The position numbers and the translations under genes are program-made. DNA of 64,000 nt. Source: Microbacterium halimionae. GTDB lineage: Bacteria > Actinomycetota > Actinomycetes > Actinomycetales > Microbacteriaceae. Below the pieces are notes generated by a model. It did no database searches. It saw only the letters and a program-made list of their open reading frames with translations, and was not told the origin of the DNA. Location of the stretch: assembly GCF_011761265.1 (NCBI RefSeq), contig NZ_JAAOZB010000002.1:310001-374000 (forward strand). Reading direction: 5' to 3'. Positions 1 to 64,000 of the stretch are shown one piece after another (position 1 is the stretch's first letter; the number at the start of each line of letters is the position of its first letter).

Positions 1-158
1 CGGTGACGGGTGTCGTGCTGGGAGTGGTTTTGGCCGGTGAAGCATTCGGCATTGCTCAGGCAATCGGCCTGGCGCTTGTGATTGTCGGGGTACTGTGGGG
101 CAGCCTTCCGCCTCGCGTGCCGTCGCGCCAACTGGCAAGGAGCGACGCGACACCGTAA
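1..158 (+). CDS. DMT/EamA-type transporter, C-terminal fragment
   Basis: The frame starting at base 3 is open from the window edge to a TAA at 156-158 and gives about 51 residues. It reads as a last hydrophobic helix pair: a glycine/valine-rich segment with the GVVLGVVLAGE pattern, then ALVIVGVLWG, then a short basic tail. A conserved acidic residue between two hydrophobic helices near the C-terminus is typical of EamA (drug/metabolite transporter) proteins, so an inner-membrane permease of that superfamily is likely. The substrate cannot be told. Only the end is visible, so the family call is tentative. Confidence 0.5.
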   Translation, partial: VTGVVLGVVLAGEAFGIAQAIGLALVIVGVLWGSLPPRVPSRQLARSDATP

Positions 159-206
159 CAGCCAGTGTCGGATGTCGTTGTTATCTTCGAAACCTGCATT
201 GAATTG

Positions 207-224
207 CTAGAACATAAGTTCTAG
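207..224. promoter_or_regulatory. LexA (SOS) box upstream of imuA'
   Basis: CTAGAACATAAGTTCTAG has two perfect 7-bp inverted arms around ATAA. Its core GAAC-N4-GTTC is the actinobacterial/Gram-positive LexA site. It ends 20 bp before the imuA' start at 245. This position, and the SOS nature of the three genes downstream, make LexA repression very likely. Confidence 0.9.
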
Positions 225-244
225 CCTGTAGGGATGAGGATGCC

Positions 245-925
245 ATGACAGCGGCGACGACCGAGAATGTGCAGCGCCTGCGCGCACAGCTCGAACGCGC
301 CGAGGGGCGCCGCATGGATGCCCCGGTGTTTCCGGCACCTCCCGCCCTTTCGGCGATTCTGCCCGGGGGAGGATTACGCGCGGGAGCCTCCTATTCGCTC
401 GCGCCATCGGGTGCGCTTCTTCTGTCGCTGTTGGCCCGCCCATCGCGTGCGGGGTCGTGGTGCGCAGCCGTCGGAATTCCGTACTTGGGCATCGAAGCCG
501 CCGAACACGCGGGCGTTGACCTTGATCGGCTTGTGCTCATTCCTGACCCCGGTCCACGCTGGCTGGCAGTTGTTGCAACCCTGGCCGATGTGCTGCCGGT
601 GGTGGCGGTGCGTCCGCCCGCGCGGGTGTCTGACGGCGATGCAGCTCGGCTCGCCGCGCGATTGCGCGAAAAAGGGACTGTGCTGCTCGTTCAGGGAGCG
701 TGGCCGCAGAGCGAAGCAACCCTCGACGTGAGTGATCCGCAGTGGTCGGGGCTCGGGGCCGGCCACGGGCTTCTTGAAGAGCGCGCATTGACGGTCACTG
801 TGCATTCACGGCGTACTGCTGTTCCGCGCCGAGCGCGCATTCTGCTGCCCGATGCGCAGGGCGAGGTTGCCGCGGCATCCGTTTCTGTTGGTTCTTATCG
901 AGCCGCCATGAGAGCGGTGGGCTGA
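245..925 (+). CDS. imuA: ImuA'-like SOS mutasome protein (RecA-like fold)
   Basis: A 226-residue protein with an N-terminal helix (about residues 8-25) followed by an alanine/glycine-rich, RecA/SulA-like core. The segment RAGASYSLAPSGALLLSLLA sits where RecA has its P-loop but lacks a Walker A lysine. In mycobacteria ImuA' works with ImuB and DnaE2 in damage-induced translesion synthesis; it binds ImuB and helps load the error-prone polymerase. It is the first gene of a three-gene operon: it stops at 925 and imuB starts at 927. The start follows a purine-rich GGGATGAGGA and lies just behind the LexA box at 207-224. The sequence fits the actinobacterial ImuA' group better than proteobacterial ImuA. 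The call rests strongly on gene context. Confidence 0.85.
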   Translation: MTAATTENVQRLRAQLERAEGRRMDAPVFPAPPALSAILPGGGLRAGASYSLAPSGALLLSLLARPSRAGSWCAAVGIPYLGIEAAEHAGVDLDRLVLIPDPGPRWLAVVATLADVLPVVAVRPPARVSDGDAARLAARLREKGTVLLVQGAWPQSEATLDVSDPQWSGLGAGHGLLEERALTVTVHSRRTAVPRRARILLPDAQGEVAAASVSVGSYRAAMRAVG

Positions 926-926
926 C

Positions 927-2477
927 GTGTCAGAACCAGTGCGCACGCTCGTGCTGTGGGTGCCCGACTGGCCGATCATTGCGGCAGCACACAGCGGTCT
1001 TTTCGACGCTGCCGCACCTGTTGCCGAGCCTGTTGCGGTGGTGGAAAAGAACGTTGTCGTGGCGTGCTCTGCGGCTGCTCGGTCTGAGGGCGTGCGGCGC
1101 GGGCAGCGGCGGCGCGATGCGCAGGCGCGGTGTCCGCAGCTCACGATCATTTCGACCGATCTCGAACGAGACCACCGCGCATTTGCTCCCGCTGTTGCCG
1201 CTGTCGAAGAGCGGGCACCCGGAGTGCAGATTTTGCGTGCGGGGCTGCTGGCGCTTCGCATTCGCGGGCCAGCGCGCTATTACGGTGGCGAGAGCGAAGC
1301 CGCCCACGTGCTGCGAGAGGCTGTGATCGCTCTCGGTATCGCCGATGTACGCGCGGGAGTTGCCGATGGTGTCTTCACCGCGGAACGGGCCGCACGCAAC
1401 GTCGCGACAGTGCAGGCGCCGGTGATTATCGTGCCCCCGGGGGAGTCAGCGAGCTTTTTGGCGCCGATGCCGGTGGCGGTTCTGGAAGATGCCGAGGTGG
1501 CACTGCTCCTCGGCCGATTGGGCGTGCAGACACTCGGCCAGTTCGCAGGCCTTGACTCATCCCGCGTCGCAGAGCGCCTCGGCCCGCACGGCGAGCGGCT
1601 GTTTGCGCTGGCATCCGGGCGTGACTCGCGCGGTGTCGACCCACGAACGCCACCGCCGGAGCTTGATCGAGAGGTCATATTCGAACCGCCCGTTGAGGCT
1701 GCAGAACACGTGGCGTTCGGTATCAGGCTTGCCGCTTCAGAATTCATCGATGCCCTCGGAGCGCTTGATCTTGTGTGCACCGAACTGCGGGTAGAGCTCA
1801 CGGGAGACCGCGCCGAGCACAGTGAGCGGGTGTGGCTGCATCCGACGGCGTTCGATGCGGCGGCGGTGGTTGACCGGGTGAGGTGGCAACTGGGCGAAGA
1901 TGCGCAGCATCTGGTGACAGGGGTGGGGCGAGTGCGGCTGTCTCCGGAGGCTGTGGATGCGGCATCCCACCACCACACCGGGCTCTTTGGCGGCGGACCC
2001 GATGAGCGAGTGCACCATGCGCTTTCGCGCGTGCAGGCGATGCTTGGGCACCGAGGTGTGGTGACTCCGGCTGTTGGTGGCGGGCGGTTACTCGCGGAGC
2101 GGCGGGTGCTGGTGCCGTGGGGAGACCGGGCTGTGCTCGCGCGCGAACGCGCACAGCCATGGCCGGGGCATCTGCCCGCGCCGTTGCCGGCGTCGGTGTT
2201 TCCGGAGCTTTTGCCGGTCGAAGTGAAAGCGGCGGGCGGCATGGACGTTGACGTCGATGAGCGCGGCACTCTCACCGCCGAGCCGGAGGTATTGATCGTT
2301 CGTGGCAGGCGTTCGGCCATTTCCTCGTGGGCGGGACCATGGCCCGTGATCGAGCGCGAGTGGGATGCCGACCGAGCTCATACGACGCATCGCTTTCAGA
2401 TCGTCGACGACGATCAGCTCGCATGGCTGTTGGTGTGCACCAACGGGGTATGGGCGGCAGAGGCGAGGTATGACTGA
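927..2477 (+). CDS. imuB: ImuB, Y-family polymerase-like mutasome hub
   Basis: The 516-residue protein begins with the Y-family fold (LVLWVPDWPIIAA), then fingers/palm, thumb (residues about 150-240) and little-finger-like segments. ImuB proteins resemble DinB polymerases but have lost the catalytic acidic residues. Here the usual first metal-binding aspartate region reads VPDWP, in keeping with the inactive group. In mycobacteria ImuB bridges the beta clamp, ImuA' and DnaE2. I did not see a clear QLxLF-type clamp motif at the C-terminus, which ends in VWAAEARYD. The gene sits 1 bp after imuA' and its TGA overlaps the dnaE2 ATG by one base (2477), so the three are probably translationally coupled and co-regulated by LexA. 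Confidence 0.9.
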   Translation: MSEPVRTLVLWVPDWPIIAAAHSGLFDAAAPVAEPVAVVEKNVVVACSAAARSEGVRRGQRRRDAQARCPQLTIISTDLERDHRAFAPAVAAVEERAPGVQILRAGLLALRIRGPARYYGGESEAAHVLREAVIALGIADVRAGVADGVFTAERAARNVATVQAPVIIVPPGESASFLAPMPVAVLEDAEVALLLGRLGVQTLGQFAGLDSSRVAERLGPHGERLFALASGRDSRGVDPRTPPPELDREVIFEPPVEAAEHVAFGIRLAASEFIDALGALDLVCTELRVELTGDRAEHSERVWLHPTAFDAAAVVDRVRWQLGEDAQHLVTGVGRVRLSPEAVDAASHHHTGLFGGGPDERVHHALSRVQAMLGHRGVVTPAVGGGRLLAERRVLVPWGDRAVLARERAQPWPGHLPAPLPASVFPELLPVEVKAAGGMDVDVDERGTLTAEPEVLIVRGRRSAISSWAGPWPVIEREWDADRAHTTHRFQIVDDDQLAWLLVCTNGVWAAEARYD

Positions 2478-5400
2478 TGGGGTTCAATAACCCACCGGTG
2501 AGCTGGGCCGAATTCGAACGTGTACTGAGCGACTCTGGGCGTGAGGGCGAGCGACCTCCGGGCGCCGACGGCGGAGACAGCCCCGCCTGGTCGCACAAGC
2601 GTGGGCCCTACGTGCCGCCAGAGATTGAACGCCCAGTAGATGCGGTGCCGTACGCCGAACTGCACGTGCATTCGTCGTATTCATTTCTCGATGGGGCGTC
2701 TTCTCCCGAAGAGCTCGTAGAAGAGGCCGAGCGGCTGGGGCTCCACGCACTCGCTCTCACTGACCACGACGGGTTCTATGGCATCGTGCGCTTCGCCGAG
2801 GCCGCACAGACTCGACGTGTCGACACTGTTTTCGGTGCTGAGATGTCGCTAGAGCTACCCACACCTCAAAAGGGAGTGGCCGACCCCGTAGGCGCGCACT
2901 TGCTTGTGCTCGCGCGTGGTCAAGAGGGGTACCACCGGCTCGCGGGAGCCCTTACCTCCGCACAATTGCAGGGCGCCGAAAAAGGGCGCCCCCACTATGA
3001 CCTCGACGAGCTCGCCCAGCGGGCCGACGGTCACTGGGCGATTCTCACCGGATGCCGCAAGGGCGCTGTGCGGCGGGCGCTCGCCGAGTCCGGGCCCCAC
3101 GCCGCAGCGCGAGAGCTCGACATCCTTGTCGACCTCTTTGGCCACGACGCTGTGCAGGTCGAACTCATCGACCACGGCGACCCGACCGATCAGCGCACGA
3201 ACGATGTGTTGGCAGGTCTTGCTGCCGAGCGGTCGTTGCCGGTGCTCGCCAGCGGCAACGTGCATTACGCCTCGCCGAAAAAGCGACTGCTTGCCACCGC
3301 GATTGCGGCCGTCCGCGCAAACCGCAGCATGGATGAACTCGACGGTTGGCTACCCGCACACGGTGGCGCGTTTTTGCGATCAGGTGCCGAGATGGCAGCG
3401 CGTTTCGCCCGCTACCCGGGGGCTGTTGCGCGCACCGTCACGCTCGCCGACGAGCTGGCTTTTCCGCTCCAGAGCGCTAAACCTGCACTGCCCAAGCAAG
3501 ATGTTCCGCCCGGCCACACTCCCATGTCGCACCTGCGTCAATTGGTGTGGCGAGGGGCCGCAGAGCGCTACCCCGACATGCCAGAAGGGCATCGGGCTCG
3601 GCTCGATAAAGAGCTCAATGTGATCGAGGCAAAGGACTTTCCCGGCTACTTCTTGATCGTGCACGGCATCGTTGTCGAGGCGCGTCGCCGCGGCATCCTG
3701 TGTCAGGGGCGTGGGTCTGCGGCCTCGAGTGCTGTCTGTTACGTCTTGGGAATCACGGCTGTCGACGCGATCTTTTATGGCCTGCCGTTCGAGCGGTTTT
3801 TGTCGAGCATGCGCGAAGAAGAGCCCGACATCGATGTCGACTTCGACTCTGATCGCCGTGAAGAGATCATCCAGTGGGTGTACCAGACCTACGGACGCGA
3901 GCGTGCGGCGCAAGTGGCGAACGTCATTACGTACCGGCCGAAGAACGCCGTGCGCGACATGGCCCGGGCGCTCGGGTTCTCACCCGGCCAACAGGACGCA
4001 TGGTCGAAGCAGGTTGACCGCTGGGGCGACGGGCCGCAAGCCGGCAGCCACGACATCCCCGACCAGGTGTTGGCGTTCGCGGGTGAGATGCTGAAGGCGC
4101 CGCGACATCTCGGCATTCACTCGGGTGGCATGGTGCTCACCGATCGTCCCGTGGGTGAGGTGGTGCCGATCGAGCACGCACGGATGCCGAACCGCACTGT
4201 CATCCAGTGGGACAAAGACGACGCCGCCTGGATGGGGCTCGTGAAGTTCGACCTGCTGGGCCTTGGCATGCTCGCAGCCCTCCAGTACTGCTTCGATCTC
4301 GTGCGTGATGCGACGGGGGAGACCTGGGACCTCGATGCGATTCCCAAAGAAGAAGCCGCCGTGTACGACATGCTGTGCCGGGCCGACTCGATCGGGGTAT
4401 TCCAGGTGGAGTCGCGTGCGCAGATGGGGCTGCTGCCGCGCCTGCAGCCACGCCGGTTTTACGACCTCGTGATTGAGATCGCCCTCATTCGCCCGGGCCC
4501 GATTCAGGGTGGGGCCGTGCACCCTTTTGTGCGGCGCAAAATCGGTGACGAAGAGGTGACGTACCCACACGAGAAGCTCAAGCCGGTGCTCGAGCGCACT
4601 CTCGGCATTCCGGTTTTTCAAGAGCAACTGATGCAGATGGCTGTGGTGATCGGCAACTGCAGCGCCGAAGAAGCCGATACTCTGCGCCGTGCGATGGGGT
4701 CGAAGCGCGGGCTCGAACGCATCGACTCGATTCGTGAGCAGCTCTACATCGGCATGGCCGAAAACGGGCTGTCGCCGGAAGAGTCCGACGCGATCTATGC
4801 CCGCATTCAAGCGTTCGCCAACTTCGGTTTCGCTGAGTCGCACTCGCTCTCGTTCGGGCTGCTTGTGTATGCCAGCTCGTGGATCAAGCTGCACTACCCG
4901 GCGGCGTTTTTGGCGGGGCTCCTTCGCGCGCAACCCATGGGGTTTTACTCACCCGCCACCCTCGTGGCCGATGCTCGCCGGCATGGCGTCAAAGTGCTGC
5001 GCCCCGATATCCAACGTTCGTTCGCGCACGCGAGCCTTCAAACAGAACAGGCGGATGCCGCGCCCACAGCTGGCTCCAAAGCGCCACCGACCGGTATGCC
5101 GCCATGCACGCACCGCACGCAGCCCCCGGTCGACACGTTCGATGCCACTGCTCCCGACGAGTCAGCCGCGCATCGCCGCGATGGTTCGCTCTCTGTGCGC
5201 ATGGGGCTTGCCGCCGTCAAGGGCGTGGGCGTTGCAGTGGCTGAGCGTATCGTCGCCGCGCGAGAAGCGGAGGGCCGGTTCCGCGATATGCGCGATCTCG
5301 TCCGCCGCACCGGTGTGACCGAAGCGCACCTCGAAGCCCTCTCGACAGCAGGTGCTTTCGAGAGCTTCGGCCTCAGCCGCCGTGAAGCGCTGTGGCTTGC

Positions 5401-5893
5401 GGGCTCGGCTGCAACCGACCGCGAGGAGTTTCTGCCGGGCTCACTCATCTCCGTGCAGCCCCCGTTGTTTTCTGATCCCTCCAGCTACGAGCAATTGGCC
5501 TCCGACCTCTGGGCTACCGGTATTTCGACCGACGATCACCCGATGACGCACTTTCGCGCTGCTCTTGATGCACGAGGTGTGTTGACCTCGCAAGAGCTGC
5601 GCACGCATGAACCGGGCCGCCGCGTCGAGATTGCTGGTCTTGTGACGCACCGGCAGCGGCCGGCGACGGCATCCGGTATTACGTTCTTCAATCTCGAAGA
5701 CGAGCACGGCATCATCAACGTGATCTGCTCGGTGGGTGTCTTTACCCGTCACCGCCGGGTTGCGCGCGACTCGCCCGCCGTGATTGTGCGGGGTATTCTC
5801 GAGCGTTCTCCCGAGGGCGTGACAAACCTTGTCGCCGACCGGTTCGAAGACCTGCAGGTGGGGGTGGGGCACCGCTCGCGCGATTACCGGTGA
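2477..5893 (+). CDS. dnaE2: Error-prone DNA polymerase DnaE2
   Basis: A C-family (Pol III alpha-type) polymerase of 1138 residues, the usual length for DnaE2. An N-terminal PHP domain (LHVHSSYSFLDGAS, LTDHDGFYG) is followed by the polymerase core with catalytic aspartates in PDIDVDFDSD at about residue 450. Then come the LIRPGPIQGG and FAESHSLSFG blocks, a helix-hairpin-helix region (AAVKGVGVAVAERIV) and an OB-fold near residues 1040-1080. Between the core and the helix-hairpin-helix lies a proline/threonine-rich stretch (about nt 5040-5165) that looks like a flexible insert. DnaE2 performs damage-induced mutagenic synthesis with ImuA' and ImuB. The stop lies 2 bp from the stop of the convergent regulator at 5896. 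Confidence 0.95.
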   Translation: MGFNNPPVSWAEFERVLSDSGREGERPPGADGGDSPAWSHKRGPYVPPEIERPVDAVPYAELHVHSSYSFLDGASSPEELVEEAERLGLHALALTDHDGFYGIVRFAEAAQTRRVDTVFGAEMSLELPTPQKGVADPVGAHLLVLARGQEGYHRLAGALTSAQLQGAEKGRPHYDLDELAQRADGHWAILTGCRKGAVRRALAESGPHAAARELDILVDLFGHDAVQVELIDHGDPTDQRTNDVLAGLAAERSLPVLASGNVHYASPKKRLLATAIAAVRANRSMDELDGWLPAHGGAFLRSGAEMAARFARYPGAVARTVTLADELAFPLQSAKPALPKQDVPPGHTPMSHLRQLVWRGAAERYPDMPEGHRARLDKELNVIEAKDFPGYFLIVHGIVVEARRRGILCQGRGSAASSAVCYVLGITAVDAIFYGLPFERFLSSMREEEPDIDVDFDSDRREEIIQWVYQTYGRERAAQVANVITYRPKNAVRDMARALGFSPGQQDAWSKQVDRWGDGPQAGSHDIPDQVLAFAGEMLKAPRHLGIHSGGMVLTDRPVGEVVPIEHARMPNRTVIQWDKDDAAWMGLVKFDLLGLGMLAALQYCFDLVRDATGETWDLDAIPKEEAAVYDMLCRADSIGVFQVESRAQMGLLPRLQPRRFYDLVIEIALIRPGPIQGGAVHPFVRRKIGDEEVTYPHEKLKPVLERTLGIPVFQEQLMQMAVVIGNCSAEEADTLRRAMGSKRGLERIDSIREQLYIGMAENGLSPEESDAIYARIQAFANFGFAESHSLSFGLLVYASSWIKLHYPAAFLAGLLRAQPMGFYSPATLVADARRHGVKVLRPDIQRSFAHASLQTEQADAAPTAGSKAPPTGMPPCTHRTQPPVDTFDATAPDESAAHRRDGSLSVRMGLAAVKGVGVAVAERIVAAREAEGRFRDMRDLVRRTGVTEAHLEALSTAGAFESFGLSRREALWLAGSAATDREEFLPGSLISVQPPLFSDPSSYEQLASDLWATGISTDDHPMTHFRAALDARGVLTSQELRTHEPGRRVEIAGLVTHRQRPATASGITFFNLEDEHGIINVICSVGVFTRHRRVARDSPAVIVRGILERSPEGVTNLVADRFEDLQVGVGHRSRDYR

Positions 5894-5895
5894 GG

Positions 5896-8535
5896 CTAGG
5901 ACTCAGGGAAGCCGAGAACGTCCACAAGGTCACGTCGCGACGGAACCCCAAGTTTTGCTCGTGCCTGGTAAAGGTGAGATTCGACGGTGCGCACCGAGAG
6001 AAAGAGATCTGCTGCGATTTGTTTGTCGCTATGCCCTTGGGCTACCAACGTCACGATTTCGTACTCGCGGGGTGTCAGCACCGCCGCCGGCGGACGAAAA
6101 GTCGTCGATTCCGCCGATGCGCCGGTGTGCATCCGCGCATCGCCTGCGCGTGCTGCGGCCACCGCCGAAGCACGCTTGTGGCCCTGATCTGCCTCGATTT
6201 CACTTGCAGCGGCAAACGCTTTGGCGGCTTGGTCGAACGCACCGAGTTCCTCAAAAACCAGGCCTGCTGCCATCAGCCGATCCGCATCTGCATCAGCAAG
6301 TCCGCGCACATGATCAGCCATTGCGCGAGTGAATGCTCCGCGGCTATCGACAACAAGCCCATCAAGCAGATCAGCGTATTTCGGTGGATCAATAAGCCCA
6401 GCCCGGTAAGAATCGTGAATATCGAGCATCGGGACACCCGTGGGCGCAAAAGTCTCTGTCGAGTGTGGCGACGTCATCTGTGCGCGACGAATGAGATATT
6501 TCAAAAGTGGACGCGCAGCTTCTGATGAGAGTGCGTCAGCGAGGTTGTCTGCAGCGTCATGTTCGCCGAGTGCTCTGAGGATCATCGCGCGCTGGGCGCG
6601 AATTGCCTGAGCGACTTGCGGCACGATGATGCGCACACGACGTTCGGAGGCTGCGATATCGGTACGTGCTCTGCGCAGGTCTCCGTGGAAGTACGAAAGA
6701 GTGGCGGTGATCCAGCTCAGCACGCTCAAAACGAGACGATCGTCACTAACGACAGCATTCGTCATGAGCTGAGATACTTTCGCGTTGATGGCATCCACCG
6801 AAACGCCGGTCAATACCCGGCATATTGTCTCGACGCACGCTGCTGCTGCAGCGGTTTGCGCGTTGCGGATACGACCGGTTACAGGGTCTCGGTTGAACTG
6901 ATCCGCCAGCGCCAAGCATTCAATAGCCGTTGACCACGAATTATTGAGGGTCGCCGCTACCGCTGCTGTGAGAGCAGATGTGAGACGAGCGGTCCCGGTC
7001 GAGGTTTGCGAATTCATCGTGGTGAGTGCCACCTCGAGCGCTTCGTCGAGGCGGAGCTCCATGAGCGCGGTGAGCGCGCGACCAGCGTTGAGGATGCTGG
7101 TATCGGCGGGGGAGAGATCGCCGTTGATCCGTAAATGCGATTCAACGAGATCGACGGCGTCGGCGCTTGGGAGCGAAACGGCGACCGCTGTCCACAACGC
7201 GAGAACGTTGTCGTGCTCTTCGACTTTCTTGTCGATCGTCCACTCGCGAAGAAGCGCAGAAGCGGCGGATACGTTTCCGGTCGACAACAACGAAAACGCC
7301 ATGATCGCGATGGCTTGAGCATCGAACCCGCCGCCGAGCGCTTCGCGTGCGAAGACACCCGCAAGATCGTGCTCTCCGGTCGACGTCGCCGACCGTGCAG
7401 CAGAAAGAAAAACCTGACTGCGATACGCCGGATCTGCTGCGGCATCTTCGCCGCGCAGCCAGCGCAACGCAAGTTCTGTGCCGATTCCTGGACCAGGTGG
7501 TGCGAGCGAGCCAAGGTCTTCGCCCGCTCTTCCGATCACTTCGTCGAGCAACCGCTCTACTTCTTCATCTGCGACGATCGAGTGCGCAACCATACTCACC
7601 GCAGGGTTCACGTAGAGCCGACGGACGGGGTAGCCACTTTCAATGATGAGGCGTATTGAGATAAGAGCCGCCACGGTCGTCGGGCGAATGACACGGCTCG
7701 CGCGAGCATAAGAAATCCCCCGAATGCGGGCAATAAGCGCAAGTGCGGTTCCGGCATCTTGTGGCAGGTTGCTCAGCTGATGACGAACAGTGTCAGCAAT
7801 CGCAGGTAGCTGTGGCTCGCGTGCAGCGGGGAAATGATCGTCTTCGTGTTGAGTGGCGAGCATGCACAGCTCTCGCAAAATCAAGCGGGAGCCGCCTGAC
7901 CACTCTTGGAGAGACGCTTGAGTCACGCTGTCGATGTCTGTTGTGCCGATAAAAGTTGCAATGAGCGCGTCTGCCTCGGCTTTTGTGAGATCGGTGAGAT
8001 CGAGTCGGCGCGCCATTCCAGAAGACCACAGCTCGGTGAATGCGTGACGTGAGCGACTGGCGGCGCTATCGTGCTGCGTTGTCTCACTTGGTGTCATGAA
8101 GATCAGGGCGCACGCAAAGCGCTTGTAAAGCACGCGGAGAAGCGAGTCCGTTGTCGCGTCGTCAAGGTACTCGGCATCGTCGATCACAAGAATGGGTATC
8201 GGCGATTGACGCCGTGCAGAGGGTTGCGACGACTCAAGGTCGACAGCGCCAAGAAGTGGGAGCGCTCGGTCGTCTTCGCAGACGGTGACAGCACCGAAAC
8301 GCACGGACTGCAGGGCGCGCACGCCGTGGAGGAGAAGTGGATCGTGCTCTCGTTCGCGAAGCTTTTCAACGACAGCTGCGCAAAGAAAACTCTTGCCTGA
8401 TCCCTGGGTGCCGACGACGACCACGCTGATTCCGGCTTCGAGGATCTTCGCAAGCTGTGTCGGATCGCGGTCTGCTCCTACAACGTGCAACGGCCCGTCG
8501 TGCGCTCGCCATCCTGATGATTCTTCTGAAAACAC
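5896..8535 (-). CDS. Large ATPase-LuxR family transcriptional regulator
   Basis: The 879-residue protein has an N-terminal P-loop (GTQGSGKS, residues 42-49) and a Walker B-like ILVIDDAEYLDD. A long helical TPR-like middle follows, then a C-terminal LuxR helix-turn-helix (LTPREYEIVTLVAQGHSDKQ ... SVRTVESHLYQARAKLGV). This is the layout of LAL/MalT-like STAND regulators, in which ligand and ATP binding drive oligomerisation. The start is GTG at 8533-8535. It is divergent from the surface-protein cluster at 8771, with about 235 bp between them, so it is the obvious candidate regulator of that cluster. This is inferred from position only. It converges on dnaE2 with a 2-bp gap. The signal it senses is unknown. 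Confidence 0.88.
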   Translation of the reverse strand: MFSEESSGWRAHDGPLHVVGADRDPTQLAKILEAGISVVVVGTQGSGKSFLCAAVVEKLREREHDPLLLHGVRALQSVRFGAVTVCEDDRALPLLGAVDLESSQPSARRQSPIPILVIDDAEYLDDATTDSLLRVLYKRFACALIFMTPSETTQHDSAASRSRHAFTELWSSGMARRLDLTDLTKAEADALIATFIGTTDIDSVTQASLQEWSGGSRLILRELCMLATQHEDDHFPAAREPQLPAIADTVRHQLSNLPQDAGTALALIARIRGISYARASRVIRPTTVAALISIRLIIESGYPVRRLYVNPAVSMVAHSIVADEEVERLLDEVIGRAGEDLGSLAPPGPGIGTELALRWLRGEDAAADPAYRSQVFLSAARSATSTGEHDLAGVFAREALGGGFDAQAIAIMAFSLLSTGNVSAASALLREWTIDKKVEEHDNVLALWTAVAVSLPSADAVDLVESHLRINGDLSPADTSILNAGRALTALMELRLDEALEVALTTMNSQTSTGTARLTSALTAAVAATLNNSWSTAIECLALADQFNRDPVTGRIRNAQTAAAAACVETICRVLTGVSVDAINAKVSQLMTNAVVSDDRLVLSVLSWITATLSYFHGDLRRARTDIAASERRVRIIVPQVAQAIRAQRAMILRALGEHDAADNLADALSSEAARPLLKYLIRRAQMTSPHSTETFAPTGVPMLDIHDSYRAGLIDPPKYADLLDGLVVDSRGAFTRAMADHVRGLADADADRLMAAGLVFEELGAFDQAAKAFAAASEIEADQGHKRASAVAAARAGDARMHTGASAESTTFRPPAAVLTPREYEIVTLVAQGHSDKQIAADLFLSVRTVESHLYQARAKLGVPSRRDLVDVLGFPES

Positions 8536-8606
8536 GCCTCACCCCCTGCCCAACACAGCGAACGTTACCGGAATCGAGGGTCGACGGGCACCCCCTCTGA
8601 AAATTA

Positions 8607-8622
8607 CTGAGAGCGCTCTCAG
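8607..8622. promoter_or_regulatory. LacI-family-type operator palindrome
   Basis: CTGAGAGCGCTCTCAG is a perfect 16-bp palindrome with the central CG and TGNNANCGNTNNCA pattern of LacI/GalR operators. It is close to the CebR/CelR box TGGGAGCGCTCCCA of cellulose-degrading actinobacteria. It lies between the divergent LuxR gene and the surface cluster. No LacI-type gene is present in the window, so a regulator encoded elsewhere would be needed. Confidence 0.55.
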
Positions 8623-8770
8623 CTCACTACTGGTGCACTACTGAGCTCCTACTGGCATGCAGCTTTTCTGCGTCTCCGTGTGGTTTCGCCCGTCCTACTC
8701 TCTGGATGAGGCCGCAAGAGCGACCAGCGTTGGGGAGGCCTCAGCGTACGGAGAGTCAAGGGAGACGATC

Positions 8771-9472
8771 ATGAACACCACCGGAGCAACGAAGACCCGC
8801 AACCGCAGACGTCGCATCCTGGCGCTCGCCGCGGGCGTCGGAGTGCTGGGGCTCGGCGCGACTGCAACGTTTGCAGCGTGGACAGATAGCGAGTGGATTT
8901 TCGGCGGAAACGGCGCGGATGCAGTCGGGGTAGCGACCAGCACGTTCGAGGTCGAGCAGTCGATCGATGGGGCGACGTGGGTGCAAGAAGAAGCCGCTCC
9001 TGGTAACGAAGTGACGTTCTCTCCAAACGCTCTCGCGTTGACGCCCGGCGATGCGACCTACTCCGGTGTTGCGCTTCGCACAACCTCCGATTCGATCACC
9101 GGCACTCTCGCTCTCAACCCCGCGCTGGCTGCAACTGCAGCGCAGGTCACCGGCGTGAACGACACTGACGATCTTCTTTTTGATGCGCTGCTTGTGCGAG
9201 TGGCGACGGTTGAACTTCAACCGGGCGACCCGATTCCTACCTGTGAAGCAGCAACATTCGCAGACGTCGCGTACACGACATCCGGAGTGGCCGCGGCGCT
9301 TTCGAGTACCGGTCTTGCCGCTGAGACACTCGATGCTGAATCCGGTGATGTGCAGTACTACTGCTTCGAGGTTTCGCTGCCCTCGCCGCTCGTGCCCGCA
9401 GGCGCCGCAACAGTCGATGACTACATGGGACGCGCAGTGTCGCCGATGTGGGAGTTCTTCGGACAGTCCTGA
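8771..9472 (+). CDS. SipW-dependent-type secreted protein (TasA/camelysin-like signal)
   Basis: The 233-residue protein begins with a basic n-region (RNRRRR), a hydrophobic helix (ILALAAGVGVLGLGATATFA) and the AAWTDSEW motif that marks SipW-dependent signal peptides. The mature part is a beta-rich, low-complexity acidic protein with two cysteines likely to pair (CEAATF and YYCFEV). The start is the ATG at 8771, preceded by GGGAGAC. A longer reading from 8657 would put the signal peptide internally and is rejected. It is the first of four same-strand genes, followed by its probable peptidase. In Bacilli such proteins form fibres or surface layers. A structural surface role here is inferred. 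Confidence 0.8.
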   Translation: MNTTGATKTRNRRRRILALAAGVGVLGLGATATFAAWTDSEWIFGGNGADAVGVATSTFEVEQSIDGATWVQEEAAPGNEVTFSPNALALTPGDATYSGVALRTTSDSITGTLALNPALAATAAQVTGVNDTDDLLFDALLVRVATVELQPGDPIPTCEAATFADVAYTTSGVAAALSSTGLAAETLDAESGDVQYYCFEVSLPSPLVPAGAATVDDYMGRAVSPMWEFFGQS

Positions 9473-9490
9473 TCGTGATGACGACGGTGT

Positions 9491-9539
9491 AGAGCACTGA
9501 GTTTTCGCAGAGCACTGAGTTTTCGCACAGCACTGAGGG
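9491..9539 (+). repeat. 18-bp tandem repeat before the signal peptidase gene
   Basis: The unit agagcactgagttttcgc occurs at 9491-9508 and again at 9509-9526. A third, truncated copy (acagcactgaggg) at 9527-9539 runs into the ribosome binding site of the signal peptidase gene. It fills the gap between 9472 and 9552. Slippage here would change the spacing between the first two genes of the cluster without touching either reading frame. Confidence 0.85.
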
Positions 9540-9551
9540 GAGATGAGGACC

Positions 9552-10181
9552 ATGACCACGACAGCACCTACGCTGCGTCGCGACTTGCGACCAACGCCCG
9601 CCACGATCACGGTTCGTGGTGCGCAGTCTCCGCGTCGCCAGCGTGGGCGCCACGTTGCACGCCACCACACCGATTGGCAGTACGTCGGTGACCGGGCACA
9701 GAGTGTTGTTGTGGGTGGCGTAGCCGTCGTCGCCATCGCGAGCGCACTGTGGTTCGTCGTCAGTGCACTTTTCCATCTCGCTCTGGTGATCATCCTTACG
9801 GGGTCGATGGCCCCGTCGATGCCCGCGGGAACACTCATCGTCGTGCAGGATGTGCGTGCCACTGCGCTCCAAGTAGGTGACGTGGTGACAGTTCCTCGCG
9901 AAACCTCGAGCATTCCGGTTACTCACCGCATCGTCAGCATTGAAACGGATGCCGCCGATGGCCAGGTGCGATTCCTCACAATGCAGGGCGACGCCAACGC
10001 CCGGGCAGACACCGAGATTTACCGCGTACGTGACGCGCAACGAGTTGTTTTCTCGCTACCAGGGGTAGGCACGGCCATCGGCCTTCTGGGGTCGCCACTG
10101 TTTGTCGGCATCGGGACTCTGATCGCCGCGATCATCATCGCCTGGGTTATGTGGCCCACGCGGGATGATGGTGCGGAGTGA
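9552..10181 (+). CDS. Signal peptidase I, SipW/ER-type (Ser-His)
   Basis: About 209 residues from the ATG at 9552. An ATG at 9543 is also in frame but sits directly on the GGGGAG ribosome binding site. A basic N-terminus precedes a membrane helix (about VVVGGVAVVAIASALWFVVS), the catalytic serine block TGSMAPSMPAGTLIVVQ, and PVTHRIVSI with histidine where bacterial-type enzymes have lysine. A C-terminal membrane helix (GTLIAAIIIAWVMW) follows. The Ser-His dyad is the mark of SipW, archaeal and ER signal peptidases. It most likely processes the flanking proteins at 8771 and 10982, which both carry an AW(T/S)D-E-W motif after their signal helix. Confidence 0.88.
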   Translation: MTTTAPTLRRDLRPTPATITVRGAQSPRRQRGRHVARHHTDWQYVGDRAQSVVVGGVAVVAIASALWFVVSALFHLALVIILTGSMAPSMPAGTLIVVQDVRATALQVGDVVTVPRETSSIPVTHRIVSIETDAADGQVRFLTMQGDANARADTEIYRVRDAQRVVFSLPGVGTAIGLLGSPLFVGIGTLIAAIIIAWVMWPTRDDGAE

Positions 10182-10184
10182 ATC

Positions 10185-10985
10185 ATGACCCGCTCACCGA
10201 GACGTGCTTCGCGCGTCGGCGTCGCTGTTCTCACTCTTCTCGGGCTCGCAGCGATTGTTTTGGGGTCGACAGTGGTTGCGGCTCGGGCGGAAGCCCTCCT
10301 TCCCGTTATTCCCGAGACGGTGTCTGATGGCAGGCTGATCCTGGCTGCCGCACCCTACCCGGAAGTCGAATTCGTCGTCTCGCCGGGTGAGCCCACGCAC
10401 TGGATGATTCAGACAGCTCTCGTGGGGGAGGAGCAGGGCCTTCTTGAGTTTCAACTTCAGAAGACTGGCGAGCTTGTGGAGCATCCGCAGGGGCTGCACG
10501 TGACTATGGAATTCTGCGACATGTCGTGGGTATCTTTTCCAGAAGCACCGACGTGCCCCAGCGGTTCTGTCGTCGTAGCTAACGCAACTCCTCGTGAAGA
10601 TTTTCGTGAACCTTGCCCGAGAGAATCACTCGGTGTTCTTCGTGAAGGAGCGCCGCGTGAGTTTCTCGTCACACTGAGCGTGGCCGATGATGCGGACACG
10701 GAGATCGTCGGTCTTCCCGGGGAGGTCGGAATCGGCTTCATCGTGTCGGGAGATGACGGACCCATCGCGGTGGAGACTGTTGGGGGAACGTCCACCGGCG
10801 GTACTGGAAGCACGTCGGGGAACCCCGCGGCTAGTGATGCGGCACGACTCGCTTTCTTGCCCGCCACGGGCGGTGGCGAGGCGATCGGGTGGATGGTCAC
10901 CGGACTCGTCGTTGTGGGTTCTGGGCTGATCATGCTGGTGATCGCTCGCCGCATCTCGCGCAATGCGCGGCGGGCACGGTCATGA
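10185..10985 (+). CDS. LPXTG-type cell-wall-anchored protein
   Basis: The 266-residue protein has an N-terminal signal peptide (RRASRVGVAVLTLLGLAAIV, cleavage near ARAEA) and a beta-rich ectodomain with four cysteines. A Gly/Ser/Thr linker (GGTSTGGTGSTSG) leads to the sorting signal LPATGGGEAIGW, a membrane helix and a basic tail (RRISRNARRARS). Sortase should attach it to peptidoglycan; no sortase is in the window. It starts 3 bp after the signal peptidase gene, and its TGA overlaps the next ATG (ATGA at 10982). It lacks the SipW-type W-D-E-W motif, so it is probably processed by the ordinary signal peptidase. Confidence 0.85.
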   Translation: MTRSPRRASRVGVAVLTLLGLAAIVLGSTVVAARAEALLPVIPETVSDGRLILAAAPYPEVEFVVSPGEPTHWMIQTALVGEEQGLLEFQLQKTGELVEHPQGLHVTMEFCDMSWVSFPEAPTCPSGSVVVANATPREDFREPCPRESLGVLREGAPREFLVTLSVADDADTEIVGLPGEVGIGFIVSGDDGPIAVETVGGTSTGGTGSTSGNPAASDAARLAFLPATGGGEAIGWMVTGLVVVGSGLIMLVIARRISRNARRARS

Positions 10986-12745
10986 ACGACCGCGAGCGCC
11001 CTTCTGCGCTTCTGGGGTCGATCGCCGTCATCGCGGCAGCGGGAGTCGTGTTCCCCACCGCGTCGGTGGGTGCATGGAGCGATGAGGAATGGGTGCACCC
11101 CGCATCCGTCGGAACCTCACAGATCGAGTGCGGTGCAGATACCGGCTACGCGGCGGAATCGAATGCCCGGTTTTTACGCGGCGACCTGCTCGGGGTCGAT
11201 CTTGACCCGCTGGTTGAGCTCAAGGGAGTCGGGCTGGCAATGGATAACGGTGGCTCGGTGACGGTTGATCCGGGCAGTGCCGCGAATCTCGGCGCGACAC
11301 CCCCGGCGCACAGTTACGCCAACCCGCTTTCGCTGGGGGTCATTTCGCTTCCCATTCTTGACCTGAGCCCGTTGCAGATCGGCCTGCCGGTGGGAAGCCT
11401 GGGCGCTGTTAACCAATACGCGAGGGTTAACGGGCACGGGTCGGGTGCCGCGGCTGCTGGACTCGTGAACAACAGCGGCGCCGTCTTGGTGTCGGCGATC
11501 ACCCCCGATGATCAGCTACCTGAGCCTGCGGTGCTCACTCTCGACTCTTTGTTGCCTGGCATCTCGGGGATCGCCGGCACTGACGTGCGCATCGGAGCTG
11601 TGGGCTCAAGCTCGCAACTGGACTGGTGTGATGCGCTCCGGTCCGATATCTGGGGTGATGGATCGGTCAGTGGGGTCTCACGCGACTACGGGGTTGCGTC
11701 GCTAGAGCTCGACATCGATAGCCCGCTCGTTGCTGGTTTGGGTAGCTCGATCACATCCACCGTGCTCCCCGGGCTGCAGACCGATCTCAACGCGCTGACC
11801 GGTGTCAACGGGCTCATCTCCAAGATATTCACGGATGCGCTCGCGCCGATCGTTGCGGGCCTGAACCTGGGCGCCACCACTGGTGATGTCACACTCACCG
11901 GACTCGACTTCACCGCGGTATCGGCTCTTCTCGACGACAACCTTGTGGGAGATGGCGTCAGCGTCGATCTTGTTAGCGGGCTCGTGCATGTTGATCTGGA
12001 GTACTTCATAGGTGCGCTGAACGACCAACCAGCGAATACCGAATTGGTGCTCGACGCCGGTGTCGTGTCCAGCATCCTGGCAAACACGACCGCGCTGCTG
12101 AACAACTGGCGTGCGGCAGTATTTACTACCATTCAGGATGCGGTGTATGCCGCGACGCTGACCATCGACCTGAGCGTTGTGGTGTCGTCGCCGGCGATTG
12201 TGGTGGCTCTCGTACCTATTGGCGCGACGAACATCGTGCGGGTCGATCTCGATGCCACCGCCACGATTGGCAGCATCATCGGTGGTGGGTTGGTGCTCGA
12301 CGTCAACGTAACGGCGCTGTCGAATGTCACCCTGATCGGCACCATCCTGAACGCCATTCTCGGCATCACGCTGACGACGCTCACCAACTCAATCCTCGCG
12401 CTCGAGACGAGTCTCGTCGCTCCGATCGCCGCTCAGGTGACGGCAACCGTGAACGGCGCTCTCGACTCAGTCGACACGCAACTGGTTGATCTCGTTGCTG
12501 CTGTGCTTGGCGCGGTCTCGGCTGTGCTCACTGAGTTGCCCAGCATTTTGTCTGTCATGGTGAACGTTCAGCCGGATCAGCCGGGCGCTCCGCCGGGGAC
12601 GAGCTTTATCGCAGAATCCGGACTCTCAAGCGCACAGCACGCAGTAAGTGCGCTGCGCCTCGGGTTGGCCTACGGTCTTGCCCCCGGCGGTGTTGCAGCG
12701 TTCGACCTCGCGACATCCAGCGTGGGACCGATTACCGCTCCATGA
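10982..12745 (+). CDS. Choice-of-anchor G-like secreted surface protein
   Basis: About 587 residues from the ATG at 10982, which overlaps the preceding stop by 4 bp; an ATG at 10889 lies inside the preceding gene and is rejected. The N-terminus has a signal helix (LLGSIAVIAAAGVVFPTASV) followed by GAWSDEEWV, the SipW-dependent motif shared with the protein at 8771. The body is a long beta-rich, Val/Leu/Thr/Asp-rich sequence with SYANPLSLGVISLP and GAVNQYARVNGHGSG. These match my memory of the actinobacterial choice-of-anchor G family. Few lysines and very regular hydrophobic spacing suggest a fibrous or polymerising protein. No LPXTG motif or terminal membrane helix is visible. Confidence 0.75.
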   Translation: MNDRERPSALLGSIAVIAAAGVVFPTASVGAWSDEEWVHPASVGTSQIECGADTGYAAESNARFLRGDLLGVDLDPLVELKGVGLAMDNGGSVTVDPGSAANLGATPPAHSYANPLSLGVISLPILDLSPLQIGLPVGSLGAVNQYARVNGHGSGAAAAGLVNNSGAVLVSAITPDDQLPEPAVLTLDSLLPGISGIAGTDVRIGAVGSSSQLDWCDALRSDIWGDGSVSGVSRDYGVASLELDIDSPLVAGLGSSITSTVLPGLQTDLNALTGVNGLISKIFTDALAPIVAGLNLGATTGDVTLTGLDFTAVSALLDDNLVGDGVSVDLVSGLVHVDLEYFIGALNDQPANTELVLDAGVVSSILANTTALLNNWRAAVFTTIQDAVYAATLTIDLSVVVSSPAIVVALVPIGATNIVRVDLDATATIGSIIGGGLVLDVNVTALSNVTLIGTILNAILGITLTTLTNSILALETSLVAPIAAQVTATVNGALDSVDTQLVDLVAAVLGAVSAVLTELPSILSVMVNVQPDQPGAPPGTSFIAESGLSSAQHAVSALRLGLAYGLAPGGVAAFDLATSSVGPITAP

Positions 12746-12878
12746 CGCCGTGAGGTTGCCGCGAGTCGTAGTCGGCTCGTTCGGGGCGTGCGCTGTAGCC
12801 GTCGCGGATCACCGTGATGATCGTTCCCGAAACCGCCGCAAGAACTAGTGCTGCAATGAGGCACAAAAAGATGATCAT
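12732..12878 (-). CDS. Small single-pass membrane protein
   Basis: A 48-residue protein: one membrane helix (MIIFLCLIAALVLAAVSGTI) and a short polar tail containing RDGYSARPERADYDSRQ. The ATG at 12876-12878 is preceded by a good AGGAGA ribosome binding site, so this start is preferred over an upstream in-frame ATG. Similar RDGY-containing mini-proteins are common in Microbacteriaceae, as far as I remember, and have no assigned function. It converges on the surface cluster and overlaps its last gene by 14 bp. Confidence 0.65.
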   Translation of the reverse strand: MIIFLCLIAALVLAAVSGTIITVIRDGYSARPERADYDSRQPHGVMER

Positions 12879-13047
12879 GGGCTTCTCCTTTGGGATCGAT
12901 ACTTCGATTCCAAAGCACGGATTGGAGTGCTTCAAGAAGCCAATTGCGCCCGTGTGGCCCTACGCGGTGCTGTGCTCGCAAAAAATCAAGTGTTAACCCG
13001 GGCGGTGGATGCCACGGCATCCTGATTGGACTGCTACCCAGACACAG

Positions 13048-13081
13048 CACAACGCCCCCGGATGAACCCGGGGGCGTTGTG
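13048..13081. terminator. Strong GC-rich hairpin, probable terminator
   Basis: Two 14-nt perfect arms (CACAACGCCCCCGG at 13048-13061 and its complement at 13068-13081) enclose a 6-nt loop. It lies 12 bp beyond the stop of the HesB-like gene on the minus strand. There is no long T run on either strand, as is usual for actinobacterial terminators. It would stop transcription from 13375 running toward the small membrane protein gene. Confidence 0.75.
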
Positions 13082-13093
13082 TAAAAGACTGCG

Positions 13094-13375
13094 TTATGCG
13101 GAAACGCCGAGGGCGAATCGAACCGATCCGTCTTCGGAAACTTCTGCATCGAGGATGCGGTCATCGAGCGCGACCTTTGCGACCTCGTCGACGAACACGC
13201 GTGCGCCGTCAGTTTCGACGACGGCATCTGTTTCTTCGGGGGCCTGCACGAGTGCGAGCTCGAAGCCTGAGTTTTCGGCTCCGGTGTCTCGAATGCGAAG
13301 ACCACCGGTTTCGGTGGGAATCTGTGCCGTGATGTTCTTAACAGCGCTTGCTGCGTTCTCGGTGAGCGTGAGCAT
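13094..13375 (-). CDS. HesB/IscA-like protein without cysteines
   Basis: A 93-residue protein starting at the ATG 13373-13375 with an AAGGAGAG ribosome binding site. The pattern MLTLTENAASAVKNIT ... GGLRIRD ... FELALVQAPEETDAVVE ... VFVDEVAK is the A-type Fe-S carrier (HesB) fold. The three cysteines that bind iron-sulfur in IscA/ErpA are all missing; the protein has no cysteine at all. It therefore cannot be a classical cluster carrier. Such Cys-less homologues are annotated in actinobacteria as Fe-S assembly proteins without proof. It is divergent from the PoxB-like gene with about 175 bp between them. Confidence 0.75.
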   Translation of the reverse strand: MLTLTENAASAVKNITAQIPTETGGLRIRDTGAENSGFELALVQAPEETDAVVETDGARVFVDEVAKVALDDRILDAEVSEDGSVRFALGVSA

Positions 13376-13539
13376 AAAAGCTCTCCTTCCGTGGATTGCT
13401 GCGGGGTTGGCTACGATTCCGAGAATTGGGGCGTGACGCAAGCCACAGCCACTTCTGCCAGGCAACTCACATGTTCATTACGGTGCCCTACAACAAGGGG
13501 ATAAAAATGCAACCCCTGCCTCTCAGCGTGCCCGCCGCG

Positions 13540-13545
13540 TAGCGT
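13540..13545 (+). promoter_or_regulatory. -10 element of a leaderless promoter (poxB)
   Basis: TAGCGT sits exactly 6 bp before the ATG of the PoxB-like gene at 13552, and no ribosome binding site is visible. A TANNNT box at this distance places the transcription start on the A of the ATG, as in leaderless actinobacterial mRNAs. Confidence 0.5.
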
Positions 13546-13551
13546 GGAATC

Positions 13552-15285
13552 ATGGCCGATTCGATCGCAGATCTGTTCGTCGACACACTCACTCGCGCCG
13601 GGGTGAAACGAGTGTGGGGTCTTCCCGGAGACTCCCTCAACGCCTTCACCGATTCGATGCGCACCCACGGCTCGCTGGAGTGGATGCACACCCGGCACGA
13701 AGAGGCAGCAGCGTTCGCTGCCGGTGCCGAAGCCGAGGTGACCGGCGAGCTCGCTGTCGTTGCGGGTAGCTGTGGCCCAGGAAACCTGCACTTCATCAAT
13801 GGGCTCTTCGATGCGCAGCGCTCCCGGGTGCCGGTGCTGGCTATCGCCTCGCACATTCCGTCGTCAGAGATCGGCAGCAACTACTTTCAAGAGACCCACC
13901 CGCAGGAGCTCTTTCGCGAGTGCAGCGTCTATTGCGAGCTCGTCTCTGATCCGTCGCAAATGCCGTGGGTGCTCGAAACCGCCATGCGCGCAGCTGTCGA
14001 GCGTCGGGGTGTTGCCGTTGTTGTGGTTCCGGGGGATGTGTTCTTCGCCGATGCGCCCAAGCGCCGGCCGTCGGCTGCGATTCAGGCGTCGTCGTCGCAC
14101 ACTGTGCCAGCGGATGCCGTGCTGGCCAAGGCTGCGGGGCTCTTGAACGACGCCGAGAAGGTGACGATTCTCGCCGGTGCCGGAGTTGCCGGGGCTCATG
14201 CCGAGGTGCTCGCGCTCGCCGAGAAGCTGCAGGCGCCCATCGTGCACGCGTTCCGCGGCAAAGAGCACATCGAGTACGACAACCCGTACGACGTCGGGAT
14301 GACGGGGCTGCTCGGGTTCGCATCGGGGTATCGCGCCATGGAGCACTGCGACGTGCTCCTGATGCTTGGCACCGACCTGCCGTATCGCCAGTTCTACCCC
14401 GAAAAAGCGACCATCATCCAGGTAGACATTCGCGGCGAACAGCTGGGGCGACGCACGCCAATCGACCTGGGGATGGTGGGCGACGTTAAGGCGACGGCAT
14501 CCGCTCTGTTGCCGTTGCTTTCGGGGGAGCGAAGCGATGCGCACCTGAGCGACAGCGTGAAGCACTACAAGAAGACGCGGCGCGAGCTTGACGGTCTCGC
14601 CAACAACGACGGCAAGGCGCCGATTCACCCGCAGTACGTGGCGCGGTTGCTCGATGAACTGGCCGATAAGGATGCCGTTTTTACCGCCGACGTCGGAACG
14701 CCCGTGATTTGGGCGGCGCGCTACCTGCAGATGACGAAAGAGCGCCGGCTGATCGGGTCGTTCTCGCATGGGTCGATGGCTAACGCCATGCCGCAGGCGC
14801 TGGGTGCTCAGGGCGTGGATCGTTCGCGGCAGGTGATCGCGCTCGCGGGCGATGGCGGACTCTCAATGCTGATGGGCGATCTGCTGTCGATTCGGCAGAA
14901 CAATCTGCCGATCAAGATCGTAGTGTTCAACAACTCTGCGCTCGGTTTTGTCGAGGTGGAGATGAAGGCCGCGGGTCTCGTAACCTACGCCACTGATCTG
15001 GACAACCCGAACTTTGCCGCCGTCGCCGAGTCGGTGGGGATGACGGGGATTCGGGTCGAGGACCCGAACGATCTCGAGGGCGCGCTGACGCGCGCGCTCG
15101 CCGACCCGGGCCCGGTGCTCGTTGATGTGGTTGTGGCGCGCGAAGAGATGTCGATTCCGCCGTCGATCACTGCCGCCCAAGCAAAGGGCTTCGCGCTCTA
15201 TGCACTGCGCACAGTGATGTCGGGTCGCGGCGACGAACTGCTCGACCTCGCCGACACCAACGTGTGGCGCCGAGTGTTTGGTTGA
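13552..15285 (+). CDS. poxB: Pyruvate dehydrogenase (quinone)/pyruvate oxidase, PoxB-like
   Basis: The 577-residue ThDP enzyme has three domains. The N-terminal domain (GVKRVWGLPGDSLNAF) carries the catalytic glutamate in HTRHEEAAAFAAG at about residue 50. The middle domain contains GAGVAGAHAEVLALAEKL. The C-terminal ThDP/Mg site reads GDGGLSMLMGDL with FNNSALGFVEVEM downstream (GDG...NN). Length and sequence fit PoxB, which oxidatively decarboxylates pyruvate to acetate and CO2, passing electrons to quinone or oxygen at the membrane. Acetolactate synthase and other paralogues are less likely given the SYFQETHPQELFRECS stretch typical of PoxB. It appears monocistronic and leaderless. Confidence 0.88.
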   Translation: MADSIADLFVDTLTRAGVKRVWGLPGDSLNAFTDSMRTHGSLEWMHTRHEEAAAFAAGAEAEVTGELAVVAGSCGPGNLHFINGLFDAQRSRVPVLAIASHIPSSEIGSNYFQETHPQELFRECSVYCELVSDPSQMPWVLETAMRAAVERRGVAVVVVPGDVFFADAPKRRPSAAIQASSSHTVPADAVLAKAAGLLNDAEKVTILAGAGVAGAHAEVLALAEKLQAPIVHAFRGKEHIEYDNPYDVGMTGLLGFASGYRAMEHCDVLLMLGTDLPYRQFYPEKATIIQVDIRGEQLGRRTPIDLGMVGDVKATASALLPLLSGERSDAHLSDSVKHYKKTRRELDGLANNDGKAPIHPQYVARLLDELADKDAVFTADVGTPVIWAARYLQMTKERRLIGSFSHGSMANAMPQALGAQGVDRSRQVIALAGDGGLSMLMGDLLSIRQNNLPIKIVVFNNSALGFVEVEMKAAGLVTYATDLDNPNFAAVAESVGMTGIRVEDPNDLEGALTRALADPGPVLVDVVVAREEMSIPPSITAAQAKGFALYALRTVMSGRGDELLDLADTNVWRRVFG

Positions 15286-15318
15286 TCAACCAGCACGGCG
15301 GCTAGAATTGTGGCGCCA

Positions 15319-15390
15319 GCCTCTGTAGCTCAATGGAAGAGCAGTTCCGTCCTAAGGAAACGGTTGGGGGTTCGAGTCCCTCCAGGGGCA
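15319..15390 (+). tRNA. tRNA-Arg (anticodon CCU)
   Basis: The acceptor arms GCCTCTG and CAGGGGC pair, with one G-U. The D arm is GCTC/GAGC, and the anticodon loop GTCCTAA (anticodon CCT) lies between TTCC and GGAA. The T arm is GGGGG-TTCGAGT-CCCTC. The discriminator is A, followed by CCG, so the terminal CCA is not fully encoded. It reads AGG codons. A block of foreign-looking genes begins directly downstream, which fits a tRNA used as an integration site. Confidence 0.93.
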
Positions 15391-15395
15391 CCGTG

Positions 15396-15480
15396 TGATG
15401 AGTCGGGACATAGGTCTCACTTGAGTCGCGACATATGTGTCATATGTCGCGGGACATCTGTTATTTGTGGGGACATCTGC
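15396..15480. repeat. Cluster of short GGGACAT-type repeats behind the tRNA
   Basis: Within 85 bp the motif (g)tcg(c/g)gacat(a/c)(t/g) occurs four times: gtcgggacatagg, gtcgcgacatatg, gtcgcgggacatctg and tggggacatctgcc. All are on the same strand, the first three roughly 25 bp apart, including the palindromic gacatatgtgtcatatgtc. Spaced subterminal repeats like these are typical of insertion-sequence ends where transposase binds. No transposase gene remains, so this is probably a scar. Confidence 0.5.
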
Positions 15481-15648
15481 CGGGTGGTTGTTGTTGGTTT
15501 CGCCAGTAGCCGCGGGTATCGAGGCAGCAGACGATGGGACGATCCGTGCGGTCTGCGAGATAGATCGCTTGACATTATGTCCTGAAACTCAAGCCGGTAG
15601 ACGGGCTCCAGGGCTCGAGCTTTTTGCCCCATCCGAGTAGAGTCTTCA

Positions 15649-17388
15649 GTGATGACCATGGTAGAGCTCGACCCCTCACAGCGACCCCATGAGGCGGTCG
15701 AATCACTCCAAGCTTTGCGCGTGGTCAGCCTGTTTAGCGGGATCGGTGGGTTCGACCTTGGTCTACAGCGGGCGGGGCATGAAGTCGTGGAAATGTGCGA
15801 GTCGTGGGAGCCGGCGCGTCGCGTGCTTGCGGCCCAGTTTCCTGACATTCACGTAGATGAGGACGTTCAGTTCTACAGCCCTACGGTGGAGTTCGACCTG
15901 CTGACAGCAGGTTTCCCTTGTGTGGATCTGTCTCACGCCGGGTCTCAGCGTGGCATTTTTGGGGCGCAGTCTGGGCTCGTTGAGCATGTCTTCCGGATCG
16001 CTGCGCAATCGAGGCCGAACTGGATCTTGCTCGAGAACGTTCCTAACCTTCTGAAGCTTCAGAAGGGTGCGGGAATTCGATACATCATCGAATCGCTGGA
16101 GAGACTCGGATACTCTTGGGCGTACAGAGTGTTAGATTCTCGGGCGTTTGGCGTCGCCCAGCGCCGCAACCGCGTCATCGTCCTTGCCTCGCTGACTGGT
16201 AACCCTCGCGACGTGCTCTTGAACCAAGACACGTCTAAACAAGATCAACCGCCCGAGCACGTCGATGCCGACGCGTCTGGTTTTTATTGGACTGAGGGTC
16301 GCAGGGGAGTCGGTCTCGTCATCGGTGCTGTGCCCACCCTAAAAGGCGGCTCGACATTAGGGCTGCCGTCAGCACCAGCGATTTGGCTGCCGAAAGCCCC
16401 GCAAGGTCAACGAATTGTCCTGCCCTCTATCGAAGATGCAGAGGAGCTCCAGGGGTTTGACCGTGGTTGGACAAAAGAAGCCGATACCGATCAGAAGCGA
16501 AGCTATCGCTGGAAGGTGGTAGGAAACGCAGTCACTGTCGGGTTGGCCGAGTGGCTCGGTGCACGGCTAAGTTCCGCATCAATCGGTGAACCGAACGAAC
16601 TGAGATCGCGGGTGCCTCACAATCTCGTGAAGCCTTGGCCCGATGCTGCATTTGGAGCGAATGGTGAGGTATGGCGTTCAACTGCATCAAGGATGCCGAT
16701 CGTCGATGCAGGCAGAGCGCTCGTGGATGTCGTGGACCCTACGAAGACGACACCTCTCTCCTTTCGCGCAACTAAAGGTTTCCTTTCACGTATTGAGGAG
16801 TCGGGCATAGTTATTCCCGACCGATTCATGAAGGACCTGGAGTCGCACATGGCGCGGTTGCGCGAAAGTGTTAACGTCCGAACCCCCCAAGACCCTGAGC
16901 TTCCCGACGGATCGGGGGCTACCTCCGCAAGCGTTCGCAAGCGAATGCAGGCCAATAGGCCGAAGAACACCACGCCGGAAAGAAAGTTGCGTAGGGCTTT
17001 GGCTGATCGCGGAATGAGGTACCGGCTGCAGGCTCGGCCAGAGCAGGATATGCGGTGGAGATCGGACATCATCTTCCGTGGTGCGAAGGTGGTTGTCGAT
17101 GTTCGAGGATGTTTCTGGCATGTCTGTCCAATTCACCAGACTCGGCCGAAAGCAAACGCTGAGCGGTGGGCTGAGAAGCTCGAACGAAATCGCTTGAGGG
17201 ACCTCCGCATGGAAAGTGAATTGATGGCCCGAGGCTGGATGGTCATAACCGTTTGGGAGCACGACGACGCGGTTGTAGCTGCGGTCGAAATTGAAACCGC
17301 CGTGCGTGCACGGCGCACGACCAAGAGGCCAACCGTCAAAGTCGACGCGAATCGAGACGGGGAAGAACAATTTGTCCGGGCAGGTTGA
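15649..17388 (+). CDS. Fused C5-cytosine DNA methyltransferase and Vsr-like endonuclease
   Basis: The first ~320 of 579 residues are a cytosine-C5 methyltransferase. Motif I is VVSLFSGIGGFDLGLQ, motif IV carries the catalytic Cys in AGFPCVDLSHAG, motif VI is LLENVPN, motif VIII VAQRRNRVIVLA and motif X VVGNAVTV. A linker (about 320-430) follows. The C-terminal ~140 residues are a Vsr-type nuclease: NTTPERKLRRAL, MRWRSDIIF with the likely catalytic aspartate, VVVDVRGCFWHVCP, WAEKLERNRLRD and GWMVITVWEHD. Vsr enzymes nick T:G mismatches left by deamination of 5-methylcytosine, and are normally separate proteins. A TAGAGT box at 15638-15643 suggests a leaderless start at GTG 15649 or ATG 15652. 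The next gene overlaps its end by 17 bp. Confidence 0.9.
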   Translation: MMTMVELDPSQRPHEAVESLQALRVVSLFSGIGGFDLGLQRAGHEVVEMCESWEPARRVLAAQFPDIHVDEDVQFYSPTVEFDLLTAGFPCVDLSHAGSQRGIFGAQSGLVEHVFRIAAQSRPNWILLENVPNLLKLQKGAGIRYIIESLERLGYSWAYRVLDSRAFGVAQRRNRVIVLASLTGNPRDVLLNQDTSKQDQPPEHVDADASGFYWTEGRRGVGLVIGAVPTLKGGSTLGLPSAPAIWLPKAPQGQRIVLPSIEDAEELQGFDRGWTKEADTDQKRSYRWKVVGNAVTVGLAEWLGARLSSASIGEPNELRSRVPHNLVKPWPDAAFGANGEVWRSTASRMPIVDAGRALVDVVDPTKTTPLSFRATKGFLSRIEESGIVIPDRFMKDLESHMARLRESVNVRTPQDPELPDGSGATSASVRKRMQANRPKNTTPERKLRRALADRGMRYRLQARPEQDMRWRSDIIFRGAKVVVDVRGCFWHVCPIHQTRPKANAERWAEKLERNRLRDLRMESELMARGWMVITVWEHDDAVVAAVEIETAVRARRTTKRPTVKVDANRDGEEQFVRAG

Positions 17389-18994
17389 GGCTTCGCCTCT
17401 TCCGGGCGTCGTTTACACGAGGCCATGGGTCGCTCGTTTCATCCTGGACCTCGTCGACTACCAGCCTCAGGAAGACCTAAGCGCCGGCCTCGTCATAGAT
17501 CCCGGATGCGGCGACGGGACGTTCTTGGTTGAGATTGTCAAGCGGCTACTCGAATCGTCCAAAGCCTATCGTCGTTCGCCAGCGACATTAGTTGATGCCA
17601 TTCGAGCATTCGATATCGATGTGGCCGCCATTGCTGTCGCAAAGGAGCGAGTAGGACGAATCTTGTCCGATGACGGTGTAGCCGCTGAAGTGGCGGACTT
17701 GCTTGTCGGTGCCTGGATTCGGGAGGCTGATTTTCTCCTCACGCCCACCGATAAACTCAAGGCCCGCTGGATTGTCGGCAATCCGCCGTACGTTCGCCTC
17801 GAAGACATCGATGCCAAGACGTACAAGAAGTATCGCGACCGATGGTCTGCAATGTCAGGGCGCGCAGACGTTTACATCGGGTTCTTCCAGGCCGGACTCT
17901 CGTTGCTCGAAGACGGCGGACGTCTAGCCTTTATTTGTGCTGATCGTTGGATGCACAACCAATACGGCTCTGCACTTCGACGCGACGTGATCGACAACTA
18001 CGCGATGGATCTTCTCCTGGAGGTACATGATGTCGATGTATTTGCTACTTGTGTGGCGGCCTATCCAGCCATCACAGTCATGCGGAATGGCCGGCACAAG
18101 TCGACCGCGATGGCCACTGCTCGAGCGGGGTTTGACGACAAATCCTCGAAGGCCTTGTCCGAGTGGTTTCAGGACCACGAACGCGAGTCAGTGGGAATCA
18201 CGGAAACCAACTTCTCCGCGGCGCTCCTTGACGGACCCTTCGAGGCGGCTTCGAGCTGGCCCTCGGGGCCCCCGGAGCGATTGTTTCTCATCGCCGACCT
18301 TGAACGGCGCTTTCCGTCGATCACTGAGGTTGGTGTGACGATAGGTGTCGGGATGGCTACCGGAGCGGACAAGGTCTATGTCGTAAAAGGCGACATCGAT
18401 ATAGAGCCAGAGCAGCTCAAACCGGCGCTCGGCCCCTCTGACTTAGTTGACGGGAAAGTCAGCTGGAGTGGGAGATTCATTGTGAGCCCCTGGGCTGACG
18501 GTAAATTGATTGACTTAGACGATTTTCCGAAGCTCAAGGGCTACTTTGTCAAGAATCGCGTGGTTCTAAGCGCCCGGTACGTGGCGCGGCGCAAGGACGG
18601 CAAATGGTGGAGGACAATCGATCGGCCCCGGCCGGACGAATATGCCGATCCGAAGCTAATCGTTGCCGATATCAACGACCGGATTGAACCTGTCCTAGAC
18701 AAGGATGCTTACTGGCCTCTGCACAGCGCCTACTTTATAAAGAGCGACTCCTGGGACCTCGAAGCACTCGGGGGCTACCTCCTTTCCGACGCAGCCGCAG
18801 CATTCGTAGAGGCATATTCAGTAAAAATGGCAAACGGCCACCTCCGGATCAGCGCCCAATATTTGAAGAGGATTAGAGCACCCCACTATGAGCAGATACC
18901 CGAGTCGACTCGAGTCGACTTGATATCGGCCTTCCGAAATCGCGACAGGGCGGCCGCGTCTGCGGTTGTGGCGACGCTCTTTTCGGTGATGTAG
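17372..18994 (+). CDS. Eco57I/Class-I N6-adenine DNA methyltransferase
   Basis: About 540 residues from the TTG at 17372 (GGGGAAG ribosome binding site, 17-bp overlap with the upstream gene). An ATG at 17291 would add 27 residues of unlikely composition. VVYTRPWVARFILDLV matches the N-terminal entry of type I/IIG methylases. The SAM-binding motif I is VIDPGCGDGTFLVEIV and the catalytic motif IV is IVGNPPYVRLE. The C-terminal half (residues about 290-540) resembles a target recognition domain (GVGMATGADKVYVV ... LRISAQYLKRIRAP). No nuclease motif is evident, so it is a stand-alone modification enzyme rather than a type IIG fusion. It may protect DNA together with the fused C5 enzyme just upstream. 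Confidence 0.85.
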   Translation: MSGQVEASPLPGVVYTRPWVARFILDLVDYQPQEDLSAGLVIDPGCGDGTFLVEIVKRLLESSKAYRRSPATLVDAIRAFDIDVAAIAVAKERVGRILSDDGVAAEVADLLVGAWIREADFLLTPTDKLKARWIVGNPPYVRLEDIDAKTYKKYRDRWSAMSGRADVYIGFFQAGLSLLEDGGRLAFICADRWMHNQYGSALRRDVIDNYAMDLLLEVHDVDVFATCVAAYPAITVMRNGRHKSTAMATARAGFDDKSSKALSEWFQDHERESVGITETNFSAALLDGPFEAASSWPSGPPERLFLIADLERRFPSITEVGVTIGVGMATGADKVYVVKGDIDIEPEQLKPALGPSDLVDGKVSWSGRFIVSPWADGKLIDLDDFPKLKGYFVKNRVVLSARYVARRKDGKWWRTIDRPRPDEYADPKLIVADINDRIEPVLDKDAYWPLHSAYFIKSDSWDLEALGGYLLSDAAAAFVEAYSVKMANGHLRISAQYLKRIRAPHYEQIPESTRVDLISAFRNRDRAAASAVVATLFSVM

Positions 18995-19267
18995 CGGAGC
19001 GTCACATTTCCGCGCGTATAAGTAGCGTGATTCGGGAAGCTAGGGTTCTGAGCCAGATGAGGTGTGTGATTCACCAAATCAAAAGTGGGGGCTCAGCAGT
19101 TCGGACTGGTTCCCGACGTCCGACTAGCCAGGAACGGGAACTACATAGCATGACGGGCATCCGTTCTGTCGCTCTATTAGAGTGCGGCATGATGACGCGT
19201 GGACATTTCTCGGATACGTTGAATCGCGGACTTATAAACGGGTCCGCTACGAAACGGGGCCACAAGT

Positions 19268-21559
19268 TTGACCACCTACAATTTTACCGTTGATGCCGCC
19301 CTGTTGCGCGAGCTCGGAGAGCGACTTGTAGGTCGACCGTATATGGCGCTCGCGGAGCTGATCAAGAATAGCTACGACGCAGATGCGACAGATGTCGAGA
19401 TTCGATTCGACAATGGCACTATTTCCGTGGCGGACAATGGCCATGGCATGTCCGAACACGATTTCGCTGCTCGTTGGATGCGTGTAGGGACTACTCGCAA
19501 AGTTCAGCAGTCTGAGTCGCCGGTCTACAAACGAGCTCTGACTGGCTCGAAGGGCGTAGGACGGTTGTCCGTGCAGATTCTAGGGCGACGAACGGAAGTT
19601 CGATCTCGGGCGTTGACTGATCCGGCCGACGTGGGCGGCCCGCTTTCGAAACCAATTGTCGCTCATGTCGACTGGGATGCTGCGGTCAATGAGGGCGAGC
19701 TCACGTCTGTGAAGGTCGAGGTCAATTCGCCCTCGTCCCTTCCTGATTTTCCTGCCTCCAAACAGCACGGGACGGTCGTGTCGATTTCTGAGCTTTCCGA
19801 CGAGTGGGGCGCTCAAGAATTCACTCGACTCGCTCGCGAGATCTGGGCACTTAGACCGCCTTTTGACGATGAAACAGGTACGGGCATGCGAATCGCTCTC
19901 CGGACCGGTTCTGATCTTATTGACGCATCATTCAGGGAGCAGATGACTGCGATTCTCGATATTTGGACTGCGAGAGTAACGGGACGGCTTCTTCCGGTCG
20001 GTAGGTCTGTTGGACACGATGGGGTCCTGCCGCCACGCTTACCTGCACCCTTCGAGGATGGAGAAGGCGACAGCACTGTCGCAGCCGGTGCGAAGAGACG
20101 GCCGGATCGTATTCTCCGAGTCGATGTCGAAATTCAAGGTGGCAGCAAGCGAACTGTTCACTATCTTGTGCCAGCGTCCGCTATCAGCAAGGTCCGGTTC
20201 GACATCCGGATATTTTCGCTCCAGAATCGTCAGCCGCACAACATTTCGGTCAACGACGCGCGCGACTATCTCCATCGGTTCGGCGGGGTCAATTTGTTCG
20301 ATAGTGGGTTTCGTCTGCCTTACTACGGCGTGGACCAGGATTGGCTCGAGGCCGAGCGTGATCACGGTCGACGACTAGACCGCAGTCGGCTCGTGCCTGA
20401 CGCGCTGCAAGTAAAAAAGGGACTGCTCGATCTACCGGCGAACGCTCGCATTTACGGCGTTGTGCAGATATCGACGGCTGAAGAAGCCAAATATGCAGGA
20501 GGTAAGGGTGCGACTAATGACGCGCTTTCTATCCAGGTCAGCCGGGACCGTCTGACTGACAACGCGGCCTATCAGCAGCTTCGAGTTCTGGTGCGCGCGG
20601 GCCTTGACCTCTACGCGATGGAAAGGGCGAGAGCGAAGCTGCTTGACGTGACGAAGCTTCGTGAGCAGCGCCAGCGTACGCCATCTGAGTCCCTCGGAGC
20701 CTTAGCGGCGAGCGTGGAGCTTGTCCGTGATGAACTTCCTCCTGATAGCTATGAGACTCTTCGTTATGCCGTCGACGAAGCGTCGAGTGCTATCAAGCTC
20801 GCCGAGGCTTCGTCCAGTGCTTACGCAAGTCTGCTTGGTGCTCTCGCCACGGCCGGGAGCACGTCGCTGGCGTACGAACATGAAATCAGTAAGCAGGTCG
20901 CAGCACTTCATGATCTTTCCGTCGATCTGACAGAAGTGGCGCAATCTCTCCACGGTGCCGAGGCTGGCCGCGTGCGCAATGCCGTTGAGCGAATGGAAGA
21001 GTGGCAAGAGCGGATAGCGGGGATACGTGCGGTGTTCGGTCCGCTGCTTAGCAAGGAATCCAGAGATACGGTCCAAAGATATAGGGCTCGTCCGACGGTG
21101 CGGAAAGTGGTTCGTGAGATGCAGCCACTGGCCAGCGGCATCGAGGTTGATGTCACAGGCATACCGAACGATTTGATGTTCCCCGCCGCTACCCTCCCGG
21201 CGTGGACTTCCATCCTTCAGAATGTCTTCCTGAATGCGTATAACGCACTATCGGACACCGCCGATCCGGTCATCAGCGTCGTCGGAAGCCGAGGCAAGAC
21301 CAGATCAAAGCTCTTGGTTCTCGATAACGGAGTCGGGGTGGATCCCGAGGCCTCTGAGAATCTATGGGAACCGTTCCACCGGGAACTTATGCTCGCTCCG
21401 GAGAAGGAGGCGGCTGGTTTGGGCGGAATGGGGCTGGGCCTCACCATTGTCCGAATGATCGCCGACGAGGTTGGCGTAAAGGCTCAGTTTGTTACGCCAC
21501 CGACAGGTTTCAACACCGCACTTCAACTTGACTGGAGAGAACCTCGCGATGATCGCTAA
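19268..21559 (+). CDS. Two-headed GHKL protein: MORC/Hsp90-like ATPase plus histidine kinase
   Basis: The 763-residue protein starts with TTG at 19268. Residues ~15-110 form a GHKL ATPase of the Hsp90/MutL/MORC type (ALAELIKNSYDADATDVEIR, VADNGHGMS, GSKGVGRLSVQILG). Residues ~500-600 are helical and hold LAYEHEISKQVAAL with His538, which looks like an H-box. The C-terminus is a second, kinase-type ATPase: N box NVFLNAYNALSD, G1 LDNGVGVDP and G2 GLGGMGLGLTIVRMIADEVG. So an Hsp90-like head is joined to a sensor kinase. The following gene is a receiver protein overlapping by 11 bp, as expected for a two-component pair. Such hybrids occur beside DNA-modification genes. A switch for defence is inferred, not shown. 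Confidence 0.85.
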   Translation: MTTYNFTVDAALLRELGERLVGRPYMALAELIKNSYDADATDVEIRFDNGTISVADNGHGMSEHDFAARWMRVGTTRKVQQSESPVYKRALTGSKGVGRLSVQILGRRTEVRSRALTDPADVGGPLSKPIVAHVDWDAAVNEGELTSVKVEVNSPSSLPDFPASKQHGTVVSISELSDEWGAQEFTRLAREIWALRPPFDDETGTGMRIALRTGSDLIDASFREQMTAILDIWTARVTGRLLPVGRSVGHDGVLPPRLPAPFEDGEGDSTVAAGAKRRPDRILRVDVEIQGGSKRTVHYLVPASAISKVRFDIRIFSLQNRQPHNISVNDARDYLHRFGGVNLFDSGFRLPYYGVDQDWLEAERDHGRRLDRSRLVPDALQVKKGLLDLPANARIYGVVQISTAEEAKYAGGKGATNDALSIQVSRDRLTDNAAYQQLRVLVRAGLDLYAMERARAKLLDVTKLREQRQRTPSESLGALAASVELVRDELPPDSYETLRYAVDEASSAIKLAEASSSAYASLLGALATAGSTSLAYEHEISKQVAALHDLSVDLTEVAQSLHGAEAGRVRNAVERMEEWQERIAGIRAVFGPLLSKESRDTVQRYRARPTVRKVVREMQPLASGIEVDVTGIPNDLMFPAATLPAWTSILQNVFLNAYNALSDTADPVISVVGSRGKTRSKLLVLDNGVGVDPEASENLWEPFHRELMLAPEKEAAGLGGMGLGLTIVRMIADEVGVKAQFVTPPTGFNTALQLDWREPRDDR

Positions 21560-22799
21560 CGTATTGATCTGCGACGACAAGACTGATCGAGCGGAACGCT
21601 GGAAGACTACGGTCAAAACCCATCTACCTGAAGCGCAAGTGGATACTCTGACGGGCGCTGGCCTTGCTGACTTGCTGACAGAGTTGTCGGATGCGGAGGA
21701 TGAGGCGCGTAGGGGCAATTCCTTAGACCACGAAACACGTCCGCGTATTCAGCGCGTTGAGCGAGCCCACCTTCTAATCCTCGACTCTGACTTGTCGCCG
21801 GCCCCAGGAGACCTTGACTTGCTCCAGGACTCTGAACGGGGGGCCGTCGCTTCTACCCTCAGAAACGGGTATGGCGATGACGTGGCTCGACAGCTCCGGA
21901 GTTATACGGCGGCCCCCGCAATCGTCGTAGTCAATATGTTCTGGGCACGACATGCCCGTCCAAAAGTATTCGACCTGACCTTGAATCAGAACGCCACGGC
22001 GATCGCTGATCTCACGATCACGGCCGGCGAGTTGGCAGATGACATGCTTTGGGGGAATGATGCGGGCAGAGACGATTCGCCCTACCGCCCGTGGCAACGG
22101 GCGACCATCCCGGAGGTAGTCGAGACATTCAGGCGTTCCACGGAGGCCGGTGCGAACCTGAACCTGGATGCGAGCGTGCTTACGGAACTCGATATTGATG
22201 CGTCACGACTGATGCCAAGTCAGTTGGACCCGTTCTCGAAATCGCCCGAGACGCTCACGTTCCGCGATTTTGCTGACAGTTCTCTCGGATTCAAGTACAC
22301 GGGTGGCGGTGAAGGGGGAGCGACGCACGACGACTCCTGCGTAACAGCCATGGCGATCTCGGCTATTAGACGTTGGCTGGAGCGATTCGTAGTCCCAAGC
22401 CAAACCGTACTGCTTGATGCACCGCATCTCGCCGAACGCTACTGGCGGGTCATCAGCGCAGCTTCTTCCGATCTCTCAGCGCTCGACAGGTTTGCAAAGC
22501 TTGGCTGGGATGACGATTTCGATGCTATGCAGCCCGCTTTGAAGAAAACCGCCGAGCCCTACGTCGTGCGCCCAGTCTTCGACGACACTGCCGCCAGGAA
22601 ACTTGCAGCAGCGCAATCTCGTTTGAATGTGGAGCCGAGCGGGTCTCTCGATGCTGCGTTTGCTGAAGACACCTCGAGGTTCCGTCTACTTGACGAGCTA
22701 GTGCAGTTCCCGACGGACGTGTCCGGGGAGTTTAAGTACCGCTGGTTGGAGGGCCTTGAGGGGATAGGTTACGAGCCGTCGAACAGGTTGCTTCTGTGA
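21549..22799 (+). CDS. Receiver-domain protein with unknown C-terminal effector
   Basis: About 416 residues from the ATG at 21549, overlapping the kinase gene by 11 bp; the ATG at 21489 lies within the kinase gene. The N-terminus fits a response-regulator receiver: VLICDD with the acidic pair at residues 9-10, a long insertion, then HLLILDSDLSP with Asp79 or Asp81 as the likely phospho-acceptor. The remaining ~270 residues contain no recognised DNA-binding or enzyme domain. They include a conserved-looking FRDFADSSLGFKYTGGGEGG segment and the charged LDAPHLAERYWRVISAASSD. It is probably the partner and output of the two-headed kinase. Its TGA overlaps the GTG of the next gene. Confidence 0.75.
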   Translation: MIANVLICDDKTDRAERWKTTVKTHLPEAQVDTLTGAGLADLLTELSDAEDEARRGNSLDHETRPRIQRVERAHLLILDSDLSPAPGDLDLLQDSERGAVASTLRNGYGDDVARQLRSYTAAPAIVVVNMFWARHARPKVFDLTLNQNATAIADLTITAGELADDMLWGNDAGRDDSPYRPWQRATIPEVVETFRRSTEAGANLNLDASVLTELDIDASRLMPSQLDPFSKSPETLTFRDFADSSLGFKYTGGGEGGATHDDSCVTAMAISAIRRWLERFVVPSQTVLLDAPHLAERYWRVISAASSDLSALDRFAKLGWDDDFDAMQPALKKTAEPYVVRPVFDDTAARKLAAAQSRLNVEPSGSLDAAFAEDTSRFRLLDELVQFPTDVSGEFKYRWLEGLEGIGYEPSNRLLL

Positions 22800-23521
22800 G
22801 TCGGGCGAGTAAAGAACTGGCCAAAGTTCAGGCCGTTGTGGGAGCTTGGTACCAGGCGGGACTAGCCGTTGTGACGAAGTCAGATGCGGCCGCGGAATTT
22901 AGAAATATGTTTCCTCCCATTGGTAACGGGGACCCCTCACAAAAGATCAAGGCGTGGGGGAAGCATGGCGATAAAGGATCGTGGCACCCAGTTGACGGTT
23001 ACTTCAGTGCACAGCCAGTTACGACGCCTGGGCGGGACGGCGAACCGGACCAGACGTTGTGGCCCCTCATAGGGTTTCAGCTGAGAGAAATGGCTGGAGC
23101 GGTCCAGCTGATGATTCGCGTCGTGCTCTGCGCTGAAGATGACGAGGGGCGTGTTGATGGCTGGGGCTGGCGCTTCGACTCGGCGGATGCTGACAGCGGG
23201 GCCAATTCTCACCCGTATGCGCACGTTCAACACATCACGACGTGGGAGCCCGGATCACAAGGGTTTCGATGGCCAAAACTAGGCGGTTTCAACGTCGACG
23301 AGACTGGCGAGCCGGTTGAGCATCGCAAGACCACGCCAGAAACAAAGCCCGCCGTTCCGCTTTCGTGCACGGACGCTGGCGGGCTAGTGGTGGCCGCCAT
23401 GATTTCTCTCTACGGTTCCACTCGGACGGCGGAGATGCTGAGAGCTGTGTCCCAAGCGGACTCTCAATTTCGATCACTATGCGGTCAAGAGAAGGTGGGC
23501 ATTCTCGACCGAGACAACTGA
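22796..23521 (+). CDS. Unknown protein, last gene of the methylase/kinase block
   Basis: A 241-residue soluble protein starting at the GTG that overlaps the preceding TGA (GTGA, 22796-22799). No family is recognised. It has an alpha-helical N-terminus (residues 1-35), a basic mid part with KIKAWGKHGDKGSWHP, and a beta-rich Trp-rich core (VDGWGWRFDS, YAHVQHITTWEPG). A C-terminal helix LVVAAMISLYGSTRTAEML precedes the end. No membrane segments or catalytic signature are seen. Tight coupling to the receiver gene argues for a shared job. Predicted structure would be the best next clue. Confidence 0.65.
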   Translation: MSRASKELAKVQAVVGAWYQAGLAVVTKSDAAAEFRNMFPPIGNGDPSQKIKAWGKHGDKGSWHPVDGYFSAQPVTTPGRDGEPDQTLWPLIGFQLREMAGAVQLMIRVVLCAEDDEGRVDGWGWRFDSADADSGANSHPYAHVQHITTWEPGSQGFRWPKLGGFNVDETGEPVEHRKTTPETKPAVPLSCTDAGGLVVAAMISLYGSTRTAEMLRAVSQADSQFRSLCGQEKVGILDRDN

Positions 23522-23651
23522 CGGACGATTATTCACCGCCGGCCAAGCGAGCATCTGCCGGACCCATCTCATCCATGACAGGGGCCTTTACTGCCTTAGG
23601 ATCTCGCCCAATCGTGTTCAGCGAAAGCCGCTGCTCCTAGCGTTTTCGAGA

Positions 23652-23846
23652 TCAAGCGATCTCACTGCTACTCAATGGTTGAGCACCTAGCGCTATCCCT
23701 CGATGCTTCAAATGCCAAGCGACCGTGCTGCGGTGCATGACACGTCGCTTCTGTAACTCGTAGACAGAAGCGTCGGCGGCGCGATATTCGCCGACGAGCT
23801 GGTGGGTTTGCCGTGGCCGCGAGTAGGTCGTCGTGGGGGCGGCCAG
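23652..23846 (-). pseudogene. Recombinase C-terminal fragment (HTH)
   Basis: Reading the minus strand from about 23846 to the TGA at 23652-23654 gives ~64 residues with no start of their own. They contain HQLVGEYRAADASVYELQKR and MHRSTVAWHLKHRGIAL, and end LSSSEIA. This is the helix-turn-helix tail of actinobacterial serine recombinases (pattern GATVYELA...HRTTVSRHLKRHGI). The resolvase domain is absent, and the upstream sequence belongs to the HEPN/Toprim-like gene. It is a truncated leftover of an integrase or resolvase. Confidence 0.65.
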
Positions 23847-23851
23847 ACCGA

Positions 23852-25114
23852 CTAGCGAGCTAGGCCCTGGCGATGTTGTGGATCCGGCACACCGACAGTG
23901 CGTAGTAGGTGTAGGAGCTGGTCAAGGATGGTGTCGAGGCCCGACCAGTCCTGTGACGCGACGACTCTGGGGTTATCCCTGGCGGCCGTAACCTTAGAGC
24001 GAAACGCTTTTTGAATCGCGTCCTTCCCTATCACCTCGCCCTGATATGCGCCGAGGGTCGCGTTGTAGCCTTTCCACTGCACCGGACGGAGCCAGCCGGT
24101 CTTAGGGTCGGTGAGCACGTCGGTGCCTAGATAGAGCTCGATCGATGCCGAAGTGCCGTTGACGTTCATGGGCTTCTCACCAGCCGGCCCCAAGGTCGGG
24201 TATGCCTCGCACAGTTCAATGTTCGAGTACCGCTGAACCACGATGTGGCCAGACAGCTGCACCTTCTTGAGGGCGAGCATCGCCTCCTCCGCCGCGGTGT
24301 CGTTATCGAGCAGGGCGATCGCCCGGTTTGTAATGCCCGCGGCGTGGAACGATTTGGCCGTGCTGACGGCAGCACCCGCTCCACCCGGGGCGATTCGGAG
24401 CTCGTAGAATCGAATGAATTCCGTGAGATGGGGACGTCGTATCTCGACGGCTGCCCGGAGGAACTCCGCATCGGTCACGCCCTCAGTGATGACCACCGCA
24501 GGGGTCAGGTTGAGGAATGTCGAGCCGAACATTACGGTGGCGGCGGCCTGCGGGTCGAAACCCTGCGCATCGAGGTAGCCGCCGAGCTCCAAGTAGCTCA
24601 GGTCCAGCGTGATGAGCTCGTCGGATTCGCATACCTCAAGCAGCGCCCGCAAGAGCCATCTCGGGTCGTAGTCCTCCCACAGCGCCCTGAGACCGTCGAA
24701 GTGAGAAAGGTCCCACGTGCGCTCGTCGCGGGACATTCCATGCGGGGCGCTCAACGCCACCGCAACGGCATGGACCCACGTCTTGAGGCGCATCGATTGG
24801 AGTATGCCGAGCGTTCTAGTGTCGTCCTCGTCGATGTCGGCCCGCTCCAGTGCTCCGATGCGCTGTTCGACGGCATGTGCGAGACAGGATTCCAGCCCGT
24901 CATGTGATATGCCGAGTGCATCTAGGCGCTCAGCGAGCACCTGAGCGGTCGTCGTGAGGACGAGTGTCGGTGCGAGGTGCGGGTCTCCGTCTTCCTTTAG
25001 CGGGTCATAGACGACGTCGTCCTTCGTGAACAAGAAGAGAAAGGACGGGTCCACTTCGCTCTTCCAGAAGAACGCATCATGTCCGCGAATACGGAGATCT
25101 GCCCAAGTGCCCAC
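23852..25114 (-). CDS. HEPN/Toprim-associated putative defence protein
   Basis: The 420-residue protein opens with MGTWADLRIRGHDAFFWKSE ... FLFLFTKDDVVYDP, which resembles the N-terminal domain of HEPN/Toprim-associated proteins. The second half has a Toprim-like arrangement: VVITEGVTDAEFLRAAVEI with the glutamate, then RAIALLDNDTAAEEAM with the DxD pair. Toprim folds occur in topoisomerases, primases and OLD-type defence nucleases. HEPN/Toprim proteins were proposed by comparative genomics to be RNA- or DNA-targeting immunity factors. It faces the methylase/kinase block across a recombinase scar. The role is inferred from family and context; no experiment is known to me. Confidence 0.7.
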   Translation of the reverse strand: MGTWADLRIRGHDAFFWKSEVDPSFLFLFTKDDVVYDPLKEDGDPHLAPTLVLTTTAQVLAERLDALGISHDGLESCLAHAVEQRIGALERADIDEDDTRTLGILQSMRLKTWVHAVAVALSAPHGMSRDERTWDLSHFDGLRALWEDYDPRWLLRALLEVCESDELITLDLSYLELGGYLDAQGFDPQAAATVMFGSTFLNLTPAVVITEGVTDAEFLRAAVEIRRPHLTEFIRFYELRIAPGGAGAAVSTAKSFHAAGITNRAIALLDNDTAAEEAMLALKKVQLSGHIVVQRYSNIELCEAYPTLGPAGEKPMNVNGTSASIELYLGTDVLTDPKTGWLRPVQWKGYNATLGAYQGEVIGKDAIQKAFRSKVTAARDNPRVVASQDWSGLDTILDQLLHLLRTVGVPDPQHRQGLAR

Positions 25115-25799
25115 CTTGTAACTCTAAGTGCGCGAGCCAGTACACCTCCGTCACGGTCCAGAGAACTTTTCATCGAAGTGATGGTGTTGAGTGACTCGTC
25201 CATAGCTAGTCGGCGGTAATTACACCGCGGCCACGCGTGCCTGCCGCAGTGGGCCGTAGAAAGCCGCAGCAGTCGGGTGCAGAGGCCGCGTCGACGAACG
25301 CTGGCTGGGGTGACGTTGCGGGTGCGCCACGAGCAACAATCCTGGAGAGCAACGGGAGGGACGACACGACGGCGTGGGGTAGACGAGGAGCGACCAACCC
25401 AAATCACCAAGAGAAGTGATTACCGAAACAAGATGAGCATCAAGAGCAATCTGGAGCGATGTAACAAGGGAAGAGCAATGCATTCAGACACCATTCGGCG
25501 AGGCCGTGAACCGAGCATCATCTCAGAGCACCGCGCTACATGTACCTCTAGTGCTTAAAAATTCCTGGCTAGTTAGCAAAATTACTCATACCCTGGCGCC
25601 ATGCAGGGAATGCTGCAGCGCTGGGAGAGAGGCGCCGGATCCGGTGTGGTCAAGTGATCAATCGACTACGCCGTCAAGGGAACATGCGACGCTGATCTCC
25701 ACCTGACCACCGGATCTGACGCGCTTGAGCTGTACAGCAACTCCGCCGATTCGACCGTCAGCCGATTCGTGGTGACGGATGGCGCCACTCACGTGGACG
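25115..25799. other. Non-coding or decayed spacer in the island
   Basis: About 690 bp with no convincing gene on either strand. Short open frames exist but lack ribosome binding sites and family-like composition. The stretch around 25540-25600 is AT-richer (gtgcttaaaaattcctggc). The last ~130 bp read, with frame changes, into the relaxase remnant and may be its decayed start. Confidence 0.4.
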
Positions 25800-27560
25800 A
25801 GCTGATGGCGAGTGCACTCCGGGTGTGGCTACGCGGTCACGGGGGAGGAGCGCGGAACCCAGCGGCTCAGCGCAGACGCCGCCCTCTTGCGCGATGCAAC
25901 GCTCAACCACCCCCAGTCGTACAGCATCGCCGCGCTGCTGCATCCGGACCTGGCGCTTGAGTTCGAGTCGCTGCAGGACCGCCGGCGTGACCGGATCCTG
26001 ACCACCTGGCTAAACGAGCTCAATGCACGTCGCGGCCACGGGGGACTCATCCGAGAAGACATCACCCGCATCGAGATCCTTGAGCTTGACCACCGTCGCG
26101 CGCGCTCGACCCGTTCGCCCACCGTCACCTTTGGCTCAACGTGAAAGTGCTCGGCGCCGACTACAAGTGGCCCAACGTCGACTCCAGGGTCGCGATGAAG
26201 CTACATGCGTTCATCAACGCCGAGGGCGATCTCGCTGAGCGCAGCGACCCGCACTGGGTCGCTGCGCTCACCCGCCACGTCTTTGCGCTCGACGGGCTTA
26301 CGAGCCTCGATGACCGGCTCACTCTCAACCGTGCACCTGTGCCGCTCCCCTTAAACCTGATCGAGGCACTGGACGTGGACCTACTTGCGGACGCCGCAGT
26401 CGTTGATGTGGACGAGCGGCCCACCCGCTCCGGCGGCACGTTCAGTTCGTTCGACCTCCGCGACGGCGCCGTGCGCACACTTTCACGCAGCGGCGTCGTC
26501 GCGCCTCGGCGAGAGCTGGCCCCGACGATCGATGTGATCGCAGAGCAAGTACACCGCAAGTACGTGTGACTGGTGAAGGACCCTGACATCCCACGCCATG
26601 TGAAGGCATTCATGACGACTGAAACCATGCGCCTGAAAATGCACCTCGCCAGTCGACTCGACGCTCTCGCAACCCCCGGGCCGCTCACTCCTACCGCAGG
26701 AGCTCCGTCAGGCTGCGGCATCCCTGGAGGTTGTCGACCAGCCGGATATCTGGCAGATCGCTACCGCGGGCTCGATCGCGGGGACGGGCGGGCTCGATCG
26801 CGGGGACGGGCGGGCTCGTCGCGATCATCGGGCCGGCCGGTGCTGGCAAGACCACCATGCGGCGCGTCGCGCGGAGAGGGCAGCGTCGGCTAATTCTGGT
26901 CGTCGCGCCAACCCGCAAGGCGGCGTCTGTCGCCTCACGCGAGATCGGTGCCGAGGTGTCCAGCCTGCATGCTCTGCTCGCCGACCATGGCTAGCGCTGG
27001 AGCGCGGCAGCCGGTGCCCAGGTGGGGACGCGGCTGTCGTTCGGCGAGTCGGACTCAACCACCGGGGTCGTCTGCAGGGGGCCTTCGAGGTTCGAGCTTC
27101 GACGCGGGGATCGGATCGTTGTGGATGAGGCAGAAATGTTTGACCTGCAGACGGCTCCCGCGCTTGTCGATCTCGCTCTTGAATGTCGCGTAGGCCTCGC
27201 ATTAGTCGGAGATCCGTACCAGGCGCTTCCTGTCGGGCACGCGGGAGCAACGGCATCTGCAATGCGCTCTGCGGCTGCACCCGTCGAGCTCGACACCGCT
27301 CACCGGTTCAGCGGTCCCGAGTGCGCGGCACTCACCCTTCGCATGCGCAACCCGAGCGACCGGGACGGCGCTCTCACTATTGCGGGGGAGTTGTTCCGGC
27401 GCGGCCAAGTGCAACATGTGCGGTGCGCGGCAACCTCGCGATTGAAGCGAGCGCGCCGGAGGCTGCCGAGCCCGAGCGCGTTTGGCTGCCCCGGAGGAAC
27501 ACCGCGGACATCGGAGAGACCGGCCGCAGGTCGACGACGCGGCCAAATCAGTCCGGCGCG
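25800..27560 (+). pseudogene. MobF/TraA-like conjugative relaxase-helicase, frame-broken
   Basis: Successive open frames together spell one actinobacterial relaxase. At 25820-26110 lies LSADAALLRDATLNHPQSYS with GGLIREDITRIEILELDHRR. At 26141-26569 lies NVKVLGADYKWPNVDSRVAM with FINAEGDLAERSDPHWVAAL. At 26570-26700 is HVKAFMTTETMRLKMHLASR. At 26731-26994 is a Walker A segment, VAIIGPAGAGKTTMRRVA. At 27022-27430 are IVVDEAEMFDLQTAPALVDL and ALVGDPYQALPVGHAG, the RecD-like helicase motifs. Several frameshifts, a 22-bp tandem duplication at 26768-26811 and missing segments break it. It shows the island once belonged to, or recombined with, a conjugative element. Confidence 0.8.
26768..26811 (+). 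repeat. 22-bp tandem duplication inside the relaxase remnant
   Basis: Two identical 22-bp units stand side by side (26768-26789 and 26790-26811), each beginning gggctcgatcgcgggg. Since 22 is not a multiple of three, the duplication by itself shifts the frame just before the Walker A motif. It is probably one of the mutations that killed the gene. Confidence 0.9.
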
Positions 27561-27662
27561 CGGTCGACGCGTCATTGGCCGTCCATAGTTTTGCTCTTCG
27601 AAGGGCAGGGCGGCAACCGGACCGCAATAGTCGACTAGCGCCAGTTCAACTACGGTGCATGT

Positions 27663-28634
27663 ATGACGGTAATATCCGCGTTCCGGTTCCCAATAGAGCA
27701 GAACTTCATCGTTGGAATGACCGATGCCATCTGCATAGCGCCGAGCGACATCACTACGGCAACTGACGACTTTCCCAAGTTGGAGAACTTTCCGGTCTAC
27801 GCCATTGCGCGCCGGCCACGTCTCTCCATCGTCGACGTTCGGGGCGACACACACGAGCTGCACGTTGTCATCAAGAATCCAGACGGCGATGAGCTGATCA
27901 TCACATTTGAGGGTTTTGAAGCCAAAATGTTGGTGGAGGACGGCGGATTGTTCTTCGAGATTCAGAGTACGGCTGGAGAGCGCCTGGCATACGGTAGACC
28001 CGCTCAGCTGCTCACACTGGAGGGCACACCTACCCGGTTGCAAGACCGTCGAGAGCGAGCTGAAGAACCATTGCTCGACGAATCGATGCTGGATCTTGAG
28101 GTGCTATACATCGGCAAGAGCGACGACGAAGAGGGTGCGGTGGAGCATCGACTCTTATCTCACAGCAAACTTCAGGAGGTGCTCGCCGATCATGTTGATC
28201 ACGCCCCCGGCTACGAATTGTGGGTCATCCCAATGCGGTTCGGTGCGAAAAATACGGTCTCCATCATTCACGGTCATCAAGCTGAGCTAGAGCTCGACGT
28301 GGATACGGTACTAGCGAGAATCAATCCTCCTTTTGAGCGCGCGACCATGGTAGCCCTGGCTGAGGCTGCCGCGATCAGACTTTTCGATCCTCCCTACAAC
28401 AAGCACTATCGAGGGTCATTCCCGAGCCTCACGCACCGGAGCTACAACGAGGTTTTTCCATCCGACTACAACGGATTGGGGATCACGATCGATACGTTTG
28501 GCTCGATCTGCTGTCGACTTTGGAGCGACGCCCGCTCGGCCGACTTCATACATGAGGCCGTGTGGCCGCTCGACCCAACAAATCGGAAACCCCTCACGAC
28601 AGTCGACGACATCCTCGCGCTCTTCGCTGATTGA
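27663..28634 (+). CDS. Unknown cytosolic protein with GIY-YIG-like signature
   Basis: An intact 323-residue frame starting at ATG 27663. The first half is beta-rich. The middle reads LEVLYIGKSDDEEGAVEHRL followed by LSHSKLQEVLADHV and YELWVIPMRF. The order YIG(K/Q)S ... RL ... H ... LQ resembles the start of GIY-YIG nuclease domains. Near the end lie IRLFDPPYNKHYRGSFP and YNGLGITIDT. Unlike its neighbours on both sides it has no frame damage, so it may still be under selection. It could be a nuclease of a small defence module, but I do not recognise the family with certainty. No partner gene is evident. Confidence 0.6.
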   Translation: MTVISAFRFPIEQNFIVGMTDAICIAPSDITTATDDFPKLENFPVYAIARRPRLSIVDVRGDTHELHVVIKNPDGDELIITFEGFEAKMLVEDGGLFFEIQSTAGERLAYGRPAQLLTLEGTPTRLQDRRERAEEPLLDESMLDLEVLYIGKSDDEEGAVEHRLLSHSKLQEVLADHVDHAPGYELWVIPMRFGAKNTVSIIHGHQAELELDVDTVLARINPPFERATMVALAEAAAIRLFDPPYNKHYRGSFPSLTHRSYNEVFPSDYNGLGITIDTFGSICCRLWSDARSADFIHEAVWPLDPTNRKPLTTVDDILALFAD

Positions 28635-28699
28635 ATGCATCAAGCCCCAGTGCTCTTTGATGATCCACGCCGGAAGGGGCGTCTTGTTCCCGCTGCTTA

Positions 28700-29010
28700 T
28701 TCTCAACCGCGAGGAGCCGCGAGCTGGCGGGCGCTGCGCTCCGCGCGCAGTGTCGTCTTGATGATTCTGTTCCCAGGCGCCACTTGCTTCCTTTGAACTG
28801 AGCGCGGTCGTGAGGTGTGTGAGAGTGCTAAGACAATGGGCGTAATTACTTCTTTCCGCGGCATCCTCGGCTGAATTGACGGGGCACGACTCCTGCCAGC
28901 TTTGAGGGAGCACATGCTTGATCGCCAGTTTTCCCCCGCTCGACCTGAGCCTGATTGGTTTCCGTCCGCTGAGCATCCTCGATCGTCTCGGTGAGCATTC
29001 GGAAGCACGA
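28700..29010 (-). pseudogene. GmrSD/DUF1524-type restriction nuclease remnant
   Basis: On the minus strand one frame reads CFRMLTETIEDAQRTE (about 29007-28935). A shifted frame continues LAIKHVLPQSWQESCPVN ... THLTTALSSKEASGAWE (about 28928-28775). The order (I/L)xHVxPQSW, then LTxLTxxLxSxxSxGxWE, is the His-containing nuclease signature of DUF1524, the C-terminal domain of GmrSD-type (DUF262/DUF1524) type IV restriction proteins. No DUF262 part and no intact frame remain. Confidence 0.6.
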
Positions 29011-29098
29011 CCTTGGCGCAACCACAACCCTCTCCGACATCGCCGCACCAGGTGCCCAGAAATGACAGCCTCTCTAGTGCGGGTCGGGCTACGGCGGT

Positions 29099-29590
29099 TC
29101 AGTTGAGGACCAATTTTCGTGACGGTGTCCAGGAGCGCCAGCGAAGAATTCCAATGACAACGAGCAGGGGCACCGCGATGCTCATACACGAACAGATCAC
29201 CGCAGCGGTCGTGAACGTGCGGCGCGTCGTCGTAGGCTCGCCATCCACCCTTGACAACACAATTCCGGCGAGCACTAGCACGAAGTCTGCGAATACGGCG
29301 AAGAAACCGCCCGCAGTAGCGAAAAAGACGTCCATGCCTTCGAAGGGGTCAATCGCAGCCGAGTACATACATGTCTGTGATCCGGCTCCATGGAAGTAAA
29401 TCGCTGGTGTAATTGGACGCGAGGTGGTCACTTCATCCGCTAGGCATGACCGGGGGCTGGGTGGTTCATGCCTCAACAAGTTGACGTGGTCGCCACAATC
29501 GGCTTTGACGGGGATCGCGTACTTGCTTGCAGGCGCAACAGAGATAGAGCGGCGGGCGGCAAATGGGAGCTCCCAGGGTGAGGCCGACAA
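29099..29590 (-). CDS. Membrane protein, truncated paralogue of the gene at 31003
   Basis: The frame gives up to 163 residues, but only the last ~85 (from SAAIDPFEGMDVFFATAGGF) are convincing. They hold two membrane helices (about FFAVFADFVLVLAGIVLS and AAVICSCMSIAVPLLVVIGI) joined by VDGEPTTTRRTFT. This part is closely similar to the C-terminus of the protein at 31003-31368, in protein and in DNA. The N-terminal part is unrelated and of odd composition, so this copy has probably lost its first helix. No function is recognised. Confidence 0.45.
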   Translation of the reverse strand: MSASPWELPFAARRSISVAPASKYAIPVKADCGDHVNLLRHEPPSPRSCLADEVTTSRPITPAIYFHGAGSQTCMYSAAIDPFEGMDVFFATAGGFFAVFADFVLVLAGIVLSRVDGEPTTTRRTFTTAAVICSCMSIAVPLLVVIGILRWRSWTPSRKLVLN

Positions 29591-29730
29591 CGAGATGTGC
29601 GGGCACCGGGCTCACTCAAGTCTCCTAATCGCTACGCCGAACTAACCTCGCGCCCGTGCCCGTAGAGGAATCCATCTACGACATGCTCTGACCCAAGCTC
29701 GGGCGCCTGCATCCCGGGGGCCGCGCGCGC

Positions 29731-30132
29731 CTAGATTCCGGCGGTCACCAACGGAGCGCGGAGGTGCGTCAGCAAGACCAGCGGATTGGCAGGGGCGAGG
29801 GTGCCGCGCGCCTGGTGGGCGGCGATCACAGACGCCGCATTGATCAGGTTGGGCTGCAGGGTTGACATCACAGCGCGAATCTCGGGGTGTCGCGGAATCT
29901 CGGTGATCAGCACCGCAACCGCAGCGCCATAGGCACGGTTTGTCGTTTCGTAGGCGGTCGCAATCGCGAGAAGATCAGCCCTCGCATCGTCGCTGGCGTG
30001 TACGTGCGCAAACGGAAGCGCGGCGAGTCTCTCGCTGAGCGCCGCGCTGATGAGTGCCGCTTTCGTGCTGTAACGGCGAAATAGCGTCACCTCATTGATC
30101 TCGGCACGGTTGGAAATCGCCCGTGTGGAAGA
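29731..30132 (-). pseudogene. TetR-family regulator missing its N-terminus
   Basis: The minus-strand frame begins after an in-frame TAG at 30133-30135 and reads STRAISNRAEINEVTLFRRY STKAALISAALS, the second half of a TetR helix-turn-helix. About 100 residues of helical ligand-binding domain follow, to the stop at 29731. The first helices of the DNA-binding domain are missing. The ATG at 30088-30090 lies inside the recognition helix, so no functional regulator can be made. Confidence 0.65.
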
Positions 30133-30233
30133 CTATTTCGCAGGGGGTCAGCGCATCGGATCTCTCCAATCTGCTGTCCGGGTAATGTGCGTTGAAGCAT
30201 CGATCTTTACGCGCGCGGGAGGTGCTCACAGTC

Positions 30234-30806
30234 ATGGCAAGCCGGTCTCTAGTCGCAGCTTGAGCTGCCTCCGCATGTGCGGTGGCATGTCTGGTCGCGC
30301 TTGTGCTGACGTCTTGCGGGAACGTCTGGGCTGCGGAGGGAAGCTCGAAGCGCAGCGCCACTCGTGGTATTGCGATAGGAACGGACAACGCCGCCCTTAT
30401 CTTCAGTGACGTCGTATTTGCGTTGCCGCCCGGAGGCGTTGCAGTGACCGATCTCACCCCAATAGCGGAGAATATTCTCCTCACGCCCGAAGAACAGGCC
30501 ACCGCTGTCGATCTTCGACGTGCGCCAACCATCTACGGCTTTACCTCGACTCCGAGCGCGGCTGTCATTGACGTCTTCATTCCTTCGGCGGCGAGCACTA
30601 ACGCGGGTCTCTACGCCGAGTCCACGAGCCTCTATGGGTGCGGAGAACTTCGCGCGGACCAAGACGGTCGAGTGGTAACGATCAAAGACCTAAAGTGCCC
30701 TGACTGGCTTGTTACGCGGAACCCCGACGATGCCACGGAGGTATCGCTTTCAGAAGCGGTGAGTCAAGAACTTGAGAAGAAGGACGAGTGGGTCGAGGGA
30801 AGTTAA
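30234..30806 (+). pseudogene. Lipoprotein gene with an in-frame TGA in its signal peptide
   Basis: A GGGAGGT ribosome binding site stands about 9 bp before an ATG at 30234. The frame runs MASRSLVAA, then TGA (30261-30263), then continues without shift as AASACAVACLVALVLTSCGN, a lipoprotein signal peptide with lipobox LTSC. The frame stays open to 30806, giving a mature part of about 160 residues (IAIGTDNAALIFSDVVFALP ... LYGCGELRAD). Removing the stop restores a normal signal peptide with a positive n-region. A GTG at 30282 could restart translation but leaves a signal with no basic residue and no ribosome binding site. The mature domain is unrecognised. It is either a recent pseudogene or a sequence error. 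Confidence 0.65.
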
Positions 30807-31002
30807 GGCTGCGCATCCCAGCATCCCAGCATCCCGAGTTTCCGCGAATGCTAAAGCGAGCTGGCGAGCGAACGTCCCTAAAAAGCGCGTGAGAACGACG
30901 CCGCAAGCGCCCTGGTCCTCGTTCTAAGGACAGCACCTTGAGTGCGAGTCGGTCTACGACTGTGCGGTTGACGACCGATTTCCGTGCCGGTATCCAAGAG
31001 CG

Positions 31003-31368
31003 TCAGCCGGCAATGCCAGTGATTGCGAGGAAGGGCACCGCGATGCTCATGCACAAACAGATCACCGCAGCCGTCGTGACCGTGCGACGCGGCGTCGTTG
31101 GCACGCCATCCGCCCTTGCCATCACAATTCCGGCGAGTGCTAGCACGAAGCCGGCGAAGAGGGCGAAGAAACCGCCTGCGGCAGGGGCAAGGACGACCAA
31201 GCCTTCGATGGGGTCAGTCGCAGCCAAGTACCTCGCGAACGCGATCATCCGCCAGGCCGCCAGGGTGGCGCCGATTGATGTGACGAGCAGGACAGCCGCG
31301 CCCCAGACCATACCCGTGCGATCTCGATTGGGCTGCCACGCCGGCGGCATTGGTTCAAACTCAGACAC
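31003..31368 (-). CDS. Small integral membrane protein (three helices)
   Basis: About 121 residues from a GTG at 31366-31368 (VSEFEPMPPAWQPN); a longer start at 31428 is possible but has no better ribosome binding site. The helices are about VWGAAVLLVTSIGATLAAW, LAPAAGGFFALFAGFVLALA and AAVICLCMSIAVPFLAITGI, with a conserved-looking polar loop RADGVPTTPRRTVT. A degraded paralogue lies at 29099-29590; the shared DNA covers about 265 bp. Function unknown. Confidence 0.6.
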   Translation of the reverse strand: MSEFEPMPPAWQPNRDRTGMVWGAAVLLVTSIGATLAAWRMIAFARYLAATDPIEGLVVLAPAAGGFFALFAGFVLALAGIVMARADGVPTTPRRTVTTAAVICLCMSIAVPFLAITGIAG

Positions 31369-31620
31369 GGCCCAACCGTAGCCGTCGGGTTGCCCGCAGC
31401 AGATAACGATTCGTCTTCGCCGGGTCACGTTCCGGGGTCCTTACGTGTTCGCGAAGCGATCGTCTGGCGCTCGCTTCCCTCATGAAGCGCGGACTCGCGG
31501 TGCTATAGATGGAACGCCGAAATCAGCAGTCCGGCATCGCTTAGTCCGACGATGATCTGCACGAATTCATCCGCAACATTTGTGGAGTTTTACTGACAAG
31601 AGGTCCGCACTTTTGCGCGC

Positions 31621-31869
31621 ATGTGCGCGAGCTTGTCTGAAGAGGCTGAAGCGATCGGATGGTACGACCAGCGCATTGCCGTTGAGAAGGATGCGGTTGC
31701 CAAAGCGATCATGAATGACTCGCTGGGAGAGGAGTACAAGCACTTCAGTATGGAACTCGAATTCCTGCTGCGCGCGAAGCCGAAATGGCGCGAAATCGCG
31801 CAGGGGATTCTGTTCAAAGACGGCGACATAGTCGCGCACGGCGAAGACGCAGAAGAGGTCGCTGGGTAG
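31621..31869 (+). pseudogene. EncFtn-like encapsulated ferritin fragment
   Basis: The 82-residue frame contains LSEEAEAIGWYDQRIAVEKD and LGEEYKHFSMELEFLLRA. This matches the pattern E(E)xExxxWYxQR ... EExxHxxMxLE(F/W)LxR of encapsulated ferritins, which oxidise iron inside encapsulin shells. Family members have about 30 more residues in front. Just upstream (about 31548-31585) another frame spells DDDLHEFIRNI, and the ATG-containing frame reads QEVRTFARM before the ATG, preceded by a TGA. So the gene was probably longer and has suffered a frameshift. No encapsulin gene is in the window. Confidence 0.55.
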
Positions 31870-31999
31870 CGCGACGACCTCTCAAAGAAGCCACGTGGTG
31901 CAAGCCAAATAGTCGCCGCAGCCGCGATCGAACATCGGGCTACCTGCTGTAGCTCCAAATGTGGTGTGATCAAGGCATCCTTCTTGCCTGCTTTCACCC

Positions 32000-34900
32000 G
32001 TGGAGAATCGATTGTTCGGCACCGACGCCCCTGGCATCTCTGTGCGCTTCCTCCTCCGGGCGGCGCTAACGGCGGTTGTTGCCGTTGCTCTCGCGGTCTC
32101 AACGGTGCAGCCAGCCGCTGCAGAAGTACTGGCGGCGCCCGCGACTTCGGTGTCTGGCACGGTCACAGGCGCTGAGGGCCAGCCGTTGTCGGGTGGTCTC
32201 GTCTACCTGATGAAGGAGACCGCTCCCTCGTGGTCGTACACGGCATACGCCGAGACAGACGCGAACGGCGCATACCGTATCGAGGGCGCGGCCGCCGGTA
32301 CCTACACGCTGAGGTTCTTCCCGGTGAATGGGCACGTCGGTGAGTGGTGGAATAACGAGGCCGCGGATTGGGCCGCGAAATCCTTCGAGCTCACAGCCGG
32401 CGCGCAACTGGTTGGTATGGACGCACAGCTCTCGACCGGCGCATCCATCTCAGGAACCGTAACTGATACCGCGGGTGTCGTCGTCCCCCACGCAACCGTC
32501 CACCTCTACGGAATGTCAAGCACCTGGCGATGGCTGAAGACGGTCGTTGCCGATGATGCGGGAGCGTATAGCTTCGGCGTCATCGATCCGGGAACGTACG
32601 CCGTCAAGGCCACACCGTTGCCTGAGACTCGACTCGTCGACCAGTGGTGGATCGATCCAACACAAAGTTCTACGAAGACGCGCTTTCAGGTCTCGCGTGA
32701 TCAGACAGTCACCGGAATTGATGTACAACTGCCTTACGGCGCTCAGATTCGAGGCACCGTCACCGACCAGTCGGGCGAGCCACTCCGAGACGCGATCGTC
32801 GCCCTCTCCGCGCCGGCAAACATTGAGTACCCCAAAACGGCCCCGACCTTCTCCACCCGCACCGACAGCGAAGGGGGCTACTCGTTCGATCTGCTCAAAG
32901 CTGGTGAGTACGCCCTCGATGTCCACGCCGCCGAGGGGGCGAACTTTCTCTCCACAAGCTCCCGCGGGTTGATTGTCGGAGCGGGCGAGATGATCGCAGG
33001 TAAAGACTTCGCGTTGCAGGCAGGAGGGGTTGTTTCCGGCACCGTCACTGGCCGCGGTGGATTGCCGGTTGCAGGTGCGCGGGTCCGTCTATCATCCAAG
33101 GATTCCGGCGGTTTCATCGGCGAGGCATTCGCCGATGAAAATGGTGTTTACCGCATCGAGAAAGTAGTGGCCGGCAGCTACTCTCTTTACTTTTCCGAGC
33201 CGGCCTCCGGTGGCATGGGCGGCCCGGGCGGCAACCCCGACCATTTTGATCAGCAGTGGAGAGATTCACCAAACTCTTCCGCTAGCAAGTACTTCGACGT
33301 CGCACCCGGTCAGCACCTGTCGGGTATGGATGCTGCTCTGATACCCAAAGCAGCCATTTCCGGCACCGTAACCGACGCAGATGGCAACCTACTTTCAGCT
33401 GATGTCTCGCTCTACTCTGTCAAGGATGGTCAGCTCACGCCCGTCATTCATCCCGTTCGCCGTATCGACGGCCAGTACCGCATAAACGGCCTTAGCGCAG
33501 GCACGTACACGCTCAAATTCGCCGCTGCGAACTACCTCGCGCAGTGGTGGGGCAACGCACGCGAAAAGTCGCACGCCCAGACATTCGAAGTAGGTGCGGG
33601 TCAAATACTGACGGGTGCGGATGCCGTGCTTGAGCTTGGCGGATCGATCACTGGAACCGTCACACAGAAAGATGGCACACCCGTGCGGTCTGGCTTCATA
33701 TCCGTGTACAAGGTCGGAGACGACGGCCCCGAGTTATTTACGAACCAGCTCACCGACATGGACGGCCGATACCTAATCGGCGGTCTCGCAGATGGCGACT
33801 ACACCATTCGGTTCAGTTCACCCTTCAGCGGTGCAACCTTTGTGAAGGAGTGGTGGAAAGACAGTCAGGATGCCGAACACTCCAGCATCATCCGGGTCGT
33901 TGAGGGCGAAGCATCCGTTGGTATCGATGCCAGCCTTGCGCTCGATTCAGTTCGCGTATCTGTCCCCGTTGTGTCAGGCACGGCCGCGATGGGTGCAAAG
34001 CTCACGGCGAGCGTTTCGCGGACGCCGACCAGCGCGGCGCTCGCCTACGAATGGCGCGCCGATGGCGTTGTCATCGAAGGGGCAACCGACAAATTTTTGA
34101 CGCTTCAGGCGGAAGAGGTCGGCAAGAAGATCACGGTGCGAGTCACCGGATCAGATCCTCGTTATCTCACCGGGGCGGCTGTGTCGGAGGCCACACCGGT
34201 CGTGGCTGCCGCAAAGCTCCGCGCCGAAACTCCGTGGATGTCAGGCTCGCCGACGACAGGCGGCACGCTCACCGCGCACGCAGACTACTGGACTTCGGGC
34301 ACCACATTCACCTACGAGTGGTTCGCGAATGGGGTGGTGATCGCGGGCGCTACGAGTGCCAGCATGGTGGTGAAAAGCACGCATGCCGGAAAGATGATCA
34401 GTGTTCGCGTCACGGGCTCAAAGCCGGGCTATTCGTCGGTGCGCCTCGCATCCCCTCTGAGCTCGGCCGTCTATCTCGCTCGCACGCCGACCGTGACGGG
34501 AACGCCGATTCTCGGATCGACCCTCACAGCCAACTCGGGCACCTGGACGGCGGGCAGCGCCCTCAAATACCAGTGGTACGCGGCTGGATCGGCCATTAAG
34601 GGCGCCACGTCGAGCAAACTCAAGCTCACGAGCGCCCACGCCGGCAAAGAAATTACCGTGCGCGTGACCGGGTCCTTGACTGGATACCTCACAACAGCGC
34701 GCACCTCAGCGCCCACGGCCAAGACCGCCACTGTGGCCACCCCCACCATCAGCGGTGCAGCCGCCACAGGGGTGCCGCTGACAGCGAAGCCCGGAAAATG
34801 GACGACGCATACCTCCTTCACATACCGGTGGTACGCGAACGGTGAGGCGATCGCGGGGGCTACGGCATCCACCTTCACGCCAACGAGCGCGCAGGCCGGT

Positions 34901-35500
34901 AAGTCGATCAAGGTCAAAGTGACCGGGTCGCAATCGGGCTATCCAACGGTCGCGAAGGTGTCGTCATCGACGAAACTCGTCTACCGTGCCGCCACCCCAA
35001 AAATCTCTGGGACCGCCGTTGTCGGGTCGACCATGACGGTCGTGCCAGGTAAATGGACGACCGGGACGCACTACAGCTACCAGTGGTACGCGAACGGCAG
35101 CCCGCTTAAGAACGCGACGTCGTCGACTCTCAAACTGACGAGAGCGCACGCTGACAAGCAAATCACCGTGCGCGTCATAGGTGGGCTTCGCGGGTACCCA
35201 ACGCTGCCCCGTGTGTCTTCGGCGACGTTGAAGGTAATGACTGCGGGCTCCGTATCCGTTGCCGGAAAGGCCGCGGTCGGATCGACCCTGACTGCGGATC
35301 GCGGCACGTGGGCCAAGGGCACAGTCTTTACCTACCAGTGGTACGCGAACGGTGTTGCCGTCTCGGGTGCGAAGTCGCGCGAATTCACGGTGACCAAGTC
35401 GCACGTCGGCAAACAGTTGGCGGTGCGCGTGACGGGAAAGTTGCCCGGGTATTCGACCATCGCGAAATACAGCGCGAAGACCAAGTCCGTCACGAAGTAG
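32000..35500 (+). CDS. Large secreted modular protein: six CarboxypepD_reg-like and six Ig-like repeats
   Basis: A 1166-residue protein with a signal peptide (FLLRAALTAVVAVALAVSTV, cleavage near PAAA). The start is GTG 32000, or a TTG at 32012 behind GGAGAA. Residues ~45-650 hold six units, each opening with (S/R/T)GTV(T)xxxGxPL and carrying G(A/E)Y-I and GTY-L blocks: the carboxypeptidase-regulatory/Cna-B-like fold. Residues ~655-1166 hold six ~80-residue units with TPTVTGTPxLGSTLTAxxGTW, YQWYANG and ITVRVTGSxxGY. The latter are common in actinobacterial exoproteins and bind or space surface domains. There is no LPXTG or membrane anchor, so it is probably released or held by carbohydrate binding. 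Confidence 0.85.
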   Translation: MENRLFGTDAPGISVRFLLRAALTAVVAVALAVSTVQPAAAEVLAAPATSVSGTVTGAEGQPLSGGLVYLMKETAPSWSYTAYAETDANGAYRIEGAAAGTYTLRFFPVNGHVGEWWNNEAADWAAKSFELTAGAQLVGMDAQLSTGASISGTVTDTAGVVVPHATVHLYGMSSTWRWLKTVVADDAGAYSFGVIDPGTYAVKATPLPETRLVDQWWIDPTQSSTKTRFQVSRDQTVTGIDVQLPYGAQIRGTVTDQSGEPLRDAIVALSAPANIEYPKTAPTFSTRTDSEGGYSFDLLKAGEYALDVHAAEGANFLSTSSRGLIVGAGEMIAGKDFALQAGGVVSGTVTGRGGLPVAGARVRLSSKDSGGFIGEAFADENGVYRIEKVVAGSYSLYFSEPASGGMGGPGGNPDHFDQQWRDSPNSSASKYFDVAPGQHLSGMDAALIPKAAISGTVTDADGNLLSADVSLYSVKDGQLTPVIHPVRRIDGQYRINGLSAGTYTLKFAAANYLAQWWGNAREKSHAQTFEVGAGQILTGADAVLELGGSITGTVTQKDGTPVRSGFISVYKVGDDGPELFTNQLTDMDGRYLIGGLADGDYTIRFSSPFSGATFVKEWWKDSQDAEHSSIIRVVEGEASVGIDASLALDSVRVSVPVVSGTAAMGAKLTASVSRTPTSAALAYEWRADGVVIEGATDKFLTLQAEEVGKKITVRVTGSDPRYLTGAAVSEATPVVAAAKLRAETPWMSGSPTTGGTLTAHADYWTSGTTFTYEWFANGVVIAGATSASMVVKSTHAGKMISVRVTGSKPGYSSVRLASPLSSAVYLARTPTVTGTPILGSTLTANSGTWTAGSALKYQWYAAGSAIKGATSSKLKLTSAHAGKEITVRVTGSLTGYLTTARTSAPTAKTATVATPTISGAAATGVPLTAKPGKWTTHTSFTYRWYANGEAIAGATASTFTPTSAQAGKSIKVKVTGSQSGYPTVAKVSSSTKLVYRAATPKISGTAVVGSTMTVVPGKWTTGTHYSYQWYANGSPLKNATSSTLKLTRAHADKQITVRVIGGLRGYPTLPRVSSATLKVMTAGSVSVAGKAAVGSTLTADRGTWAKGTVFTYQWYANGVAVSGAKSREFTVTKSHVGKQLAVRVTGKLPGYSTIAKYSAKTKSVTK

Positions 35501-35545
35501 GTCGCGTGCATGGCCGGGCCGAGGCATCCGTATTCTTTGCTGTCG

Positions 35546-36265
35546 TCACTTCACCTGCAGCGCGCGGATCATGTCTTTGAGCTCAGCTACTTCGCCGCGC
35601 AGCTCGTCTACTTGAGTCGATGTGGCCGCCGTCGTCTTGTTTGCGTCGTCTGAAACCTTCTCGACAATCCACGAGGCGAGCGTCGCTGTCACCACACCGA
35701 TAAGCGCAATTCCGCCGACCATGAGGCCTACGGCAACGATGCGCCCGGTGACTGTGACCGGAAAATAGTCGCCGTAGCCGACAGTTGTGATCGTGACGAA
35801 TGCCCACCACACGGCGTCGCCGAGGCTCTGAATCGGGCCGCCGTTGCCTCGCTCGGCATCGAGCACCGCGAGCCCCGCAACGACGATGGTGAGCGCGGTC
35901 GCCCCCACCGTGTAGATCATCACCTTGCCACGCAGCACGTTGCCTGCTCCGCGCTGAACGATCGCGAGGATGGTGAGAAATCGCATGAGACGCAGCGGAC
36001 GCAGAAGGGGAAGAGCAACGATCGCGAGGTCGAGGAGGTGGTGGTAAAACCACTTCCACCTGTTTTCAGTAATGACGAGGCGAACGACATAGTCGATGGC
36101 GAAAATGCCCCACGTCACCCAGATCGTCACCTCTGTGGCGAGCCTCACGGTATCCGTCGCCGTAACGAGAATCTGCACCGCGTATGCGATGAGAAACAGC
36201 ACGGCCGCACCCATCAGTGGCCATTCGGCAGCTTTATCCCAACGCTCGAGCCGTTTACCGTACAT
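35546..36265 (-). CDS. Voltage-gated-like potassium channel
   Basis: A 239-residue ion-transport protein. Membrane helices S1-S4 occupy about residues 15-110, with a modest arginine run in LLRPLRLMRFL for S4. The pore loop TITTVGYGD is followed by S6 (IVAVGLMVGGIALIGVVTATL). The C-terminal 40 residues form a coiled coil (VDELRGEVAELKDMIRALQ) that should hold the tetramer together. It faces away from the HNH gene at 36446. The same pair recurs at 46496-48508, where this gene is internally deleted. Confidence 0.9.
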   Translation of the reverse strand: MYGKRLERWDKAAEWPLMGAAVLFLIAYAVQILVTATDTVRLATEVTIWVTWGIFAIDYVVRLVITENRWKWFYHHLLDLAIVALPLLRPLRLMRFLTILAIVQRGAGNVLRGKVMIYTVGATALTIVVAGLAVLDAERGNGGPIQSLGDAVWWAFVTITTVGYGDYFPVTVTGRIVAVGLMVGGIALIGVVTATLASWIVEKVSDDANKTTAATSTQVDELRGEVAELKDMIRALQVK

Positions 36266-36389
36266 GCGCTCTCTGCTCCGATCAGTCGCTTTCTTCGCTA
36301 CCTAGGTATACCGGCTTGTGTTGAGGTGTGAGATTTCGTGGTCATCTTCTTCTCCACAAATTTCTTTTGAGGAAGTTATCCACAGCGGG

Positions 36390-37740
36390 CCTTTTTGGGC
36401 TGCTTTCGGGTGGTCAATGTCGGAGGTATATTCGATACTTGAGTCATGTCAGAGAACGAAACCGAGCAACAAGAAGCAGAGGCCTACGAGCTGTGTGCGT
36501 CTGTCGCGACGTTGATTTCGTTCGACCAGCAAGCCGCACGCAGTCAGGCCGCGGGGGCCGCAGTTCTTGCAAACATGGGGCGAATCGCACGTGCGCAAAT
36601 GGAGCGCATGACATCGCGTGATTCACGTGATCGTGAGATTCCGATGCGGGCGGTCGCGGCAGAAGTCGGAGCGGCACGGCGAATGTCAGACCGCACTGCG
36701 CAAACCCGCATCGATGACGCGATGGAAGTCACCGAGCACTATCCCGAGACGTTCGCATCGTGGAGCGCGGGTCGGATATCCGAACGGCATGTGCAAGACA
36801 TCTTGCGAGCAGGGGCGAACCTCACGGATGCCGCAGCCAAAGCCCGATATGACCGGGATGTGGTGGCCGTCGCAGAAGCCGAGACCCCGGGCCGGTTGCG
36901 AGGGCTTGCTGCCGCTTTGGCGGAGAAAGCGCAGCCGCGAACGCTCGAGGAACGCTTCGAAGACGCGAATGCGACGCGTACAGTGCGACTGTTTGATCTT
37001 GCTGATGGGATGAGTTCGATCAACGCCATACTCCCGTCGGTGCAGGCTCATGGGATTTTCAACCGGTTGACGCAGCAAGCCCGGGCGTTGAAGGATTTTC
37101 GGGCTGGGCGATCGGACTACGGCACGCGCGAACATGAGCAACCCGTGGATGATCCGCGAACGACGGATCAGATTCGCGCCGACCTGTTCTCCGACATGTT
37201 GCTCACTTCGGTTCCGAGCCTTGACTCGCTCGCGGGGGATGACTGCGGTGGGCTTGGCGCGATCAAAGCGATTGTGCAGGTCACGGTGCCTGCGACGACT
37301 CTTGCAGGCACTTCCTCAACACCCGCGGACCTGTCTGGGCTCAGCCTGGTCGATCCCGAAAGCGCACGGCGGCTCGCCGGAACTGCACCGGGCTGGGATC
37401 GCGTGTTCACCCGACCGGTCACGGGAACCGTGGTCGCCGTTGATCGATACCGACCGAGTGATCAACTGAAGCGACAGCTTCGAGCCCGCGATCAGCACTG
37501 CCGGTTCGTGGGATGCCGCATGCCCACCCATCGTTGCGATATTGATCACACGGTGGATGCTGCCCTCGGCGGTCCGACGCATCAGCAGAACTTGGCGCAT
37601 CTGTGCCGAAGGCATCACAGCTTGAAGCACGCGAGTCGTTGGACCGTGAAACAAGTCGACGACGGTGTGCTCGAGTGGACATCACCAACCGGGCGAAGTT
37701 ACACCGACAAGCCACCCGGGGTCGCATTCGAACCAGACCT
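36390..37740 (+). repeat. Long direct repeat, copy 1 (HNH gene and leader)
   Basis: The segment from about 36390, including the leader (gatacttgagtcatgtcaga), to about 37740 recurs at about 47035-48395 in the same orientation. The last ~290 bp of the two are nearly identical even at silent sites, while the first part of the coding region differs clearly. Together with the adjacent channel genes the copies bracket the sugar operon. Confidence 0.85.
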
Positions 37741-37801
37741 GCCAGATCAACCAGACCTGCCAGATCAACCAGACCTGCCAGATCCGCCTCCGCCGTTCTA
37801 G
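36446..37801 (+). CDS. DUF222 HNH endonuclease family protein, copy 1
   Basis: The 451-residue protein has an N-terminal DUF222 domain (residues ~10-320, with YPETFASWSAGRISERHVQ). A C-terminal HNH nuclease motif follows, CRFVGCRMPTHRCDIDHT ... HQQNLAHLCRRHHSLKH, with a CxxxC/CxxHH zinc set. These proteins are abundant and multi-copy in actinobacteria; their biological role is unsettled, and a selfish or mobile nature has been suggested. The tail carries three tandem PDLPDQ-type hexapeptides, from a short DNA repeat at about 37735-37790. The start ATG overlaps nothing. It shares its leader and most of its sequence with the copy at 47093. Confidence 0.88.
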   Translation: MSENETEQQEAEAYELCASVATLISFDQQAARSQAAGAAVLANMGRIARAQMERMTSRDSRDREIPMRAVAAEVGAARRMSDRTAQTRIDDAMEVTEHYPETFASWSAGRISERHVQDILRAGANLTDAAAKARYDRDVVAVAEAETPGRLRGLAAALAEKAQPRTLEERFEDANATRTVRLFDLADGMSSINAILPSVQAHGIFNRLTQQARALKDFRAGRSDYGTREHEQPVDDPRTTDQIRADLFSDMLLTSVPSLDSLAGDDCGGLGAIKAIVQVTVPATTLAGTSSTPADLSGLSLVDPESARRLAGTAPGWDRVFTRPVTGTVVAVDRYRPSDQLKRQLRARDQHCRFVGCRMPTHRCDIDHTVDAALGGPTHQQNLAHLCRRHHSLKHASRWTVKQVDDGVLEWTSPTGRSYTDKPPGVAFEPDLPDQPDLPDQPDLPDPPPPF

Positions 37802-38003
37802 CCACTCGGCTGGGGCCCGGCCGCCTCAATCGTTAGAACGCAGAAGCATCACGGCCAGTTGCAAGAGCTACGCCGTGCCCCGAATCGCAGAGCCGCCGCG
37901 CACCGCTGAACGGATCGGCGTCATCCCAGCGACTCAACAAGATCGCACGCACGCCAGAACCACACATCGGACCCACGAGTTCGCCGGCGTCTCGACCGGA
38001 GCC

Positions 38004-38963
38004 TCACTGCTGATGCGCCGCTGTCCACGCCCAGCTCACCGCGGCGCTCTCGGTGGGGTCCATCGAAGCGCGATCGACCTCGATGATCGTCCAGCCGTCC
38101 CAGTCGTCTGGGAGAGCCGAGATGATGCCGTCGAGATCGAGCTGGCCAAGACCAGGCTCGAGGAAGATTCCAGCATCCGTCGCTGCGCGGTAGGGCGTTG
38201 GCGTGTTGCGGCTTTGACCGGCGATCGACATGTTGAGGTCCTTGAGGTGAAGGTCCACCAGCCGCGACGCGTGCCGTTCGATCATCATGGCCGGATCGAT
38301 CCCGGCCCACGCGAGATGTCCCACGTCAAACGAAGCACCAAGGAGAGAGTCAGGAATCGCCGCAAGCGTACGCTCGATCTCCTCCTCCGTCTCGATCCAG
38401 GTACCGATGTGGTTGTGGAGTCCGGCGTGAATGCCTTCGCTGCGAAGTACCTCGGCGGCCTCGCCAAGAATGTCGATGACCCGGTCGAGGCGCCCGGAGT
38501 CGAAAGCTGCCCCGACGCCCACGGCCTGCTGAGTGCGCACCGTGCTAGGCGCCCACGACACTTCGGGGGCCAAAAAGATTGTGGACAGGCCGAAGAAGTT
38601 TGACTCCTCCGCCTTTCGACGTACGCCATCGAACCAGTGCACCCATTCAGCGCTACCCGTGCGTAGTGTGATGCCGTGGTCTTCGGGGAGCCACACATTC
38701 GCATATCCCGGGGCAACGGTGAGGCCCGCGTCGTCGATCATGCGTCGATAATCTTGCAACGTCTGTGTGTTGAGTACTTCCATCATCGTTGCTGTGAAGC
38801 CAGCATCTCGAATGTGCTTGAGCACGCCCGGATAGTCCGACCGAAAAGCTGGATCGGCGAAGAGCCAGAGGTCCTCGCTCGATGGGTCGCTCGGGTCGGA
38901 CTTCAGATTGATCCACTGGATCGCATTGAGAGCGACCCGTTCCCTTTTCAGCGCACTACTCAT
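38004..38963 (-). CDS. Sugar phosphate isomerase/epimerase-like TIM barrel
   Basis: A 319-residue AP-endonuclease-2/xylose-isomerase-like TIM barrel starting at ATG 38961-38963. Typical metal-site segments are visible: GLHNHIGTW, GASFDVGHLAWAG, RLVDLHLKD and FLEPGLGQLDLDGI, giving the His/Glu/Asp set for a divalent ion. The start overlaps the stop of the oxidase gene (ATGA), so the two are translationally coupled. Family members include IolE, 3-keto-sugar hydratases or epimerases, and the large subunit of C-glycoside deglycosidases. With an oxidase partner, acting on a 3-keto-sugar is plausible. It is the last gene of the operon. Confidence 0.8.
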   Translation of the reverse strand: MSSALKRERVALNAIQWINLKSDPSDPSSEDLWLFADPAFRSDYPGVLKHIRDAGFTATMMEVLNTQTLQDYRRMIDDAGLTVAPGYANVWLPEDHGITLRTGSAEWVHWFDGVRRKAEESNFFGLSTIFLAPEVSWAPSTVRTQQAVGVGAAFDSGRLDRVIDILGEAAEVLRSEGIHAGLHNHIGTWIETEEEIERTLAAIPDSLLGASFDVGHLAWAGIDPAMMIERHASRLVDLHLKDLNMSIAGQSRNTPTPYRAATDAGIFLEPGLGQLDLDGIISALPDDWDGWTIIEVDRASMDPTESAAVSWAWTAAHQQ

Positions 38964-40528
38964 TTGATGCCACCCATCATGTCGTCGGCGAAGACTTCGC
39001 CGGAGATTGTCGTCGTGATCTGCCCGCAAATCGCACGCGCGGCGCATACCGCTGTCACTGTTCCTGTTAGCGTCGCGTTCGCAACGACTGCCGTCGGAAT
39101 AACGCCGTTGCCGGCGAGGTAGAGGTTCTCGAACCCCCACACACGGCCATCTGGATCGCACACCGACGTGCCATCGTCGACGGCACCGGCACGCACCGTT
39201 CCGGTGAGGTGCAACGACGAACCCGCAGGCAACACCGCCAGTTCAGTGTCGATGTCTTGAGTGCCAAACTCCGCCGCGAGGCGCTGCAGCAGAGCCGTCG
39301 CCTGCTCGATCAGCGCCCGATCAGTATCGGAATAGTCGAACTCGAAGTGGATGCGCGGCATCCCGGCGAGGTCGCTCTCAGTGCTCGAAAATGACAGCCG
39401 GTTCGTGGCGCGAGATTCGACGGGCGCGTACAGCGAGATGCCCACGGAATATGCCAGCGGGTTGCTGTTTTCGTCAACGTAGGTCGTGTTCATGACCTGG
39501 CCGTGGAACGGCTGCGCGGGTGCGTTTTGAGGAATCCAGATCGAGTCGGTGCAAAACTCACCTTGCCGCACGAGTGGCAAATCGGCGAGCGAGAGACCGA
39601 ACCTCTCGGTGTCCATAAGAACGCGACCCGTGATAAACGCGTGTTCGTTGAGATACCGGCCGAGGGCCGGGGGACGGATGCCGGAGGCAAACAGCAGTTG
39701 CGGCGTCCGAAGAGTGTCAGCACAGACCAGCACTGCGTCGGCGAACAGTCCTGATTCCGCCCCCGACGCGACATCACGCACCCGTACACCGCGCACCCGA
39801 GTGCCGTCTTCCGAAACTATCAACTCGAGCGCCAGGGTGCCCGTCATGAGCGTGAACGCGGCATCGGGTTCGCCCGCAATCGGAGGGAAAATGGTGCCGG
39901 GTCCTGTGCGCGGAAGCGGGCCCGCAGGCCGTTGCGCAACGGCCATTGGCATGGGCTGCGGCTCCCGGCCGTTCGGCGCTGTTCCGGCGAGCGATTTGCG
40001 CAGCACGTCGATGACGACACGGCCCGCGTTCGTCGGGCCCAGCGGCGAAGAATTGACCCCGAGCACCCGCCGCGCCGTATCGATATCTGCATTCCATTGC
40101 TCGGCATCCCCAAAATCGAAGACTTCTTCTCCGGCTGGCCACGGTGTGGCGGCAGTCCAGTGAACGCCCATTCCACCCGCATTCCACGACAGCGCGGATG
40201 CCGGCATCGCCTCTGCCTCTTCGCCGAAAGCCAGGCTGTGGAACATGCCGGGCGTGAGCTCGCGCACATCGTCGACAACGTCACGCACGACCTTGGCACC
40301 CGTGTACATACCCTGGATGCCTGTTGCTACCCGCTCGTTGTACGCGCGCCACAATGAGGGGTCAGCGACGTCGTGCAAGTGCAGACCCGGCGTATCGCCG
40401 ATGGGATCGCCACCGTCGACCATAAGAATCCCTGCAGACGGGCGGGCTTCGCGGATGAGGCGCGCAGCGGTGGCCCCCATGATGCCGCTTCCGACTATGA
40501 GCACGTCAACGGTCTCAGTCTCAATCAT
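38960..40528 (-). CDS. GMC oxidoreductase, pyranose oxidase/C-glycoside 3-oxidase-like
   Basis: A 522-residue FAD enzyme: dinucleotide fold VLIVGSGIMGATAARLI near residue 10, WNAGGMGVHWTAATPWP, and the C-terminal substrate domain. The likely catalytic His lies in SLHLTGTVRAG (about residue 438) and the Asn in VVANATLTGTV. This replaces the HHxGT...NPT pattern of fungal pyranose oxidase. Soluble actinobacterial relatives such as the described CarA enzymes oxidise the C3 hydroxyl of sugars in glycosides. Coupling to a TIM-barrel protein and an ABC sugar importer supports a glycoside-catabolic role. No signal peptide, so it acts in the cytoplasm after uptake. Confidence 0.8.
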   Translation of the reverse strand: MIETETVDVLIVGSGIMGATAARLIREARPSAGILMVDGGDPIGDTPGLHLHDVADPSLWRAYNERVATGIQGMYTGAKVVRDVVDDVRELTPGMFHSLAFGEEAEAMPASALSWNAGGMGVHWTAATPWPAGEEVFDFGDAEQWNADIDTARRVLGVNSSPLGPTNAGRVVIDVLRKSLAGTAPNGREPQPMPMAVAQRPAGPLPRTGPGTIFPPIAGEPDAAFTLMTGTLALELIVSEDGTRVRGVRVRDVASGAESGLFADAVLVCADTLRTPQLLFASGIRPPALGRYLNEHAFITGRVLMDTERFGLSLADLPLVRQGEFCTDSIWIPQNAPAQPFHGQVMNTTYVDENSNPLAYSVGISLYAPVESRATNRLSFSSTESDLAGMPRIHFEFDYSDTDRALIEQATALLQRLAAEFGTQDIDTELAVLPAGSSLHLTGTVRAGAVDDGTSVCDPDGRVWGFENLYLAGNGVIPTAVVANATLTGTVTAVCAARAICGQITTTISGEVFADDMMGGIK

Positions 40529-40578
40529 GCGCTTCTCCTGGTGATGTATATCGAAAAATAGATGGCAGTCGTGGTGCC

Positions 40579-41718
40579 CTAGACATCGAGAACGAGCGGG
40601 CCGAAGAGCTCCGAGTCCATGCGGTCGAGCACGAATTTCAGCGCGCCGATGAGCGGTCCGTCGGCACCGAGAGTGCTTGCGCGCAGCTCGATATCGGGCG
40701 TCTGCGCGCGCCTCATTGCTTCTCGAACGCGCGGTAGGAGTACGTCGGCACCGCGCTCAAGGCCCCCACCCAACACGATCAGCGACGGCGCAAGAGTCCA
40801 CGAGAGCGTCGTGAGAACACTGCCGATGTACCCGACGAACGCATCGACTTCGCTGAGTGCACCGGGGTCTCCCGCGCGCGCGAGCCGGTAGACCTCTTCG
40901 GCTGCCGCGCGCTCCTCCGCCACTGGGGAGGTGAGGAATGCAACGGGGCGCTTGTCGAAGAGCCCGGCATCGAGCGGCTGTGCCTCCACAATCTCACCCG
41001 CGGCGCCTTGAAAACCGCGATGGACCACGCCGCGGATCAGCACTCCGAGCCCCGATCTGCTTCCCAGAATCGACCAGACCACGTCTTCATGGTCGCCCGC
41101 GCTACCTCGCCAGCTTTCGGCGAGTGCGCCGAGATTCGCATCATTATCGGCAAACCATGCGACCGGCACGCGGATTCCGAGTTCTGTGGGGAGGTTGATG
41201 TTCACCCACGCGTCCGCATGCACGAGCCGGTGAACAACACCGTGCTCATCGATGGCGCCACCAGCTGCCATGGCTCCGGCGCGCAGTTGCTCGATCGTTC
41301 CGCCGGCATCGGCGAGGGCTTCATGCACAAGCTCCGCCACGACATCTAGCGTGCCGTGCGGGTCGAAGTAGTCAGGCAGGATGCGGTGAGCCCGACCGAG
41401 AATGTGCCCTCGCACGTCGGCGACGACAACCGTGGCATCGAGCGTTGAGATGCGTGCCGCGGCGAGGAGCGAGTGGTCGGCGCGCAGCTCGAAACGCCGC
41501 GGTGGGCGACCGGCACCGCCAGACAGAGGGAGACGTTCCAACTCCAACACCCACCCGGCATCAACGAGAGCCGAAAGGATAAGTTCCACCGTCCGTCGGG
41601 AGAGCCCCGTTTGTTCCGCGAGCGTTGACATCCCGACGGGCTCGGAAGCTGTCGCGAGGGCGCGGAGCGCAACCGAAGTGTTGAGGCGCCGAAGCGCGCG
41701 AGGATCAAGACCGGGCAC
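40579..41718 (-). CDS. ROK-family transcriptional regulator
   Basis: 379 residues from a GTG start. The N-terminal winged helix (TLAEQTGLSRRTVELILSAL, wing GGAGRPPRRFEL) is followed by a ROK sugar-kinase-like domain (VVVADVRGHILG, AWFADNDANLGALAE, VHRGFQGAAGEIVEAQ, LIVLGGGLERGADVL). The cysteine zinc motif of many ROK proteins is absent. It lies inside the sugar operon between the esterase and the oxidase genes. This suggests it represses its own operon and responds to the imported sugar or a product; that is an inference from position. Confidence 0.9.
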   Translation of the reverse strand: MPGLDPRALRRLNTSVALRALATASEPVGMSTLAEQTGLSRRTVELILSALVDAGWVLELERLPLSGGAGRPPRRFELRADHSLLAAARISTLDATVVVADVRGHILGRAHRILPDYFDPHGTLDVVAELVHEALADAGGTIEQLRAGAMAAGGAIDEHGVVHRLVHADAWVNINLPTELGIRVPVAWFADNDANLGALAESWRGSAGDHEDVVWSILGSRSGLGVLIRGVVHRGFQGAAGEIVEAQPLDAGLFDKRPVAFLTSPVAEERAAAEEVYRLARAGDPGALSEVDAFVGYIGSVLTTLSWTLAPSLIVLGGGLERGADVLLPRVREAMRRAQTPDIELRASTLGADGPLIGALKFVLDRMDSELFGPLVLDV

Positions 41719-41769
41719 TGGTGCACATTTCTCGTAGGCGGTTGATTGTTGGCGACTGTCTGTGAGCCG

Positions 41770-43161
41770 TCACGTGGGAGTCACCGGGTCGTACACGCCG
41801 AGGATGTCCGTCGTGAATGTGCTGCCGACGCGCCCGTAAACGCGGCTCGCCGCGCCCAAAGCACCGTTTGCCTGCGGCCATGCTGATTCGTTCCCGCGCA
41901 CGAATGCGAGGAGATCAGCATGCATGACGTCGGCAAGTTCGGTCGGTGCCGACTCGCCGAGCGCGTCAACGACGCCGGGAGCGTCGAGCGCATCGAAGAA
42001 GAATGGCAAGTCTGTGCAGTGAGTCGCACCGCCGAGGAGCGGGTTTGGCCATTCGAAGCTGTACGACCAGGTGCCGCCATCGGCATTGGTGCGTGCCGCG
42101 GCGCACCGGGGCACGGCCGACCGAAACAGGAAATCGCTGACGCGCCTTCCCGACGCTCGAGCTTCAGCGCGCTCGGCGTCGCTGAGCTGCCGACGGTCGG
42201 GGTCTTCGGCAGTTGGCCCGCCGTCGAATTCATCCAGCGCGCTGCCGACAAGGAGCGGGAGGTGCAGGTTGTGTTGAGCGAGACCGGTTGCAATGTCAGT
42301 GGGCAACAGATCGTCGCCGACGACTGGGCTCAGCGTCAGTGGGGGAGTGTTTTCGCGGATACGCAGGTCGACAATCGCCTGCTGCACGTCACCGTCACTG
42401 CGGGCGCTAAAACCCTCGAACGTGGGTGGAATGCCGAGGAAATTTGCAATGCGCGAGACGGAACCCATGACGGTATTTCGTTCGAGCGCGAACGTGCCGC
42501 CCGAGATGCTGACGACGCGATGCATAAGCCCGACCGTGGCAGGCGATGACATCAGTGCGAGAGCAATACCGCCGCCGGCAGACTGGCCCGCGAGCGTCAC
42601 CTGCCCGGGATCACCGCCGAATGCGGCGATATTTTTCTGAATCCATTGCAGTGCGAGAATCACATCGCGAAGTCCGAGGTTCGTCGGCACATCGTCGAGC
42701 GGAGCAAAGCCCTCGACGGCGAGCCGGTACGAAACTGAGACAAGAACGACACCTTCACGTGCGAACCCGGAACCGTCGTACCACGGGCTGGCGGCGGATC
42801 CACCGGCAAAGGCGCCGCCGTGCACCCATACGAGCACGGGAGCGCTGCCCGCTGCGCCTGTGGCCGGCGCGAAGATGTTGATGCTCAAAACGTCGTCGCC
42901 CGGGATCGTCGGCTCCGGCACAGTGGTTGTCGTGAAAAGCGGAACCCGCTGCGGCGTCGCGCCATAAGCGCTCGCATAGAACGGCTCCGTGAAGTCGGCG
43001 CGAGGCACCGGTAGCGCAAAGCGCCGTTCGCCGTATGGTGCCTCGGCGTACGGAATCCCGAGGAATGTGTTGACGCCGTGCACTGCCCGGCCCACGATAG
43101 GTCCAGCCGGTGCGTCGACGCTCACTGGGACTTCGAGGGGATCTGGGACGGCAGACTGCAT
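41770..43161 (-). CDS. Type B carboxylesterase
   Basis: 463 residues from the ATG at 43159-43161, which overlaps the TAA of the permease gene; a longer upstream frame runs through that gene and is rejected. The carboxylesterase type B fold is clear: VNTFLGIPYAEAPYGERRFA, oxyanion WVHGGAFAGGSAASPWYDG, nucleophile LAGQSAGGGIALALMSSP. The family's acidic and histidine residues should lie in LLVGSALDEFDGG and NPLLGGATHCTDLPFF. No signal peptide. In this operon it probably removes acyl groups from an imported glycoside before or after C3 oxidation. Confidence 0.88.
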   Translation of the reverse strand: MQSAVPDPLEVPVSVDAPAGPIVGRAVHGVNTFLGIPYAEAPYGERRFALPVPRADFTEPFYASAYGATPQRVPLFTTTTVPEPTIPGDDVLSINIFAPATGAAGSAPVLVWVHGGAFAGGSAASPWYDGSGFAREGVVLVSVSYRLAVEGFAPLDDVPTNLGLRDVILALQWIQKNIAAFGGDPGQVTLAGQSAGGGIALALMSSPATVGLMHRVVSISGGTFALERNTVMGSVSRIANFLGIPPTFEGFSARSDGDVQQAIVDLRIRENTPPLTLSPVVGDDLLPTDIATGLAQHNLHLPLLVGSALDEFDGGPTAEDPDRRQLSDAERAEARASGRRVSDFLFRSAVPRCAAARTNADGGTWSYSFEWPNPLLGGATHCTDLPFFFDALDAPGVVDALGESAPTELADVMHADLLAFVRGNESAWPQANGALGAASRVYGRVGSTFTTDILGVYDPVTPT

Positions 43162-44057
43162 TACTTGACTCCTGTCGCTGCGATGCCCTGCACGAAGTAA
43201 CGCTGCAAGCTGAGGAACAACGCCAGTACAGGCAACATCACGATAACGGCGCCCGCCAGCACAATGCCATAGTCGGTGACGTTCGACGACGCCTGGCTCG
43301 TCGTCGCGAGGCCCACAGGCAGCGTGTACGTGCTTTTGCTTTGCGCCACCACGAGCGGCCAGATGAAGTTGTTCCACGAAGCGAGGAAAGACATGATCGT
43401 CACGGTCGCGACCGCTGGTCCAGCCAGCGGCATGAATATTCGGAAGAAGATCCGCCACTCGCCCGCACCATCGATTCGTGCCGCCTCGATGAGTTCGTCG
43501 GGGATCGACAGCGCGTACTGCCGCATGATGAAGATCGAGAGGGGTAGTGCAACTGACGGAAGCGCGATGCCCAGCAGGGTATCTGCGAGACCGATGTTGA
43601 CAGTCACGATGAACTGCGGCACAAAGACGGCCGTATACGGAACCATCAAGCCCATCATGACGGCGCCGAACGCGAGCTTTTTCCCAGCGAAGTCGAACTT
43701 GGCGAGTGCGTAGCCTGCCGCCGATGCGGCGACGATATTTCCGCCGACCACTATCGCTGCGACCACGATGCTGTTGCTGAGATAACCGCCGAATCCTTCA
43801 CTGCTGAAAAGGCGCACAAAGTTGTCGAATGTCACCTGGCTCGGGAACCATGCGCCCGGATCCGCCTGCATATCGTCGAGGGTGCGAAGCGATCCGCTCA
43901 CCACCCAGAGAAAAGGCAGCAGGGTCAGTGCGGCGCCAACGACCAGCGCCGCGTAGAGCAGAGCAACCGGCAGGCGACGTTTGCGCGGTCGACGCTCATC
44001 GGGCGTGACCGTCAACTCGGGCATGTGTTCTGTGACCAGTTCAGCGATGGCGGTCAT
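43161..44057 (-). CDS. Carbohydrate ABC transporter permease (MalG type)
   Basis: 298 residues with six predicted membrane helices. The EAA-loop signature (IPDELIEAARIDGAGEWRIFFRIFMPLAGP) marks the second permease subunit of CUT1 sugar importers. The first helix is ALLYAALVVGAALTLLPFLW. The start overlaps the preceding permease gene by 4 bp. The matching ATPase is not in the cluster, so a shared MsiK-like ATPase encoded elsewhere probably drives the transporter, as is common in actinobacteria. Confidence 0.93.
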   Translation of the reverse strand: MTAIAELVTEHMPELTVTPDERRPRKRRLPVALLYAALVVGAALTLLPFLWVVSGSLRTLDDMQADPGAWFPSQVTFDNFVRLFSSEGFGGYLSNSIVVAAIVVGGNIVAASAAGYALAKFDFAGKKLAFGAVMMGLMVPYTAVFVPQFIVTVNIGLADTLLGIALPSVALPLSIFIMRQYALSIPDELIEAARIDGAGEWRIFFRIFMPLAGPAVATVTIMSFLASWNNFIWPLVVAQSKSTYTLPVGLATTSQASSNVTDYGIVLAGAVIVMLPVLALFLSLQRYFVQGIAATGVK

Positions 44058-44974
44058 GCGCGGGGCCTCAGCAGCCGAAACTGGGCGATTGCAAAGATTG
44101 CAACGAGTGTGAGGATGACGAAGGATGCCGCTGATGACACACCGTAGTTACCGAATCCGAACTGCTGATACGTGTACAGAGCGACCGACTCGGTGGAGTT
44201 GAGCGGACCGCCGCCGGTAAGAAGATACGGCTCGTCGAACACCTGAAGGTAAAACGTCGAGAGCAAGATCGAGACGAGCAGGATCGTCGGCAGTAGCAGC
44301 GGCAAGCTGATCGACCAAAGTCGTCGCAACCAGCCCGCACCGTCGATCGAGGCTGCCTCATACACATCTTCTGGAACGGCCTGCAGGCCCGCGAGGAAGA
44401 GTAACATCGCTGTGCCGAAGTTCCGCCAGATGCCGAGGAGGATCACGACGGGCATTGCGAGGTTTTCGTCTCCGAGCCAATTTGGGCCAGCAAGTCCAAT
44501 GTTCGATAGCAGGTTGTTGACAGTGCCGTCTTGGTTGAACGCGTACTGCCAGATCAACGCAATGGCCACGATGTTCGTGACAACCGGGGCATAGAAGATT
44601 GTGCGGAACGGGCCGCGGAATCGACGGATGCCGTTGTTCAGGGCGAGCGCGAGGCTGAATCCGACGAGCATCGTGAGGGGAACGCCGACCACAACGAAGA
44701 TCAACGTGTTGAGGATCGAGCGCAAAAAAATCTTGTTACCGAAAAGGCTGATGTAGTTGTCGATGCCGATGAAATCGACATTGAACGGATTGCGGAGATC
44801 GGTGCCCTGCAAATCGGTGAGGCTGAAAGCGAGTGACGAGATCGTCGGAACGACCGTGAACAAAAGGAAGATCACGGCGAACGGCGCGAGAAAGACCCAC
44901 GCAACGACCGTGTGCCGGGCGCGCCGGGGGCGCTGCGCGAAGCGCGGCACCCTCGGCGCGAATGAGCTTGTCAT
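44054..44974 (-). CDS. Carbohydrate ABC transporter permease (MalF type)
   Basis: 306 residues with six membrane helices. The first helix follows a basic N-terminus (RFAQRPRRARHTVVAWVFLA), and the EAA loop reads VPEDVYEAASIDGAGWLRRLWSISLP. It is the MalF-type partner of the permease just downstream. It starts 8 bp after the stop of the binding-protein gene, so the two are co-transcribed. Substrate specificity cannot be read from the sequence. Confidence 0.93.
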   Translation of the reverse strand: MTSSFAPRVPRFAQRPRRARHTVVAWVFLAPFAVIFLLFTVVPTISSLAFSLTDLQGTDLRNPFNVDFIGIDNYISLFGNKIFLRSILNTLIFVVVGVPLTMLVGFSLALALNNGIRRFRGPFRTIFYAPVVTNIVAIALIWQYAFNQDGTVNNLLSNIGLAGPNWLGDENLAMPVVILLGIWRNFGTAMLLFLAGLQAVPEDVYEAASIDGAGWLRRLWSISLPLLLPTILLVSILLSTFYLQVFDEPYLLTGGGPLNSTESVALYTYQQFGFGNYGVSSAASFVILTLVAIFAIAQFRLLRPRA

Positions 44975-44982
44975 CGTGTTCG

Positions 44983-46287
44983 CTACTTCGTGCCCGTGCC
45001 GAGGTTTTCGGCGAAGGATTGGATATTGGCTGCGGCATCTTCGGGAGATTCGCCGCCTCTCACGACAGCTTCGAATTCGCTTCCGATTTGCGTCGATACC
45101 TGAGTCCAGGTCGTCGACTGCGGGAAGGAGCGGGTGTTCTGCAACTGGTCGAAGAAGGCATCGAGAAGTGGCTGATCCGAGATCGACGGGTCATCCCACG
45201 CGGACTGCACGGCGGGCAGAGAACCGAATGCTTTGTATTGCTCGACCTGGGTCTCGGGGTTGGAGAGGTAGCGAATGACCTTCCAGGCCGCATCCGAGTT
45301 CTCGCTGTCGCTCAGGACACCCCAGCTTCCGCCACCAACTGTGCCTGCGTTGTTTGCGGAGCCCTCCGGGAGTGGCGCAGTTGCAACGTGATCGGTAAGC
45401 CAGTCGTCGTCCGTGGCGCTTGTTATCTGGTTGAGCGCCCATGGGCCGGTCACCATCGCGCCGGTCTTTCCGTCGACGAAGTACGGGATCGAATCGAGGA
45501 ACATTGGTCCGTCTGGTGAGGCTACGTCCTCAGAGAAAAACGATGCGTTGTACTCAATAGCCTCGACGACCTCGGGGGTGTCGAAGGTCCACTCGCTGCC
45601 ATCCGCGCTCAGAATCTCGCCACCGTTTTGCCAGGTGTAGAGCGCAATGGACTGCCCGTTGTAGCCGTCCCAGCCGACATCCGTTCCGAGGCCCTTTTCT
45701 GCGCCGCCGGCCTCAAGCCCCTTGAGGAAAGGAACCATGTCATCTTGCGTCTTGGGTGCCGTCGCACCACCGGTTTCCGCGAAATCTTTGCGGTAGACGA
45801 GCGTGCGTGTGAAGGTGTACCACGGCACCGAGTACGCAGTGCCGTCGACGACGCCAGCATCCCACGCACCTGGGAAGAAGTCGGTGGATGTGGCGACACC
45901 GTCCGGCACCGCTTCGAAGATTGCAGGGTCAAGGAACTGCGCTTGCGCTTCGGTGTAGAGCTGGGCGATATCGGGCGTCGTTCCCGCCGCGATGGCCGCT
46001 TGGAGTTTGGTCGTGTACTCGTCCGACGGAATCAGGGTTACTTCGACGTCGAGGTCTGGATTTGCTTCCTCAAACGGGGCGATGACGTCTTCAATGACGG
46101 TGGCGTCGCCGTCGGGTGCCCAGAGTGTGACTGTGCCCGTGGCGGGTGAGTCGTCGATAGCGGCGCCGGCTGTGGCCGTGGCCTCATCGGCCGAGCGGCC
46201 GCAACCGGCGAGAAGCAGGGTGGCTGTTGTGACGACCGCGATGCTGGCGGTGAGCCGAGCAGAGCGAGAGCGGATGATGTTGGACAC
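44983..46287 (-). CDS. Extracellular sugar-binding lipoprotein of the ABC transporter
   Basis: 434 residues from the GTG at 46285-46287, preceded by CAGGAG; an ATG at 46380 would add an unlikely proline-rich tail. The lipoprotein signal is SIAVVTTATLLLAGC. The mature part follows the family 1 solute-binding pattern (VTLWAPDGDATVIEDVIAPF, DIAQLYTEAQAQFLDP, MVTGPWALNQITSA, GGGSWGVLSDSENSDAAWKV). It is the promoter-proximal gene of the seven-gene sugar operon running to 38004. Many aromatic residues near the hinge (DGYNGQSIALYTWQNGG) suit sugar stacking. Confidence 0.92.
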   Translation of the reverse strand: MSNIIRSRSARLTASIAVVTTATLLLAGCGRSADEATATAGAAIDDSPATGTVTLWAPDGDATVIEDVIAPFEEANPDLDVEVTLIPSDEYTTKLQAAIAAGTTPDIAQLYTEAQAQFLDPAIFEAVPDGVATSTDFFPGAWDAGVVDGTAYSVPWYTFTRTLVYRKDFAETGGATAPKTQDDMVPFLKGLEAGGAEKGLGTDVGWDGYNGQSIALYTWQNGGEILSADGSEWTFDTPEVVEAIEYNASFFSEDVASPDGPMFLDSIPYFVDGKTGAMVTGPWALNQITSATDDDWLTDHVATAPLPEGSANNAGTVGGGSWGVLSDSENSDAAWKVIRYLSNPETQVEQYKAFGSLPAVQSAWDDPSISDQPLLDAFFDQLQNTRSFPQSTTWTQVSTQIGSEFEAVVRGGESPEDAAANIQSFAENLGTGTK

Positions 46288-46418
46288 GCAGGACTCCTGG
46301 GGGTGAGGGGTGGAGCGGTGAGTGGAACAGGACGGTGAAGTGGGCCCGGGTTTTTCGGGGGATGTAGCGAAATAGGACAACTGGGCTTGAAGATGAAGCT
46401 AAAGAGGGGGCATTACGC

Positions 46419-46436
46419 ATTTGTTACGGCGCAAAT
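46419..46436. promoter_or_regulatory. Possible operator of the sugar operon
   Basis: The 18-bp site runs ATTTG-TTACGGCG-CAAAT, an imperfect inverted repeat with 5-bp arms. It lies about 130 bp upstream of the binding-protein start in the otherwise empty stretch 46288-46495. The region is AT-rich compared with its surroundings. A ROK or other regulator could bind here, but the match is short and may be chance. Confidence 0.25.
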
Positions 46437-46495
46437 AAGAAGAATTTCGGCGCTTGTAGCGTTATTATCCGCGACCGTCGTTCAGCACTAGCCGT

Positions 46496-46911
46496 CTACT
46501 TCGCGCGGAGGGCGCGAATCATCTCTTTTAGCTCTGAGACTTCCTGCTGAAGCACATCTGCCTGGGTCGATTTCGCAGCGGGCGAGTCCTTTGAATCAAT
46601 CGAGACCTTCTCGACGATCCACGAGGCGAAGGCGCGCCACGCCCCGTCAGCAAACGTCTGAATGCTGCGGCAGTGGTTTCGTTCAGGGTCACGTGCAGCC
46701 AGACCCGCTCCGTAATGAGGAGGCGTACGACGTAGTCCACGGCGAATGTGAGCCATGTTGCCCAGAGCACTCCATCGGTGGGAAGGGCGACGGCCCTTCT
46801 TGGCTCGGTCAAAATCTGCACTGCGGCGTAGTCAACGAGAAAGAGCACCGCCGCGCCCATCAGCGGCCATTCGGCAGCTTTATCCCAACGATCGATCCGT
46901 CTTCGGTTCAT
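46496..46911 (-). pseudogene. Potassium channel remnant with internal deletion
   Basis: The N-terminus (IDRWDKAAEWPLMGAAVLFL ... FAVDYVVRLLITERVW) and the C-terminus (FASWIVEKVSIDSKDSPAAK ... EVSELKEMIRALRAK) match the intact channel at 35546. Everything between them, including S3-S4, the pore with TVGYGD and most of S6, is gone and replaced by a short unrelated joint. The two ends are in different frames. This is a dead copy of the channel, beside the second HNH gene. Confidence 0.85.
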
Positions 46912-47034
46912 GCGTATTCGTTCCCTTTTACTGTCGCTTTTCCGCTCACCTGCATGCACCCGGTCATGATTTCGTGCTCGATGTCGTCGCATCCTCTGCT
47001 CCCCAAAATGCTCTTGAGAAAGTTGCCCACATGG

Positions 47035-48395
47035 GGGCTTTTTAGGCTGTTTTGGGATGGTCGATGTCGGAGGTATGTTCGATACTTGAGTCATGTCAGA
47101 GAACACGACCACACAACACTCACCCGGGCAACGCACCCGGGCTGAGATTGTGTTGTCGGCAGAATCTCGGCTCGCGCAGATCGCGCAGCTGCAGGCAGGG
47201 TTGGCAGAAGATTTCGCCGAAGGCGGGCGTATGGCACTCGCTGAGATGCGTCTCATTCCGTCGCGTGAGTCGCGGGAACGAGAGATTCCGATGCGATCCA
47301 TGGCTGCAGAATTCGCGGCGGCATTGCGGATGTCGGATCGCACGACGCAGAATCGCATCGACGAGGCGATGGACGTCACCGAGCACTATCCCGAGACGTT
47401 CGCATCGTGGAGCGCAGGTCGCATCTCGGAACGACATGTGCAAGAAATACTGCGGGCAGGCATAAACCTCACGGATGCCACAGCCAAGGCCCGATACGAC
47501 CAAGAAGTGGTAGAGGTCGCTGAGGCCGAGACACCGGGACGGTTGCGAGGGTTTGCTGCAGCTCTGGCGGAGAAGGCGCAGCCGCGGACGCTCGAGGAAC
47601 GCTTCGAAGACGCGAACGCGACCCGCACGGTGCGACTGTTCGACCTGGCGGATGGGATGAGTTCGATCCAAGCGGTGTTGCCCTCAGTGCAGGCACATGG
47701 GATCTTCAACCGGCTCACGCAGCAAGCCCGAGCGTTGAAAGACTTCCGGGCGGGGCGATCGGATTACGGCACGAAGCTCCGCGCCGAGGATGAGCCTGTG
47801 GTGGATGATCGGCGGACGACGGACCAAATCCGGGCCGACCTGTTCTCCGACATGCTGCTCACGTCGGTTCCGAGCCTCGATCCGCTCGCGGGTGACGACT
47901 GTGGTGGGCTCGGGGCGATCCGGGCGATCGTGCAGGTCACGGTCCCCGCCACGACGCTCGCCGGCACGTCGTCGACACCCGCGGATCTGTCGGGGCTGAG
48001 TCTGGTTGACCCCGAGAGTGCACGACGGCTCGCGGGTACCGCGCCGCGGTGGGATCGGGTGTTCACGCGGCCCGTGACAGGCACCGTGGTTGCCGTTGAT
48101 CGGTACCGACCGAGTGATCAACTAAAGCGACAGCTTCGAGCGCGAGATCAGCACTGCCGGTTCGTGGGATGCCGCATGCCCACGCATCGTTGCGATATTG
48201 ATCACACGGTGGATGCTGCCCTCGGGGGTCCGACGCATCAGCAGAACTTGGCGCATCTGTGCCGAAGGCATCACAGCTTGAAGCACGCGAGTCGTTGGAC
48301 GGTGAAACAAGTCGACGACGGTGTGCTCGAGTGGACATCACCAACCGGGCGAAGGTATACCGACAAACCGCCAGGGGTGGCATTCGAACCAGACC
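47035..48395 (+). repeat. Long direct repeat, copy 2 (HNH gene and leader)
   Basis: Partner of the repeat at about 36390-37740, in the same orientation, about 10.6 kb away. The leader region around tgtcggaggta and the 3' part of the HNH gene are nearly identical between copies. The N-terminal ~90 codons differ much more, suggesting gene conversion of the HNH end. Confidence 0.85.
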
Positions 48396-48508
48396 CCGAT
48401 TCTCGCGTCCAGTCCGATTCTCGGGCCCACGCTGACGCCGAGAGCTGTTCGGCCGCGAGGGAGCAGTACGTCTCCGCGTCAAGTTCAGACGAGCCGGCAC
48501 CGTTCTGA
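47093..48508 (+). CDS. DUF222 HNH endonuclease family protein, copy 2
   Basis: 471 residues, paralogue of the protein at 36446. The DUF222 part (YPETFASWSAGRISERHVQ, TPGRLRGFAAALAEKAQPRT) and the HNH part (CRFVGCRMPTHRCDIDHT ... LCRRHHSLKHASRWTV) are conserved. The first ~70 residues differ (AQIAQLQAGLAEDFAEGGRM here). The tail lacks the PDLPDQ repeats and ends in a polar stretch (SSDEPAPF). It is probably an intact gene. Its leader is shared with copy 1, so both may be expressed alike. Confidence 0.88.
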   Translation: MSENTTTQHSPGQRTRAEIVLSAESRLAQIAQLQAGLAEDFAEGGRMALAEMRLIPSRESREREIPMRSMAAEFAAALRMSDRTTQNRIDEAMDVTEHYPETFASWSAGRISERHVQEILRAGINLTDATAKARYDQEVVEVAEAETPGRLRGFAAALAEKAQPRTLEERFEDANATRTVRLFDLADGMSSIQAVLPSVQAHGIFNRLTQQARALKDFRAGRSDYGTKLRAEDEPVVDDRRTTDQIRADLFSDMLLTSVPSLDPLAGDDCGGLGAIRAIVQVTVPATTLAGTSSTPADLSGLSLVDPESARRLAGTAPRWDRVFTRPVTGTVVAVDRYRPSDQLKRQLRARDQHCRFVGCRMPTHRCDIDHTVDAALGGPTHQQNLAHLCRRHHSLKHASRWTVKQVDDGVLEWTSPTGRRYTDKPPGVAFEPDPDSRVQSDSRAHADAESCSAAREQYVSASSSDEPAPF

Positions 48509-48644
48509 CCTTCGCAGGGTCGCCGCACCCACAGCTCGCGTTCCCGCGTTTGAACCGCCCACATGCTGCGGGTACGGGAGAAGATGGAGGGTACGCATTC
48601 GATTCCCGGCCCGCGCCGAACGACTCAGCCCACACGGAGACTTC

Positions 48645-49628
48645 ATGAGCACCGCACCCGCAACCCCATGCCGAGACTGGGTCATGTGGGCGGCCGCCAT
48701 TGTCGCAGCGGCTGGAGTTGTCGTCGTGCTGTGGGCGACCATCACCGAATGGGGCGGTGTCGTTCATGGAAACCCCGCGTACGCAGTGCTGCTCGGCGTG
48801 ACGCTCATCGCGTGCGTCGCCGTGCTGCTCTTCGCGTTCCTGCCGCGCAAAAACCATGAGCCCACACGGGGCCGTTGGCGAAGCGGGTGGCGCCGCGTCG
48901 TCCGCATCATTCTGGTCGTTCTCGCCATCGGGTTCATCGCGCTCATCGCATGGCTTCGCCCGCACACTGCAGAAGAACCGGCCCTCGCCGCAATGAAATC
49001 GGATGCCGCTGTCACCATCACCGAGTCGCCCACCGAGATCGTCATGACCCCCACCGGCGACCAGAGCACCACCGGGGTGTTCTTCCAGCCGGGAGCCCTC
49101 GTCGACGCCCGTGCTTACGCCGCTGTTCTTCGCCCACTCGCCGAAGCCGGCCACACTGTCGTCATCCCGAAGCAACCCCTCGGTATCGCATTCCTGTCGC
49201 TGGGGGCATTCGATGCGGCTCGGCCGCAGCATCCTGACGTTAGAGGCTGGGTCGTCGGCGGCCACTCTCTCGGCGGCACAGTCGCAGCGATCCAAGCCGA
49301 GGGTGCCGAAAGCGACACCACGGCGCCCGCCACCGGCCTGCTGTTCTTCGCCTCGTACCCCGCAACCGACATGAGTACGTCGCTCACGATTCCCGTCGAA
49401 TCGATCTCTGGCACTCAAGACGGCCTTGCCACGCCCGAGAAGATCGACGCATCGCGCACAGAGCTCCCTGCCGACACCACATTCACGATCATCGACGGGG
49501 CATCGCACGCGCAGTTCGGCTCCTACGGGCCACAATCGGGCGACAACACCCCCGAGATCAGCAACGACGATGCGCGCACGCAGATTTCTGCAGCATCCCT
49601 CGCCTTCGTCGACTCGATCGCTGACTGA
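48645..49628 (+). CDS. Membrane-anchored alpha/beta hydrolase
   Basis: 327 residues from the ATG at 48645 (CACGGAGA ribosome binding site). Three N-terminal hydrophobic helices (about WVMWAAAIVAAAGVVVVLWA, VLLGVTLIACVAVLLFAF, IILVVLAIGFIALIAW) precede an extracytoplasmic-looking hydrolase domain. The nucleophile elbow is VVGGHSLGGTVAAIQA (GxSxG), and a likely terminal histidine lies in IIDGASHAQFGSYGPQ. It resembles alpha/beta hydrolase family 5 proteins of actinobacteria; the substrate is unknown. A longer frame from 48321 overlaps the HNH gene and is rejected. Confidence 0.8.
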   Translation: MSTAPATPCRDWVMWAAAIVAAAGVVVVLWATITEWGGVVHGNPAYAVLLGVTLIACVAVLLFAFLPRKNHEPTRGRWRSGWRRVVRIILVVLAIGFIALIAWLRPHTAEEPALAAMKSDAAVTITESPTEIVMTPTGDQSTTGVFFQPGALVDARAYAAVLRPLAEAGHTVVIPKQPLGIAFLSLGAFDAARPQHPDVRGWVVGGHSLGGTVAAIQAEGAESDTTAPATGLLFFASYPATDMSTSLTIPVESISGTQDGLATPEKIDASRTELPADTTFTIIDGASHAQFGSYGPQSGDNTPEISNDDARTQISAASLAFVDSIAD

Positions 49629-49670
49629 CATCTCCGCCCGCGAGCTCGCGATGTCGGAGAGAATCGAAGT

Positions 49671-51371
49671 GTGACCTCTTCGTCGATGTTCGCCCCACCG
49701 CGTTTCGCTGATTTTGCCGCTGCAGCAGCGGGGGAGAAGCCGCTGAGCGCCAGGGCGCGACGCGCGCGGTTCTGGCAGATCATCCGCCTCGCCCGCACTC
49801 ACAAGCTCTTTCCGATTCGCCGGCTCGACTTCACCGCCAATCCCGAAACCTCGGCTCTTCGTGCAGCCCAGGCCCGCGGGCTACGCACAGCGCTCGAAAC
49901 CGCGGGTGGCGGCTTCATCAAAGCGGGGCAGCTGCTCTCGACCCGCGACGACCTGCTCCCCACCGAGTGGGTAGCCGAGCTCTCCCGCCTGCAAAAAGAG
50001 GTGTCGCCCGCTCCAACGGATGCCGTCCACGCCCTGCTCGAACGAGAGATCGGCGACCGTCGCACCACCTTCGCCACGTTCGACGACGAACCGATGGCCG
50101 CGGCATCCATCGCGCAAGTGCACCGCGCGACCCTCAAAGACGGCACCCAGGTCGCCGTCAAGATTCAGCGCCCGGGCATCGTCGCGCTGATCGAGTGCGA
50201 CATCGACATCATGCTGCGGATCGCCAGATGGATCATGCGCGGCTCGAAGCAAGCACGACAATTCGGAGCACTCGACATTGCACGTCAGTACGCCGACGAC
50301 CTCATGCGACAGACCGACTTTGGGCGTGAGGGCAGCAACCTCGAGGGGTTACGCGCGGCATCTGTCAAGGCCAACGACGGCCTCCACATCCCGAAGCTCT
50401 TCGCCGAACTCTCGACCGAGCGCGTCATCACGATGGAGTTCGTCTCCGGCGACACGATCAGTTCACTCACCCGCGGCAGCAGCTCTAACAGAGTGGATAA
50501 CGCCCTCAAGATCGTCTTGCGCAGCTTCTTGCGTCAGCTCGTGATCGACGGCGTCTTTCACGCCGACCTCCACCCCGGCAACATCATCATTCGCCCCGAC
50601 GGGTCACCGGCGCTCATCGACTTCGGCTCCGTCGGACGCCTCGACCGCGACCTCAACCGCACCGTGCAAGACCTCGCCATCGCGTTCTTGCAGGGCGACA
50701 CGAGGCGAGTGGCGGATGCCGCGCTCGAAATCATGCCGTTGGCAAACTCCGCCGACGAACCCGCTTTCCGCCGCGACCTCGCGTCTTTCATCACGAACGA
50801 GCTCGGCGACGGTTCCCGCGTCACGCTTCGGACGGTTGACCGCGCCGTCGAAGTATTCACGCGCTGGGGCACCGCGCTCCCGGCCGACCTCGTGGCAGCA
50901 GGCCGCGCCTACGCAATCTTCGAGGGCACACTTCGCACCGCAGCACCCCGACTCGACATCCTCGCCGAGTCGCGTGCTGCCGCCGAAGGGCTTATCGCAA
51001 GCCAGTTCTCACCCCGCTCGCTTGCGGGCACGATCGGCAGAGGGGCGCTCGGAATGCTCCCCGGAATGCGCCGCATGCCCGAGCAAGTCGGTCGCATCGT
51101 GGGTGACCTCTCCGACGGCAACCTCACCGTGAATATCCGCCTGTTCGCCAACGAGCGCGACCGCAAAGTGATCACCGGAGTCGTTCGCCGCGTCTCGGGT
51201 GTCACCCTCGGGGGTGCTTTCGCGATCGGCTCGCTCGTCATGTTCTCGGTTCCCGACGTGAGCGGCGGAGTGATCGCCCCGGCAACAGCGGGACTCGTGC
51301 TCGCGGGCGGCGCGGTCGCAGCCTTCGTCACTGCGGCGATCGACACGATCATCGCGCGCGGCCGCCGATGA
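49671..51371 (+). CDS. ABC1/UbiB-family atypical kinase
   Basis: 566 residues from a GTG start. The ADCK/UbiB signatures are present: KxGQ motif FIKAGQLLSTRDDLLP, ASIAQVHRA, lysine in VAVKIQRPGI, catalytic VFHADLHPGNIII and metal-binding LIDFGSVGRL. Two membrane helices end the protein (GGAFAIGSLVMFSVPDVSG region and TAGLVLAGGAVAAFVTAAI). UbiB-like proteins support isoprenoid-lipid or quinone metabolism at the membrane; the actinobacterial members are uncharacterised. The next gene begins 10 bp after its stop. Confidence 0.9.
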   Translation: MTSSSMFAPPRFADFAAAAAGEKPLSARARRARFWQIIRLARTHKLFPIRRLDFTANPETSALRAAQARGLRTALETAGGGFIKAGQLLSTRDDLLPTEWVAELSRLQKEVSPAPTDAVHALLEREIGDRRTTFATFDDEPMAAASIAQVHRATLKDGTQVAVKIQRPGIVALIECDIDIMLRIARWIMRGSKQARQFGALDIARQYADDLMRQTDFGREGSNLEGLRAASVKANDGLHIPKLFAELSTERVITMEFVSGDTISSLTRGSSSNRVDNALKIVLRSFLRQLVIDGVFHADLHPGNIIIRPDGSPALIDFGSVGRLDRDLNRTVQDLAIAFLQGDTRRVADAALEIMPLANSADEPAFRRDLASFITNELGDGSRVTLRTVDRAVEVFTRWGTALPADLVAAGRAYAIFEGTLRTAAPRLDILAESRAAAEGLIASQFSPRSLAGTIGRGALGMLPGMRRMPEQVGRIVGDLSDGNLTVNIRLFANERDRKVITGVVRRVSGVTLGGAFAIGSLVMFSVPDVSGGVIAPATAGLVLAGGAVAAFVTAAIDTIIARGRR

Positions 51372-51381
51372 CAGGCCAGCC

Positions 51382-52125
51382 ATGAGCGATATAGAAATGG
51401 CACGCATCGCCGGCGGCTCGGTGATGCTGCACGATGCACGCCGCAAGATCCGTTGGAGCGTCGACCTCGAGCCGTTCGAAATCGGCGTCTTTGCGGTCAC
51501 TGAAGAACAGCTCGCCGAAATCATCGGCGAAACGGCACACCACCCGCGACGCCCCGCGGTCGACGTGCCGTGGCTGCGCGCAATCCGCTTTTGCAACGCC
51601 GCATCGGAGTGGGAAGGCCTCGACTCCGCGTACTCGTTCGATGGTGAAGACATCACGTGGCACGTCGATTCAGACGGATACCGCCTCCCTACCGAAGCCG
51701 AGTGGGAATTTGCCTGCCGAGCCGGATCCAACGGCCCACACTACGGGCCCCTCACCGAAGTGGCATGGACCAGCGCCGACGGTGTGAGCGCGCCGCAAAA
51801 CGTCGGTGGAAAGCTCCCTAACCTCAACGGACTGTTCGACACTCTCGGCAACGCATGGGAGTGGTGCTGGGACTTTCTCGACCCCGCACGATACGGCGAC
51901 TACCGAGTCTTCCGTGGTGGCGGATTCGCCGACGACGCCTGGAACGTTCGCGCCTCAACGCGTCGAGGCGGTGCCCCGAGAATGCACCACGACGATGTCG
52001 GCTTTCGAGTCGCACGCGGCGGATTCGACACCACGAACGAAGCTCAGGGATGGTCGGCCCGCGCTGATCGCGAACGAGCCGACACCGATGCTCCACTGCC
52101 GACGGGCTGGACGCCGCGGCGTTGA
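51382..52125 (+). CDS. FGE/SUMF1-like domain protein
   Basis: 247 residues with the formylglycine-generating-enzyme fold: GGSVMLHD, FEIGVFAVTEEQLAE, GYRLPTEAEWEFACRAG, GNAWEWCWDF, RVFRGGGFADDAWNVRAS and DDVGFRVARG. The copper-binding cysteine pair that activates sulfatases should stand just before the last block, but that region reads RRGGAPRMHHDDVGF with no cysteine. It is therefore more likely a structural or ligand-binding relative than a true FGE. It is probably co-transcribed with the ABC1 kinase gene. Confidence 0.82.
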   Translation: MSDIEMARIAGGSVMLHDARRKIRWSVDLEPFEIGVFAVTEEQLAEIIGETAHHPRRPAVDVPWLRAIRFCNAASEWEGLDSAYSFDGEDITWHVDSDGYRLPTEAEWEFACRAGSNGPHYGPLTEVAWTSADGVSAPQNVGGKLPNLNGLFDTLGNAWEWCWDFLDPARYGDYRVFRGGGFADDAWNVRASTRRGGAPRMHHDDVGFRVARGGFDTTNEAQGWSARADRERADTDAPLPTGWTPRR

Positions 52126-52142
52126 TAGTTAAGAACTACGGG

Positions 52143-52490
52143 TTAGCGAGAAGCTTCGAACGCTTCGAGGATCGTTGCGGGCACGCGGCCTCGATCTGAA
52201 ATCTCGTAGCCGTTCTCTTTTGCCCACGCGCGGACGGCTGAGTAGTCCTGCTGTCCGCCCCGCTGACGCTTACGAGGTGCGCTGGTGCCCTGCGCGCGAC
52301 GAGCCGCAACGGGCCTTGCCGCTTCGATGTACTGGCTGAGAGCCGCACGCAATGAGTCTGCGTTTTCGGTCGTCAGATCAATTTCATATGCAGCACCGTC
52401 GAGGGAGAAGAGCAGTGTTTCGCCCTCTCCGACTTCCAACAGGGTGCCATCGAGGTCGTCTACGAGCTGATGAACGATTCTGCGAGCCAT
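52143..52490 (-). CDS. lsr2: Lsr2-family nucleoid-associated protein
   Basis: 115 residues from the ATG at 52488-52490. The N-terminal dimerisation domain (RRIVHQLVDDLDGTLLEVGE, YEIDLTTENADSLRAALSQY) is joined by a basic linker to a DNA-binding domain (VRAWAKENGYEISDRGRVPA TILEAFEA). The AT-hook-like RGR in the C-terminal part binds the minor groove of AT-rich DNA. Lsr2 is the actinobacterial H-NS analogue that silences foreign genes, which is notable in a window with a decayed island. Confidence 0.93.
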   Translation of the reverse strand: MARRIVHQLVDDLDGTLLEVGEGETLLFSLDGAAYEIDLTTENADSLRAALSQYIEAARPVAARRAQGTSAPRKRQRGGQQDYSAVRAWAKENGYEISDRGRVPATILEAFEASR

Positions 52491-52561
52491 GCACACACCT
52501 TACTCAGAGTCGCGTGAATTCAGCACTACTGAAGCACTGACCGGGGTGTGGGGCGAGCGGC

Positions 52562-53071
52562 CTACTCGCCCGCCCCACTCTCAAGGTCAAGGAGGAATCG
52601 TTTGATCTCGGGATGCCCGCCGTATTCGCCGATCGAGCCATCGGCGCGCACAACACGGTGCACCGGCACAACAACCGAGAAGGGGGTCGTGCGGCACGCG
52701 GTGCCGACAGCTCGATGCGCGCGGGGGCTCCCCGCGAGAGCCGCAACCTCGGCGTAGCTCGCCGTCTCGCCGTACGGCACCTCGCACACAGCTTTCAAAG
52801 CGCTCGCGGTGAAGCCGTTGGCAAGTTGCCAATCCAGGGTGAGATCGAAATCTTTCCGAGTGGCGGCAAAGTACTCATCCAGTTGGCTCGCTGCATCCTG
52901 CCCAGCATCGGCGTCGTGACGCGGAATCGATCGCAACTCGTGGGCGAGCGGCTCGAGCACGTGATCCAGTGGCGCGTGCAGCACTTGAGCGGCCACAAGA
53001 CCGTCGGGGGAGTGAACCAGCAGGATGTCGCCGATGGGCGTGGAATGCACTGAATACGTCGTGGGGGTCAT
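52562..53071 (-). CDS. Alkyltransferase-like protein (MGMT fold, active cysteine replaced by valine)
   Basis: 169 residues with the O6-alkylguanine-DNA alkyltransferase fold: an N-terminal RNase H-like domain (TYSVHSTPIGDILLVHSPDG) and the C-terminal helix-turn-helix domain (VPYGETASYAEVAALAGSPR, AHRAVGTAC). The active site, normally PCHRV, reads VPVHRVV, with valine at residue 137. The codon is GTG in place of TGC, so more than one base differs. Methyl transfer is therefore impossible. Alkyltransferase-like (ATL) proteins with Trp or Ala at this place bind alkyl-guanine and flag it for nucleotide excision repair; a similar role is likely. Confidence 0.85.
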   Translation of the reverse strand: MTPTTYSVHSTPIGDILLVHSPDGLVAAQVLHAPLDHVLEPLAHELRSIPRHDADAGQDAASQLDEYFAATRKDFDLTLDWQLANGFTASALKAVCEVPYGETASYAEVAALAGSPRAHRAVGTACRTTPFSVVVPVHRVVRADGSIGEYGGHPEIKRFLLDLESGAGE

Positions 53072-53233
53072 GTTTTCATCCTCAGTACTGCACGCTCAGC
53101 GAGTGCCTGCAAGCGAACAAGCGGTGGATGCCAACCGCTCAACACCCGTCGGGGAGGAACCGCCGATCCGCTCGGCGTGTCGCCCAATAACGCGAAACTC
53201 GGGCGCGCTAAGGCCTCTCTAAGCACCACGCGC

Positions 53234-53240
53234 CTAGTCT
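53234..53240 (+). promoter_or_regulatory. Probable -10 element of the helicase-like gene
   Basis: TAGTCT (53235-53240) is followed about 7 bp later by 53247-53248, a plausible transcription start. This would give a 25-nt leader carrying AGAGGG (53259-53264) before GTG 53272. Translation could also begin directly at GTG 53248. No clear -35 box is seen. Confidence 0.35.
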
Positions 53241-53271
53241 GACACCTGTGTGGCGTACAGAGGGAACCGCG

Positions 53272-56200
53272 GTGTCGGACGAAAAGGACACCCCGTCTTC
53301 AGTGAACCCCAGTGGTTTGGGGCTATCGGAGCCGGGTGTTGTCGTGACGCACATCGCCGAGCCCGAACGCAAAAGACTGCGCGAAGAGGCGGCCGACCTG
53401 GGTGGTCGTTCCACTCTTTTGCACTTCTCCGACACGCCGGAAGCCGGCATCGACATCACCAAGGCGCACCCCGGAAGCCTTCCGCAGTTTCTCACCGGCC
53501 GCGCAACCCTCCTCTCCAACCTGTTCCGTGACGAGGTGGCATTGCGCACAGCGCGTATCGCCGCCGAGCGCATCGCCGCCAAGAATGTCGAACTTCGCAC
53601 AGCTCGCGGTATGGAAGCAGTTCACCTCGGCGTCGGAATGGCCGGATGGCGCATCGGTGGCCTCACGTGCGCGTCACCCGTGCTGCTGCGCCCGCTCGCG
53701 ATTCGCCGCCACCACACCGACTTCGAGCTGAAACTGCACGGATCTTTCTCGGTCAACCCCGAGCTCGTGCACGCGCTCGGCACACACTTCGGTATGCGCC
53801 TCGACAGCGCAGCGCTCGCCGCCCTCGCCTACGACGGCAACGTCTTCAAGCCGCAGCCAGTGATCGATCACCTGCGCGCGCTCACACCCCACATTGCTTC
53901 TTTCACCGTCAAACCACGCCTCATCGTGTCGACTTTCGCCGACGTCGGTTCGCCCATGGCGCGGGATGCCGCAAACCTCGACCACCCACTTCTTAATGCG
54001 CTCGCCGGTCACCCCGATGACCGCGCCCGCGTCATGGTGCGCCCACCGATGCCGCCCGCTGCCGACCCCGATCACCGTTCTCCCGCGGCCGACACGCTGC
54101 TCCTTGACGCTGATGGCGAGCAAGAAGCCGTGCTGTCGCGGATTACCGCGGGGCACTCACTCACCGTTCACACGCTCCCCGGTACCGGTGGCACACAGAC
54201 CGTCATCAATGCGATGGGCGCCATGGTGCAGCAGGGCAAGCGCGTGCTGATCGTGAGTGCACGTCGCTCAACGCTCGACGGCATCCGTCACCGTCTTTCG
54301 TCGATCGGCCTCGAGTCGCTCGCCGTCTCGCCGCGGCACATCCGGCGCGACCTCATTCGCGCCATCGGCCGGAACGAAAAAGCCGAGCAGCACAACGTCT
54401 CCGAAATCGACGACGCGCTTGTGCGCTTGCGCACGGTCCTTCGTGACTATCGCTCGTCGTTGACAGTGCAGCACCACTCGCTCGGGGTCTGTGCGCTCGA
54501 TATCGTGCGCAAGCTCACAGAGCTGGCTTCGCAGTCGCCAGCGCCGAGCACCACGGCCCGATTCGACGTGGCAACGCTTGAGCGGCTGCGTGACTCGCGA
54601 AAGTCAGCTGCTGCAACGCTCACAGCATCGGCACGTCTTGGCGAGTTCAGGTTTGGGCCTGACGATTCTCCCTGGTACGGCGTCAGCTTCGCCGTGACCG
54701 ACGAAGCTCGAGCAGCCCACGCGCTCGCCAAGCGGCTTCACGTGCAAGACACTCCGAGCCTGATCGAGCGCGGGTACGAGCTCATCGCCCAGACGCGCAT
54801 GCGCCCGTACCGCTCGATCGCCGAGCTCGGCGAGTACCTGCGTCTCTTGCAGGGCATCCGCGAAACTCTCGACAAGTTCAGCCCCACGGTGTTCGAGCGT
54901 CCGCTTGCCGAGCTCATCAAGGCTCACTCGCCACGCAAAGACACCTCGGTCATGAGCGGAGCGAACCGCCGTCGCCTGAAGAACCTCTCGAAGGAGTATG
55001 TGCGCCCAGGCGTGCACGTCGCTGACATGTACGAGTCGCTCGTGCGCATTCACGAGCAGCGCTCGCAGTGGCAGCGCTTCGTTGAAGCGGGGGCGATTCC
55101 CGAGGTGCCGGTAGGGCTCGCCGATGTGAGCGTCGCTTGGCAGCGAGTGAACGCCGACCTCGGCGAACTCGACAAGATCCTCCGCCGTGACGGCGTCAAC
55201 CGGCTCGCATCGCTTCCCATCGCGCAGCTCGTTCGAACCCTTGCGGGACTTGCCGCGGAGTCGTCGTACTTCGACAACCTCGTTGAGCGCGCCCACCTCC
55301 GTACCGAACTAGCGGGCCTCGGCCTTGAGCCGCTTCTCAAAGAGCTGTCGGTTCGTCACGTGTCCGAAAAAGACGTCGAGCGCGAGCTCGAATTCGCCTG
55401 GTGGCAGTCCGCTCTCGAGCACCTGCTGCGCACCGACCGTGCACTCTTGGGTGCGAACACGGCAGTTGTTGATCGCCTCGAACGCGACTACCGCCTCGTT
55501 GATGAAGCGCACGCGGCAGCAGCCGGAAAGCTCATGGCAGCCCAGCTCGCGACGCAGTGGCGTATCGGCATCATCGACGAAGAGCGCGAGGCATCCGCTC
55601 TCAAGCAGGCCCTCAAGCAGGGCGTATCTTCTGCCGCGGCCCTCACTCGCACGGCACCGAAGCTCATGCGCACGCTCGCGCCGGTGTGGCTCGCCTCGCC
55701 CTACGACGTGCCTGAGATTCCTGATACCGAAATGTTCGATGCGGTATTGATTGCGGATGCCGCGTCGCTCTGCCTCGCAGAGGGCGCTCCCGCGCTTCGC
55801 CGGGCACGGCAGATCGTCGCGTTCGGTGATCCCGTGACGCAGCGGCCGATGCCGTTCCGTGTCGCATCTGCTGCTGCTGCCGACATCGAGGAAGAGCCGG
55901 AGGTTCCCTTCGACGAGGTGTCACTGTTTGAGCGCCTCTCGGAGCTTTTCGACGTCGAGACCCTCACGCACAGCTACCGCGCCGGGGGAGAAGACCTCGC
56001 CGAGCTCGTGAACGACGCCTTCTACGGCGGCGAGATCGTCTCACTGCCGTGGGCTGGTTCGTATCTCGGTCGCGGCAGCCTGAGCGTTGACTACGTCGAA
56101 GGCGGCACCGGAACCCCCGACCCGATCAGCGGTGCGGTTGAGAGCCCCGATGCTGAGGTTTCTCGCATTGTGACCCTCGTCACCGAGCACGCTGTGAACC

Positions 56201-56973
56201 GCGGTTCGGAGTCCCTCATGGTGATCACCGCGAGCCGTCGTCACGCCGAGCGCGTGCGCGCAGCCATCGACGAGGCCTTCGCCGGTCGAGGCGACGTTGC
56301 CGAATTCGTCGGGCGCGACACCGCCGAACCATTCGCCGTGCTGACGCTCGAAGAGTCTGTTGCCGAAAGCCGCGACCGCGTCATCTTCTCGCTCGGTTTC
56401 GGCCTCACCCGCCATGGCCGCGTGCTGAGTGATTTTGGTGACCTTTCGACACCCGATGGCGAACGCCTCCTCACCGTCGGCATGACCCGTGCACGCCGCT
56501 CGATGGTGATCGTTTCTTCGATCCGCCCATCGGCGTTCGACGATGGCCGCCTCGAACACGGCGCCGCAACCCTCATGGGAATTCTCGGAAACGTTGCTTC
56601 TCGCCAGCGGTCGAACCAGCTCGAAGACCTGGCAGACCCGCCCACGCGAGTGCTGGCGCGAGAGCTTCGAAAGCTCGGGATCAAGGTGGACGTCAACTAC
56701 CGCGGCCTCCTGCCGCTCGTTGCCCACTTCGAGGGCAAGGCCGTGGTCGCTGAAAGCGACCCGGAGACCCGCGACGAGTCACTTCGTGAGTCGCTGCGGC
56801 TTCGCCCACAGATTCTTCGGCGCCTCGGCTGGCACTACGTGCGCGTGCACGCGTTCGACCTTTACAGCGATCCGGCCCTGGTCGCTGCCCGCATCGGCGG
56901 CGTGCTCGGCATCACGACCGACAGCAGCACCATCACCGGTGCCACGACCCAACCGCTCGATGTCATCGAATGA
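53272..56973 (+). CDS. Giant SF1 helicase-like protein with degenerate ATPase motifs and Vsr/DUF559-like end
   Basis: About 1233 residues from GTG 53272, with AGAGGG 7 bp ahead; GTG 53248 is an alternative. The Upf1/DNA2-like layout is clear. However, the P-loop region reads LPGTGGTQTVINAMG, with Gln where the Walker A lysine belongs (about residue 306). The Walker B region reads FDAVLIADAASL, without the DE pair. Later motifs survive better: TLTHSYRAGG, and GMTRARRSMVIVSS for motif VI. The last ~100 residues (ELRKLGIKVDVNYRGLLPLV ... LRPQILRRLGWHYVRVHAFD) resemble the Vsr/DUF559 nuclease fold found at the end of such helicases, also weak in catalytic residues. It may be a scaffold rather than a motor. 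Confidence 0.78.
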   Translation: MSDEKDTPSSVNPSGLGLSEPGVVVTHIAEPERKRLREEAADLGGRSTLLHFSDTPEAGIDITKAHPGSLPQFLTGRATLLSNLFRDEVALRTARIAAERIAAKNVELRTARGMEAVHLGVGMAGWRIGGLTCASPVLLRPLAIRRHHTDFELKLHGSFSVNPELVHALGTHFGMRLDSAALAALAYDGNVFKPQPVIDHLRALTPHIASFTVKPRLIVSTFADVGSPMARDAANLDHPLLNALAGHPDDRARVMVRPPMPPAADPDHRSPAADTLLLDADGEQEAVLSRITAGHSLTVHTLPGTGGTQTVINAMGAMVQQGKRVLIVSARRSTLDGIRHRLSSIGLESLAVSPRHIRRDLIRAIGRNEKAEQHNVSEIDDALVRLRTVLRDYRSSLTVQHHSLGVCALDIVRKLTELASQSPAPSTTARFDVATLERLRDSRKSAAATLTASARLGEFRFGPDDSPWYGVSFAVTDEARAAHALAKRLHVQDTPSLIERGYELIAQTRMRPYRSIAELGEYLRLLQGIRETLDKFSPTVFERPLAELIKAHSPRKDTSVMSGANRRRLKNLSKEYVRPGVHVADMYESLVRIHEQRSQWQRFVEAGAIPEVPVGLADVSVAWQRVNADLGELDKILRRDGVNRLASLPIAQLVRTLAGLAAESSYFDNLVERAHLRTELAGLGLEPLLKELSVRHVSEKDVERELEFAWWQSALEHLLRTDRALLGANTAVVDRLERDYRLVDEAHAAAAGKLMAAQLATQWRIGIIDEEREASALKQALKQGVSSAAALTRTAPKLMRTLAPVWLASPYDVPEIPDTEMFDAVLIADAASLCLAEGAPALRRARQIVAFGDPVTQRPMPFRVASAAAADIEEEPEVPFDEVSLFERLSELFDVETLTHSYRAGGEDLAELVNDAFYGGEIVSLPWAGSYLGRGSLSVDYVEGGTGTPDPISGAVESPDAEVSRIVTLVTEHAVNRGSESLMVITASRRHAERVRAAIDEAFAGRGDVAEFVGRDTAEPFAVLTLEESVAESRDRVIFSLGFGLTRHGRVLSDFGDLSTPDGERLLTVGMTRARRSMVIVSSIRPSAFDDGRLEHGAATLMGILGNVASRQRSNQLEDLADPPTRVLARELRKLGIKVDVNYRGLLPLVAHFEGKAVVAESDPETRDESLRESLRLRPQILRRLGWHYVRVHAFDLYSDPALVAARIGGVLGITTDSSTITGATTQPLDVIE

Positions 56974-57154
56974 GCGCCGTCAGCGCGTAGAGCGAGTGGC
57001 GGGCTCACGCCGCGCCAAGCTCACGCCGGCCCCGGGCACACGCCCTGAGCCCGTGCCAAGAGACGACACAAACGCCGTTGGGGCCGAGGCATCCGTTAAT
57101 ACCTCCGGCCCCAACGACGAGCGGATGCTGCGCGACGTACCGCCGCACTACTGA
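56960..57154 (+). CDS. Small conserved hypothetical protein
   Basis: 64 residues starting at an ATG that overlaps the end of the helicase-like gene by 14 bp (MSSNERRQRVERVAGSRRAK). The protein is basic at the start, disordered in the middle and ends NDERMLRDVPPHY. Short proteins with a DERLxRDxPPH(W/Y) ending following this helicase are, as far as I recall, recurrent in Microbacteriaceae, so this is probably a real, coupled gene. No function is known. Confidence 0.6.
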   Translation: MSSNERRQRVERVAGSRRAKLTPAPGTRPEPVPRDDTNAVGAEASVNTSGPNDERMLRDVPPHY

Positions 57155-57170
57155 TTCCAAGCGCTGAGCG

Positions 57171-57599
57171 CTACGGCTTCGGAGTAGATTCCGGCTTCTG
57201 CAGCAGGTCGCGAATCTGCATGAGAAGTTCTTGCTCGGTCGGAAGTGGTTCCGACTCGGGCTCTTTGTCGACACCGGCTTTTGTTGCGGCGCGAGCTTTG
57301 ATGCGGTTCATCGGGAACACGAACGCGAAGTACACGACGACAGCGACCGCGAGGAAGTTGATGACCGCACCGATCATGCTGCCGATCGCGAAGGTGGAGA
57401 CACCATCGCCGATGAGGACGGGAACATCCCAGGTCCACTCGTTGAGGCTGCCGACCTGGAAAATGACACCGATGAGCGGGTTGATGAACCCGGTCACCAG
57501 CGCCGTGACGATTGCAGTGAACGCTGCGCCAATGACGACCGCTACTGCGAGATCGATGACGTTGCCGCGGAGAATGAACTCCTTGAATCCCTTGATCAT
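57171..57599 (-). CDS. mscL: Large-conductance mechanosensitive channel MscL
   Basis: 142 residues from the ATG at 57597-57599 behind GAGGAAAG. The family start FKEFILRGNVIDLAVAVVIG AAF is followed by TM1, a periplasmic loop (GSLNEWTWDVPVLIGDG), TM2 (IGAVINFLAVAVVVYFAFVF) and a charged C-terminal helix (TEQELLMQIRDLLQ). It opens under membrane tension to release solutes during osmotic downshock. It lies upstream of nothing on its strand; FmdB and the cyclo-ligase genes precede it in the same direction. Confidence 0.96.
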   Translation of the reverse strand: MIKGFKEFILRGNVIDLAVAVVIGAAFTAIVTALVTGFINPLIGVIFQVGSLNEWTWDVPVLIGDGVSTFAIGSMIGAVINFLAVAVVVYFAFVFPMNRIKARAATKAGVDKEPESEPLPTEQELLMQIRDLLQKPESTPKP

Positions 57600-57618
57600 G
57601 TCTTTCCTCACTGCGCGC

Positions 57619-57951
57619 TCAGCTGGGTGTTGAAGTGCTCGAGGACTTGCTCCCCGACGACTCTTTCGACGTCGACTTTGACGCCGACTTTGATGACGAC
57701 TCTTTCGATGATGACCCAGAAGACGACGAGCTGCCAGAAGAAGAACTACCCGAGTCGCTGCTCTTCTTCTCTGCTGGCCGCGAATCGGTGCGGTAGAAGC
57801 CCGACCCGTTGAACGTCACGCCAATCGTGCCGTACTGCTTGCGGAGCGTTCCGCCGCACTCGGGGCATTCGGTGAGAGCTGAGTCTGTGAACGATTGCAC
57901 AGCGTCGAATCGGTGACCGCACTGAGTGCAGGCATAGGCATAGGTGGGCAT
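57619..57951 (-). CDS. FmdB-family zinc ribbon protein with Ser-rich tail
   Basis: 110 residues. The first ~40 form a zinc ribbon with two CxxC pairs (MPTYAYACTQCGHRF and CPECGGTL), typical of FmdB. Then come GVTFNGSGFYRTD and a long low-complexity tail of serine, lysine and glycine (about residues 63-110). FmdB-type proteins are proposed regulatory or RNA-binding factors and their role is not settled. The tail repeats (tcttcg/gacgac runs) may vary in length between strains. The gene lies between 5-formyl-THF cyclo-ligase and mscL on the same strand, a common actinobacterial order. Confidence 0.9.
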   Translation of the reverse strand: MPTYAYACTQCGHRFDAVQSFTDSALTECPECGGTLRKQYGTIGVTFNGSGFYRTDSRPAEKKSSDSGSSSSGSSSSSGSSSKESSSKSASKSTSKESSGSKSSSTSTPS

Positions 57952-57964
57952 GGCGTCTTTCGGA

Positions 57965-58561
57965 TTAGAGCGATTGCGTCGCGAAGGTGAAGGTCTGTGT
58001 CGGGGTCACGACGCCGGTGACCGGCTGGTCGTGCACGTCTGCGGGAACTGTCTCGACGTATTCGGAGTCATAAATGACGGCGTACACCGGAGGGCAGCGC
58101 TCCATCGAACCAAGTGTCTTATCGAAGTAGCCACGACCCCACCCGAGGCGCATGCCGGTGTGATCGATAGCAGCCGCGGGAATGATGAGCAGATCGACGT
58201 CATTGACAGCGATCGGCCCGAGCACTTCGCCCACCGGCTCGGGGAGCCCGAACAGACCCTCAGCAATATCGCCGTCGGCCGTGGCCACAGCCCAGTCAAG
58301 AAGTCCGTCAGCGCGCGTGATCGGCAGTAACACGCGGATGCCGCGCTCAAGAGCTCCGTTGAGGAATTCGCGGGTGCTGGGCTCGGTCGAGGTGGAGAGG
58401 AAACAGGAGATAGAGGTTGCGCCGGTGCTCTCGAGGAGGGCATCGAGCTGGGCGCGTACGCCGGCGCCGGCAGCGTCTCGCGCGGCATCCGAAAGAATCT
58501 GTCGCCGTTCGCGGAGGTCGGCGCGGAGCGCTCGCTTCTCGTTATCAATGTCGTCGGGCAT
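57965..58561 (-). CDS. 5-formyltetrahydrofolate cyclo-ligase
   Basis: 198 residues. It begins with a basic helix (NEKRALRADLRERRQILSDA) and carries SISCFLSTSTEPSTREFL, GLFGLPEP, LLIIPAAAID and the ATP/folate site RLGWGRGYFDKTL. The enzyme converts 5-formyl-THF to 5,10-methenyl-THF using ATP, salvaging folate in the cytoplasm. The gene is divergent from galU, with about 100 bp between the starts, and leads into fmdB and mscL. Confidence 0.94.
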   Translation of the reverse strand: MPDDIDNEKRALRADLRERRQILSDAARDAAGAGVRAQLDALLESTGATSISCFLSTSTEPSTREFLNGALERGIRVLLPITRADGLLDWAVATADGDIAEGLFGLPEPVGEVLGPIAVNDVDLLIIPAAAIDHTGMRLGWGRGYFDKTLGSMERCPPVYAVIYDSEYVETVPADVHDQPVTGVVTPTQTFTFATQSL

Positions 58562-58651
58562 GAAATGAGTCTACGAGGCTCGGGTTTATCCGCGGGTCGG
58601 GTGAATTATCTCACCGTGTGTCACCGTGACAACTTCGAAACCTTGTCCCGT

Positions 58652-58657
58652 TAGGAT
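58652..58657 (+). promoter_or_regulatory. -10 element of a leaderless promoter (galU)
   Basis: TAGGAT stands 6 bp before the galU ATG at 58664 and there is no Shine-Dalgarno sequence. The spacing places the transcription start on the ATG, as also seen for the PoxB-like gene at 13552. Confidence 0.5.
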
Positions 58658-58663
58658 CTGGGT

Positions 58664-59551
58664 ATGTCTCACAAGCCCTTTAAGGCCGTTATTCCTGCGG
58701 CGGGACTCGGCACCCGCTTTCTGCCTGCGACCAAGGCGATGCCCAAAGAGATGCTGCCTGTTGTCGATAAGCCAGCTATTCAGTACGTCGTAGAAGAAGC
58801 CGCTGCCGCTGGCATCGAAGACGTGCTCATCATCACCGGACGCAACAAGCACAACATTGCGAACCACTTCGACTCGGTTCCCGAACTTGAAGAAAAACTC
58901 CGCGAAAAGGGCGACCTCGATCGCCTCGCACGCGTGCACAAGTCGAGTGAGCTCGCCGACATCCACATGGTGCGTCAGGGTGAGCCGAAGGGCCTCGGTC
59001 ACGCAGTGTCGCGTGCACGCCGTCACGTCGGAGACCACCCGTTCGCAGTGTTGCTTGGCGACGACCTGATCGATGCGCGTGACCCTCTCCTCACCAAGAT
59101 GCTGTCTGAGTACGACAAGCGCTCAGCGACCGTCATCGCTCTGATGGAGGTTGAGCCGTCGCAGATTCACATGTACGGCGCGGCAGCTGTTGAGCCCACC
59201 GATGACCCTGACGTCGTCAAGGTGACGGGCCTTGTTGAAAAGCCCGCCACTGAGGATGCCCCCTCAAACCTTGCGATCATCGGTCGCTACGTGCTCGACC
59301 CCTCTGTCTTCGATGTGCTGGAGCACACCGAGCCCGGCAAGGGTGGCGAAATCCAGCTGACTGATGCGCTGCAGGAGATGGCAAGCGACGAGACCGGTGG
59401 CGGCGTTTATGGCGTTATCTTCCGCGGCCGTCGCTACGACACCGGCGATAGAGTGGACTACATTAAGGCGATCGTGCAGCTCGCTGCCGATCGCGACGAT
59501 CTCGGACCCGATCTGCGTCCGTGGTTCAAGGAATTTGCGGCCACTCTCTGA
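58664..59551 (+). CDS. galU: UTP--glucose-1-phosphate uridylyltransferase
   Basis: 295 residues with the nucleotidyltransferase start AAGLGTRFLPATKAMPKEML and PVVDKPAIQYVVEEA. The Mg-binding VLLGDDLID and the sugar-binding GLVEKPATEDAPSNLAIIGR block follow. The enzyme makes UDP-glucose for cell-envelope glycans and trehalose or galactose metabolism. Length and motifs are those of bacterial GalU. Translation is probably leaderless, from the promoter at 58652. Confidence 0.96.
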   Translation: MSHKPFKAVIPAAGLGTRFLPATKAMPKEMLPVVDKPAIQYVVEEAAAAGIEDVLIITGRNKHNIANHFDSVPELEEKLREKGDLDRLARVHKSSELADIHMVRQGEPKGLGHAVSRARRHVGDHPFAVLLGDDLIDARDPLLTKMLSEYDKRSATVIALMEVEPSQIHMYGAAAVEPTDDPDVVKVTGLVEKPATEDAPSNLAIIGRYVLDPSVFDVLEHTEPGKGGEIQLTDALQEMASDETGGGVYGVIFRGRRYDTGDRVDYIKAIVQLAADRDDLGPDLRPWFKEFAATL

Positions 59552-59575
59552 GCCACTGTTTGAAAGGGTGCCGGC

Positions 59576-60205
59576 ATGGATTTGACGGTGCCACGTGCAC
59601 AGGGGCCCATTTCGATTCGCCTTGTGCGTCCGAAAGACGCGCGAACCCTGCAAAATGAACTGATCAGCAACCGTGGTTGGTTGCGAAAGTGGGAAGCAAC
59701 CAGTCCCGACAGCGCGGTCTCGTTTGACATGCGTGCTGGTGTGAAGCGACTTTTGCAGCAGTATCGTGACGGCGCCGGCATCCCCTTCGTCATGGAGTAC
59801 AACGGCGAAGTGGCCGGGCAGCTGAACGTCTGGGGGATCGCACGCGGATCCCTCTCATCGGCGACGATCGGGTACTGGGTCAGCGAACGGTTTGCCGGGC
59901 ACGGAGTGACACCGACATCTGTGGCGCTTGCAACCGACATCTGTTTCTTCGAGCTGGGCATCCACCGCATGGAGATCTGCATCCGACCCGAGAACGTTGC
60001 GAGCCTCCGGGTCGTTGAGAAGCTCGGTTTTCGTTATGAGGGATTGCGCCGAAAGTACATCCACATCAACGGTGACTGGCGCGATCACTACTCATTCGCG
60101 CTCGTTCGTGAAGATGTGCCCGGCGGTGTGCTGCGTCGTTGGATGAGTGGACAAGCGCCCGAGGATGCCGCGAGAATCCCACCGGGCGACCTTTTGCCAG
60201 AGTAA
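59576..60205 (+). CDS. GNAT N-acetyltransferase, RimJ/RimL type
   Basis: 209 residues. ISIRLVRPKDARTLQNELIS opens the fold. The acetyl-CoA loop region is ATIGYWVSERFAGHGVTPTS and the later strand is IHRMEICIRPENVASLRVVE KLGFRYEGLRRKYIHINGDW, typical of the RimJ/RimL protein-N-acetyltransferase group. It may acetylate a ribosomal or other protein N-terminus. It begins 24 bp after galU and is probably in its operon. A purine-rich GAAAGGG precedes the ATG. Confidence 0.88.
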   Translation: MDLTVPRAQGPISIRLVRPKDARTLQNELISNRGWLRKWEATSPDSAVSFDMRAGVKRLLQQYRDGAGIPFVMEYNGEVAGQLNVWGIARGSLSSATIGYWVSERFAGHGVTPTSVALATDICFFELGIHRMEICIRPENVASLRVVEKLGFRYEGLRRKYIHINGDWRDHYSFALVREDVPGGVLRRWMSGQAPEDAARIPPGDLLPE

Positions 60206-60243
60206 CCCCAGGCGACACGCGCATTCCTAGCGTGCATTGAACG

Positions 60244-61158
60244 GTGTCGTCGCATACCGTTTACGACATGGGTGGGCAGGTATTAGGCGGCGGAGTGATC
60301 ATTGCCGTCGCTGTCGCGCTCTGGCTAGTCTATCTTTTGCCGTCGCTGCACAGCTCGCACCAGTTCAATGCCGCCGAGCGAAACGCCGTTCGGCTGAACC
60401 AGGCGCTCCGGATTCTCGCCGAAACCAGCGAGACCCCGCAAGAAGTGCGCATGGAACTGAACGCCCGCACCGCGATGGCGCAACAAAAACTTGCACGCCG
60501 TGCCCAAGCTCAGCGCGAAAATGCTGAGCTCGATACGGCGAAAGCTGAACTTGAGACCGCTCGGCTTGAGCGCGAGCGCGTACGAGCGCTTCCTGCCACG
60601 CGACGAGCACGCGCCCGACGTCGGGCACGAACCACTGCGACCATGATGGCTTTGCTTGCCCTCGCTGTTGCCGGTGTCGGTACATGGCAGCTTGTGAGCG
60701 CTGGCACGTCGACCCTGCTGTGGGCCGCTGGCGCTGTTCTGCTCGGTTCAGTTGCAGTACTACAGCGAATGGCGGCAGTTTCGCGTCGCGCGCACACGGT
60801 CGTTGCGGCGCCCGCTGCTGTTCGAACCCAGCCTGTCGTGCAAGATGTTCCTCTCGTGCGTCAGCACCGAGACACCCAGTGGCAACCGCGCACACTTCCG
60901 CGTCCGTTGAGCTCGTCGGTGGGTTCTGCGGCAGCTGTCGTTCGTGATGCAGCGGATGCTCGTGAAGCTCTTCGTGCCGCCGCGATCGAAGAAGCGAAGC
61001 GGCAGCAAGCGGCGAAGGCTGCGCCCCGTTCTATTGACACTGCGCGCGTGGTTGAGCCTGCGGCATCCGCTTCTGCGTACTCGCGCATGGGGTATGTCGA
61101 CGACGCCGAGATCGAAGCGCACGTCCGCGATCTGCTGGAGCGACGCGTCGCCGGATAG
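60244..61158 (+). CDS. Membrane protein with central coiled coil
   Basis: 304 residues from GTG 60244 (a TAGCGT -10 box at 60228-60233 lies close ahead); ATG 60268 is an alternative. Layout: N-terminal membrane helix (GGGVIIAVAVALWLVYLLPS), a long charged coiled coil (about residues 60-120, ENAELDTAKAELETARLERE), a basic RRARARRRAR segment, and two further membrane helices (MALLALAVAGVGTWQLVSAG, LWAAGAVLLGSVAVLQRMA). A cytosolic tail follows with VDDAEIEAHVRDLLERRVAG. Such proteins recur next to galU in actinobacteria, from memory. The role is unknown; an envelope or cell-division link is a guess. Confidence 0.75.
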   Translation: MSSHTVYDMGGQVLGGGVIIAVAVALWLVYLLPSLHSSHQFNAAERNAVRLNQALRILAETSETPQEVRMELNARTAMAQQKLARRAQAQRENAELDTAKAELETARLERERVRALPATRRARARRRARTTATMMALLALAVAGVGTWQLVSAGTSTLLWAAGAVLLGSVAVLQRMAAVSRRAHTVVAAPAAVRTQPVVQDVPLVRQHRDTQWQPRTLPRPLSSSVGSAAAVVRDAADAREALRAAAIEEAKRQQAAKAAPRSIDTARVVEPAASASAYSRMGYVDDAEIEAHVRDLLERRVAG

Positions 61159-61211
61159 CCCGCCTGATGCGTGTCGCGCCGGACCGGCGTGATAATGTTT
61201 TTGAGGTTCAA

Positions 61212-61287
61212 GGGCCTGTGGCGCAGTTGGTAGCGCGCCTCGTTCGCATCGAGGAGGTCAGGGGTTCAAATCCCCTCAGGTCCACCA
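61212..61287 (+). tRNA. tRNA-Ala (anticodon CGC)
   Basis: Acceptor GGGCCTG pairs with CAGGTCC (one G-U). The anticodon stem CCTCG/CGAGG encloses TTCGCAT (anticodon CGC). The T arm is GGGG-TTCAAAT-CCCC. The discriminator A is followed by an encoded CCA (61285-61287). It reads GCG codons. A T run follows at once and may serve as the terminator. Confidence 0.95.
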
Positions 61288-61715
61288 TTTTTTGATATTT
61301 TCGCGCATCTATGGGGATGATGCTCGATCAGACGCGCAAGCCGGTACCTGTCGGCGGCCCTTTTCTTTGCGGGCGATTGTGTGGCTGACCCCTGTTTCTT
61401 CGTTCGTATGTCTTTAGGGTCGTTGACCATGCGAGTGCGTCGAAGGGACTTTAGCGACGTGCTCGAACCGTTTCAGTATCGGAGCGCTTCAGCGAGTTTT
61501 CGACAGGATTTTTGTCGTCGCTTGTCGAAGGTTTCGGCGCTTCAGGTTGGGTCCGATTTCTCGGCAAAAAAACATCTTCCTCATAGGTCGTTCATAGTGA
61601 TACATTTCTGAAGCTTGTTCGGGTTTCTGGTTCGCCACAGGGGCGGCCGCAGCGCAAGTGTTTGGGGATGCGCGCGCTGCTAATGCTCCGCGCGCCCTCG
61701 CGTAGTGGGGGATAC
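61288..61715. other. Gene-free stretch between tRNA-Ala and the large surface gene
   Basis: About 430 bp with no convincing gene. It is lower in GC than the flanks, starts with tttttgatattttcgcgc after the tRNA, and includes a T-rich stretch (cttttctttgc near 61361). The last part probably holds the promoter of the gene at 61716. I find no integrase and no clear repeat of the tRNA end within the window. Confidence 0.45.
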
Positions 61716-64000
61716 GTGGAAACTAGGGCTGAGGCGAGCGCGGCTTCGAAGGCGCGCATTACCGCACGGCGGGGCCGTTTTGTTCCGATCCTTCTGATCT
61801 CGTCTTTGATAGGCGCGAGCGTCGTGGCGGGTATCCAGTCATCGCAGACACCGCCGGGTGGGGTCGATTGCTCCCTCGCCGAGGTTGAGACATCCGATGA
61901 GGCGGGGAGCATAGCGGCCGCTTGTGACGTTGAGGTCGAAGTTCTTAGTGAGCGCACACCCTGGGTGACCGTGTTCGCTCGCCCCGACGGGCAGACGCGG
62001 ATGACGGTGGACGCGGTCCCTGAGCACACGAACGTGAACGGTGTGTGGGAGCCGATTGATGTTTCTGTCATCCCTGCGGCTGTGCCCGCGAATGTGGCGG
62101 AGGACGCCACGAGTGTCTCTGGTCACGGCGGCGGTGTCGGTGCGCCAGCTACGACACGCACTGACGTCTTTCCGATTGTCGAAGAGCGCACAGTTGGCGA
62201 CACCGTGGTGGACGACGAGGTCACAGACGACGGTGAAGATCCTGAGGATGAAGGCGGCGGGGCCATCGATATCGATACGGAGTCGATGCTCGGCGTCGCC
62301 GCTCCGGTGTTTCCACTCTGGTTCAACCCGGGTGGCGACGCAGGTGAAGGGCTTCCGCTCGGCGTCGTTGAACGTGACGACGCATGGGTCAAGTTGTGGT
62401 TTCCGCTTCCGCTACCAGAGCCCACGCTTGATGACAGGTTTGTGACGTACGAACTCGCCGCCGGGGCGCGCCTGATTGTCGCGGTGATGGTCGATGGATC
62501 GGGATTCCGACCCGTGGTCGAACTGGATACGCCGGAGGCCGCCGACTGGTTGGAGGACGAACTTTCGTTGGCACGTGAAGAGCGCGGATTGCCCGGGTCT
62601 GGTCTGCAGATGCCATTCGAGGTCGAGGCTTCTGACGGGGTGAGCATGCAGGGAGTAGAGGACACCGGGTTCGAGTTCGTCAATGAAAGCGGGGAGATCC
62701 TCTTCTCCAGCCCGCCGTCGCTGATGTGGGACTCTAGCGCCGACGCGGCGGAAGATAGCGGGGAGGTGCGCGCGGAATTTCCTCTTCCCGGCGACCGATC
62801 GCTCGTGATGCCGGTAGATGTCGTGGCAGGAGACGAGGGTGAGGGCACGGTCCTCGTGTCGCCAAATGAGGAGATGCTGTCGGATGCCGACACCGTCTGG
62901 CCAGTGAGGATTGACCCGACGCTGGGTGGACGGACACCAACAGCATGGGTCGCGGTGCGCACAGGCGGCTATACCAGCGCGATTTACAAGTGGGCCGACA
63001 CGTCGTCCCGCGTCGGCGAGTCGATGGGGCACTGCTCCCTATCGTGGACCTCAGCATGTGTGACGACCTTCACATCGCGCCTGGTGTGGGAGTTCCGCGA
63101 CAGCGGCAGCAACTCCGTAGGAAGTTGGCTCGACAAACTTTCGGGATCCGACATTACCTCCGCGACATTCTCCGCCGACCCAGGACAACGTGGAAACTGC
63201 ACGTCAACCCGGACGGATGCTTACCAGACCGATGGGATCTCCAGTTCGCAGCAGAGCTGGAGCAGTATGGGTTTCCTCAAGTACGCCTCCAACATCACTG
63301 CTCCGCAAGGCGACGCATGCTCTGACTCCGGGGTGCGCCGAGAGTGGGACGTGAAGAGCGTCGTTGTCGACGGGTCTAACCAAAACTGGCCATCGGTGAC
63401 CATCGGTCTTAAAGCGAACAATGAGTCCAGCTCAAGCGGGTATAAGACGTACAAGAACGACGCGCGCCTCGACATCGTTTTCAACCGGGCACCGAATGTC
63501 CCGACGAGCGTAAAAATGACATCGCCCGCGCAATCGTGTGTGTCGGGTAGTAGTCGCCCCGTGTTGGCGACTACGACGCCGACTTTTTCTGCGGTTGCTT
63601 CGGACCCCGACGGCGGAAATGTCCGCGTTCGGTTTCAGGTATATATTCCGAGCCCAGAGTCAGAAGCCTGGAACAGCGGTGACCTTGCCGCGAAGGCTTC
63701 CGGGTCTACCTTCTCCGCAAAGGTCGCGTCTGGAAAACTCGTTGCCGGAAAGGTTTACCGCTATAGGGCGTACACGACTGACGGGGCGCGGCGATCGTCG
63801 TGGTCGTCGGCGTTCTGCGAGTTCACGGTCGATGTGACGAAACCGGCATCGCCGACGGTGACTCCCGTGCGCACCGGTGTTGCCGCGATTTACGACAGCG
63901 ATGTGGAGCGCGGTGGTGTCGGCGTGGCAGGAAAGTTCACCATCAGCCGCGGCAACTCAAGCGATGTAACGCAGTTTAAATACTCGTTCAACAACACCTC
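61716..64000 (+). CDS. Large secreted protein, N-terminal part (Rhs/wall-associated-like), runs off the window
   Basis: An open frame runs from GTG 61716 (GGGGGA 4 bp ahead) to the end of the window, at least 761 residues. It has an N-terminal signal helix (RFVPILLISSLIGASVVAGI). The next block (VLSERTPWVTVFARPDGQTR, NGVWEPIDVSVIPAAVP) resembles the opening domain of actinobacterial Rhs- or wall-associated exoproteins. An acidic stretch (EVTDDGEDPEDEGGGAIDID), a beta-rich domain (FNPGGDAGEGLPLG, VWPVRIDPTLGGRT), a Cys-containing lectin-like part and fibronectin-like units (VASDPDGGNVRVRFQVYIPS, YRYRAYTTDGARRSSWS) follow. The C-terminus, where a toxin would sit in Rhs proteins, is not visible. 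Confidence 0.75.
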   Translation, partial: METRAEASAASKARITARRGRFVPILLISSLIGASVVAGIQSSQTPPGGVDCSLAEVETSDEAGSIAAACDVEVEVLSERTPWVTVFARPDGQTRMTVDAVPEHTNVNGVWEPIDVSVIPAAVPANVAEDATSVSGHGGGVGAPATTRTDVFPIVEERTVGDTVVDDEVTDDGEDPEDEGGGAIDIDTESMLGVAAPVFPLWFNPGGDAGEGLPLGVVERDDAWVKLWFPLPLPEPTLDDRFVTYELAAGARLIVAVMVDGSGFRPVVELDTPEAADWLEDELSLAREERGLPGSGLQMPFEVEASDGVSMQGVEDTGFEFVNESGEILFSSPPSLMWDSSADAAEDSGEVRAEFPLPGDRSLVMPVDVVAGDEGEGTVLVSPNEEMLSDADTVWPVRIDPTLGGRTPTAWVAVRTGGYTSAIYKWADTSSRVGESMGHCSLSWTSACVTTFTSRLVWEFRDSGSNSVGSWLDKLSGSDITSATFSADPGQRGNCTSTRTDAYQTDGISSSQQSWSSMGFLKYASNITAPQGDACSDSGVRREWDVKSVVVDGSNQNWPSVTIGLKANNESSSSGYKTYKNDARLDIVFNRAPNVPTSVKMTSPAQSCVSGSSRPVLATTTPTFSAVASDPDGGNVRVRFQVYIPSPESEAWNSGDLAAKASGSTFSAKVASGKLVAGKVYRYRAYTTDGARRSSWSSAFCEFTVDVTKPASPTVTPVRTGVAAIYDSDVERGGVGVAGKFTISRGNSSDVTQFKYSFNNT

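Follow-up and report, generated by a model that had tools for sequence, protein, structure and literature searches.

Repeats of the REP13E12 type, which have been linked with the DUF222 domain (PMC10589994), are reported to be among the most often converted loci of Mycobacterium and a putative prophage attachment site (PMC13061034), and repeat prophage insertions into rep13e12 have been described (PMC12803068). In M. tuberculosis, members of the 13E12 type are reported to be under LexA/SOS control (PMC5005354). Our literature search returned no paper titled on DUF222 genes and a single functional proposal, in which the 13E12 HNH genes of M. tuberculosis form part of a LexA-controlled mismatch-repair system (PMC4181829). 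Here we compare these and other described systems with a locus of Microbacterium halimionae, found in a window of 64,000 nucleotides (the whole stretch of DNA analysed), in which a sugar operon lies between two genes encoding a DUF222 protein with an HNH domain. Both the gene family and conversion among its members have already been described in Mycobacterium (REP13E12), while the association with breakpoints and the assignment of a ParB/Noc domain may be new. If DUF222-HNH genes mark or drive gene turnover, part of the genome change in these bacteria would be explained.

Layout of the locus and the corresponding site in relatives

Channel A, a gene of K+ channel type (Ion_trans_2; 35546 to 36265, - strand), and HNH_A (36446 to 37801, + strand), a DUF222 gene with a C-terminal HNH domain, are followed by the operon and then by the channel B pseudogene (46496 to 46911, - strand) and HNH_B (47093 to 48508, + strand), also a DUF222-HNH gene. 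The two HNH genes form a direct repeat, with a start-to-start spacing of 10,647 bp in the same orientation. Each is preceded on the + strand by a conserved upstream block, at 36338 to 36445 for repeat A (approximately -108 to -1; it contains TCGGAGGTATATTCGA, an SOS-box-like element) and at 46989 to 47092 for repeat B. The original prediction of a seven-gene sugar operon between two units was confirmed, all seven genes lying on the - strand. They encode a sugar-phosphate isomerase/epimerase-like TIM barrel (IolE-like; 38004 to 38936), a pyranose oxidase-like GMC oxidoreductase (38960 to 40528), a ROK-family regulator (40579 to 41718), a carboxylesterase (41770 to 43158), two ABC permeases (43161 to 44057 and 44054 to 44974), and a solute-binding protein (44983 to 46380). 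As to the flanking channel/HNH units, both of which had been taken as intact, the first is intact and the orientation is the same, but the second contains a channel pseudogene. Compared with channel A, channel B keeps approximately residues 1-71 and 196-239 in two different frames and misses the middle part with the pore, as had been stated for one of the copies. When aligned, the two units are homologous from the 3' end of the channel, across the intergenic stretch, almost to the end of the HNH gene.

At the same site G089, the closest relative among the genomes compared, has a single HNH gene, with no channel, no operon, and no CarboxypepD_reg protein. The difference is a 15.1-kb block (31866 to 46988) that is present here and is represented in G089 by 1.09 kb of other DNA with one Lipoprotein_Ltp gene. 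Its left part holds a gene for a CarboxypepD_reg/Ig-like repeat protein (32000 to 35500, + strand), and it stops where HNH repeat B begins, which is the start of collinearity with G089. HNH_B, whose site the two genomes have in common, is probably a long-standing occupant. An empty site with a single channel/HNH pair, as proposed for relatives, is seen in part, in that G089 has one HNH gene and no operon but is also missing the channel. We rejected the view that the G089 site is the pop-out product of recombination between A and B: it lacks both channel A and the CarboxypepD_reg gene, and it carries the Lipoprotein_Ltp gene. The block was either gained here or else lost or replaced in G089. 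No outgroup retains the locus; at 10 loci (L051-L060) of the next-best abh relatives (59-68%), neither HNH nor ABC1 was matched within 1.5 kb. None of 11 genes and gene remnants of the block that were scanned with Pfam is a transposase or integrase, and the block has no terminal inverted repeats, its sole inverted pair (32 nt, 72%) lying away from the ends.

When 366 genomes of the genus were searched and one or two candidates scored in each, the operon was recovered from six relatives at only 65-72% DNA identity, and no donor for the block emerged. None of these six operons has a carboxylesterase between the permease and ROK genes, and no HNH match was seen near them in pieces reaching 1.3-1.5 kb past the operon on one side. 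This genome yielded one full-length operon match, with two further matches of its own counted. Channel and HNH gene, proposed to form a unit, perhaps of a homing-like or cassette-capture kind, are not conserved neighbours in relatives. DUF222 lies within 6 kb of the channel at only 4 of 80 channel loci (within about 0.5 kb at two of the four), and no HNH_A-like match was found within 1.5 kb of the channels of G007, G055, G009, and G014, although G009 has a DUF222 gene at a distance of about 4.7 kb; we therefore rejected a conserved channel/HNH gene pair.

Family membership and gene conversion

Judged by sequence, both HNH genes belong to a multi-copy DUF222-HNH family of the 13E12 type, whose members are dispersed over the genome. 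They score 98 and 96 bits, respectively, against PF02720 (DUF222; curated cut-off 24.4), and their HNH domains match PHROGs HNH families at E values of 5e-7 (HNH_A) and 2e-7 (HNH_B), the Pfam HNH match of HNH_A being below cut-off (E 0.02). Neither protein matched NCBIfam, and the search for defence systems (PADLOC) gave only one weak match, Cas11e at E 0.023, for HNH_A. The genome has 18 DUF222 matches at 17 loci (one gene being matched in two pieces), and of 79 genomes sampled from the genus 78 carry DUF222 genes, with up to 22 matches per genome. Close HNH copies number 11 in this genome and 10 in G089, and nine pairs occupy matching places.

The 3' ends of the two HNH genes had been described as almost identical. 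Such a stretch exists (37490 to 37698, + strand, against 48146 to 48354), with 206 of 209 bases identical, but it falls about 100 bp short of the HNH_A stop and the extreme 3' ends differ. A permutation test of GENECONV type returned a global P<0.001 for this tract, which bears out the suggested sequence exchange between HNH copies, and detected tracts in 11/45 and 25/45 pairs of copies. Sequence comparison places the A/B stretch among many gene-conversion tracts. From approximately +246 on, positional orthologues are no closer to each other than paralogues. The dS of orthologous copies is 0.73 (eight pairs), compared with 0.26-0.37 for four backbone genes and with 0.69 and 0.65 for within-genome pairs (45 pairs each), and a mean dN/dS of about 0.1 indicates purifying selection on the HNH copies.

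The dS values also bear on whether the channel/HNH segment arose by recent tandem duplication, as the original prediction implied and as the continuous channel and HNH homology in both units would allow. Synonymous divergence between units A and B is 0.94 for the channels (115 codons; about three times that between M. halimionae and G089) and 0.69 for the HNH genes, compared with 0.26-0.37 for the species split (four backbone genes against G089), and one full-length operon match was listed for the genome, besides the two further matches counted. Recent duplication is thus strongly disfavoured by dS and, in our estimate, very improbable; an old duplication followed by conversion may have occurred.

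Breaks of synteny at repeat edges

Between this genome and G089, 11 gaps fall in 5.4 kb of HNH edges (10 of 18 sides), whereas the 55.6 kb of aligned flank contain 10 (P=4e-7 with the stricter comparison length; P=1.7e-8 when gap lengths are counted in that length), a break density about 11 times that per base in the rest of the same loci. By sides, the 10/18 for HNH copies, scored by hand against controls and then repeated by script, compares with 43/490 for control genes, which were called by a crude ORF caller that missed HNH_B; this control set excluded 15 ORFs that coincide with or adjoin HNH copies (6 of their 30 sides gapped). Several gaps sit at the ends of the repeat, at -97 to -108 or +1291 to +1322. 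In this lineage, genes have often been gained or lost right at the edges of HNH copies.

Breaks cluster at HNH repeats in one of the three species pairs tested. G015/G153 did not show the excess (2 gaps in 4.2 kb vs 9 in 55.6 kb, P=0.18), where two of nine G015 copies (L265 and L269) have no partner and were excluded, and where 4 of 14 sides were scored by hand against two gaps by script, the other two lying inside or more than 300 bp beyond the gene ends. G228/G229, a nearly gapless pair that affords no power, showed no excess (0 vs 1 gaps); its script comparison comprised six pairs and did not include L250, L252, and L254, of which L252 and L254 are matched by collinear copies, while the 3.7 kb around L250 give way to 5.0 kb of other DNA in G229.

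We consider that the locus is explained, with a probability of roughly 0.6, by homologous recombination among dispersed HNH repeats, perhaps stimulated by a nuclease. Short tracts have been copied between HNH copies, as their sequences show, which produced the near-identical A/B stretch, and recombination with incoming or ectopic DNA that ends inside an HNH copy would place new genes directly at its edge, as the positions of the breaks suggest. Recombination could end inside HNH copies because the same 1.4-kb sequence sits at many places. A crossover between HNH_A and HNH_B could also remove the operon together with one HNH copy, or amplify them.

It counts against this explanation that two other species pairs lack the break excess, that neither a donor of the block nor an outgroup retaining the locus was found, that a channel beside both HNH copies is not accounted for by their recombination alone, and that HNH genes may simply occupy tolerant neighbourhoods. 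In the last case, DUF222-HNH genes would be host genes (for repair, defence, or other functions) in tolerant spacers where accessory genes gather, and their gene conversion would be ordinary recombination between repeats. The two species pairs without a break excess agree with such passive repeats, as do the diverse cargo, the lack of a transposase or integrase in the nine block proteins scanned, and the frequency of indels everywhere (30 gaps of at least 300 bp in two 200-kb segments). The 11-fold density of breaks at repeat edges between this genome and G089 argues the other way, and we regard passive repeats as a somewhat unlikely explanation.

Predicted DNA-binding domain and known systems

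Structure prediction suggests that the N-terminal part of DUF222 is similar to the DNA-binding domains of ParB and Noc, a reading that draws on a second-look structure aligner and on the likeness of the DUF222 stretch aGRISerHv to ParB. For the N-terminal model (pLDDT 93.7), chains of ParB, Noc, Spo0J, or KorB fill the first 12 rows at Z 8.3-5.6 (next unrelated 5.0), and for the whole-protein model ParB/Noc-type rows occupy ranks 1-9 at Z 8.8 to 7.2 (next row 5.4), with TagI, Gme HNH, and McrA also matched at Z 5.1 to 4.3; Z values of such size may be fortuitous for helical domains. With Foldseek alone, neither model had a match at E<=0.001, no Pfam match of approximately residues 33-165 of HNH_A to a ParB family was found up to E 10, and no sequence match of HNH_A to solved structures up to E 1. 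From these models, DUF222-HNH may act as a nuclease that binds specific sites and, by cutting, might stimulate the recombination among repeats that we favour.

An element of the TCGGAGGTAyGTTCGA type is nearly invariant upstream of the 21 HNH copies and differs by 2-3 mismatches from the mycobacterial box. Boxes with at most two mismatches were found at 11/15 G228/G229 loci, 2/6 other loci of this genome, and 0/18 G015/G153 loci, against 154 of 2000 background windows; the genome's own lexA promoter region has only box sites with at least three mismatches.

A homing-like role of DUF222-HNH is possible, given a predicted DNA-binding-like domain joined to HNH and breaks at repeats in one of three species pairs. 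As fully mobile homing genes, their ParB/Noc-like domain would find a target, the HNH domain would cut, and repair would copy the gene with neighbouring cargo, making the locus the chromosomal counterpart of phage HEG islands, which are reported to bracket operons (PMC10448857). Copies that lack a partner at the matching place (L069 of this genome, in a 3.6-kb stretch, and L107 of G089) fit such movement, as do the synteny breaks, but the junctions of these copies are not clean and neither a target site nor a precise empty site was found at them. Nine copy pairs, moreover, have kept matching positions in the two species, the similarity of the cargo between genomes is unremarkable (65-72% at best), and the ParB/Noc likeness carries the reservations on Z values and Foldseek given above. 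We therefore think homing unlikely. Equally speculative is the broader idea that DUF222-HNH proteins could be ParB-type nucleases whose cuts at their own copies drive conversion and accessory-DNA swaps, possibly upon DNA damage, each copy serving as a chromosomal port through which genes come and go, in analogy to the phage HEG islands.

Cargo flanked by two direct copies of one gene recalls a composite transposon, but here there is no transposase or integrase among the block genes scanned and there are no inverted repeats at the ends. The fold predicted for HNH_A residues 33-165 (approximately) resembles that of the DNA-binding domains of ParB, Noc, and KorB; HNH_A, however, has only this one domain, joined to HNH, and no Pfam ParB match. 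Like phage HEG islands, the locus has nuclease genes that bracket an operon at boundaries of exchange, but it is chromosomal, carries DUF222-HNH genes of the same family on both sides, and has cargo at 65-72% identity at best, whereas the cargo bracketed in the phage islands is reported to be much more similar than the remainder of the genomes that share it (PMC10448857). With REP13E12 of Mycobacterium it shares DUF222 with a C-terminal HNH domain, several dispersed copies, frequent gene conversion, and a link with inserted DNA; it differs in belonging to another genus, in showing no prophage at the site, and in having metabolic or surface-type genes at the edges of its repeats.

The bracketed locus and its counterpart in the closest relative

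The locus lies in contig 2 of the 2.94-Mb genome (G000) and comprises, in order of position, a CarboxypepD_reg/Ig-like protein gene (32000-35500), channel A (35546-36265, reverse strand), the DUF222-HNH gene HNH_A (36446-37801, forward), a seven-gene operon (38004-46380, reverse), the channel B pseudogene (46496-46911, reverse), and a second DUF222-HNH gene, HNH_B (47093-48508, forward). The original prediction, that a channel-plus-HNH unit occurs twice with a sugar operon in between, was largely right as an observation. Units A and B can be aligned from the channel 3' end through to near the HNH stop (70-84% per alignment block), the near-identity claimed for the HNH 3' ends holds for a stretch close to them (37490-37698, where an alignment count gives 206 of 209 identical bases), and the channel said to have lost its pore is channel B, in which the residues holding the pore are gone and the frame is changed.

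In the closest relative examined (G089), collinearity with the window covers 46989-64000, at 90%, and resumes over 30164-31865; between these parts lie 1.09 kb in G089 and 15.1 kb in the window (31866-46988), and the right border of this difference is the HNH repeat start, at -104 from HNH_B. An empty site with one channel-HNH pair had been named as the form to look for in relatives. The G089 site bears out the single HNH gene (the HNH_B orthologue, 85.7% amino acid identity) and the missing operon, but not the channel: neither channel nor operon is present there, and a Lipoprotein_Ltp gene lies upstream. Elsewhere in the window, a 6.85-kb stretch (5898-12749) is cleanly absent in G089, with abutting flanks, and constitutes a second lineage-specific block, while 15439-29372 (about 13.9 kb) is apparently a replaced region, with about 13.8 kb at the matching G089 place.

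DUF222 occurs near the channel (up to 6 kb per side) in only 4 of 80 named channel loci, at 3.7 kb, 4.7 kb, and, in two cases, within about 0.5 kb, one of the latter being a short DUF222 fragment where a contig ends. The channel is a bystander to the HNH gene, and the idea of a cassette is largely wrong. The 11 best named channel relatives belong to Microbacterium (10) and Microbacteriaceae (1), which makes G000 a probable Microbacterium. Among the DUF222 loci of G000, channel homology is common to units A and B only. Given a dS of 0.94 and a dN of 0.28 (115 codons), channels A and B probably parted well before the G000/G089 split; their position upstream of both HNH copies would fit an old duplication, and would equally fit related segments having been acquired by way of the HNH repeat. 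Contig 1 of G000 carries one more full-length channel gene (676838-677509; L076:5839-6510), with 44% identity to channel A.

The operon may serve glycoside oxidation, as its GMC protein is pyranose oxidase-like (closest chains 8qve, pyranose oxidase; 7dve, 6'''-hydroxyparomomycin C oxidase; 7qf8, GMC oxidoreductase) and its TIM barrel is closest to IolE. When the top one or two candidates of each genome were scored, it was found in six relatives (G077, G125, G171, G055, G038, and G088; 65-72% identity), in all of which the permease and ROK genes adjoin without the carboxylesterase gene that separates them in the window. No HNH match lies beside the operon in the six relatives' pieces, which reach 1.3-1.5 kb past it on one side only. 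The best operon match in G089 in the genus search had an E value of 2.8e-7.

Gene conversion and synteny breaks among HNH copies

Of 79 genus genomes, 78 carry DUF222, each with 2 to 22 matches. There are 15 matches in G089 and 18 in G000, the latter representing 17 loci because one gene is matched in two pieces. Copies more than 75% identical to HNH_A number eleven in G000 and ten in G089; one G000 copy is frameshifted (L071:5836-7188, contig 1, about 634 kb) and the other ten are open. The repeat extends from about -108 to about +1300 relative to the gene start; beyond these limits, different copies have unrelated flanks.

Past about +246, a G000 copy and its positional counterpart in G089 resemble each other no more closely than two copies from different places of one genome do, whereas their flanks retain the orthology signal. 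Leaving out L071 and its pair, mean dS was 0.73 between positional orthologues (8 pairs) and, within genomes, 0.69 in G000 and 0.65 in G089 (45 pairs each); backbone dS between the two genomes was 0.26-0.37 (four genes). Permutation tests, again with L071 left out, gave significant shared tracts in 11/45 and 25/45 within-genome pairs, HNH_A/HNH_B included. These sequence comparisons indicate that the HNH copies convert each other and, since tracts are widespread, that the near-identical 3' stretch of HNH_A and HNH_B is an ordinary event in the family. dN/dS is low (mean 0.09-0.12, range 0.05-0.30), meaning that the copies are maintained as proteins. Another bracketed arrangement is seen on G000 contig 1 (1,098-1,126 kb), where three same-orientation copies (L063, L065, and L069) lie about 13-14 kb apart; L065 and L063 have a common 115-site conversion run.

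In the nine G000/G089 pairs, 10 of 18 HNH gene sides had a gap of at least 300 bp no more than 300 bp away, compared with a gap at 43 of 490 sides of control genes (433 kb). A scripted count gave 11 gaps in 5.4 kb at HNH edges versus 10 in 55.6 kb of same-locus aligned flank (P=4e-7; with gap lengths counted as comparison length, 77.6 kb and P=1.7e-8; both treat gaps as independent). Several gaps sit at repeat ends, the pattern that recombination within the repeat would leave, and proteins at the edges include a pyridine-nucleotide oxidoreductase, an MFS transporter, a TetR regulator, and a large Laminin_G_3 protein. The set of HNH copies also turns over: L069 of G000 sits in a 3.6-kb stretch represented by 23 bp in G089, and for L107 of G089 a search of 60 kb of G000 around the matching flank gave no HNH match. 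Two other species pairs did not reproduce the excess (G015/G153, 2 gaps in 4.2 kb versus 9 in 55.6 kb, P=0.18; G228/G229, 0 gaps versus 1), and the excess is therefore credited to the G000/G089 pair only. The part worth following is the wider pattern: repeats that convert one another and, in this lineage, have genes turning over where they end.

Predicted protein and upstream element

The DUF222 N-terminal part may be a ParB/Noc-like DNA-binding domain, judging from a model of HNH_A residues 24-172 (pLDDT 93.7, 27 sequences). Its 12 top rows were ParB, Noc, Spo0J, and KorB DNA-binding domains (Z 8.3-5.6, 2.3-4.4 A, 91-103 residues), followed by an unrelated structure at Z 5.0, although values of this size may be fortuitous for helical domains. 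The same family ranked first for the whole-protein model (pLDDT 67.7); Foldseek by itself returned no significant match for the HNH_A models. The HNH domain is backed by PHROGs, and cysteines 352, 357, and 387 and His391 are invariant in 28 DUF222 proteins, with His368 and Asn382 nearly so.

Upstream of 21 HNH copies, a TCGGAGGTAyGTTCGA-type element is nearly invariant (window 36420-36435 and 47067-47082); it resembles the mycobacterial SOS box. Scored against that box, SOS-box-like sites precede 11 of 15 DUF222 loci in G228/G229, and sites with fewer than 3 mismatches were found neither in the G000 lexA promoter region nor at any of 18 DUF222 loci in G015/G153.

Relation to known systems

The DUF222-HNH family is the REP13E12 of Mycobacterium. 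REP13E12 is described as undergoing frequent gene conversion (PMC13061034) and prophage insertion (PMC12803068), REP13E12/HNH/DUF222 is listed among repetitive elements (PMC10589994), LexA control is reported for several of the 13E12 genes of M. tuberculosis (PMC5005354), and a LexA-controlled mismatch-repair role is proposed for 13E12 genes (PMC4181829). Among the matches listed in our literature search, no paper dealt with DUF222 genes at gene-turnover boundaries or with DUF222 having a ParB-like domain. The HNH-bracketed operon described here can be compared with phage HEG islands, which are likewise nuclease-bracketed operons (PMC10448857).
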